Source: Pseudomonadota bacterium (lineage in GTDB: Bacteria; Pseudomonadota; Alphaproteobacteria; Acetobacterales; Acetobacteraceae). From it: a stretch of DNA of 41,207 bases. Every line of letters begins with the position of its first letter. Position 1 is the first letter of the stretch. The stretch spans positions 1 to 41,207 of the forward strand of contig JAKBBY010000006.1 of NCBI GenBank assembly GCA_021808315.1. Direction: 5' to 3'. The notes under the pieces were generated by a model, which was not told the DNA's origin, ran no database searches, and saw only the letters and a program-made list of their open reading frames with translations. The position numbers and the translations under genes are program-made. This document shows positions 1 through 41,207 of the stretch, one piece after another.

Positions 1-155
1 AAGGGATCTCCACGCGCATGTTAATTTATGCCGGTTCGCTGATCCAACGAGGCGTTGATCCGCTTGCCGCCTGCCGCGTGGCGTTGGTTCGCCCGATCAC
101 CGATGATCCGGATATGCGCAACGCGCTCGATTCTGCCGTCACCACCTATCTCTGA
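1..155 (+). CDS. cbbQ: CbbQ, C-terminal fragment (Rubisco activase AAA+ subunit)
   Basis: Reading the frame that begins at base 3 gives about 50 residues ending at a TGA at 153-155. They start GISTRMLIYAGSLI and contain a PITDDPDM segment. This matches the C-terminal end of the CbbQ/NorQ-type MoxR AAA+ ATPases, where a conserved GVSTR-like sequence is followed by a helix and a 'DDPD' element. CbbQ forms hexamers that act with CbbO to strip inhibitory sugar phosphates from Rubisco. The gene starts outside the window, so the Walker motifs cannot be seen. The next gene, cbbO, follows after 21 bases, which is the usual cbbQ-cbbO pairing and the main reason for preferring CbbQ over NorQ. Confidence 0.75.
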   Translation, partial: GISTRMLIYAGSLIQRGVDPLAACRVALVRPITDDPDMRNALDSAVTTYL

Positions 156-176
156 ACCCGGACGGACCCTCGCGGC

Positions 177-2534
177 ATGGTCATCGCGCTCGACGATTAT
201 CAGGAGATCATCGCCGATTTGCCAGAGGCGGCGGCGCACGCCCTGCGGTCCGGTTGGGCTGAAGCGGCGCGGGTGTTTTCTGCGCGCGGGCTGGAGCGCT
301 ATTTGCACGGTGCCATCGCGCTGCACCAACTGGGTCGTGGCGAGGCGCTGGTAGTGGCCTATCTGGGCGCTATGCCGTCGATTGTCCGCAGCCTGGGTGA
401 GGATTTGCTGGGCGACATGACCAGCTTTCTGCTCAGCATGGCATCGAAAACGTCAGGGCAAGTTCTCGCGCTGATTTGCGAGACCGCACCGCTTGCTGCG
501 GACCGGCTGGCGGATGCCGAGCTGTTTCGCGGCTATCTGGCGGTGCTCGGCGTGGTGCTGGCGCAGGCACCGCGCGGGTTGCGGCCCATGCTGGAAAATC
601 TCGACCGTCTGTTCGGCCAACTCACCTTGGGCGGGCTGCGCCGCTGGGTGAATTGGGGCGCGCAAGCCTACAAAGCCGATTTCGAGGGTCAACTGCGTTA
701 TTTTGGACTAAAAAGCCCCGACGCGCTGGCCGTGTTGCAACAGGAACGCAAAGGGACTTTGTTTGTTGATATTCAGCGGCGGCTGAATATTTATCTGCGC
801 GCGATGTGGGGGCGCGATTTTTTTCTGCGCCCGACCGCCGGCGATTACGAGAACCGCGAGGGGCTGCGCGCCTATATTGAGCGCTATGTGATCCATATCG
901 CCGATGCTTATGACGATCAGCCAATCTTTGAGGCCTCCGGCGCTTTGATCGCCACGGTTCCGGCGTTGGAGGTTTATCGCGCGGTTGCCAATCATTGTGC
1001 CGCACATCTCGTATTCACCACCACGCCCCTCTCGCGCCAGGAGCTGGCGCCGGTGCATGTCGCGGTGATCGAAATCATCGAGGATGCGAGGGTCGAGGAA
1101 CTGGCGATCCGGCAGTTTCCGAACATGCGTGCAGCCTGGCTCGCGCTGCACCCGCGCCCGAATGTCAGCGCCGCACCGGTGCGCATGGGCACGTTGTTCG
1201 CCCGCCTTGCCTACGCCCTGCTCGATCCTGACTGGCATGATCCGCATCCTTGGGTGCAACAGGGTGTGGCCGCGTTCCGCGCCGCTGCGTCGCTGGAGGA
1301 TAATCAGGTGAGCTGGAATATCGGCGTCTCGCTGGTGCATGGCCTGCTCTCGGTGCCGGTGCCTGAATATGACCCGCGCCGTGACGGCCAAAGCGTGATC
1401 TATCGCGATGATAACAGCTTTGTTTGGCAGGGCGAAGCTTATGATACGGACGAGGCGTTGGCGGCAACATGGGATACGGTGCAGGTCCGCAAGAAATCAT
1501 CGCTGATGGAGATGATTAACAATCTCGATGTCGAGTTTGCGGGCGATGATGCTCAGGAAATCTGGACATTGCCCACCGAATATATGCTGGATCAGGAAGG
1601 CGTCAGTATCAATCAGCTTGAAGGCAAGCCACCGGTCGCCGACCCGGTTTATTATCCCGAATGGGATTATCAAATCCAGCTCGAACGCCCGACCTGGGCT
1701 GCGGTGTTGGAGCGCACCCCGCCGACCGGCGATCTTGCGGTGATTGATCGGATCATTGAGGATAACAAACCGGTGCTGGCGCGGCTGCGCTTTCTGATCG
1801 AGGCGATGGCGCCGCAGGGCATGCAGCGCATTCGCCATATTGAGGATGGCGATGAGCTGGACATCAACGCCGCGATTCGCGCGATGATTGATATTCGCAC
1901 CGGTCACCAGCCCGATCCGCGGGTGATGATCAAATCCAAGCGCCATGTTCGCGACCTCGCGGTGACGGTGCTGCTCGATATGTCAGAATCGAGCAACGAC
2001 AAAGTGCGCGGGCAGGATTATAGCGTGCTCGATCTAACCCGCACCGCGACCGTGATGCTGGCTGGCGCGCTTGATCGGATCGGCGATGCGTTCGCGCTGC
2101 ACGGATTTTGTTCCGATGGTCGGCACGATGTGCGTTACTACCGGTTCAAAGATTTCGACCAACCCTATGATGATTTGGTCAAGGCCCGGCTTGCTGGCAT
2201 GACGGGGGCTTATTCGACCCGCATGGGGGCGGCACTGCGCCATGCGGGTCATTTGCTTGGCCAGCAGCGCCACACCAAGAAAATCATCTTTATGATTACC
2301 GATGGTGAGCCGGCCGATAATGATATGCGCGATCCGCAATATCTGCGGCATGACACGAAGCACGCGGTCGAGGCCTTGCGCCGCCAGGGCATCACCACCT
2401 ACGCGATCTCGCTCGATCCGCACGCCGATCACTATGTCTCACGGATTTTCGGCGCGAAATACTACACCGTGGTCGATCATATCGAGCGGCTGCCCGAACG
2501 GCTCCCCGCGCTCTATATGGGGTTGACGCAATAA
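177..2534 (+). CDS. cbbO: CbbO, VWA-domain partner of Rubisco activase
   Basis: This 785-residue protein has the CbbO/NorD layout: a long N-terminal helical region and a C-terminal von Willebrand factor A domain from roughly residue 590 to the end. The metal-ion-dependent adhesion site is visible as D601-M-S603-E-S605 (DxSxS) inside [11 protein letters not shown], with a downstream MITDGEPAD strand typical of VWA domains. In the known CbbQ/CbbO system, CbbO is the adaptor that binds Rubisco and recruits the CbbQ hexamer. Its stop codon (TAA) overlaps the ATG of the next gene. NorD, of nitric oxide reductase clusters, has the same layout, but the Calvin-cycle and shell-protein context favours CbbO. 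The ATG at 177 has only a weak ribosome binding site. Confidence 0.85.
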
Positions 2535-3187
2535 TGTCCGGCACCAGCAACGCGGAGATCACGCTGCGGGCCTTCGTCTTTATCGACGCGCTGCAAGCCC
2601 AACTCGCCTCGTATCTCGCGACGTCCTCGCAAGGGTTCCTGCCGGTTCCCGGCGATGCGTGCTTGTGGATTGAAGTTGCGCCCGGTATGGCGGTGCACCG
2701 ATTATCGGACATCGCGCTGAAGGCGACCAATGTGCATATGGGCGAACAAGTGGTTGAGCGCGCCTTTGGGTCGATGGAAATTCACTACCGCAATCAGAGC
2801 GAAGTGCTCGAAGCCGGGCGCGTGGTGCTGCGTGAATTGCGCACCACCGAAGACGCGCGCATGCCCTGCCGGATTGCCTGGAAAGAGGTGATTTGTGCGA
2901 TTACGCCAGACCACGCCACGCTGATTAACCGCCAGCTGCGCAAAGGTTCGATGCTTCTGCCGGGCAAATCGATGTTTATTTTGGAGACCGAGCCGGCGGG
3001 CTATATTGTCTATGCTGCCAATGAGGCGGAAAAAGCGGCGAACATCACGCTCGTTGATGTTCGTCCGTTTGGCACGTTCGGGCGCCTGACCATGATGGGC
3101 AACGAGGCCGAAGCCTATGCGGCGATGAAGGCGGCTGAGAGCGCTGTCGCGGCGATCAACAAAGCTGCTGGCCGTGCTGTTCGATGA
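2534..3187 (+). CDS. csoS1D: CsoS1D-type tandem BMC-domain carboxysome shell protein
   Basis: The 217-residue protein carries two bacterial microcompartment (BMC) folds in tandem. The first spans about residues 10-105 and includes [16 protein letters not shown] and [20 protein letters not shown]. The second spans about residues 115-215 and includes [20 protein letters not shown] and [14 protein letters not shown]. This is the pattern of CsoS1D, the trimeric alpha-carboxysome shell protein with a large gated pore. E75-R76 in QVVERAFG align by eye with the Glu-Arg gate pair of CsoS1D (E120/R121 in the Prochlorococcus protein). The length is near that of short CsoS1D members. TAATG overlap with cbbO and ATGA overlap with the protease gene show tight coupling. 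It implies alpha-carboxysome genes upstream of the window, which I cannot see. Confidence 0.85.
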
Positions 3188-4014
3188 TGGAGATCGATTC
3201 GCAGATTAAGCGGTTACTGTTCAACACAGTGCGGGTTGATATTGTGCTGGACGACGGCACGAACGGAACGGGCACCGCTTTCATCGTTGATCACCGTCAC
3301 CGAACCGGCATGCGGCGATTCATTGTTACCAATCGCCATCTGGTCGAGACTGTGCGCCGAGGCGGTTTGGTCTTCACCCAGAAGCGGGGCGGCAAGCCGA
3401 TGATCGGCCAGCGATTCCAACTCGATATCGAGGATTTTGCCGCGGCCTGGTTCGTGCATCCTGACCCGGCGGTTGATCTCGCGATTGTGCCGCTCGCACC
3501 GTTGGAAACCGCCGCGCATGCGCAGGGAACCGAGCTTTATTATCACGGCATTGACTCGCGTCTCACCTTGGGGGCGCCAAGCTTCGATCAGTTCGATGCG
3601 CTCGAAGACGTGCTGTTCATCGGCTACCCGAGCGGGATCTGGGATCATGTGAACCTGATGCCGATCCTGCGCCGAGGCACGACGGCGACGCCGCTTGCCC
3701 TCAATTTCGAGGGGCGCGACGAATTTTTGATCGATGCCGCCGTGTTTCCGGGGTCCAGCGGTAGTCCGGTTTTTGTGGTTGAACACCCCAAAAGTGCGGC
3801 ATTGCGGCCAGCGAAGCCGAGTTACCGGTTTGCCGGCGTTGTTGCCGCCGTGTTCTTCCGCGAGGAAACCAACGAGATTGTTCCGGTGCCGGTTCCCGCT
3901 TCCGCGACTGTGGCGACGTTCACCGGCGCGGAGATGGTCGATCTCGGCCTTGTTATCAAGGCGAAGGCGGTGCTGGCCATTCTTGATGCGTATTGCGCGC
4001 GTTTTGTCGAATGA
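3184..4014 (+). CDS. Trypsin-like (S1/HtrA-fold) serine protease coupled to csoS1D
   Basis: The 276-residue protein has a recognisable chymotrypsin-fold catalytic triad: H52 in [10 protein letters not shown]98 in AVDLAIVPL and S192 in FPGSSGSPV, the position of the classic [15 protein letters not shown] strand at residues 28-35 matches the start of trypsin-like peptidase domains. There is no signal peptide, no membrane segment and no room for a PDZ domain, so it should be a soluble cytoplasmic enzyme, unlike periplasmic DegP. The ATG lies inside the csoS1D stop (ATGATG), giving translational coupling. The position suggests a role in carboxysome or Rubisco quality control or in processing a shell or scaffold protein, but the substrate is unknown. 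Activity is inferred only from the conserved triad. I do not recall this as a standard carboxysome gene. Confidence 0.75.
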
Positions 4015-4686
4015 CACCTAAGCTGATGAACTGGATTGGCCGACCAGATCGCTATCGGGGCCAAGGTCGCACTTTCTGCGCCGCCAATAACGCGTTGGTT
4101 ATCAGTCCGCTGTAATGGCGCGATCACGCTGTCAAACAATCATCGTGAAGACGTTCAATCCGGGTCCACTAATTTGCTTTGGCGGCACCGCGCGGGCGAT
4201 CATGGACGCTGATCCTGCCCCCGGTTTCCTCAACCGACTCTCGTGGACTGGTGGTGATGCTGAACTGCCGATCAGATGGCAATAACGAATAGATCTGAAG
4301 CTGATTTCGGCGCGTGTAGATACAATCGAGACGAGACGAAAACGGCCATTTTCTGGCGGAACAATGCCGGATAACTCTAATATTACTCTTTGTTTTTTCA
4401 ATATAAATTTTTATTATTCGGATTTATTCAGACAAACAGCTTCGGCGAATCAATCCGTTTTGCTATTCGGCTAGTCTCAATTCCATCAGGCGCATCAAAC
4501 AGGGATTTTATTGGCCGATAATACAGGGAGGCTGACCCAACCCGCCGGGCAACCTCATGCATTATACATCATGTAAAAGATTTTTCTTTACTTATATTAT
4601 CAATATCTGTCACAACGGTGTCAGACGAGATTTTGCGTCGTCTGAACGACGGCACGAGCCAGAAGGTGGTGCACGTAAAGGAGGAA
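4015..4686. promoter_or_regulatory. Intergenic region upstream of cbbF with AT-rich segments
   Basis: About 600 bp separate the protease gene from cbbF. No convincing gene is present: the longest open frame, on the minus strand at 4132-4401, has a TTG start, no ribosome binding site and no recognisable motif. Two AT-rich segments stand out, about 4380-4435 and 4558-4615. The second includes the palindrome TACATCATGTA (4565-4575). These fit a promoter and operator region for the cbbFPA genes. Calvin-cycle operons are commonly controlled by the LysR-type regulator CbbR, which is not encoded in the window, and I could not pick a convincing -35/-10 pair. Confidence 0.35.
4036..4064 (+). terminator. 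Hairpin after the carboxysome-linked gene block (possible terminator)
   Basis: Just after the protease stop codon there is a perfect six-base inverted repeat, TTGGCC at 4036-4041 and GGCCAA at 4059-4064. A further GA/TC pairing is possible inside if two G residues bulge. The downstream sequence has only a short CTTTC tract, so it is a weak intrinsic terminator at best. It may partly separate the cbbQ-cbbO-csoS1D-protease block from cbbF. Confidence 0.25.
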
Positions 4687-5757
4687 ATGTTGCCCGGCCA
4701 TCAGAGACTCGATTTTTATCTTGAGACGATTATCGCCCGGTCGCCACATCTGCGCGACGCCGGTGCGGCGGTGCAAGCGATTGCCGAGGCGGGTAAACGC
4801 ATTGCCAAACTATTGGCCTGTGGGCCACTTGCTGGGAATCTGGCGGCTATTGTTGGCGATTCGATTGATGGTGATGGTCAAAAAGCATTGGATGTGCTGA
4901 CGCATGATATTGTGCTCGACGCGCTTCGTGCAGCACCGGTCGCGGTATTCGCCTCTGAGGAAGCGGATCAGCCCGAAATTCTGAATCCGGCTGCGCATTT
5001 GGCGGTTGCGGTTGATCCGCTGGATGGTTCATCGAACGTCGATACGCTTGCGCCCGTTGGCACGATATTCTCAATTTTGCCGATCACTGATTTTGATACG
5101 GCAGCGCCTGAATTGGTGTTTTATCAACCGGGCCGCAACCAACTGGCCGCGGGCTTTTTGATTTACGGCCCGCACACCGCTCTGGTGCTGACGATTGGTG
5201 CCGGCACCACCATCTTCACGCTTGATCCGGCAAGCGGGCAGTTTCTGGCAACGATCAATGATGTGACGGTTTCACCCAAAACCCGCGAATATGCCATTAA
5301 TGGTTCGAATATGCGCCATTGGGACCCGGAGATCCGCTCCTATATTGTAGATTTGAAAAAGGGCCATAGCGGGCCGCGCGGTGTTGATTTCAATATGCGC
5401 TGGTTGGCTTCAATGGTTGCGGAGGCTTATCGAATTTTGCAGCGTGGCGGTATTTATCTCTATCCGGTCGATCAACGACCGAACTACCGCGCGGGCCGAC
5501 TCCGGCTGATTTATGAGGCCAATCCGATTGCGATGATCATGGAGCAGGCGGGTGCTGCTGCGACCGATGGTCATTCTGCCATTCTTGATCTCTGTCCCAA
5601 AACGCTTCACCAACGCTGCGCGCTGGTGTTTGGCTCTGCCGATGAAGTGGCGCGGGTGCGCGAAGCTTATGCGGGTGGCGATCCCACGCCATCGCCGTTG
5701 TTCAAATCGAGGTCGTTATTTCGCCAAGCCGGATCAGATCATGAGTTGCTCACGTGA
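4687..5757 (+). CDS. cbbF: Fructose-1,6-bisphosphatase class I
   Basis: It hydrolyses fructose 1,6-bisphosphate to fructose 6-phosphate in the regenerative phase of the Calvin cycle; some bacterial forms also act on sedoheptulose 1,7-bisphosphate. The metal-binding signature of class I FBPases is clear in AVDPLDGSSNVD, preceded by FASEEAD. The C-terminal half has the expected GGIYLYPVDQRPN and RLIYEANPIAMIMEQAG blocks. The start is uncertain. A GTG at 4618 would give 379 residues but has no ribosome binding site. The ATG at 4687 (356 residues) gives the usual family length, and a near-perfect AAAGGAGG lies just before it, only two bases from the ATG; a TTG at 4690 would have better spacing. 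I chose 4687. The stop overlaps the cbbP GTG. Confidence 0.92.
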   Translation: MLPGHQRLDFYLETIIARSPHLRDAGAAVQAIAEAGKRIAKLLACGPLAGNLAAIVGDSIDGDGQKALDVLTHDIVLDALRAAPVAVFASEEADQPEILNPAAHLAVAVDPLDGSSNVDTLAPVGTIFSILPITDFDTAAPELVFYQPGRNQLAAGFLIYGPHTALVLTIGAGTTIFTLDPASGQFLATINDVTVSPKTREYAINGSNMRHWDPEIRSYIVDLKKGHSGPRGVDFNMRWLASMVAEAYRILQRGGIYLYPVDQRPNYRAGRLRLIYEANPIAMIMEQAGAAATDGHSAILDLCPKTLHQRCALVFGSADEVARVREAYAGGDPTPSPLFKSRSLFRQAGSDHELLT

Positions 5758-6629
5758 GCCGCAAGCATCCGATTATTTCAGTCACCGGCTCGTCTGGCGC
5801 GGGTACCACGTCGGTTCGGCGGGTGTTTGAGCAGATTTTTCGCCGGGAAAAAATCACCGCAGCCTATCTGGAGGGTGATGCTTTTCACCGCTATGACCGC
5901 ATGGAGATGAAACAGAAAATGGCTGAGGCCGAAGCGGCGGGCAATCGTCATTTCAGCCATTTCAGCCCGGAGACCAACATTCTCGCCGAGTTGCAAGAGA
6001 TTTTCAGAACCTATGCAGAAACCGGCGCCGGTCGATGCCGTCATTATATCCATGACGAACGTGAGGCTGAGGAATATGGGGGAGAGCCTGGCACCTTCAC
6101 CGATTGGGAGCAGTTGCCGAGCAATACTGATATTCTGCTCTATGAAGGTCTGCATGGCGCCCTGAAGCACGGCGATATCGATACGGGCAAGCATGCGGAT
6201 ATCAAAATTGGTGTCGTGCCCGTAATCAATCTTGAATGGATTCAGAAAATCCACCGTGATCGCGCGGCGCGCCGTTATTCAACCGAGGCGGTCACGGACA
6301 CGATTCTGCGCCGGATGCCTGACTATGTGCATTACATCTGCCCGCAATTTACCGAAACCGATATCAATTTTCAGCGTGTGCCGCTTGTTGACACGTCCAA
6401 CCCGTTTGTTGCGCGTTGGATTCCAACGGCGGATGAATCGATGGTGATTATTCGGTTTCGTGATCCGCATGGCATCGATTTTCCGTATTTGTTATCGATG
6501 CTGCATGGGAGTGCCATGTCCCGCGCCAATTCAATCGCCGTTCCCGGCAACAAGTTCGATTTGGCGATGCAATTAATTCTCACCCCGGTGATCATGCAAC
6601 TGATTGACCGGAAACGGCGGGCCCAGTGA
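5754..6629 (+). CDS. cbbP: Phosphoribulokinase, bacterial class I
   Basis: Phosphoribulokinase uses ATP to make ribulose 1,5-bisphosphate, the Rubisco substrate, so it marks a functional Calvin cycle. The 291-residue length fits the proteobacterial octameric class I enzymes. The P-loop is [11 protein letters not shown] at residues 10-20. The usual Walker Lys is replaced by Thr, as is normal in this class. Further family blocks are [33 protein letters not shown] and [12 protein letters not shown]. It starts at a GTG that overlaps the cbbF stop (GTGA), indicating coupled translation. It is followed after 64 bases by cbbA. Confidence 0.95.
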
Positions 6630-6693
6630 TGATCGCCCGCTCAGAAATTCACCGCGCCAGTCTGGCGCTCATGATATCGAAAGGTGCTGTCTC

Positions 6694-7773
6694 GTGGCTA
6701 AAATAACGTTACGACAATTGCTCGATCATGCGGCTGAGCGCGGCTATGGCGTTCCGGCGTTCAACATTAATAGCATGGAGCAGGTTCAAGCGATCATGCA
6801 AGCGGCGGCGCATACCGATTCGCCCGTGATTTTGCAGGCGTCACGTGGTGCCCGTTCCTACGCCGGCGATATCATGCTGGCAAAAATGATTGAAGCGGCT
6901 GAAGCTATGTTCCCAACAATTCCCATCTGTTTGCATCAAGATCATGGTAATGACGAAGGCACCTGTCTATCTGCAATCCAGCATGGTTATACCAGTGTGA
7001 TGATGGATGGGTCACTCAAGGCTGATGCAAAAACCCCCGCTGACTACGCCTATAATGTTGATATCACCGCCCGTGTAACGGACATGGCTCATCGGGTTGG
7101 CGTATCGGTTGAGGGCGAGCTTGGGGTGTTGGGTAGTCTTGAGACGGGCACGGGCGAGGCGGAAGATGGTCATGGCGCTGAAGGGGCTTTGTCGCATGAT
7201 CAACTTCTGACCGATCCCGATCAGGCCGTTGATTTCGTGAAATCAACCAAGGTCGATGCGCTTGCGGTAGCGATGGGGACATCCCACGGCGCCTACAAAT
7301 TCTCGCGCAAGCCTGATGGTGCGATTCTTGCGATGAATGTGATCCGGGCGATCAATGAACGCATGCCGTCGCTACATATGGTGATGCATGGTTCGTCCTC
7401 GGTGCCCCAGGATTTGCAAGAGGAATTTAATCGGTACGGTGGCGAGATGCCGCAAACGTGGGGTGTGCCGATTGAGGAGATCTTGGTTGGTATTAAATAT
7501 GGTGTGCGTAAGGTCAATATTGATACTGATTGCCGCCTCGCGATGGCAGCGGCGATTCGTAAGGTTGCCGCCGAGAAGAAATCCGAGTTTGATCCGCGTA
7601 ATTTCATGAAACCGGCGATCACGGCGTTGCGTGTGTTATGCCAGCATCGCTTCGAGGCGTTCGGGTCAGCGGGGCAAGCGTCGAAAATAAAATGTGAGTC
7701 GCTTTCGGCCATGAGCCACCGATACGCATCAGGGTCTCTGGACCCGGTGTTTTCAACTCGTCAAGCGGCTTGA
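6694..7773 (+). CDS. cbbA: Fructose-bisphosphate aldolase class II
   Basis: This zinc-dependent aldolase joins dihydroxyacetone phosphate with glyceraldehyde 3-phosphate (and commonly erythrose 4-phosphate) in the Calvin cycle. From the GTG at 6694 the protein has 359 residues, the usual size for the CbbA-type subgroup. Zinc and catalytic residues are seen in CLHQDHG (H81, D83, H84), and the SVEGELG and VMHGSSSVP blocks are typical. The C-terminal part ([25 protein letters not shown]) is that of the CbbA type. The frame stays open upstream to 6604, inside cbbP, but GAAAGG lies nine bases before the GTG and the protein then begins with the expected [13 protein letters not shown]. Confidence 0.95.
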
Positions 7774-8035
7774 CGGAGGAGTTAGCCTATGGAGTCCGCT
7801 ACGCACTTCTCGAAGAACGCATCAGTCTCTGGTTGTGCTGCTGACCTCTCCGCGCCTTTGATGGTCTTCGCTGTCAGGTGCGCTGCCAAGTTCGGCGTGA
7901 TGGCGCGAACCACCTGTTGCCGCTCGACTAACCGATGAGCCTGGACATGATGATGTTTCTTGATGATTTAGCTCTGATTGAAAAATGCGTATTCGAGTGT
8001 GTCGCCGTTATAAGGGCAAGCGGTGAGGGGCTCCG
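7774..8035. other. Spacer between cbbA and rpe, no recognised gene
   Basis: The 262 bases between cbbA and rpe hold no gene I recognise. A 49-codon frame from the ATG at 7792 and the small frame at 7935-8039 are the only notable open frames on the + strand; neither resembles a known family. In an otherwise tightly packed array this gap could be the remnant of a deleted gene (a phosphoglycolate phosphatase, cbbZ, is often found here) or hold an internal promoter for rpe-nuo. Nothing in it proves either. Confidence 0.3.
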
Positions 8036-8039
8036 ATGA
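7935..8039 (+). CDS. Possible small ORF (34 aa) overlapping the rpe start
   Basis: An ATG at 7935 opens a 34-codon frame ([18 protein letters not shown]...) whose TGA overlaps the rpe ATG as ATGA. This is the same arrangement as most gene pairs in the operon downstream. It could be a short leader peptide coupling translation into rpe, or the last remains of a deleted gene. There is no clear ribosome binding site before it, and I recognise no homologue. It is listed because of the overlap geometry, with low confidence. Confidence 0.2.
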
Positions 8040-8704
8040 ATAATCGACCGCTGCTAATCGCGCCGTCAATTTTGGCTGCCGATTTTTCAAAACTCGGCGA
8101 TGAGACGCGCGCGGTCCGCGCCGCGGGAGCTGATTGGATCCACATTGACGTCATGGATGGTCATTTCGTGCCGAATATCAGCTTCGGTGCTGTCGTCATG
8201 AAATCTATCCGAAAGCAATGCGAAGCTGTGTTCGATGTGCATCTGATGATCTCACCGGTTGACGTGTATCTCGAAGATTTTGCGGCAGCTGGCGCAAATA
8301 TTATTTCAGTTCACGCGGAAGCCACAACCCATCTTGATCGCTCGATCCAGGCAATCAAGCGCCTTGGTTGCAAAGCGGGCGTCGCTCTTTGTCCGGCAAC
8401 ATCCGAGCATGTGCTCAATTATGTGCTCGATGAAATCGATTTGGTTTTAGTGATGACAGTTAATCCGGGGTTTGGTGGTCAGCAATTTCTGCAGAGTCAA
8501 CTTCCGAAAATTAGCCGTATTCGCGATATGATCGGTGATCGACCTATTCACATCGAGGTTGATGGTGGTGTCACTGCGGCGAATGCTGGCGCCTGCCGTG
8601 CGGCGGGTGCTGACGTGCTGGTCGCTGGTTCCTCAGTATTTCGCGGAGATGCATCGACCTACGCAACCAATATCCGGGCGCTGAGAGACGCCGCGGCCTC
8701 ATGA
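8036..8704 (+). CDS. rpe: Ribulose-phosphate 3-epimerase
   Basis: The enzyme interconverts ribulose 5-phosphate and xylulose 5-phosphate in the Calvin cycle and pentose phosphate pathway. The 222-residue TIM-barrel sequence has all the family signatures: [15 protein letters not shown] near the N-terminus, [18 protein letters not shown] with metal and catalytic residues, VFDVHLMI, the [12 protein letters not shown] loop and the phosphate-binding VDGGVT and VAGSSVF segments. The ATG is preceded by a G-rich GGTGAGGGG ribosome binding site. Its stop overlaps the nuoA ATG (ATGA). This ties a carbon-fixation gene directly to the complex I operon. In a Calvin-cycle setting it can be called cbbE. Confidence 0.95.
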
Positions 8705-9108
8705 TTCATCACGATCCACTGAATTATCTCACATTTGGCATGTATATCCTCGGCGTTACGGTTATGATGGCCGTAATGGTTGGCTTGTCGGCACTGCTCG
8801 GCACGCGCCGTCGGGGTGCTGCTGATCCTCATCCGTTCGAATCAGGAATTTTGCCAGTTCATGATATGAACATCCGATTCCCGAGCCAGTTTTATATATT
8901 TGCGATGTTATTCGTCATTTTCGATCTTGAATTGATTTTTGTTTTTGCTTGGGCCGTTGTCGCTCGTGATGTTGGCTGGCGGGGCTACGGCGCGATCATG
9001 TCATTTCTATTTTTGCTCGTGATAGCCCTGGCGTATCTTTGGCGGTCAGGCGCTCTGGTCTGGAGCACACCGATGGAGCGGGCTCGCTTGCGGCGGGGGA
9101 TCCAGTGA
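8701..9108 (+). CDS. nuoA: NADH-quinone oxidoreductase subunit A
   Basis: This is a small membrane subunit of complex I, 135 residues, with three hydrophobic segments at about residues 12-34, 65-85 and 96-115. The conserved loop [22 protein letters not shown] between the first two helices is the hallmark of NuoA; its acidic residue lies at the quinone-site interface with Nuo[11 protein letters not shown] is the usual second-helix motif. The ATG overlaps the rpe stop (ATGA), and its own stop overlaps the nuoB ATG (TGATG). It is the first gene of a contiguous nuo operon. Confidence 0.96.
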
Positions 9109-9701
9109 TGGCTGACGGTGAACGCGGATCACCAGAAAACCAGACGTTTTTGCTCGGTAAATTACAAGACCTCGTGTCTTGGGGTCAAAAAAATTCGCTT
9201 TGGCCGTTTAACTTCGGCTTATCGTGCTGTTATGTTGAAATGGCAACGTCATTTACATCGAAATTTGATATTGCACGTTATGGCTCTGAGGTGCTTCGCG
9301 CGACCCCCCGTCAGGCCGATGTTATTGTGATTGCTGGCACGGTATTTCTGAAAATGGCGCCGGTGGTCAAACATCTTTATGATCAGATGCTCGAGCCCAG
9401 ATGGGTCATTTCGATGGGATCCTGCGCAAATTCAGGCGGGATGTATGATGTCTATAGCGTGGTGCAAGGGGTGGATTCGATCCTGCCGGTCGATGTGTAC
9501 GTGCCCGGTTGCCCACCCCGCCCGGAGGCCTTGTTTGAAGGATTAATGCTGCTGCAGAAATCTATTGGGGCAACACGGCGCCCTTTGAGCTGGATGATCG
9601 GCGATAATGGACCGGTTCCCTATGAAAAGCCAAGCCAGCGAGACCAAAAAAATGCTGAGAGAATGGCGATGACGATTCTCACGCCGCCGGACCGCGTATA
9701 A
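9108..9701 (+). CDS. nuoB: NADH-quinone oxidoreductase subunit B
   Basis: NuoB carries iron-sulfur cluster N2, the last electron carrier before quinone. The ligands are visible: tandem Cys in [13 protein letters not shown], Cys in [14 protein letters not shown] and Cys in [13 protein letters not shown]. The sequence is very close to the E. coli subtype ([29 protein letters not shown]). The start at 9108 gives 197 residues and a TGATG junction with nuoA. The frame stays open upstream to 9039, but that would extend it into nuoA without reason. The TAATG overlap with nuoCD continues the tight packing. Confidence 0.96.
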
Positions 9702-11443
9702 TGAATTACCCGGTTCTTGAAGTTGCATCTAATGCCACGCGTGCCACGATGAGCGTTGAGCAGACGGTTGATGGTATTGAAACATTTTGGGTGCATCCAT
9801 CGGATATCATTCAGGAACTAACAAAAAATAAGCTCGATGGTCAGAATGGCTATCCAATCTTGCTCGATTTAACCGCGCTTGATGAGCGGTCCAGAATTGG
9901 ATTTCGCCATTGCATGCGACGGGATTTCACTGTCGTTTATCATTTATTGCGGCCATCGGACGGCCGCCAGCGGCGGTTCAAAGTTCCTTTGTCTTTTGAT
10001 CGTCTCGTCATACCAACAGCGTCAAATCTTTGGCCAAACGCAAATTGGTATGAGCGAGAAATCTGGGACATGTTTGGCATTGAATTCGCGGGTCACCCCA
10101 ATATGACGCGAATATTAATGCCGGAAAGTTGGATCGGGCATCCGCTCAGGAAGGACCATTATTGCCGGGCGACCGAAAAACCACGCTATACTCTGCCGGA
10201 CAGGGTTGCGTTAGATGAGCAAATATCGCTGCGCGATCTGCCCACTCGGCGTGCCCTGTTCGACGCGGGGGATGCGGACCCAGAAACGATGGTCATTAAT
10301 CTTGGCCCCAATCACCCGAGTTTGCATGGAGTTCTTCGGCTTGTTGTGAAGCTGAAGGGCGAGTTAATCGTCGACATCATACCCGAGATTGGGTTTCATC
10401 ACCGGGGTGCGGAGAAAATTGCAGAGCGTCAATCGTGGCATAGTTTCATACCATATACTGATCGGATTGATTATGTTGCGGGTGTGATGAATAACTTCCC
10501 CTATGTCATGGGGGTCGAGAGGTTAGCTGGTATTGATGTTCCTCAGCGCGCCCAGATCATTCGAATCATGCTTGCGGAATTTTTCCGGATCATCAGCCAT
10601 CTCGTGTTTTTCGGGACGATGGTTCAAGATGTCGGCCAATTATCGCCGGTTTTTTATGCGTTCATTGATCGAGAAAAGGCACTCGAAGTCATCGAAGCTA
10701 TTTGCGGCTTTCGCATGCACCCCGCGTGGTTCCGTATCGGCGGCGTCGCGGCGGATCTGCCGACTGGCTGGGACGATTTAGTGCGGGCATTTTTGAATTA
10801 CTTGCCAGGGCGACTCGCGGAATACGAAAAAATGGTGATGCAAAATAGGATATTCAAAGCGCGCACCATTGGTATTGGCGACGTGTCAGCCACCGAGGCT
10901 CAGGAGTGGGGTATTACGGGGCCGTGTTTGCGAGCGACTGGTATTAATTTCGATTACCGAAAGTCCGCGCCCTATTCAGGCTATGACCTTTTTGAATTTG
11001 ATGTGCCGATTGCCAACCGGAGTGATTGCTATAACCGGGTGAGATTAAGGCTTGACGAAATACGCGAGAGCCTTCGAATTATCCGCCAATGTGTTGATAA
11101 CATGCCCACGGGACCTGTTCGTGCCGCGCATCCACTGGCGACACCGATGCCACGTGCGGCAATGTTACGCGATATTGACAGCCTAATTCCGCATTTTCTT
11201 AACGTGTCCTGGGGTGCTGTTGTGCCGGCCGGTGAAGTTTCGGTCACGATTGAGGCCACGAAGGGGCTTAATACTTATTATCTCGTTAGTGATGGCGCGA
11301 CCGTGCCCTATCGCACGCGCATTCGGACACCGTCATTTGCGCATTTACAAACGATACCTTTGATGAGCAGAGGCACTTATCTCGCCGATCTGATTGCAAT
11401 TATTGGCAGCATTGATTTTGTGATGGCCGATGTCGATCGATAA
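9701..11443 (+). CDS. nuoCD: NADH-quinone oxidoreductase fused subunits C/D
   Basis: This 580-residue protein joins NuoC (about residues 1-180) with the NuoD 49-kDa subunit (about 190-580). The NuoC part has the 30-kDa signature around WYEREIWDMFGIEFAGHPN. The NuoD part has INLGPNHPSLHGVLRLVVKL, the quinone-site GFHHRGAEKIAE and RIDYVAGVMNNFPY. The fusion is characteristic of the gammaproteobacterial and some other complex I types (about 600 residues in E. coli). Typical alphaproteobacteria keep nuoC and nuoD separate. The protein sits at the interface between the hydrophilic arm and the membrane arm. nuoE overlaps its 3' end by 14 bases. Confidence 0.96.
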   Translation: MNYPVLEVASNATRATMSVEQTVDGIETFWVHPSDIIQELTKNKLDGQNGYPILLDLTALDERSRIGFRHCMRRDFTVVYHLLRPSDGRQRRFKVPLSFDRLVIPTASNLWPNANWYEREIWDMFGIEFAGHPNMTRILMPESWIGHPLRKDHYCRATEKPRYTLPDRVALDEQISLRDLPTRRALFDAGDADPETMVINLGPNHPSLHGVLRLVVKLKGELIVDIIPEIGFHHRGAEKIAERQSWHSFIPYTDRIDYVAGVMNNFPYVMGVERLAGIDVPQRAQIIRIMLAEFFRIISHLVFFGTMVQDVGQLSPVFYAFIDREKALEVIEAICGFRMHPAWFRIGGVAADLPTGWDDLVRAFLNYLPGRLAEYEKMVMQNRIFKARTIGIGDVSATEAQEWGITGPCLRATGINFDYRKSAPYSGYDLFEFDVPIANRSDCYNRVRLRLDEIRESLRIIRQCVDNMPTGPVRAAHPLATPMPRAAMLRDIDSLIPHFLNVSWGAVVPAGEVSVTIEATKGLNTYYLVSDGATVPYRTRIRTPSFAHLQTIPLMSRGTYLADLIAIIGSIDFVMADVDR

Positions 11444-11945
11444 GAATCTGTTGCACCTTACTGAGGCAGAGCAACGGGAGATCCAAGAGATCGTTGCGTC
11501 TTATCCGCATCCGAAGGCGGCATCACTTGATGCCTTGCTTCTCATACAGGCCAAGCGTCGATATATAAGCGATGATATGTTGGCAGCCATTGCTACTTTA
11601 ATTGGAATCTCGGTTGCCGAACTTGATGAGTTGGCAACCTTTTATAATTTAATTTATCGAAAACCCGTTGGTCAGAATGTCATTCTGCTGTGCGACAGCA
11701 TTAGTTGCTGGATCATGGGTCGGGACGCTATTGAGTGTGCAATTAAACAGCAACTTCAGATTGAGGTTGGTGAAACTGATCGAGAGGGGCAGTTCACTCT
11801 TTTACCCATTGTCTGCCTTGGCCATTGTGATCATGCGCCAGCGATGCTGATCAATAAGCAATTATATGGTGATGTCACACAAGATGAGGTCAAATCGCTG
11901 CTTGAGCGACACAAACATGGGGAAACAGAATGCAGCACCCCTTGA
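11430..11945 (+). CDS. nuoE: NADH-quinone oxidoreductase subunit E
   Basis: This is the 24-kDa subunit homologue, 171 residues, a thioredoxin-like protein binding the [2Fe-2S] cluster N1a. The four Cys ligands are in VILLCDSISCWIMG and PIVCLGHCDHAPAM, with the usual spacing. The N-terminal helical part (YPHPKAASLDALLLIQAKR, then VAELDELATFYN) is typical. It pairs with NuoF to form the NADH-dehydrogenase head. The ATG at 11430 lies inside the end of nuoCD and the stop lies inside the start of nuoF, so three genes overlap in series. Confidence 0.95.
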   Translation: MSIDKNLLHLTEAEQREIQEIVASYPHPKAASLDALLLIQAKRRYISDDMLAAIATLIGISVAELDELATFYNLIYRKPVGQNVILLCDSISCWIMGRDAIECAIKQQLQIEVGETDREGQFTLLPIVCLGHCDHAPAMLINKQLYGDVTQDEVKSLLERHKHGETECSTP

Positions 11946-13204
11946 CCATGCATTGTCGCCCGGTGCTTTCGGATTTATCGCAACCGGTTGGTTGCGATTC
12001 CTATCGTTTCGAGGTCGCTCGTCAGATTATTGGAAAAGTTGACCGGAATTATTTGCTTGATGTTGTTGAGCAATCGGGTCTGGCTGGTTGTGGAGGTGGG
12101 AGTTTCCCGACAGGGCGCAAATGGAGGCTCTACCCACCACAGAGCGAAAGGCCGGGACCGCGATATTTTATTATTAACGCCGACGAAATGGAGCCGGGGA
12201 CATTCAAGGATCGCCTATTGCTCGAAGACGAAACAAGTTTACTGATCGAGGGTATTATCCTCAGTGCCTATATTTTGGATGCGAATGAATGCTATGTATT
12301 TGTTCGGGGTGAATATCAATTAGCCATTGAGCGTTTGATGGCTGGTATTGAGCAAGCCAAAATGGCGGGCCTACTTGGAACTGACATCCTTGGCAGCAAA
12401 TTTTGTTTGGATATCCATGTGCATCGCGGCGCAGGGCGTTATATTTGCGGCGAGGAGACCGCTCTGCTCAATTCTTTGGAAGGACGGCGACCCGTGCCGC
12501 GCGCCAAGCCTCCATATCCCCAAGTTAGCGGTCTGTGGGGAGCCCCGACGATTGTCAATAATGTCGAGACCGTCGCCAATATCCCCAATATCATCAAAAA
12601 TGGCGCGCAGTGGTATCGTTCACTGGGACGCAATGGCGGTGTCGGGACGAAGATTTTTGGCGTTAGTGGTCGAGTGATGCGTCCGGGAACATATGAATTG
12701 CCGATGGGCACGACAATGCGTGAACTCATTGAGGACCATGCGGGGGGGATGCGCTCTGGCTATCGATTGCGCGCGGTTTTGCCTGGCGGAGCCTCGACCG
12801 CTTTTTTGAGTGCCGAACAGCTGGATACACCGATGACGCCAGCCGCGATGATGAAAAGTGGAACGCGGCTTGGAACCGGAACGGCAATTATTCTCGACGA
12901 TCAGACCTGTCCTGTTGGGTTTATCGCTAATTTACAGCGATTCTTTGCGCGCGAGTCATGCGGATTTTGCACGCCATGTCGTGATGGGCTGCCATGGGTA
13001 TCGCAGATTCTTGATCGCATTGAGGCGGGCAAAGGGAGGGCTGAAGATCTTGATCGGTTATCAGACCTCCAAAATACGCTCGCTGCTGGCAACACGTTTT
13101 GTGCATTAGCCCCTGGTGCCATGGCGTCACTGCAGAGTGGATTGTCGCTCTTCCGCGATGATTTTGTTCGGCATATCGAACAAGGGGCATGTCCATGGAA
13201 GTGA
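11930..13204 (+). CDS. nuoF: NADH-quinone oxidoreductase subunit F (FMN/NADH site)
   Basis: The 424-residue subunit holds FMN, the NADH site and cluster N3. Recognisable blocks are FIINADEMEPGTFKDR (FMN and NADH), RGAGRYICGEETALLNSLEGRR, VNNVETVANIP and the N3 ligands in SCGFCTPCRDG plus TFCALAPGA. It is of the E. coli type throughout, including the HPLT N-terminus, which supports the start at 11930; a GGGGAAA sequence precedes that ATG. One oddity is the glycine-rich FMN loop. It reads GLAGCGGGSFPTG, with Cys54 where the family normally has Arg (GRGGAGF) and Gly-Ser in place of Ala-Gly. All other cofactor residues I can identify are intact, so the subunit should be functional. Confidence 0.95.
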   Translation: MQHPLTMHCRPVLSDLSQPVGCDSYRFEVARQIIGKVDRNYLLDVVEQSGLAGCGGGSFPTGRKWRLYPPQSERPGPRYFIINADEMEPGTFKDRLLLEDETSLLIEGIILSAYILDANECYVFVRGEYQLAIERLMAGIEQAKMAGLLGTDILGSKFCLDIHVHRGAGRYICGEETALLNSLEGRRPVPRAKPPYPQVSGLWGAPTIVNNVETVANIPNIIKNGAQWYRSLGRNGGVGTKIFGVSGRVMRPGTYELPMGTTMRELIEDHAGGMRSGYRLRAVLPGGASTAFLSAEQLDTPMTPAAMMKSGTRLGTGTAIILDDQTCPVGFIANLQRFFARESCGFCTPCRDGLPWVSQILDRIEAGKGRAEDLDRLSDLQNTLAAGNTFCALAPGAMASLQSGLSLFRDDFVRHIEQGACPWK

Positions 13205-15894
13205 AAAAGGCGCAAATAGTCGTCGATGGAGTGGCTATCGACATTGATCGTTCAAATAATGTGTTAGCAGCTTGTCTTTCCGCTCGGTTGGATTTGCCTT
13301 TTTTTTGCTGGCATCCATCCCTTGGCTCTGTTGGGGCATGCCGCCAATGTGCCGTGACTGTTTATAAGGATGATCAGGATAAAGTTGGCCAGATCGTGAT
13401 GGCCTGCATGACCCTTGCCACGCCGGGCATGATTATCTCTCTGACGGATACGAAAAGCCATTCGGTTCGCCAATCCGTTATAGAGCTTGCCTTGACTAAT
13501 CATCCGCATGATTGCCCGGTTTGTGAGGTTGGCGGTGATTGTCATCTTCAAGACATGACTGTGATGACCGGGCATAGCGTTCGGCATTATGATTTTCGCA
13601 AGCGCACGCATTTGAACCAGGAGCTCGGCCCGTTCATTAAGCATGAAATGAATCGCTGCATTAGCTGTTATCGGTGCGTGCGCTTCTATCGTGATTATGC
13701 GGATGGAACGGATTTTGGGGTCTTCGGAGCGTCGCGCAATGTTTATTTTGGGCGGGCGCGCGATGGCGCCCTAGAAAGTGAATTCGCAGGCAATCTCATT
13801 GAAGTTTGCCCGACCGGCGTGTTTGTTGATAAACCCTACGCGCAGCGGTTCGTGCGTAAATGGGATATGCGGGCAATGCCGTCGGTCTGTCCGCATTGCG
13901 CTGTTGGCTGCAATGTGACGATTCAGGAGCGCGAGGGCGAATTTCGTCGCGCATCGAATCGATTCAACGCAGCGGTGAATGGATATTTTCTGTGCGACCG
14001 TGGCCGGTTCGGCATCGGTTTTGTTAATGAACCAAAACTAGCAAGCTCGGTTCGCCGTGATGGCTTGCTGGTGGCGACCAATGACGCGGAGGCACGCGCG
14101 CATTTGGTGGCGATATTGAAATCCGAAACGGTCATTGGCATTGGATCGCCCCGCGCATCGCTTGAATCGAATTTCATGCTCCGGACGCTGGTCGGGCCCG
14201 ATCGGTTTTACGCGGGGACATCGGATCATCAATGGCAGATTGCTGCGATGGCCGCAAAAATCATCGCGGAGCACGGCATTCCAACGGCCTCAATCGTTGA
14301 TGTCGAAGCCGCCGATTGCGTCTTGATCATTGGTGATGATCCATCGGACGTTGCGCCGCGGTTGGCTCTGGCGGTGAGGCAGGTGGCCAAGGTCAGTGCG
14401 AGTGGCACCGGTGCCGTTGTAGACTTACCAGACTGGCACGCGGACGCCCGAAAGACAGCGCAGATTTTCGATAAACCGTCTTTGTTTATCGCAACTCCCC
14501 TTCCGACACGGTTAGACGCATTGGGTGCCGATGTCATGCGTGGCACGGCGGAGCAACTGACTGATATGTGCGCGCAGATCGAAACAGTGCTCATTTCGAA
14601 TAGTGAGAACGACCAAGCCGCTGAATTGTTAAGTGGCCGCGCGGCCAGTGCGTTGCGCAGCGCACATAGGCCGGTGATTATTGTGGGTGGAAATTCCGCT
14701 GGTGCAAATCTCCTGGGATTGGCGGCGAATATTATCATTGCTCTCCGCAATCGTGGTGCCGATGCGCGCATTATCATGCTTTTACCTGAGGTCAATAGTC
14801 TTGGGCTTGCGCTATTGCAGCCAAAATCACTGAATGAACTTCGCAGTGATCCAACGATTGGCCGGGCGCCGGGATATATCGTTTTGGAAAATGACTTTTT
14901 GCGCTATCTTTCAGAGGGCGCGCTTGCCGATATTCGCGGACAAGAAGCTAAAATTGCAGTGCTTGATCACGTTGAGACCCGCACGACGCAGGGAGCCGAC
15001 GTTACGATCCGGTGTGCGAATTTCATTGAAGCCGGAGGCATCGTTGTCAGTGCTGAGGGGCGTGCCCAATCATGGAACCAAGCCATATTCAGTGACGAAC
15101 CTGTTACGCCGGCGTGGGAGATACTTCACGAAGGTGGCGCGGCTGCCGAATTGATCGCATCGTCAGGGCTCAGAAATCAAGAGGCGGTTCTTAACCTGCT
15201 TGCGGAACAATCCGCGATCTTTGGCGCTTGCGTTGGGATGGTTGCCACGGGCAACGACCAGGCGCAACCGACGCCGAGCTTGCCGTTCCGCTATAGCGGG
15301 CGAACGGCAGTAAAAGCGCATATCGATGTGCGCGAGGCGCCGCCACCCCCCTCAAGTCATCCATCCTGGAGTGCGAGCATGGAAGGCGCACGGTTACATC
15401 CGGACGCCAATATTGTGCCTCAGTTCTGGGCGCCTGGTTGGAACTCAAGCCACGCCCTCAATCAGTTTCAAACGAGTATCGGCTTGTCTCTGCGGGCGGG
15501 CGATGAAGGCGTTTTACTGTTTCCGCAGGATAGCGAGCTTGTTCGCATCGAGCGCTCGCCAGCAAGGACGGTCAGCAACGACGCGATTATGTTCTGTGAA
15601 ATTTCCCCGGTATTTGGCGGTGAGGCGTTGAGTGCACGATCAGCGCCGATCCGTGAACGAATGGGCGAGGCTGTCGTTGTGGTCGGCAATGTGCTGGCCA
15701 AATCGTTTTCCATCCATGATGGGGCGTGGGTTCGGTGTGATATTGGCGGCGTCAGCGTCGTCCGAAAAGTGTTGATCACGCAATCAATTGTAGAAAATTA
15801 CTGCGGTATCACTATCAACGTATCTGACGAGCCAGATTTATTGCTTCCTCACACGGGAATGATTACTCGGATCACGGACGAGGGAAGAGCATGA
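13195..15894 (+). CDS. nuoG: NADH-quinone oxidoreductase subunit G
   Basis: This large iron-sulfur subunit has about 899 residues from the ATG at 13195, or two more from 13189; an AAGGGG sequence is better spaced for 13195. Electron-carrying motifs in order are the [2Fe-2S] N1b ligands (FFCWHPSLGSVGACRQC), the His-Cys N5 motif (NHPHDCPVCEVGGDCHLQDM), the N4 ligands (MNRCISCYRCVRFY) and the N7-type CPHCAVGC with a distant Cys in FLCDRGRFG. The rest is a molybdopterin-oxidoreductase-like fold without a cofactor role in complex I. Length and sequence match the E. coli type (908 residues) rather than the roughly 690-residue alphaproteobacterial NuoG. The stop overlaps nuoH (ATGA). Confidence 0.95.
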   Translation: MEVKKAQIVVDGVAIDIDRSNNVLAACLSARLDLPFFCWHPSLGSVGACRQCAVTVYKDDQDKVGQIVMACMTLATPGMIISLTDTKSHSVRQSVIELALTNHPHDCPVCEVGGDCHLQDMTVMTGHSVRHYDFRKRTHLNQELGPFIKHEMNRCISCYRCVRFYRDYADGTDFGVFGASRNVYFGRARDGALESEFAGNLIEVCPTGVFVDKPYAQRFVRKWDMRAMPSVCPHCAVGCNVTIQEREGEFRRASNRFNAAVNGYFLCDRGRFGIGFVNEPKLASSVRRDGLLVATNDAEARAHLVAILKSETVIGIGSPRASLESNFMLRTLVGPDRFYAGTSDHQWQIAAMAAKIIAEHGIPTASIVDVEAADCVLIIGDDPSDVAPRLALAVRQVAKVSASGTGAVVDLPDWHADARKTAQIFDKPSLFIATPLPTRLDALGADVMRGTAEQLTDMCAQIETVLISNSENDQAAELLSGRAASALRSAHRPVIIVGGNSAGANLLGLAANIIIALRNRGADARIIMLLPEVNSLGLALLQPKSLNELRSDPTIGRAPGYIVLENDFLRYLSEGALADIRGQEAKIAVLDHVETRTTQGADVTIRCANFIEAGGIVVSAEGRAQSWNQAIFSDEPVTPAWEILHEGGAAAELIASSGLRNQEAVLNLLAEQSAIFGACVGMVATGNDQAQPTPSLPFRYSGRTAVKAHIDVREAPPPPSSHPSWSASMEGARLHPDANIVPQFWAPGWNSSHALNQFQTSIGLSLRAGDEGVLLFPQDSELVRIERSPARTVSNDAIMFCEISPVFGGEALSARSAPIRERMGEAVVVVGNVLAKSFSIHDGAWVRCDIGGVSVVRKVLITQSIVENYCGITINVSDEPDLLLPHTGMITRITDEGRA

Positions 15895-16847
15895 GTGTGT
15901 TATTTGCTTTTCTCCATGCGCTGGCCTTGCTGCTTGCCGTTGTCACCTTGGCGGCGTTCCTGACATGGGTTGAGCGGCGAGTCCTCGGTTTTTGGCAGGA
16001 TCGGTTGGGGCCTAATCGCGTCGGCTGGCAGGGTATTCTTCAGGTTGCCGCTGACATGATTAAAATTTTCTTCAAGCAGGACTGGATCCCTGGCTTTGCG
16101 GACAAACCAACCTTCATCGCGGCACCGATCATTGTGTTGGCCTCGGTATTACTCGCCTTTGCTGTCATTCCTTTTGGCAATGGCGTTGACATAGTCGGTG
16201 CCTTGAATGTTGGGTTATTGTTTTTCCTTGGAATGACGTCCTTGTCTGTTTATGGTGTTGTGTTGGCCGGGTGGTCATCCCGCAGTAAGTTTTCACTATT
16301 GGGTGGTATGCGTGCGGCCGCGCAAATGATCAGCTATGAAGTATTCATGGGCATTGCTGTGATCGGCGTCGTTATGCAGGCGGGTTCGTTTAATCTTGAA
16401 AAAATTGTTGCCGCACAGACGCATATCTGGTTCATTGTGCCGCAATTTTTCGGATTTTTAGCTTTTTTCATCGCGGGAATCGCGGAGGCACATCGGCTGC
16501 CCTTCGATCTCCCGGAAGGCGAAAACGAGCTCGGTGCTGGCTTTCATACTGAGTACTCCAGTATGAAATTTGGGATGTTTTTCGTTGGCGAATATGCGGG
16601 TATCGTTCTCCTGTCGGCATTGTCGGTCGCGCTGTATTTCGGCGGTGGGCACGGGCCAATTTTTCCGCCAATTATTTGGTTTGCGTTGAAAAGCAGTTTC
16701 TTCGTCATTTTTTTGATTCTACTCCGTGCGGCATTGCCCCGGCCTCGGTATGATCAACTCATGTCCTATGGTTGGAAACTGATGTTTCCATTGGCAATCG
16801 GCAATCTCGCCGTCACGGGTGGTGTGATGATCGCGCTGGGGCAATAA
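15891..16847 (+). CDS. nuoH: NADH-quinone oxidoreductase subunit H
   Basis: The 318-residue membrane subunit has about eight hydrophobic helices and builds the quinone-binding chamber with NuoB and NuoD. Family signatures are [26 protein letters not shown] in the first loop and [26 protein letters not shown] in the acidic loop implicated in coupling quinone reduction to proton pumping. The ATG overlaps the nuoG stop, and nuoI begins five bases after the nuoH stop. Confidence 0.96.
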
Positions 16848-16851
16848 GACA

Positions 16852-17370
16852 ATGTATGTTCTGACATCCCTTCGTTCAGCGTGGCTTACGTTCAAGCATT
16901 TGTTTCATCGAACCGAAACGGTGCAGTACCCCGAACAGATGCCATATCTGGCGCCGCGGACACGCGGGCGAATTGTTCTGACGCGTGATCCTGATGGGCA
17001 TGAGCGTTGCGTTTCTTGCTATTTATGTTCGGCGGTCTGCCCATGTGATTGTATTAGCCTACAGAGAACCAGCGCACCCAATCAGTGGCAACCAGAGTTT
17101 TTTCGGATCAATTTTTCACGGTGTATTTTTTGCGGCCTCTGCGAGGAAGCGTGCCCGACGTCGGCCATTCAACTCATTCCTGATTTCGAAATGAGCGAGT
17201 ATAATCGCCAAAATTTGGTTTATGAGAAGGAAAATTTGCTTATTGCGGGGACAGGCAAAGTTCCCGAGTATAATTATTATCGCGTTGCTGGGATTGATGC
17301 GTTTGGCAAGCATAAAGGTGAGGGACCGGCAGAGCGTCCACCGGTTGATCCTCGGGGGTTAATGCCATGA
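16852..17370 (+). CDS. nuoI: NADH-quinone oxidoreductase subunit I (2x[4Fe-4S])
   Basis: The 172-residue ferredoxin-like subunit carries clusters N6a and N6b. The two Cys motifs are [15 protein letters not shown] and [15 protein letters not shown], each C-x2-C-x2-C-x3-C-P. The C-terminal part ([19 protein letters not shown]) is standard. The N-terminal helix ([26 protein letters not shown]) anchors it to the membrane arm. It transfers electrons from NuoG to NuoB. Its stop overlaps the nuoJ ATG (ATGA). Confidence 0.96.
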
Positions 17371-17888
17371 CCTATTCAATGTTTGACGTTGTCTTTTACG
17401 GCGCCGGGGCTTTTTCGGTGGTAACAACCACCCTCGCGATCACGCGGACAAATCCTGTCTACGCGTTATTGAATTTTGTCATGTCGATCCTCGGTATTGC
17501 CCTGGTTATTTTTGTTTTAGGCGCTCCGTTCGCGGCGTCTTTGGAAGTTATTGTTTACGCAGGCGCTGTGGTTGTATTGTTTTTATTTGTCGTTATGATG
17601 CTTAATTTGGCGCATTTAAAAACTGATTTTGGGGTTAAGCGGGGCCGGAGTGTCCGGTTGGCGGTGCCAGGCGTTTTGGTGATTTCTATTATAATTGAAA
17701 TTGGTATCGCATTCAGTGGACGGTTTGGCAAAGAAACAACATATCACATTATTGGACCGAGCGCCGTCGGACGTCAGTTACTCGTCGCCGATATCATTCC
17801 TATTGAATTAGGCTCGATGTTGTTGTTGGCAGCTCTGCTTGGCGCATTTCATCTTGCGCGATTATCGCCGGAGAGGGGGAGACAATGA
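17367..17888 (+). CDS. nuoJ: NADH-quinone oxidoreductase subunit J
   Basis: This is a small antiporter-adjacent membrane subunit, 173 residues, with about five hydrophobic helices. The conserved third helix reads [23 protein letters not shown], with the Tyr and small residues that form the pi-bulge region in NuoJ. It has the usual [10 protein letters not shown] early motif. Both ends overlap neighbours by ATGA. Confidence 0.95.
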
Positions 17889-18196
17889 TTAATCTGTCAT
17901 GGCAGGCCCCCGCGTCGCTGGCGATTATTCTGTTTGCACTCGGTTTAATCGGGTTGATAACACGACGAAATTTGATTTTCGTTATTTTGTCGATAGAGGT
18001 GATGCTCAACGCCGTCGCATTATTATTCATCGTGGCGGGCATGCGGTGGGGTCATCCTGATGGGCAAGTGATGTTCATATTTATTCTAAACCTCGCCGGA
18101 GGTGAGCTTGCGTTGGGTCTAGTTTTGTTGCTGCGCCTGCGCGCACGGATCACCACTCTTGACGGTGATTCGGCGAATATTTTGCGAGAGTCATGA
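17885..18196 (+). CDS. nuoK: NADH-quinone oxidoreductase subunit K
   Basis: This 103-residue membrane subunit has three transmembrane helices. The second helix contains the conserved LIFVILSIEVMLNAVALLF, whose Glu takes part in proton transfer. The third contains FIFILNLAGGELALGLVLLL with the second key Glu. Both acidic residues known to be essential in NuoK are present. ATGA overlaps join it to nuoJ and nuoL. Confidence 0.96.
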   Translation: MINLSWQAPASLAIILFALGLIGLITRRNLIFVILSIEVMLNAVALLFIVAGMRWGHPDGQVMFIFILNLAGGELALGLVLLLRLRARITTLDGDSANILRES

Positions 18197-20112
18197 TAAT
18201 GGGTAACATTATCTGGATTATCCCCGCTGCACCTTTGATTGGTTCGATATTATTAGGTCTGTTTGGTGCAAGGTGGTCAAACCGTTGGAGTGGTTTCATT
18301 GGAACGCTGAGTATCGTAATCTCGGCGTTATTATCGGTTGCCATCGCTGTTCATTGGTTCCAAGACCCTCCTGTCGATGAACATATGCGGATTATGCTTT
18401 GGCGCTGGATCAGCTTGCCCGAATATTCGAGCTACATAGAATTCTATCTTGATCCCGTATCTCTGATCATGATGCTGGTTATTTCCGTGATCGGCCTTCT
18501 GATCCATATTTTTTCGACCGAGTATATGGCGGGCGAGGCTGGATATAGCCGTTTTTTTGCTTATTTGAACTTATTTGTCGCCTCCATGCTATTGCTCGTT
18601 CTAGCCAACGATCTTTTGGTATTGTTCGTTGGATGGGAAGGTGTTGGCGTTTGTAGCTATTTGTTGGTTGGCTTCTGGTTCCATAAGGCCGCTAATGGTT
18701 ATGCTGCGCGTAAATCATTTGTGGTAACAAGGATTGCTGACGTGGCGATGCTTGTCGGCATTTTGCTGTTATCCAACGCGCTTGGGACCGTTTCGATCCA
18801 GCCGATGCTGGCGAAAGCAGCATTGCTCTGGCCCCATGGCGGTATCATGGCGGCAGCAGGGGCGGCATTATTGTTGATCGGCGGACTTGGTAAATCAGCG
18901 CAATTTCCGTTTCAAACATGGCTGCCGGATGCCATGGCAGGACCCACCCCTGTGAGCGCATTGATTCACGCAGCCACGATGGTGACGGCGGGCATGTATC
19001 TGGTGATTCGGTTGTATCCGCTGTTTGCTTTAGTCCCATCGGTTTTGACGGTGATCGCAGTTGGTGCCGTGATAACAATATTAACAGCGTCATTAACGGC
19101 GCTCGTGCAGCGTGATATCAAACGGGTATTGGCGTATTCAACGGTAGCCCAAATTGGTTACATGTTTTTAGCGCTTGGCGTTGGTGCTTGGTCAGCCGCA
19201 ATGTTTCATTTTCTGACCCATGCCGTATTCAAGGCTTTGTTATTTCTCTCCGCAGGCGCAATTGCAATGCGGCTGCATCACGAGCAGGATATTTTCCGGA
19301 TGGGGGGCTTGCGTCAAAAATTATCGGTTGTTTTCTGGGCGTTTCTGATTGGCAGTGCATCGCTTGCCGCATTGCCGGTGGTGAGTGCGGGCGCCTTTAG
19401 CAAAGAGATGATTCTTGCATCACTCTGGGAGTCGCCCGGGCTTGGAAAATGGCTCTGGTTGGCCGCATTGTTCGGCGCGGTTTTGACAGCGACCTATATT
19501 TTCCGCGTGGTGTTTTTGGTTTTTTTTGGCGAGGTCAAAACTGAGCCAACAGGGCATTATGGGGTGCGTATCGTTGTGCCGTTGGTTCTCTTAGCGATCG
19601 CGGCCAGCACCATTGGATGGCTTGAGATGCCGAAATTCATGGCGTCATCATCGGTGTTTTCGAGCTTTCTTGAACCGGTGCTCGGGCATCCGGCGACAGA
19701 GTCGACGCTGCCGCATTGGGTCACCGCGGCCGGATATATTGCACCACTTTTGGGCGTGGTGATCGGATTTGGTTTGTATCGCAGTGGTTATTGGGTGCGC
19801 ACCGCCGGGCCAGTGGGGCAGGGTAATGACGGGGGGCAGGCTGAAAGATCGATGGGTGAGGGCGTGCGACGGTTTATGCGGGCTGGCTTTGGTTTTGATT
19901 TTTTGTATGATCGATTGCTGGTCCAGCCGTTTTTGTGGCTGGTCAAGATCCTGCGCAATGATCCAATTGATGCGATATTTATGAGCGCCGCTGCCGCCGC
20001 GATGCGGTTTCACGGAGCACTCCGCCGCTCGCAAATTGGCCAGTTACGCCGCTACGCCGGTATGCTTGCCCTGGGCTCGATGGCGGTTATTGTTATCATG
20101 GTGTTCGCATGA
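18193..20112 (+). CDS. nuoL: NADH-quinone oxidoreductase subunit L (antiporter-like)
   Basis: The 639-residue protein is the distal proton-pumping subunit, slightly longer than E. coli NuoL (613). Motifs include LLVLFVGWEGVGVCSYLLVGFW with the helix-5 Glu, GKSAQFPFQTWLPDAMAGPTPVSALIHAATMVTAG with the helix-7 Lys, and QRDIKRVLAYSTVAQIGYMFLALG. The C-terminal part (FDFLYDRLLVQPF) is the end of the lateral amphipathic helix plus the final anchor. ATGs at 18193 and 18199 are both possible; the first gives the ATGA overlap seen elsewhere in this operon. Confidence 0.96.
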   Translation: MIMGNIIWIIPAAPLIGSILLGLFGARWSNRWSGFIGTLSIVISALLSVAIAVHWFQDPPVDEHMRIMLWRWISLPEYSSYIEFYLDPVSLIMMLVISVIGLLIHIFSTEYMAGEAGYSRFFAYLNLFVASMLLLVLANDLLVLFVGWEGVGVCSYLLVGFWFHKAANGYAARKSFVVTRIADVAMLVGILLLSNALGTVSIQPMLAKAALLWPHGGIMAAAGAALLLIGGLGKSAQFPFQTWLPDAMAGPTPVSALIHAATMVTAGMYLVIRLYPLFALVPSVLTVIAVGAVITILTASLTALVQRDIKRVLAYSTVAQIGYMFLALGVGAWSAAMFHFLTHAVFKALLFLSAGAIAMRLHHEQDIFRMGGLRQKLSVVFWAFLIGSASLAALPVVSAGAFSKEMILASLWESPGLGKWLWLAALFGAVLTATYIFRVVFLVFFGEVKTEPTGHYGVRIVVPLVLLAIAASTIGWLEMPKFMASSSVFSSFLEPVLGHPATESTLPHWVTAAGYIAPLLGVVIGFGLYRSGYWVRTAGPVGQGNDGGQAERSMGEGVRRFMRAGFGFDFLYDRLLVQPFLWLVKILRNDPIDAIFMSAAAAAMRFHGALRRSQIGQLRRYAGMLALGSMAVIVIMVFA

Positions 20113-21599
20113 TTTTAGTCTGGATCGCGCTGATCCCGATCATTGGTGGCATTGTGGTCTGGCCAGCGGGGCGCCTGCATCCGCTGGCGCCGCGCGTAAT
20201 TAGTCTGGCGATTTTGTTTGTCGATTTACTGTTGACCCTCAAGCTGATTGAGGCAGGGGGATCGGGCGCTTGGCTCGCGTCATTCTACGCGCCTTGGGTT
20301 CCCAGTCTTGGAATTGGCTTTCGGTTCAATATGGACGGATTAAGTTGGATTCTCGTTGTGCTGACCCAAATATTGGGGATCATCGCGGTTATTGTGTCAT
20401 GGAGTGACATCAAGGACAGGGTTGGCTTTTATCATGCCAATTTACTGTGGTCATTGGCGGGTTCGATTGGTGTTTTTATCGCACTTGATTTATTTTTATT
20501 TTTCTTCTTCTGGGAACTGATGCTGGTCCCGATGGTTTTTGTGATTGCAATTTGGGGTAATGAGAACCGTCGACGTGCCGCGATCAAGTTTTTTCTGTTC
20601 ACGCAAGGCAGTGGCTTATTGATGTTGGTGGCGATTTTGGCGCTGGTTTTCCTGCATCAGCAACAGGGCGGTATCTTGACCTTTAATGATGCCGCCCTGC
20701 TGGCAACTCAGCCTACGGGTCCTTTTGGAATTTTGGCAATGCTCGGGTTTTTTCTTGCATTTCTGGTGAAATTGCCTGCTTTTCCGGTGCATAGTTGGTT
20801 ACCGGATACGCACACCGAGGCGCCCACGGCTGGCTCGGTGATTTTGGCGAGTATTATGCTTAAAACGGCGGGATATGGCTTACTCCGCTTTGCTGTGCCG
20901 CTGTTCCTGGATGCCGCGCACCATATTGCGCCACTCGCGATGTGGCTCGGTGTTATCAGCATCTTCTACGGCGCCATTCTGGCGTATGGGCAGGCGGATC
21001 TCAAGAAGCTTATCGCTTATTCGAGTATCAGCCATATGGGATTTGTGCTCGTCGGTATCTACGCCTTTAACGCAATTGCGTGGCAAGGGGTGGTGATCCT
21101 GATGGTTGCCCATGGTGTTAGCACTGGGGCATTGTTCATTGCCGTGGGTGCAATTCAGAAGCGCTTACATACGCGGGATCTGGCGCAACTGGGGGGGGTA
21201 TGGACGGATCTGCCGCGTTTATCATCGTTCGGCACCTTCTTTGTGCTTGCATCGATGGGCCTACCGGGCCTTGGTAATTTTGTCGGCGAGTTTTTGATCT
21301 TGCGGGGAACCTATGCGGTCGCGCCGCTGGTTGCGGTGTTTGCGTCCATCGGGTTGATCCCAGCCGCGTTATATTCGCTGATTGCGATTCAGCGGGCTTT
21401 TCACGGCGAGGCCACAGTGCCGCGGCGTGTGTCGGATTTCGGCGCGCGCGATGTTAGTGTGATGATGGCCCTCGCGCTGGGGATTATTGTGATTGGGGTG
21501 TATCCCCAGCCGCTGCTCAATATCGGCGCACCCGCTTTGGGGAATTTAGTTCCAGCCAAGCAGGTTTCGGCTTTGCCGCAAAAGGGGCGTGGCGGATGA
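20109..21599 (+). CDS. nuoM: NADH-quinone oxidoreductase subunit M (antiporter-like)
   Basis: The 496-residue central antiporter-like subunit has the expected LFLFFFFWELMLVPMVFVIAIWG with the helix-5 Glu. It also has FLVKLPAFPVHSWLPDTHTEAPTAGSVILASIMLKTAGYGLLRF with the helix-7 Lys and ADLKKLIAYSSISHMGFVLVG with the helix-8 Lys. Length and order fit the family. ATGA overlaps join it to nuoL and nuoN. Confidence 0.96.
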   Translation: MILVWIALIPIIGGIVVWPAGRLHPLAPRVISLAILFVDLLLTLKLIEAGGSGAWLASFYAPWVPSLGIGFRFNMDGLSWILVVLTQILGIIAVIVSWSDIKDRVGFYHANLLWSLAGSIGVFIALDLFLFFFFWELMLVPMVFVIAIWGNENRRRAAIKFFLFTQGSGLLMLVAILALVFLHQQQGGILTFNDAALLATQPTGPFGILAMLGFFLAFLVKLPAFPVHSWLPDTHTEAPTAGSVILASIMLKTAGYGLLRFAVPLFLDAAHHIAPLAMWLGVISIFYGAILAYGQADLKKLIAYSSISHMGFVLVGIYAFNAIAWQGVVILMVAHGVSTGALFIAVGAIQKRLHTRDLAQLGGVWTDLPRLSSFGTFFVLASMGLPGLGNFVGEFLILRGTYAVAPLVAVFASIGLIPAALYSLIAIQRAFHGEATVPRRVSDFGARDVSVMMALALGIIVIGVYPQPLLNIGAPALGNLVPAKQVSALPQKGRGG

Positions 21600-23020
21600 T
21601 TGGATTAGTGAGTTTGATTCAGCCTGTCGCTCCCTTGTTCGTGATGACCCTCGCGACTGGGTCGGCACTCGCTGCAATCGCCATGCGCCGGTCATTTTTG
21701 ATCACGGTGTTGATCTGTTTGGTTGGGTTGATCGGCGCCTTATTGGCTCTGCCCTGGATGGCGCATAGCGCTGCCGTAGCACCCATGTTTGCCGATGGTG
21801 CCTTGTCGGTAGGCTTTGCTGGGGTTATTTTGCTGACGAGCATTTTGATTCTCGTGATCGCGGCATCCTATTGGCGGGATGCCACAGCGGAACCGCGGGA
21901 GGAATATCCGCTTTTGCTCCTGGTGGGCACGATTGGTGCGGTGACTGTCGCGTTGGGGATCAATTTCATCCCGTTGTTTATTGGGTTGGAAACATTGACC
22001 CTGGCGATGATTGGGATGATCGCCTATCCGCGTTGGCGGCCGGAGGCCTTGGAAGCGGCTCTGAAATATCTGGTACTTTCGGGAATGTCGTCGGCCTTGC
22101 TGTTGCTCGGCCTCGGTTTGGTCGATCTGGCCACTGGGCATCTCAGCTTAGCGGCAGTCCAACACGCGTCCGGCACCGCGATGCTGCTGCTACCAGCCTT
22201 GGGCCTGATTATTGTGGGCGCTGGATTCAAACTCTCGGTGGTGCCGTTCCATATCTGGGTGCCCGATGTCTATGCAGGCGCGCCGGCACCGAGTGCCGCC
22301 TTCCTCGCAACGATCCCTAAAATTGCCGTCATCGCGGTGGTGGCTCGCCTGCTATTCGCCGATGCGACCATACCGCCAACGCTCGGCTTGGCGATGACGA
22401 TCGCGGGCGTGGCCTCAATGCTTGTAGGGAATTTATTGGCGCTGCTACAACAAAACCTCAAGCGTATCCTGGGTTATTCATCGATCGCGCAGCTGGGGTA
22501 TGTCCTGGTTGCCTTGCTGGCGGCTGGAGCATTAGGCCGATCCGCGTTGTTGTTCTTCGTGGCGATGTATAGCGTGACAGTGATCGGCGCCTTCGGTGTT
22601 CTGAGTGCTCTCTCGGTGGCGGAGTCGGATCGGGACCAGGATCGCGTTGGGGATATTCGAGGCCTATTCTGGCGTCACCCGCTGATTGCGGGGATTTTAA
22701 CGCTTGCCTTGTTATCACTCGCGGGTATTCCGCCGGCCTTAGGCTTTATGGCCAAAATGTATGTGATGGCGGCGGGTGTTCACAGCCATTTGCGCGTATT
22801 AATCGCGACAATGGTGGTCAGTAGCGTAATTGGCTTGTTCTACTATTTGCGGGTGATCATCGCGATGACCCAAGCGCCAGATAGCGCGGATGCGCACGCC
22901 GAGGGTAGGCTATCCTTGCCCGGGAACGCAGCAATCGGGCTGATTGGTGCCGTGATCCTTGGGTTCGGCATCATGCCGCAGCCACTTCTGTCGTTGCTTA
23001 AGGCTGTCTTTCACAGCTGA
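21596..23020 (+). CDS. nuoN: NADH-quinone oxidoreductase subunit N (antiporter-like)
   Basis: The 474-residue third antiporter-like subunit closes the operon. Recognisable parts are IPLFIGLETLTLAMIGMIAYPRW with the helix-5 Glu, GFKLSVVPFHIWVPDVYAGAPAPSAAFLATIPKIA with the functional Lys, and QNLKRILGYSSIAQLGYVLVALLA. With nuoA to M it completes a 13-gene complex I set, with no extra gene inserted. The next gene downstream is convergent (hpsP), 73 bases away. Confidence 0.96.
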   Translation: MIGLVSLIQPVAPLFVMTLATGSALAAIAMRRSFLITVLICLVGLIGALLALPWMAHSAAVAPMFADGALSVGFAGVILLTSILILVIAASYWRDATAEPREEYPLLLLVGTIGAVTVALGINFIPLFIGLETLTLAMIGMIAYPRWRPEALEAALKYLVLSGMSSALLLLGLGLVDLATGHLSLAAVQHASGTAMLLLPALGLIIVGAGFKLSVVPFHIWVPDVYAGAPAPSAAFLATIPKIAVIAVVARLLFADATIPPTLGLAMTIAGVASMLVGNLLALLQQNLKRILGYSSIAQLGYVLVALLAAGALGRSALLFFVAMYSVTVIGAFGVLSALSVAESDRDQDRVGDIRGLFWRHPLIAGILTLALLSLAGIPPALGFMAKMYVMAAGVHSHLRVLIATMVVSSVIGLFYYLRVIIAMTQAPDSADAHAEGRLSLPGNAAIGLIGAVILGFGIMPQPLLSLLKAVFHS

Positions 23021-23049
23021 ACCTTTGGCCAACAGCTCAGCGATTGCCG

Positions 23050-23065
23050 CTTCAACGTGTTGAAG
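23050..23065. repeat. Palindrome between convergent nuoN and hpsP
   Basis: CTTCAACGTGTTGAAG is a perfect 7-bp inverted repeat around a GT centre in the 73-bp gap between the convergent nuoN and hpsP genes. It could form a short hairpin (six pairs, four-base loop) in transcripts from either side. No T-tract follows on either strand, so termination is unproven. Confidence 0.35.
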
Positions 23066-23093
23066 AAATTGAATTTGTTGTCGGTTCGGTCGA

Positions 23094-24089
23094 TCAAGGT
23101 TTGAGGATAATTTTTGCAGCGGCTAAATCACCATGATCGATCATCTGAAAAGCTTGGCTCCCCGCATTCAGAGGCATATGGTGGACCCAGCCAAGCTCTC
23201 CGAAGCCTTGTTTTGCCAACGTATCAACAACATCACGAAAATCGGTCTCTGTATAGCAGTAACTGCCGCGCACGGTAATTTCTTGCAGCGTCATTCGGCG
23301 AATATCAAATCCATCATGACCGGGTAAAAGCCCGATATGGATAATTTGGCCGCCGGGCACCACGAGGCGGCTCGCTGCTCTGCGCGTGGTGGCCGCGCCC
23401 ACCGCATCGATCACCAGATCAACCGATGAAGGTGGTGGCTCTTGAGCGGCGCCGGGATCATAAACCTGGATCAACGCCTCGGCGCTCGCGGTTTGGCGGC
23501 GTTGAGGATTTGTTTCACCAAGCCAGATATCATGGGCTCCAAAATTCCGCAAAACTAACGCCGCACCCAGTCCGATGGCGCCGCCACCCAGAACGCAGCA
23601 CCGTGCCAAGGGCAGGGGGCGTTGTAACCCCTCGATCCCGATCCGAACCGCATGCCATGACACGGCGAGCGGCTCGGCCAACGCGGCGACCGTAAAATCC
23701 ATATCATCTGGAATATCAATTAAATTGCGTTCTGGAACGGCAACATATTCAGCAAATGCACCGGGACGTGGCGGCATTGAGAGAATTTGACGTTGGCCGC
23801 ATAAATGACTCCGGCCCGCCCTGCAATAGGCACAGTGCCCGCAGGTGACGAGTGGATTTATGGCCACGCGCCGACCTTGATCTGGCCCGTTCGCGATGAT
23901 GCCAGCCGCTTCATGCCCTAACACCAGCGGTGCGGGTCGGCGTTCGTCATGGCCGTGATAGGCGTGCATGTCGGAGCCGCAGATTCCAACGGCTGCGACT
24001 TTAATCAACGTGTCACCATGGCCCGACGATGGCATCGCTACGTCGCGATAGGCAAGCTCATGTGGTGCGATGTATATTAAGGCCTTCAT
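23094..24089 (-). CDS. hpsP: Zinc-dependent alcohol dehydrogenase, probable DHPS 2-dehydrogenase
   Basis: The 331-residue medium-chain dehydrogenase has the catalytic zinc region GICGSDMHAYHGHDE with GHEAAG, and the four structural-zinc Cys in CGHCAYCRAGRSHLC. A Rossmann glycine motif follows (CCVLGGGAIGLGAALVL). By sequence alone it could be a threonine- or sorbitol-type dehydrogenase. It is the last gene of a run that matches the hpsU-N-O-P cluster known for DHPS degradation in Cupriavidus pinatubonensis. There HpsO and HpsP are proposed to interconvert DHPS stereoisomers through a keto intermediate. It follows hpsO by eight bases. The HpsP assignment depends mainly on this context. Confidence 0.7.
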   Translation of the reverse strand: MKALIYIAPHELAYRDVAMPSSGHGDTLIKVAAVGICGSDMHAYHGHDERRPAPLVLGHEAAGIIANGPDQGRRVAINPLVTCGHCAYCRAGRSHLCGQRQILSMPPRPGAFAEYVAVPERNLIDIPDDMDFTVAALAEPLAVSWHAVRIGIEGLQRPLPLARCCVLGGGAIGLGAALVLRNFGAHDIWLGETNPQRRQTASAEALIQVYDPGAAQEPPPSSVDLVIDAVGAATTRRAASRLVVPGGQIIHIGLLPGHDGFDIRRMTLQEITVRGSYCYTETDFRDVVDTLAKQGFGELGWVHHMPLNAGSQAFQMIDHGDLAAAKIILKP

Positions 24090-24097
24090 CCATCATC

Positions 24098-24862
24098 CTA
24101 TTTGGCGGTGTATCCGCCATCAACGAATAAAGTTTGGCCGGTGATATAGGCGGAAGCCTCAGAAGCGAGGAATATCGCGGCGCCAAATAAGTCCGGCATC
24201 GTGCCATTGCGTCCAATTGCCGTGCGGCGTGCGTTCTCAGTGCGTTGGGCCTCGTCGCGAAAGACCGCCTCGGTCAATGCGGTTCGAAAAAATCCCGGTG
24301 AAATCGCATTGCACGTGATGCCCTCCGGCGACCAGCGCTCGGCAATGGCGCGCGTTAGTTGAATGACGCCACCTTTGGCCGCACCATAGGGCGCAGAGTT
24401 TGGAAAAGCTCGGACTGTCTGTAATGAGCCAAGCATAATCACCCGCCCGTATCGTCGGCGTGCCATCGCGGGTGCCAAGCGTTGCACCAGCCGAAATGGC
24501 GCCCGCAGATGAACCGCCATATGCAGATCGAACGCGTCAAGCGAGACGGCCTCGAACGGCTGACGAAGATTGATCCCGGCTGCATTGACCAAAATATCAA
24601 CCGGATCGTCCAGCCTATCAACGATATCGTCTGGCCCGTCTCTGGTCGCGAGATCGCCAGCGATAAGGTGCGCCTCAATCCCTTGATCCGTCAAACTTTG
24701 CGCTGCCTGCTCGAGTTCGGTGCGGCGGCGCGCAGCGAGGATAACCCGAGCGCCCTGCCGCCCCAGCGCTTCAGCGATGCCAAGCCCGATACCGGAATTG
24801 CCGCCGGTGATGAGGGCGGTTCGTCCATCGAGCGTGAAAAGATGATCCAATCGATGGGTCAT
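24098..24862 (-). CDS. hpsO: Short-chain dehydrogenase, probable DHPS 2-dehydrogenase
   Basis: This 254-residue classical SDR has the cofactor motif TGGNSGIGLGIAE, then NAAG, and the catalytic Ser (LGSLQT), Tyr and Lys (YGAAKGG). It ends with the usual SAYITGQTLFVDGGYTAK. Arg-rich AARRR after the second strand suggests that NADP use is possible, but HpsO-type enzymes are described as NAD-linked, so I leave the cofactor open. It lies three bases after hpsN and eight before hpsP, in the same order as the described hps cluster. Context supports oxidation of the 2-hydroxyl of DHPS as one half of the racemising pair with HpsP. Other SDR substrates cannot be excluded from sequence alone. Confidence 0.72.
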   Translation of the reverse strand: MTHRLDHLFTLDGRTALITGGNSGIGLGIAEALGRQGARVILAARRRTELEQAAQSLTDQGIEAHLIAGDLATRDGPDDIVDRLDDPVDILVNAAGINLRQPFEAVSLDAFDLHMAVHLRAPFRLVQRLAPAMARRRYGRVIMLGSLQTVRAFPNSAPYGAAKGGVIQLTRAIAERWSPEGITCNAISPGFFRTALTEAVFRDEAQRTENARRTAIGRNGTMPDLFGAAIFLASEASAYITGQTLFVDGGYTAK

Positions 24863-24865
24863 GGC

Positions 24866-27596
<2,731 letters not shown>

Positions 27597-27673
27597 GGTC
27601 CCTCGCATGGTTTATGGTTGGTAGCCATTTGACCGGTGCCTCAATTGGATGAGGTCAACCGCACCTAAAGCGA

Positions 27674-27689
27674 TATCTTATATAAGAAT
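27674..27689 (-). promoter_or_regulatory. Candidate HpsR operator upstream of hpsU
   Basis: On the minus strand the sequence is ATTCTTATATAAGATA. It contains the perfect 12-bp palindrome TCTTATATAAGA (27676-27687). It matches the element before suyA in 15 of 16 positions and lies about 80 bp upstream of the hpsU ATG. A TTGACG follows at 27693-27698, as a TTGACA does at suyA. HutC-subfamily GntR proteins generally bind short AT-centred palindromes, which fits. Confidence 0.6.
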
Positions 27690-27761
27690 AAGCGTCAATA
27701 CTTATGATGCTTGAGGAACCCAATATCTGTTGTCGTTTGCCAGTTCTGATTATTCTGATCT

Positions 27762-27777
27762 CTTGGTGCGCGCCAAG
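27762..27777. repeat. Palindrome in the hpsU upstream region
   Basis: CTTGGTGCGCGCCAAG is a 16-bp inverted repeat with a single T/G mismatch in 8-bp arms. It lies about 165 bp upstream of hpsU. No T-tract follows on either strand, so it is more likely a protein site or a chance palindrome than a terminator. Confidence 0.35.
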
Positions 27778-27950
27778 GTTGTGCAAGACATTAGTGCGCA
27801 GGGAAAATTAAGTGTTTAGCTCAAAGCAATATTCATATAACAATATGCCATCTGACTGGCTAATTTTCAGGATCCACGCGCAGCCAGCTCAACCCAATTA
27901 TCGATGAAACCCGAACCGCATGAACAGGCCTGCAGCGACCCCAATTCATG

Positions 27951-27983
27951 AAAAAAGATTCGGGCTGGCACCGGCCTTCGCCC
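27951..27983 (-). terminator. Possible intrinsic terminator of suyAB-hpsR
   Basis: On the minus strand, about 20 bases after the hpsR stop, GGGC and GCCC can pair as the outer stem, with an inner GGC/GCC stem and a CGGT loop. Four bases later a run of six T follows (27956 down to 27951). The stem is imperfect, but the layout fits a rho-independent terminator at the end of suyA-suyB-hpsR. Confidence 0.4.
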
Positions 27984-28003
27984 ATGCGGTATCGCGAAAT
28001 GGA

Positions 28004-28747
28004 TCAATTCAACTCGGCTGCATAGCGAAATAGATCGCTCCGGCAGCGTGAAATTCGCAGTTCAACGGCCACCTTACTTACATCCCGTGCGACGCGGGTA
28101 ATCTCCAGCAACGGCGCACCTGGATCGATTTGCAAAACTTTCGCATCCTCGGTCGTGGCGATGACCGCGCCAACCCGCTCACTGGCATGCGCAATCGTAA
28201 TGCCGTAGCGTTCCTGATAGATCACATACATTTCATCGATCATCTCGCTGCCAATCTCAAGGCGCAGATCCGGCATCAACGACGCTGGCGTATAAATGCT
28301 CTCAAAAATAGCGGGCACAGCCTTCAAGCGCCGCATGCGGGTCACATAATGCAGCGATGTGCCGGGTTCCACGTCGAGCAGCTTTGCCAATTTTCGTGTC
28401 GCACTCACCGTCTTTTGGCTGAGCGCCTCACTCCACGGTTCGGGCCGTTCGCCATTGAGGTCCACAATGTGAAAAAAATGGAACAAGGCCCGCTCGCGTG
28501 TATGGCGTGCGACATAGGTGCCAAGCCCCTGGCGGCGCACGATCAACCGTTCCGCCTCAATCGCAATCAGCGCCTTGCGCACCGTCCCCTGGCTCACTTT
28601 GAATTGTGCTGCCAGTTGAAATTCATTGGGGATCAGCGATCCGGGCTTCCATTCGCCCGAGGCAATTCGCCGCGTGATCATTGATTTTACCCGCGCATAA
28701 AGCGGTTGGTAGCTGGCTGTCGATTGATCGTCCCGCTCGTTGTCCAT
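28004..28747 (-). CDS. hpsR: GntR/HutC-family regulator, probable HpsR
   Basis: The 247-residue protein has an N-terminal winged helix-turn-helix at about residues 15-80. It shows the GntR pattern LYARVKSMITRRIASGEW, PNEFQLAAQFKVSQGTVRKAL and VRRQGLGTYVA. A UTRA ligand-binding domain follows at about residues 95-240, with EPGTSLHYVTRMRRLK. This is the HutC subfamily, usually effector-released repressors. It lies between suyB and hpsU in the same direction, so the ligand is probably DHPS or sulfolactate. The 16-bp palindromic element before both suyA and hpsU is its likely site. The ATG at 28747 was chosen over 28786 because the HTH follows at the usual distance. A role in hut control cannot be excluded, since HutC belongs to the same subfamily. 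Confidence 0.8.
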   Translation of the reverse strand: MDNERDDQSTASYQPLYARVKSMITRRIASGEWKPGSLIPNEFQLAAQFKVSQGTVRKALIAIEAERLIVRRQGLGTYVARHTRERALFHFFHIVDLNGERPEPWSEALSQKTVSATRKLAKLLDVEPGTSLHYVTRMRRLKAVPAIFESIYTPASLMPDLRLEIGSEMIDEMYVIYQERYGITIAHASERVGAVIATTEDAKVLQIDPGAPLLEITRVARDVSKVAVELRISRCRSDLFRYAAELN

Positions 28748-28887
28748 GAAGCTCTGGCTCCAGATTGCACTGCCTCTAAATGACAACAGAATGCCGTCAC
28801 GTCAAAATGAGCCGTTTTATCGTCGCCTTGAACCTCATACCCGCCGCAGCGTGTGGCGCCTCAATCGCCCGAATGCCATCATTCTGT

Positions 28888-30057
28888 TCAAGCGCTACGA
28901 TATAGTTTGGTCATGACGAACTCGCGATGGCCGAGGGCTTCGGCGGCGGTGAGGCGTCCATTGGCGGTGCGCGCGATCATCGCGATGAGCGCATCGCCCG
29001 CTTGATCGATGGTCATTTCACGGCGCAAAATGCCAGAGACATCAAGATCGACATGCTCACTCATCGTGCGCACGGTGCGCGGATTGCCGGTAATTTTGAT
29101 AACGGGCACAATCGGATTGCCGATCACATTGCCCTGGCCGGTTGGAAATGTATGGATCACATAACCTGCCGCCGCCATCAGCGTGACGCATTCTGCGGCT
29201 GCCGATGAGGTGTCCATGTAATAGAGCCCCGGCCCCTTCGCCGGCGCTTCCGCAGGCTCCAGCGCGTCCAGAAACGTGCTGTTATGCCCGATTTTCTCAA
29301 GGTTCCCGAGCGCCTTTTCCTCGATCGTGGTCAGACCACCCTCGATATTGCCCTTGGTTGGCTGGCTATCGGATAGATCATCGGTTTTGTGCGCCTCAAT
29401 CACATCGTCTTGATAGGCTTTCCACATCTGATACCATTTATCGGCAATCTCTGGCGTTGCCGCGCGCGCCTTGCAAAGATGCTCGCCGCCGGTGATTTCG
29501 GAGGTTTCACCGAACACGCCGTAAATACCCTGCGGGATCCATTTGTCATACATATTGCCAACTGTGGGGCACGAAGCGAGCCCCGTTGTGGTATCGCTCT
29601 CCCCGCATTTCGTGGACACCCATAAATCGCTGATTTTGATCGGCTCACGCGGCAGTTCTGAAGCCCATTGCACAAACTCCTTCGCCTTGCGCGATGCGGC
29701 GGCGATGGTGTTGATATCGCCGTGCTGCTCAATCCAGAAACCTTCGACGGGCTTGCCGGTTTTGCGTATGCCCTCGACCACGCGTCCAGTCCATTGCGGC
29801 TCAATGCCAATAACAATGACCGCAGCCACATTCGGATTACTACCCGTGCCGATCAAGGTTCGAAAGTGCAAATCCAAATCGGCGCCGAATTGCAAACGCC
29901 CATAGGCGTGCGGAATGGCGAGCGCGCCCTTCACATTATGGGCCACAGCCTCGCACGCCGCGTTCGATAGGTCATCCAGCGGCAGGATGACAATTTGATT
30001 GCGCACACCAACCCGGCCATTCTCACGACGCCAACCGGTCATCTTCGGATCTGCCAT
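28888..30057 (-). CDS. suyB: (2R)-sulfolactate sulfo-lyase, large subunit
   Basis: The 389-residue protein belongs to the UxaA (altronate/galactarate dehydratase) C-terminal family. Conserved parts are [18 protein letters not shown], the Cys-containing [21 protein letters not shown], and [21 protein letters not shown] near the C-terminus. Separation from its small subunit, with the two genes adjacent, is the SuyA/SuyB arrangement. The hps genes next to it support sulfolactate rather than altronate as the substrate. The SuyAB reaction splits (R)-sulfolactate into pyruvate and sulfite. The ATG at 30057 is preceded by GAGGAG; an open frame up to 30159 runs into suyA and is not needed. hpsR follows after about 140 bases. 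Confidence 0.88.
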
Positions 30058-30073
30058 TGACTTTACTCCTCGT

Positions 30074-30361
30074 CTACCAGCGCTTGGTTTTGAGATTATG
30101 GGTATGCACGTGATCGCCTTTGCGCACGGCTGCCACGATTCTACCGATATCTTCGCCATATTTGATGGCGGTATCGCCCGGGGCGAGATCCTTCAGCGCC
30201 ACCTTGTGTCCGATGGGAATGTCGACATTGGCAACCAATTGAAAATCCGCATTGGTTTCCGTGATCACACAAAACATCTCGGTGCCGGCCTTCAAGCCTT
30301 CAACAACCACAACGCCAACATTGTCCTTCGGGTTATGCACCAACAGATGAGGGGTACGCAT
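30074..30361 (-). CDS. suyA: (2R)-sulfolactate sulfo-lyase, small subunit
   Basis: The 95-residue protein is the SAF-domain N-terminal part of UxaA-type lyases encoded as a separate subunit. It includes [53 protein letters not shown], in which KYG, G-x-IG and GDHVHTHN are family signatures. The separate small subunit is diagnostic for SuyA, and full-length altronate dehydratase is commonly fused. It is the first gene of suyA-suyB-hpsR. AAGGAG lies at proper distance before the ATG, and a clear sigma-70-type promoter overlapping the shared 16-bp element is found upstream. suyB starts 16 bases after it. Confidence 0.88.
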
Positions 30362-30402
30362 GAAGCTCTCTCCTTCAGTACGAATGATTGCTTGAAATAA
30401 AG

Positions 30403-30418
30403 TATTTTATATAAGAAT
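30403..30418 (-). promoter_or_regulatory. Candidate HpsR operator upstream of suyA
   Basis: The minus strand reads ATTCTTATATAAAATA, identical in 15 of 16 bases to the element before hpsU. It covers the spacer and the -10 region of the suyA promoter, a position suited to repression. It lies about 40 bp upstream of the suyA ATG. Confidence 0.6.
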
Positions 30419-30431
30419 GATTCTCTGTCAA
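30404..30431 (-). promoter_or_regulatory. suyA promoter
   Basis: On the minus strand there is a perfect -35 hexamer TTGACA (30431-30426), a 16-base spacer and TAAAAT as -10 (30409-30404). The -10 ends about 40 bases before the suyA ATG. It is the clearest vegetative promoter in the window. Confidence 0.6.
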
Positions 30432-30498
30432 GTGATCGAACTAGCCTTCGGCATGCCCTGGCACGACGCCTATCAGCGCTGAAAGATTGTTACCGATT

Positions 30499-30969
30499 TT
30501 AAGAGCGGCCCACCTCTTTAATTGGCTCCATCACAACATTTGTGGACGTGCTGGCAACATTGGGAATGCTCGATATGTATTCTCCTAGAATTCGTCGGTA
30601 GCTCATAATGTCGGTTGTTCGTACTTTGACCAAGTAATCGTAGCGTCCCGCAATCATATGACATTCTTCAACCTCTTTGATCTTTTTTATTTCATCATTA
30701 AAGCGCTGCAGAGCTTGCTCATTGGTGCTGCTCAACTTGACCTCGACAAAGGCGATGTGATTGAACCCGAGCTTGGCCGGATTTAAAATCGCCCGGAAGC
30801 CCTCGATATAGCCGTCCAACACCAGTTGCCGGAAGCGCACTTGGCATGGCGTTTTCGACAATCCAACTCGTTCAGCAAGATCGGTCAGCGTGATGCGACC
30901 ATCCTCAGCCACGATATCCAAAATTTTCCGATCGTAGCGGTCAAGTGATCTGACTTGATCATTGTTCAT
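30499..30969 (-). CDS. putR: Lrp/AsnC-family regulator, probable PutR
   Basis: The 156-residue protein has the Lrp/AsnC layout: an HTH at about residues 10-60 (DRKILDIVAEDGRITLTDLAERVGLSKTPCQVRFRQL) and a RAM ligand-binding domain to the end (FVEVKLSS, ECHMIAGRYDYLVKVRT). It is divergent from putA across a 244-277 bp region. In alphaproteobacteria such as Rhodobacter and Agrobacterium, a divergent Lrp-type PutR activates putA in response to proline, which this arrangement copies. Because the PutA here lacks its own DNA-binding domain, a separate regulator is expected. The ATG is preceded by GGAAGGA. Confidence 0.82.
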   Translation of the reverse strand: MNNDQVRSLDRYDRKILDIVAEDGRITLTDLAERVGLSKTPCQVRFRQLVLDGYIEGFRAILNPAKLGFNHIAFVEVKLSSTNEQALQRFNDEIKKIKEVEECHMIAGRYDYLVKVRTTDIMSYRRILGEYISSIPNVASTSTNVVMEPIKEVGRS

Positions 30970-31246
30970 GGCATACTATCCTTCCGACGTTATGATTATA
31001 AGGCGATTAGCCTAATTATTCACAGAAAAAAAGTCTAATTCACGTTGAGAAATTTTGCCGTTTTGATTATCTTCACATCATGTTCAGTCGGGTCATCGGC
31101 AGAGATTAGGCTCCCCTGGGCAGGCTTACGTTTGATGTGCATGTTTTGATGTGCATGTCAGGCGCTCACTCACGTCTTGATCGTCAGTAAAACTCGGCTT
31201 TTCCTAACATTCCATGGCATTGGTTTCTCTTGATAAAGAAGACACT
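30970..31246. promoter_or_regulatory. putR-putA divergent control region
   Basis: The region lies between the divergent putR and putA genes. It holds ATTAGCCTAAT (31006-31016), a palindrome with 5-bp arms like the AT-flanked sites bound by Lrp proteins. TTAG/CTAA half-sites recur near 31033 and 31105, and a 14-bp perfect tandem repeat lies at 31131-31158. I could not choose unambiguous -35/-10 pairs. Confidence 0.45.
31131..31158 (+). repeat. Perfect 14-bp tandem repeat upstream of putA
   Basis: TTTGATGTGCATGT occurs twice in direct succession, at 31131-31144 and 31145-31158, with no mismatch. It ends about 90 bases before the preferred putA start. It could be a duplicated regulator half-site in phase on the helix (period 14) or a recent slippage duplication. 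Confidence 0.8.
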
Positions 31247-34200
31247 ATGAACCACCTCTCGGATACAGATTTCGCCTCCTTCGATCTGTCGCATGATCAA
31301 TCGGCGCGTCGTGCCGCCGTTCGCGCGGCCTATCGCCGTGCCGAGCCCGATTGCGTGCCGCCATTGCTTGAGGCCGCATCGCTCCCCACCGAACAGGCGG
31401 CGCTGGTTCAGGAATTAGCGCAGCAGCTGGTCACCGTGCTGCGCGACAAAGGCGAGCACGGTTTGGTTGAAACCTTGTTGCAGGAATATGCGCTCTCGAC
31501 GCAGGAGGGGGTCGCGCTGATGTGCTTGGCGGAAGCGCTTTTGCGCATCCCTGATGCTGCGACTCGTGATGCGCTGATCCGTGATAAAATCGGTCGGGGC
31601 GATTGGCGTAAACATTTGGGTGCCAGCCGCTCGCCTTTTGTCAATGCCGCCACGTGGGGTTTGCTGGTCACTGGCAAATTAACCGCGACCGCAAGCGAAT
31701 CCGGCCTGTCGGCGGCGTTAACCCGATTAATTGCCAAAGGGGGCGAACCTTTGATCCGCCAAGCTGTGCATGTCGCGATGCGGCTGATGGGCGAGCAATT
31801 CGTCATCGGTCAAACCATCGAAACAGCATTGGCCAATAGCCGCAAGCCGCAAGCGCGTGGCTTTCGGTATTCCTATGATATGCTCGGCGAGGCGGCGTTA
31901 ACGGCCGCTGACGCCGCGCGGTACCATCGAGATTACGCGCATGCCATCAACGCAATCGGCCACTCCAGCCAGCATCAAAACCTGCTCGAAGGCCCCGGCA
32001 TTTCAATCAAACTTTCGGCGCTGCATCCTCGCTATAGCCGCGCCCAAAAGGACCGGGTGATGGGCGAATTGTTGCCCCGTCTGCTGGCGTTGGTCGAACA
32101 AGCACGCGCGTATAATATCGGTATTAATATCGACGCAGAAGAAGCGGACCGTTTAGATATTTCGCTTGATTTGCATGAACAATTATGCGCAGCGCCAAGC
32201 CTTAAAGGCTGGAATGGTATTGGCTTTGTGGTGCAGGCGTACCAAAAACGCGCCCCTTTTGTTATCGACTGGCTGATCGATCTGGCGCAGCGACATCAGC
32301 GGCGCTTGATGGTGCGTTTGGTCAAGGGGGCTTACTGGGACAGCGAAATCAAACGCGCCCACCTTGATGGGCTGTGCGATTTCCCGGTTTTCACCCGTAA
32401 AGCGCATACAGATGTATCCTACCTCGCTTGCGCTCAAAAAATGTTAGCGTCTCCCCAGACCATTTTTCCACAATTCGCCACCCATAATGCGCAAACCCTC
32501 GCGGCCATCTACCATATGGCAGGCCCCAATTTCCGTCCTGGCGATTATGAATTTCAGTGCCTACACGGTATGGCTGATGCCCTCTATCAAGAAGTCGTCG
32601 GTGGTAACAAGCTCAACCGCCCCTGCCGAATTTACGCGCCAGTCGGGACCCACGAAACGCTGCTCGCTTATCTGGTGCGCCGCCTGTTGGAGAATGGTGC
32701 GAACAGTTCTTTCATTAATCAAATTGCCGACCCCACGATCGATTTGACCAAACTGACCGCTGATCCGGTGCAAACCGTCCGGGCGATGACACCTCTCGGC
32801 GCACCGCATCCGCAAATCGCGCGTCCTGATGCTCTTTTCTCCCCCGCGCGCCTAAATTCGCCCGGGCTTGACTTGTCGGATGAGGGCATTTTGGCGCCGT
32901 TGCAGGCGCAACTCCGCACCGCATTAGGCCGCACGATCACGGCAGCGCCGATTCTCGCTCTGCCCGGTCACAATGCGGGTCAGGCGCGCATGATCCGGAA
33001 CCCAGCAAACCCGCAAGACCAGGTCGGCATCTGCAATGATGCCACCCCCGCAGACATCGCAGCCGCATTCGCCGGCGCCTCGACTGAGACAACGCCGAGC
33101 GCCCTTGTCGCGGCCCTCCGCCGCGCCGCTGATCTGTTGATCGAGCAAATGCCTGCTTTCGTGTGCCTGTTGGTTCGCGAAGCGGGTAAAACACTCCCCG
33201 CTGCTGTCGGCGAAGTGCGCGAGGCAGTCGATTTTATTCGCTATTATGCGCATGAAGCCGAGCGCCTTGATTGTGCAGCCCCAGCGCAGGGCCAGATTAC
33301 TGTCGCGATCAGCCCTTGGAATTTTCCCCTCGCGATTTTCACCGGGCAAATTGTCGCAGCCCTTGCAGCGGGCCATGCAGTTCTCGCCAAACCGGCTGAG
33401 GAAACACCGCTCATCGCGGCAGAAATGGTGCGCTTGCTGCATCAAAGCGGCGTCACGCCGGCGGCCCTACAATTACTGCCCGGCAATGGCGCGGTGGGCG
33501 CGGCGTTAGTGGCGGACCCGCGCGTTACCAGTGTGTTATTCACCGGCTCGACCGAGGCTGCGCGCTCCATTCAACGCAGCCTCGCCAATCGACTAGACCC
33601 GGTGGACAAGCCGGTGCGATTGGTCGCCGAAACGGGTGGGCAGAACGCAATGGTCGTTGACAGCTCGGCCTTGCTCGAACAAGCCGTGGCGGATCTTATC
33701 GTCTCGGCCTTCGACTCTGCAGGACAACGTTGTTCGGCAACGCGGATCGTGCTGGTACAGTCCGATATTGCGGATCGCTTCATTACCATGCTGAAAGGCG
33801 CGATGCAGGAGCTGCGTTTGGGGAGGCCAGACGCGTTAACAACTGATATCGGGCCGGTTATCAATGATACCGCCGCATCGCGCATCACGGCTCATATCGC
33901 GGCCATGCGGGCGAGCGGGTGTCCAGTTTTTGCACCGGCGCAGCCCGCAACCAGCATGGGCACCAATTTCATCGCGCCCACCTTGATTGAAATTCCCGCG
34001 ATCAACGTTCTCGGTCGCGAAATATTCGGGCCAGTGCTGCATCTCTTGCGCTTTGAGCGCGAGGCCCTGGGCATGCAAATCGATCAGATCAATGCGCTTG
34101 GCTATGGCCTGACTTTTGGAGTTCATAGCCGCATCGATGAAACCATCGAATTGGTTACCCACCGCATCCGGGCGGGCAATTTGTATGTTAACCGCACCAT

Positions 34201-34852
34201 GATCGGCGCTGTCGTCGGCGTGCAGCCGTTTGGCGGTCATGGCCTCTCTGGCACCGGGCCGAAAGCGGGCGGCCCGCTTTATCTACCCAATCTGAACGAG
34301 GCCATGGCCGATCAAACGATCATGAGATTCCCTCTGCCGCGCGCCGCTAACGCATTTCGGCATTTCCTGCAAAATCACGGTATCAACTTGCCACCCGTCC
34401 AAACCTGCTTGGGGTTAAATATTGATTTGCCTGGCCCGGTCGGCGAGCAAAATCGCTATTGGCTGGAACCGCGCGGCTCGATCCTGTGTGTCGCAGAAAC
34501 CCCCGAGCAAGCATGGCCGCAAATTTTCGCAGCCCTTGCCACCGGCAATCGCGCCATTGTCGCCTGTCCAGCCGCAAATGCATTGCTGGCGGACTTCACC
34601 GGCTCTGACGCGGCGTTTGTTCAAGTCGGCGGCGAGACGGATGATTTGGCGCTGGCATTGCATGCGGGCAGCGTCGAAACATTGCGCGCGCTCATGATCC
34701 GTTTGGCAGAGCGGCCCGGTCCGATTATTTCGGTTCTAACGGCGCAATCAGGTGATCGGCCCTATGATCTCACTCGTCTTTGCACCGAGCGTAGCCTGAG
34801 CGTGAACACCGCCGCTGCCGGTGGCAATGCGAGCTTGATGAGCTTGGCCTGA
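31247..34852 (+). CDS. putA: Bifunctional proline dehydrogenase / P5C dehydrogenase
   Basis: PutA oxidises proline to pyrroline-5-carboxylate with FAD and then to glutamate with NAD. The 1201-residue protein starts directly with the helical arm region and lacks the N-terminal ribbon-helix-helix DNA-binding domain of E. coli PutA. The PRODH barrel follows, with MVRLVKGAYWDSEIKRA and the LNRPCRIYAPVG region. Then comes the aldehyde dehydrogenase domain (ISPWNFPLAIFTGQ, LAKPAEETPL, the ETGGQNAMVV Glu and catalytic Cys829 in SAGQRCSATR). About 180 further residues form the extra C-terminal domain of long PutAs. The frame opens at 31214 (11 more residues), but the ATG at 31247 has an AGAAG sequence before it and 31214 has none. 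Its stop lies 30 bases from the convergent hutU stop. Confidence 0.93.
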   Translation: MNHLSDTDFASFDLSHDQSARRAAVRAAYRRAEPDCVPPLLEAASLPTEQAALVQELAQQLVTVLRDKGEHGLVETLLQEYALSTQEGVALMCLAEALLRIPDAATRDALIRDKIGRGDWRKHLGASRSPFVNAATWGLLVTGKLTATASESGLSAALTRLIAKGGEPLIRQAVHVAMRLMGEQFVIGQTIETALANSRKPQARGFRYSYDMLGEAALTAADAARYHRDYAHAINAIGHSSQHQNLLEGPGISIKLSALHPRYSRAQKDRVMGELLPRLLALVEQARAYNIGINIDAEEADRLDISLDLHEQLCAAPSLKGWNGIGFVVQAYQKRAPFVIDWLIDLAQRHQRRLMVRLVKGAYWDSEIKRAHLDGLCDFPVFTRKAHTDVSYLACAQKMLASPQTIFPQFATHNAQTLAAIYHMAGPNFRPGDYEFQCLHGMADALYQEVVGGNKLNRPCRIYAPVGTHETLLAYLVRRLLENGANSSFINQIADPTIDLTKLTADPVQTVRAMTPLGAPHPQIARPDALFSPARLNSPGLDLSDEGILAPLQAQLRTALGRTITAAPILALPGHNAGQARMIRNPANPQDQVGICNDATPADIAAAFAGASTETTPSALVAALRRAADLLIEQMPAFVCLLVREAGKTLPAAVGEVREAVDFIRYYAHEAERLDCAAPAQGQITVAISPWNFPLAIFTGQIVAALAAGHAVLAKPAEETPLIAAEMVRLLHQSGVTPAALQLLPGNGAVGAALVADPRVTSVLFTGSTEAARSIQRSLANRLDPVDKPVRLVAETGGQNAMVVDSSALLEQAVADLIVSAFDSAGQRCSATRIVLVQSDIADRFITMLKGAMQELRLGRPDALTTDIGPVINDTAASRITAHIAAMRASGCPVFAPAQPATSMGTNFIAPTLIEIPAINVLGREIFGPVLHLLRFEREALGMQIDQINALGYGLTFGVHSRIDETIELVTHRIRAGNLYVNRTMIGAVVGVQPFGGHGLSGTGPKAGGPLYLPNLNEAMADQTIMRFPLPRAANAFRHFLQNHGINLPPVQTCLGLNIDLPGPVGEQNRYWLEPRGSILCVAETPEQAWPQIFAALATGNRAIVACPAANALLADFTGSDAAFVQVGGETDDLALALHAGSVETLRALMIRLAERPGPIISVLTAQSGDRPYDLTRLCTERSLSVNTAAAGGNASLMSLA

Positions 34853-34884
34853 TCGATCACAGCCCCTGCAACCCGGATCGATTA
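34850..34884. terminator. Hairpin between convergent putA and hutU
   Basis: TGATCGATC (34850-34858) can pair with GATCGATTA (34876-34884), nine base pairs including one G-T, around a 17-base loop. The stem contains both the putA TGA and the hutU stop. It may end or insulate the two convergent transcripts. There is no long T-tract, so function as an intrinsic terminator is uncertain. Confidence 0.35.
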
Positions 34885-36570
34885 AATAGACCCAGCGGTT
34901 TGGTCACCAAGAATTCCGGGAAGATCAAGCCGATGATTCCGTGCGCAAGCGAGCGCTTCTGGATAGCCAGCATCGGCATGCCGCATAACGCCGGTGGCAG
35001 GGTCGTTCCAAAGAACGCGGCTCAGTCGCGCTGCCGCCTGCGGCGTGCCATCGGCCACAATCACCATGCCAGCATGCTGGCTGAAACCCATACCCACCCC
35101 ACCACCATGATGCAGCGAGACCCAGGTTGCGCCCGAGGCGCAGTTCAATAGCGCGTTAAGCAACGGCCAATCGGATACCGCATCGGATCCATCACGCATG
35201 GCCTCAGTTTCCCGGTTCGGTGAAGCCACTGAACCAGAATCCAAATGGTCGCGGCCAATCACGATAGGGGCTTTCAACGTGCCGTTTGCCACCATGCTAT
35301 TGAAGGCCAGCCCAAGCCGATGCCGGTCCCCTAACCCCACCCAGCAAATCCGCGCCGGCAAACCCTGGAATTTGATCCGGGTGCGGGCCATATCCAACCA
35401 TTGATGCAAATGATGGTTATCAGGCAATATTTTCTTGACCATCTCATCGGTCCGATAAATATCCTCAGGGTCGCCAGACAAAGCCGCCCAGCGAAACGGA
35501 CCAATACCGCGGCAGAAGAGCGGGCGGATATAAGCTGGCACAAAGCCGGGGAAGTCAAACGCATCGGCAACGCCCTCATCAAGCGCAACCTGCCTGATAT
35601 TATTGCCATAATCGACAACGGGAATACCGCGCCGCCAAAATTCTAACATCGCGCGCACATGCTCGGCCATCGAGTGCTTGGCTGCGGCAGCGACGGCGCT
35701 GGGATCGGTCTCGCGCTTGGCCCGCCACGCCTCAAGGCTCCAGCCTGCGGGCAGATATCCGTTGATGGGGTCGTGCGCGGAGGTCTGATCGGTCACACAA
35801 TCGGGGCGGATATTTCGCCGCACCATCTCGGGAAGGATCTCGGCAGCGTTGCCGAGCAGTGCAACGGAAATCGGCTTGCGATCAGCGCAAGAGCGCTCGA
35901 TGATGGCTAACGCATCATCAAGGCTTGTTGCTTGCACATCAACATAGCCCGTGCGCAGGCGCATCTCGATGCGGCTTGGCTCGCACTCAATAGCGAGGCA
36001 TGATGCGCCAGCCATCGTCGCGGCGAGTGTTTGCGCGCCACCCATGCCGCCAAGCCCGGCTGTTAGAATCCAGCGCCCAGCGAGGTCGCCGTTATAATGC
36101 CGGCGGCCCATCTCCACGAAGGTTTCATAGGTGCCCTGCACAATCCCTTGCGAGCCGATATAAATCCAAGAGCCAGCGGTCATCTGCCCATACATCATCA
36201 GCCCAAGCCGATCAAGGTGATGAAAATGATCCCAGTTGGCCCAATGGGGCACCAGATTCGAATTCGCGAGCAACACACGCGGCGCGTCAATATGGGTGGT
36301 AAACACGCCAACCGGCTTGCCCGATTGGATGAGCAAGGTTTGGTCCGCCTCCAGCGTGCGTAAGCTGGCAACGATCTGATCAAAGCACGCCCAATTACGC
36401 GCCGCGCGACCGATGCCACCATAAACAACCAGTTCGCTCGGATTTTCGGCGACGTCGGGGTCCAAATTATTCATCAGCATCCGCAGCGGCGCTTCGGTCA
36501 ACCAAGATTTCGCCGTTAACTGCGAACCGTGCGGCGCACGGATCACGCGGTTATTGGTCAAGGTGGTCAT
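34882..36570 (-). CDS. hutU: Urocanate hydratase
   Basis: The second enzyme of histidine breakdown, turning urocanate into imidazolone propionate with tightly bound NAD. The 562-residue length is standard. Family signatures are the early [26 protein letters not shown], the NAD-binding [27 protein letters not shown] and [22 protein letters not shown] with the active-site Cys. The ATG at 36570 is preceded by AAAGGAG and overlaps the hutG stop as ATGA; the longer frame from 36606 is not needed. It is the last gene of hutI-H-G-U, unlike the more common hutU-hutH order. Confidence 0.95.
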
Positions 36571-37403
36571 GATACGGCTCCTTTGGCCTGAGCGAAATTC
36601 ACGCATAATTGCAGTATGTTGAATAAGAGTTGCTGAGTTGATGCCGCAAATGCCGGATCATAAGGCGGTGGCCATGTGGCCTCGGTAACCAGCCCCAAAG
36701 GTTCGCGCAGATAAGCCCGGCAGGCCAACTCCATTTGCACGCAATGAATGCCCTGCGCAGGGTCTGCATGATGCCGCGTTGTCCAACCGCCCTTAAACCG
36801 GCCATTTACGATGCTGGACCGCCCCGCGTCTTCGCACAGGGTAGCGATGCTCGCTGTGAGTTCCGGTGCGCAGGTCGCGCCATCATTCGAACCAATATTG
36901 AATTCAGGCAACGTTCCCGCAAATAAGCGGGGGATCACTGAGCGGATCGAATGGCCGTCATAAAGCACCACCGCACCATAGAGCTGACGCAACCGGGCAA
37001 GCTCGCTCGCAAGGGCCGCGTGGTAGGGGGCAAAATAGCTTTGCGTTCGATGGGCGATCATGGTTGCATCAGGTTCGCACCCGGCCCGGTAGAGCGGCTC
37101 GCCATCAAAACTGGTCAATGGGCAAAGTTCGGTTGTGGCTTTTCCAGGATAAAGCGATGCCCCGGTCGGGTCGCGATTGACATCGATGATGCTGCGGGAA
37201 ATCGACGTGCGCAGAATACTTGCATTGATCGGCGGCTTACCAGCAAATTCATATAATTGATCAATCCACCAATCAGCGTCCTTGCGCGCCAACCAAGGTG
37301 ATCGAAAGTCCCCGACGCACGCATCGGGTATCGACATCCCTGTGTGGGGCAGGGCCAAGAGCAACGGCGCGGTTCCAGGCGTGAGTGAAAGCCATTCACC
37401 CAT
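36567..37403 (-). CDS. hutG: N-formylglutamate deformylase
   Basis: The 278-residue protein belongs to the N-formylglutamate amidohydrolase family. It releases formate and glutamate in the last step of the HutF/HutG branch. Visible family blocks are [41 protein letters not shown] with likely metal ligands, [13 protein letters not shown] and [17 protein letters not shown]. It is not the arginase-like HutG (formiminoglutamase) found in other pathways; that difference and the presence of hutF define the five-step route. It overlaps hutH by eight bases and hutU by four. Confidence 0.92.
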
Positions 37404-38943
37404 GGGTCACCGCCAAAATCGACGGTAACGGCACATCACCAACCGCGCGGATGATGGCCCCGCTGCGCACCAAAGCGGTCGCCTCGGTCAGATCAGGATG
37501 GAAATATCGATCAACATCAAGGAAAGAAACCCGCGCCCGCAGCGCCGCGCGCGCGTTCTCCAGCGCAAGGCTCGATGTTAGTGGTCGGTGAAAATCACAA
37601 CCCTGCACCGCAGCAAGCAGCTCAATACCGATAACGCCCATGGCATTCTCTGCCATCGCCAGCAATCGGCGTGCGCCATGCGCGGCCATTGAAACATGAT
37701 CTTCCTGATTGGCCGACGTTGGAATCGAATCAACGCTGGCCGGGTAGGCTCGTTGTTTGTTCTCCGAGACCAAAGCAGCGGCGGTGACTTGAGGGATCAT
37801 GAAGCCTGAATTCAGGCCGGGCCGCGGGGTCAAAAAGGCAGGTAAGCCCGATAGAGCCGGATCAATCAACATCGCCACCCGGCGCTCGGCGATTGATCCG
37901 ATCTCACAAAGCGCAATGGCGATCATATCCGCGGCGAAGGCAACCGGTTCAGCGTGAAAATTGCCACCGGAGAGGGCGGTCTGGTCATCGGAGACAATCA
38001 ACGGATTATCGGTAACGCCATTGGCTTCGATCGATAATGTTGTCGCTGCATGACGTAACAAATCAAGAACCGCCCCCATCACCTGGGGCTGACAGCGCAG
38101 GCAATACGGGTCTTGAACCCGTTGATCACCAACCAGATGCGAGGCGCGAATGGCCGAACCCGCCATCAAGGTGCGGAGTGTGGCAGCCGTTTCGATTTGT
38201 CCCCGATGACGCCTGAGTGCATGGATGCGCGGATCAAACGGCGTATCAGAACCGCGTGCGGCCTCGGTTGCTAGAGCGCCGGTGATCAACGCAGTTCCAA
38301 ATAGCGTCTCAGCCTCAAATAACCCAGCGAGCGCGCACGATGTTGAGAATTGCGTGCCATTGAGCAGCGCCAAACCTTCCTTCGGGCCCAGCGTGAGGGG
38401 TTCAAGCCCAGCGTGCGCCAAAGCCTGATCTGCCGGCATGATCGCGCCGTCCACCATCATCGAGCCAGTGCCGATCATTGTGGCGGCCATATGCGCAAGC
38501 GGTGCGAGATCGCCGGAAGCCCCAACGGATCCTTGGGCAGGGATAATCGGCGTCAGGCCACGCGTGAGGAAAGCCTCTAACATCTCAATCGTCTGCGGCT
38601 GGACCCCCGATGCGCCTTGAGCCAAGCTGGCAAGTTTAAGCGCAAGCATCAAACGCGTCACCGCCACTGGCATGGTCTCGCCTAGTCCTGCGGCATGCGA
38701 TAAAACGATATTACGCTGCAAGGCGGCAAGATCAGCACCATCAATCCGCATCGTCGCAAGCTTACCGAACCCGGTATTGATACCGTAAACCACGTCGCCC
38801 TTCGCCATAATTGCGGCAACAGTGGCGGCGCTCTGTGCAATGGCCGGACCACACGCCGGATCGAGCACGGCCCCAGCCCCCTGATAAATCGCACGCCATT
38901 GGTGGAGCGAGATATCGCCCGGTGTTAGCGTGATGTTTCGCAT
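37396..38943 (-). CDS. hutH: Histidine ammonia-lyase
   Basis: Histidine ammonia-lyase converts histidine to urocanate and ammonia. The self-made MIO cofactor arises from Ala142-Ser143-Gly144 in [16 protein letters not shown]. These fall on the same numbers as in the Pseudomonas enzyme when the start is set at 38943, which supports that ATG (a G-rich tract precedes it) over 38955. Other signatures are [13 protein letters not shown] with the catalytic Tyr, [24 protein letters not shown] and the C-terminal [16 protein letters not shown]. The 515-residue length is normal. It overlaps hutI by 19 bases and hutG by 8, so the whole operon is translationally interlocked. Confidence 0.95.
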
Positions 38944-40145
38944 TGTCCCCCCCATATGCGGGCATGAAGCGGATTAAACCCCATGCGATAGACCAGTTCA
39001 GCCGGGCGTTGCACATTCCAGATCGCTAAATCACAATATTTCCCAGCTTCAATGGTGCCAATCGCATCAAGCTTGCCGAGCGCACGGGCCGCCTCGCGGG
39101 TGACACCGGCTAGGCACTCGGGCACCGTCAGGCCAAACAACGTCGCGCCCAAATTCATCGTGAGCAGTAAGGATGTCAGCGGCGATGACCCCGGATTGCA
39201 ATCGGTAGCCAGCGCCATTTTGGTTCCAGAACGGCGAAACGCGTCAATCGGCGGGCGCTGCCTCTCGCGCGTGCAATAAAACGCACCCGGCAGCAACACA
39301 GCGACCGTCCCAGCCTGCGCCAGTGCGCGCGCGCCATCATCATCAGTATATTCCAAATGATCCGCCGATAACGCGCCAAAGCGAGCGGCCAGGGCAGCGC
39401 CGCCAAGATTGGAAAATTGGTCCGCATGCAGTTTGACAGGCAGACGGTGACGCCGCGCCGCCGCGAACAAGCGGGTAATCGACGCCGTTGAAAACGCAAT
39501 CGCTTCACAAAACCCATCGACCGCATCAGCTAGTCCAGCTTGTTGAATAGCTGGCAACATCGTCTCGCACACGGCGGTCATATACGCGTCATGATCGCCA
39601 CCAGCCTCAATCGGGAGTGCGTGCGCCGCGAGATACGTGGTCGCTACACGCACTGATCGATGTTGCATGAGTGCCCGTGCAGCGCGCAATTGCCGCATTT
39701 CAACATCCAGCACCAGCCCATAGCCCGATTTGATCTCAATCGTGGTCACGCCTTCCGCTAACAGGGCATCCAGGCGCGGCAAGGCCGCCGCCACCAGTTG
39801 CTGCTCATCAGCAGCGCGCGTTGCGGCCACCGTCGCCAAAATACCGCCGCCAGCCCGCGCAATTTCTTGGTACGACACGCCCTCAAGCCTCTGCTCAAAT
39901 TCGTCGGCGCGGTCGCCGCCATAAACGAGGTGGGTATGGCAGTCGATCAGTCCGGGTGTGATCAGCCGACCCTCACAATCAATGATCTCGGGGGCATCGA
40001 GTGGCGGCGCTGCGGCAAGGGGGCCAGCATAGATAATTCGCCCATCGCGCGCGGCGATCAAGCCAAACTCAACCACCCCCAATCCGGCTTGGTCCGGAGC
40101 GAGCGTGGCAAGGGTTGCGTTTCGCCAAATTCGGTCACAGCGCAT
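38925..40145 (-). CDS. hutI: Imidazolonepropionase
   Basis: This 406-residue metal-dependent amidohydrolase opens the imidazolone ring to give N-formimino-glutamate. It shows [21 protein letters not shown] with the HxH metal site, [29 protein letters not shown] and [12 protein letters not shown] with further His ligands, and [10 protein letters not shown] with the metal-binding Asp. It ends in the usual [10 protein letters not shown] region. It is the first gene of hutI-H-G-U, divergent from hutF over 101 bases that contain HutC-like palindromes. Confidence 0.95.
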
Positions 40146-40185
40146 TTTGGGTCCGTTCCGTCGTTTTTATCCGGCGTCGAGCTAA

Positions 40186-40199
40186 TATGTCTATACATA
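40186..40199. promoter_or_regulatory. HutC-like palindrome between hutI and hutF (site 1)
   Basis: TATGTCTATACATA has 5-bp inverted arms (TATGT/ACATA). Its core TGTCTATACA differs in one base from the TGTATATACA type of site I recall for HutC repressors. It lies 41 bases before the hutI ATG and 47 before the hutF ATG, where it could control both directions. No hutC gene is in the window. Confidence 0.5.
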
Positions 40200-40214
40200 A
40201 ATGATAGAATCTTT

Positions 40215-40229
40215 TATGTCTAGTCCATA
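40215..40229. promoter_or_regulatory. HutC-like half-palindrome between hutI and hutF (site 2)
   Basis: TATGTCTAGTCCATA repeats the TATGTCTA half of site 1, 29 bases further on, and has TATG/CATA arms. It lies just upstream of the hutF ribosome binding region and may be a second, weaker site for the same regulator. Confidence 0.3.
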
Positions 40230-40246
40230 TTGAACGGGGGCAAGGC

Positions 40247-41207
40247 ATGAGAGCGGAAACCGGGTCGCTATGGTTTGAGACGGCGTTGTTGCCACAAGGC
40301 TGGGCGCCGCACGTGCGGATCACGCACGCCGAGGGTGTAATCACGCAGATCGAAACCGGCGCAGCTCCAGCGCCAAACGAACCGCGATATTTCGCGGCGA
40401 TCCCAGGGCTGGCCAATGTCCATAGCCACGCTTTTCAACGGGGTATGGCGGGCTTGGCGGAGCGGCGCGGCGCCTCCACCGATAATTTTTGGAGCTGGCG
40501 TGACATCATGTATCGCTTTCTTGATCGCATCACCCCCGAGGATTGCGCCGCACTTGCCGCCCAAGCCTATATGGAAATGTTAGAATCAGGCTTCACCCGC
40601 GTCGCCGAATTTCATTATCTGCACCATGATGAAGCCGGAAAACCCTATGCGAATGTGGCAGAGATGGCTGAGCGAATCGCCGAAGCTGCAAAAATGAGCG
40701 GGATTGGCCTAACCTTGCTGCCGGTATTTTACGCCCATGCCAATTTCGATTGCTCAGCGCCGCATCACGGCCAACGGCGCTTTATCACCAATCTCGACCA
40801 GTTCAGCGGCTTGGTCGCCGCGAGCCGTCGCGCGATCAAATCATTAGACGGCGCACGGCTCGGCGTCGCACCGCATAGCTTACGCGCGGCAACACCCGGC
40901 GAGATTGCGGCGATTATCCCGTTTGCCGAAGGCGGGCCGATCCATATTCATGCCGCCGAACAGACCAAGGAAGTCGCTGATTGCGAGGCTTGGCACGGAC
41001 GCAGGCCCGTCGAGTTGTTGTTAGAGCAAGTGGGCATTGACGCACAATGGTGCCTCATTCATGCAACCCATATGGCCGATTTTGAAGTGCAACGCCTCGC
41101 ATTAAGCGGCGCGGTGGCAGGATTATGCCCGATCACCGAAGCAAATTTGGGCGATGGCGTGTTTCCAACACCTGATTTCATCAAGGTCAGTGGGAGAGTT
41201 GCGATCG
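40247..41207 (+). CDS. hutF: Formimidoylglutamate deiminase (3' truncated by window end)
   Basis: HutF hydrolyses N-formimino-glutamate to N-formylglutamate and ammonia. The frame is open from the ATG at 40247 to the window end, giving 320 residues of a family usually about 450 long. Amidohydrolase motifs are present: IPGLANVHSHAFQRGMAG with H59 and H61, the substrate-binding FWSWRDIMYRF, VAEFHYLHHD, IHIHAAEQTKEV with another metal ligand, and LIHATHM. CPITEANLGDGVFPTPDF near the break is a HutF signature. A GGGGGCAAGG stretch precedes the ATG. It is divergent from hutI and complements HutG. Confidence 0.93.
   Translation, partial: MRAETGSLWFETALLPQGWAPHVRITHAEGVITQIETGAAPAPNEPRYFAAIPGLANVHSHAFQRGMAGLAERRGASTDNFWSWRDIMYRFLDRITPEDCAALAAQAYMEMLESGFTRVAEFHYLHHDEAGKPYANVAEMAERIAEAAKMSGIGLTLLPVFYAHANFDCSAPHHGQRRFITNLDQFSGLVAASRRAIKSLDGARLGVAPHSLRAATPGEIAAIIPFAEGGPIHIHAAEQTKEVADCEAWHGRRPVELLLEQVGIDAQWCLIHATHMADFEVQRLALSGAVAGLCPITEANLGDGVFPTPDFIKVSGRVAI

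Follow-up and report, generated by a model that had tools for sequence, protein, structure and literature searches.

The window is the whole stretch of 41,207 nucleotides analysed here and equals the entire contig, so the remainder of the carboxysome operon lies outside view in this genome. The features at the locus are as follows:

1..155, + strand: 3' end of cbbQ, cut by the contig start (tblastn marker match; sequence)
177..2534, + strand: cbbO, VWA-domain partner of the CbbQ Rubisco activase, 785 aa (Pfam VWA; tblastn marker match)
2534..3187, + strand: csoS1D, BMC tandem (pseudohexamer) shell protein, 217 aa (Pfam BMC; NCBIfam CcmP model at 3e-66, below its cut-off)
3184..3187, + strand: ATGA overlap, protease start over csoS1D stop (sequence)
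3184..4014, + strand: soluble trypsin-like serine protease, 276 aa (ORF with ATG start, Pfam, triad alignment, predicted structure)
4618..7773, + strand: genes for the Calvin-cycle enzymes fructose-bisphosphatase, phosphoribulokinase, and class II aldolase, some 600 bases past the protease

The csoS1D stop codon (TGA) occupies positions 3185-3187 and the protease ATG begins at 3184. The first-pass annotation had placed an ATG inside the stop of a CsoS1D-type gene, and this is borne out. A further in-frame ATG at 3187-3189 also overlaps the stop. Because it is the start position of the homologues in Nitrobacter and in a member of the same genus (G011), TGATG rather than ATGA may be the true overlap. 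The apparent coupling of csoS1D and the protease holds whichever ATG is used.

The gene order is the same as in the alpha-carboxysome (cso) operon with CbbQ/CbbO and McdAB up to cbbO/csoS1D. The typical operon order, in the passages of PMC9164163, names no protease. In a close relative (L010), csoS2 to csoS1D lie upstream of a protease that is 88% identical to that of the window. In G011, a stretch carrying cbbL to cbbO (L132) is adjoined by one carrying csoS1D and the protease (L131).

Elsewhere in the window, complex I genes directly follow the Calvin-cycle genes (8701-15894) and include a fused NuoC/NuoD of 580 aa. The reverse strand at 23094-30159 encodes a histidinol dehydrogenase-like protein, two more dehydrogenases, an MFS transporter, a GntR regulator, and an altronate dehydratase-like protein. 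From its predicted products, this cluster looks like one for sugar-acid or polyol catabolism.

Trypsin_2 is the sole Pfam match of the protease at E-values up to 0.01 (4.9e-11; 44 bits against a cut-off of 27.6). The catalytic triad is composed of His52, Asp98, and Ser192, with PGSSGSPVF around the serine. An intact triad and the lack of a signal peptide had been claimed earlier, and both stand. The three residues and the GSSGSP segment are invariant in all 48 aligned homologues (48 of 61 sequences aligned), and the triad is kept in 8 of 8 outgroup relatives. The N-terminus has no hydrophobic stretch (top 19-residue Kyte-Doolittle mean of 0.63 in the first 40 residues). With no export signal found, the protein is a predicted cytosolic type.

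An AlphaFold2 monomer model shows a chymotrypsin-like fold at moderate confidence (pLDDT 73.4, pTM 0.77), with pLDDT below 50 at residues 150-157, 166-168, and 237-251. The modelled chain stops 84 residues past Ser192, at a helix spanning residues 260-275. Profile, triad, and the predicted double beta-barrel all identify the protein as trypsin-like (chymotrypsin fold). A PDB sequence search gave no match at 0.01, and an NCBIfam search found nothing useful. In structure comparison, 982 of 993 chains align to the model at a Z of at least 5, and the 50 matches listed are protease-fold proteins. Among these listed matches the Deg/HtrA protease domains are closest, with a VIA Z of 16.7 to Deg2. The S1C proteins Deg2, DegQ, and DegS share the protease-domain fold (VIA Z of about 14-17 over about 180-198 residues), but identity to the matches listed is about 14-21% and the protease lacks both an export signal and the PDZ domain expected of HtrA/Deg (Pfam, E up to 0.01).

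MamO of magnetosomes is also among the structural matches (Z of 14.8). MamE and MamO differ from the protease in organelle and pathway, and also in membrane location and gene-cluster position. The two are described as trypsin-like proteins required at an early step of organelle construction in bacteria, and the title of PMC4794232 calls MamO a repurposed serine protease. The protease could likewise be a repurposed fold with no peptidase role, but the invariance of the triad and of the GSSGSP segment in 48 of 48 sequences makes this very unlikely. A second parallel is found in glycyl-radical (GRM) microcompartment loci, which contain a peptidase gene with an unclear role according to passages of PMC4207490. 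The likeness is a peptidase gene in a microcompartment locus; the GRM system is a metabolosome rather than a carboxysome, and those passages do not state the peptidase family.

Homologues were sought in a collection with one genome per species (84,980 species) using patterns that favour close homologues. A pattern was matched by 111 stretches, and 59 were confirmed as close homologues, with 61-88% identity, in Alpha-, Beta-, and Gammaproteobacteria. Together with the window and a Nitrobacter hamburgensis plasmid copy, which carries the public annotation 'serine protease', these make up 61 loci. The loci are not independent, since some nearly duplicate each other (CbbO rows are identical within L047/L048, L051/L052, and L053/L135). 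Markers for the CO2-concentrating mechanism (CCM) were taken from the window, L002, and family-checked neighbours.

All 61 loci have CCM genes within 6 kb of the protease. Going upstream, the first marker encountered is csoS1D in 25 loci, cbbO in 13, SulP in 9, PII in 6, and an LCIB-type gene in divergent orientation in 6; the other two loci are at a contig end, with u4 (a conserved small protein described below) and SbtA downstream of the protease. Where the upstream marker gene is on the same strand, the gap to the protease is at most 47 bases in 45 of 53 measured cases. The recurrence beside csoS1D or cbbO that the first-pass annotation predicted thus extends over three proteobacterial classes, as judged by record titles. 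Chance or local coupling is ruled out by the 59 further loci and the 61 CCM contexts.

Within 6 kb, 31 loci have both carboxysome and Ci-uptake markers, 17 have carboxysome markers only, and 13 have Ci-uptake markers only. A carboxysome marker is therefore nearby in 48 of 61 loci, so the expected proximity to carboxysome genes applies to most homologues, but the remaining 13 sit with SulP/SbtA/PII bicarbonate-uptake genes instead. Ten of these 13 lack carboxysome markers throughout the stretch retrieved (L018 has cbbO/cbbQ markers and is not counted among them). Nine genomes of these ten were tested, and eight have CsoSCA elsewhere; across the locus genomes tested, CsoSCA is present in 13 of 15. 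The link of the protease is to the CCM as a whole and not to csoS1D/cbbO alone.

The conserved protein u4 is about 95-105 aa in length (for example, L013:10837-11139, + strand), and at 31 of 61 loci it is the first marker beyond the protease. Other occurrences are at L114:13930, L013:15962, and L060:12664, and the genes close to which it lies include DabA, cbbL, and a second cbbO. It has no Pfam or NCBIfam match. Its model is helical (pLDDT 83.5), and a PDB fold search gave no match (best E of 4.1).

The carboxysome genomes that carry the protease were examined in two order samples. One holds 399 genomes from the order of G093 (Thiomonas; presumably Burkholderiales), drawn from a larger group, and the other 47 genomes from the order of G091 (Thioalkalivibrio). 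In the Thiomonas order, a CsoSCA-family match is present in 41 of 399 genomes (0 of 14 control genomes). The CCM-type protease (at least 63% identity) is present in five, all among those 41 (p 9e-6). In the Thioalkalivibrio order, CsoSCA is present in 37 of 47 genomes, the protease in 12 (one match being a 72-residue contig-end fragment), and both in 10. Carriers thus have CsoSCA in 5 of 5 and 10 of 12 cases, sets that overlap with the locus genomes above; carriers with no CsoSCA match are G518 and G090 in the Thioalkalivibrio order and G082 among the locus genomes (genome completeness not given). Both samples are centred on carriers, G093 and G091.

A CsoSCA tree of the 78 genomes with a family match in the two samples places the carriers in exactly one clade, with 15 of 15 inside and 0 of 63 outside (SH-aLRT 100; quick tree with no bootstrap). 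When G093 and G091 are left out, the clade holds 13 of 13. The carrier label changes once on this tree, against a shuffled mean of 14.0, and 0 of 500 shuffles were as low. Three CsoSCA-family matches (G251, G257, and G381) have low scores and are possibly not carboxysomal. With 63 of 78 CsoSCA genomes lacking the protease, a role as a general alpha-carboxysome part is ruled out; most sampled alpha-carboxysome genomes do without it, and it is therefore not needed for the carboxysome as such.

A similar picture is obtained with CbbO, where 50 of 51 carrier-locus rows fall in one clade (99/100; 12 non-carrier rows). The exception is the very distant CbbO of L018. The CsoSCA clade and the CbbO picture together indicate that the protease marks one alpha-carboxysome lineage. 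This carboxysome type occurs in Beta- and Gammaproteobacteria, and CbbO extends it to Alphaproteobacteria.

CsoSCA, CbbO, McdA, bfr, acRAF, CsoS1, and CbbQ were compared between carriers and non-carriers. The nearest neighbour of a carrier row has the same label in CsoSCA (26/26), CbbO (51/51), McdA (43/43), bfr (36/36), and acRAF (41/41). These five genes track the protease as one operon lineage would and are therefore inseparable by descent. CsoS1 does not separate carriers (for 20 of 39 carrier rows the closest row is another carrier's), nor does CbbQ by median identity (83.5% within carriers, 83.7% between). Columns fixed between carriers and non-carriers number 13 in CsoS1D and 17 in CbbO (12 non-carrier rows each); they follow lineage and were given no weight as evidence. 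Protease distance correlates with that of other cluster genes at rho 0.39-0.90, which does not separate substrate candidates from shared descent.

The 25 loci with csoS1D as the closest marker upstream suggest that CsoS1D might be the route by which the protease reaches the shell. Within the Thiomonas order, the protease and csoS1D (E < 1e-80) are present in the identical five genomes (chance 1.3e-6 within the 41 CsoSCA genomes). In the Thioalkalivibrio order, however, csoS1D is present in 39 of 47 genomes and in 11 of the 12 carriers, and shows no association with the protease (p 0.66). One carrier, G497, gave no csoS1D match. Moreover, where carriers have csoS1D elsewhere, their CsoS1D is nearest that of the protease-free L148 (78-80%) rather than the adjacent type (63-67%) in 9 of 9 tested. 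The last result makes CsoS1D unlikely as a specific substrate, and action through it is unlikely overall. The conserved partner proposed earlier is accordingly the CCM, found at all 61 loci, and not csoS1D, which is constant neither in presence nor in type.

In the Thiomonas-order sample, a close csoS1D is present in 5 of the 41 genomes with a CsoSCA-family match, so the pseudohexamer would be either absent from most alpha-carboxysomes there or strongly diverged. In G386, csoS1D-like genes occur twice, but CsoSCA gave no match.

The protease has moved between operon types. Trees cover 49 of the 61 proteases, and on the 49-row tree the label 'carboxysome gene upstream' changes eight times (shuffled mean 15.7; bootstrap 7-9). 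At least four of the changes are forced by well-supported branches, and none leaves the CCM. Retention through these moves favours a CCM function over mere linkage.

We consider the protease to be a dedicated cytosolic CCM protease of one alpha-carboxysome lineage, its activity being predicted, with a probability of roughly one half. Its gene is placed either inside the carboxysome operon or next to genes for bicarbonate uptake and is therefore probably a dedicated, so far unstudied part of that carbon-concentrating machinery. The encoded protein is, by its predicted structure, a Deg/HtrA-like catalytic domain, free of PDZ domain and export signal, specified by a carboxysome operon tail or a bicarbonate-uptake operon. 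It would be co-produced with the CCM, probably under a shortage of inorganic carbon, and would make a limited cut in, or remove, a protein specific to that carboxysome lineage. Such cleavage would be a maturation or quality-control step. The first-pass annotation had suggested CsoS2, Rubisco, or the shell as possible targets. CbbO, CsoSCA, and CsoS2 are placed above CsoS1D or any one transporter as candidate substrates because the CbbO and CsoSCA types track the protease, whereas the CsoS1D type and SbtA presence do not.

Several observations stand against the reading as a dedicated CCM protease. Most sampled alpha-carboxysome genomes (63 of 78) lack the gene, and three carriers (G518, G090, and G082) show no CsoSCA. 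CsoS1 and, by median identity, CbbQ do not separate carriers. The tracking by CbbO and CsoSCA is expected from shared operon descent with any substrate. The 13 loci with Ci-uptake genes alone nearby favour a role in transport. Distribution is patchy near home: among 80 relatives of the window searched for the protease only, the CCM-type protease is present in the window's own genome, in 1 of 12 other members of the genus, and in 1 of 35 other members of the family, with distant partial matches only in G003 and G045.

The main rival is that the protease controls bicarbonate uptake, cutting or turning over SulP, SbtA, DAB, or the PII regulator as CO2 supply changes, with the carboxysome-operon location in some lineages serving only co-regulation. 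Operons of the order SulP-protease-u4-SbtA-PII and SbtA-PII-protease exist, and a Ci-uptake marker (transporter or PII) is within 6 kb in 44 of 61 loci, being the sole CCM marker type in the 13 loci above. The transporter-operon loci L054, L026, and L041 also split first on the tree with distant outgroups, but the outgroup branches are very long and the rooting is therefore weak. No single transporter is constant. SbtA exceeds the cut-off in 11 of 12 Thioalkalivibrio-order carriers but in 2 of 5 from the Thiomonas order, where 117 of the 394 other genomes have it, and this rules out a protease specific to one transporter. The 17 loci with carboxysome markers alone nearby, some on short contigs, also count against uptake control, which we regard as possible but doubtful.

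The protease also belongs to a wider family. It matches the PADLOC model PDC-S45, a single-protein phage-defence candidate, at 1.2e-81 over its full length (residues 2-269 to model positions 11-282 of 293). The same match was found in 48 of 48 CCM homologues and in 8 of 8 distant relatives scanned (on plasmids and at L128 and L129). Location among defence genes is the basis of PADLOC candidates such as PDC-S45. The CCM protease is similar to PDC-S45 in length and has the same triad; judged on CCM markers alone, it differs in location, with all 61 CCM-clade loci lying by CCM genes. The CCM clade is separate from the eight outside relatives (96/94; long outgroup branches) and has at most 36% identity to them, although short local matches elsewhere reach 39%. 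A phage search gave a single weak partial match, in two records of Shigella phage SfII, and a DNA search of E. coli gave none.

Recombinase or transposase genes adjoin several of the plasmid-borne relatives. At L128 and L129, the ORFs beside the relative were read by eye, with no family search, as restriction-type and TIR/SEFIR-like. These neighbours and the PDC-S45 matches would fit a gene of defence or of a mobile element that has simply been swept along with the CCM cluster. Such mere carriage is quite improbable, since the several moves between CCM operons include none out of the CCM, and the gene is kept in 15 of 15 clade genomes with a median identity of 78% inside the CCM clade.

The dedicated CCM protease and this family background can be combined in a more speculative form. 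A protease from a plasmid-, perhaps defence-associated family may have become obligatory in one alpha-carboxysome lineage, where, by cutting an assembly protein or an activase protein (CsoS2, CsoSCA, or CbbO), it would set carboxysome maturation or dismantling by CO2 supply. We put this forward tentatively.

To our knowledge, maturation, repair, and removal of alpha-carboxysomes are little understood, Halothiobacillus neapolitanus has no such protease gene, and cleavage by the protease would, if true, be the first proteolytic step in alpha-carboxysome biology. As a gene kept in every sampled member of one carboxysome lineage and shifted between carboxysome and bicarbonate-uptake operons, it offers a single testable entry to these processes. 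It also marks a CCM sub-lineage found in nitrifiers and sulfur oxidisers alike, and deserves thought when carboxysomes of this lineage are transplanted.

The gene is not described in the open-access PMC literature as covered by titles, abstract openings, and passages (subscription papers and supplements fall outside this scope). Open-access papers and reviews on alpha-carboxysomes and the CCM, covered by protease and peptidase terms, do not mention such a gene. It does not appear in the passages of PMC9164163, PMC4207490, PMC4633670, PMC10781756, PMC12429752, PMC8217296, and PMC12918739. Counts of these terms are zero in the covered text of PMC13159521, and two 2026 reviews contain none of them.

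Several further arrangements were seen at the homologous loci. In the carboxysome operon of L013, cbbO precedes the protease and SulP/SbtA/PII come after it; csoS1D and a second cbbL-cbbQ-cbbO set then follow. An LCIB-type gene is divergent from the SulP or protease operon at many loci (for example, L012, L016, and L030), and at L022:8691-9833 (- strand) this gene matches the LCIB/C carbonic anhydrase family at 6.5e-6, just over the cut-off. The carboxysome/protease contigs L051 and L052 are filed as a Burkholderiales bacterium and a Nitrobacter, and their identical CbbO under different taxa suggests a binning error in one of the assemblies.
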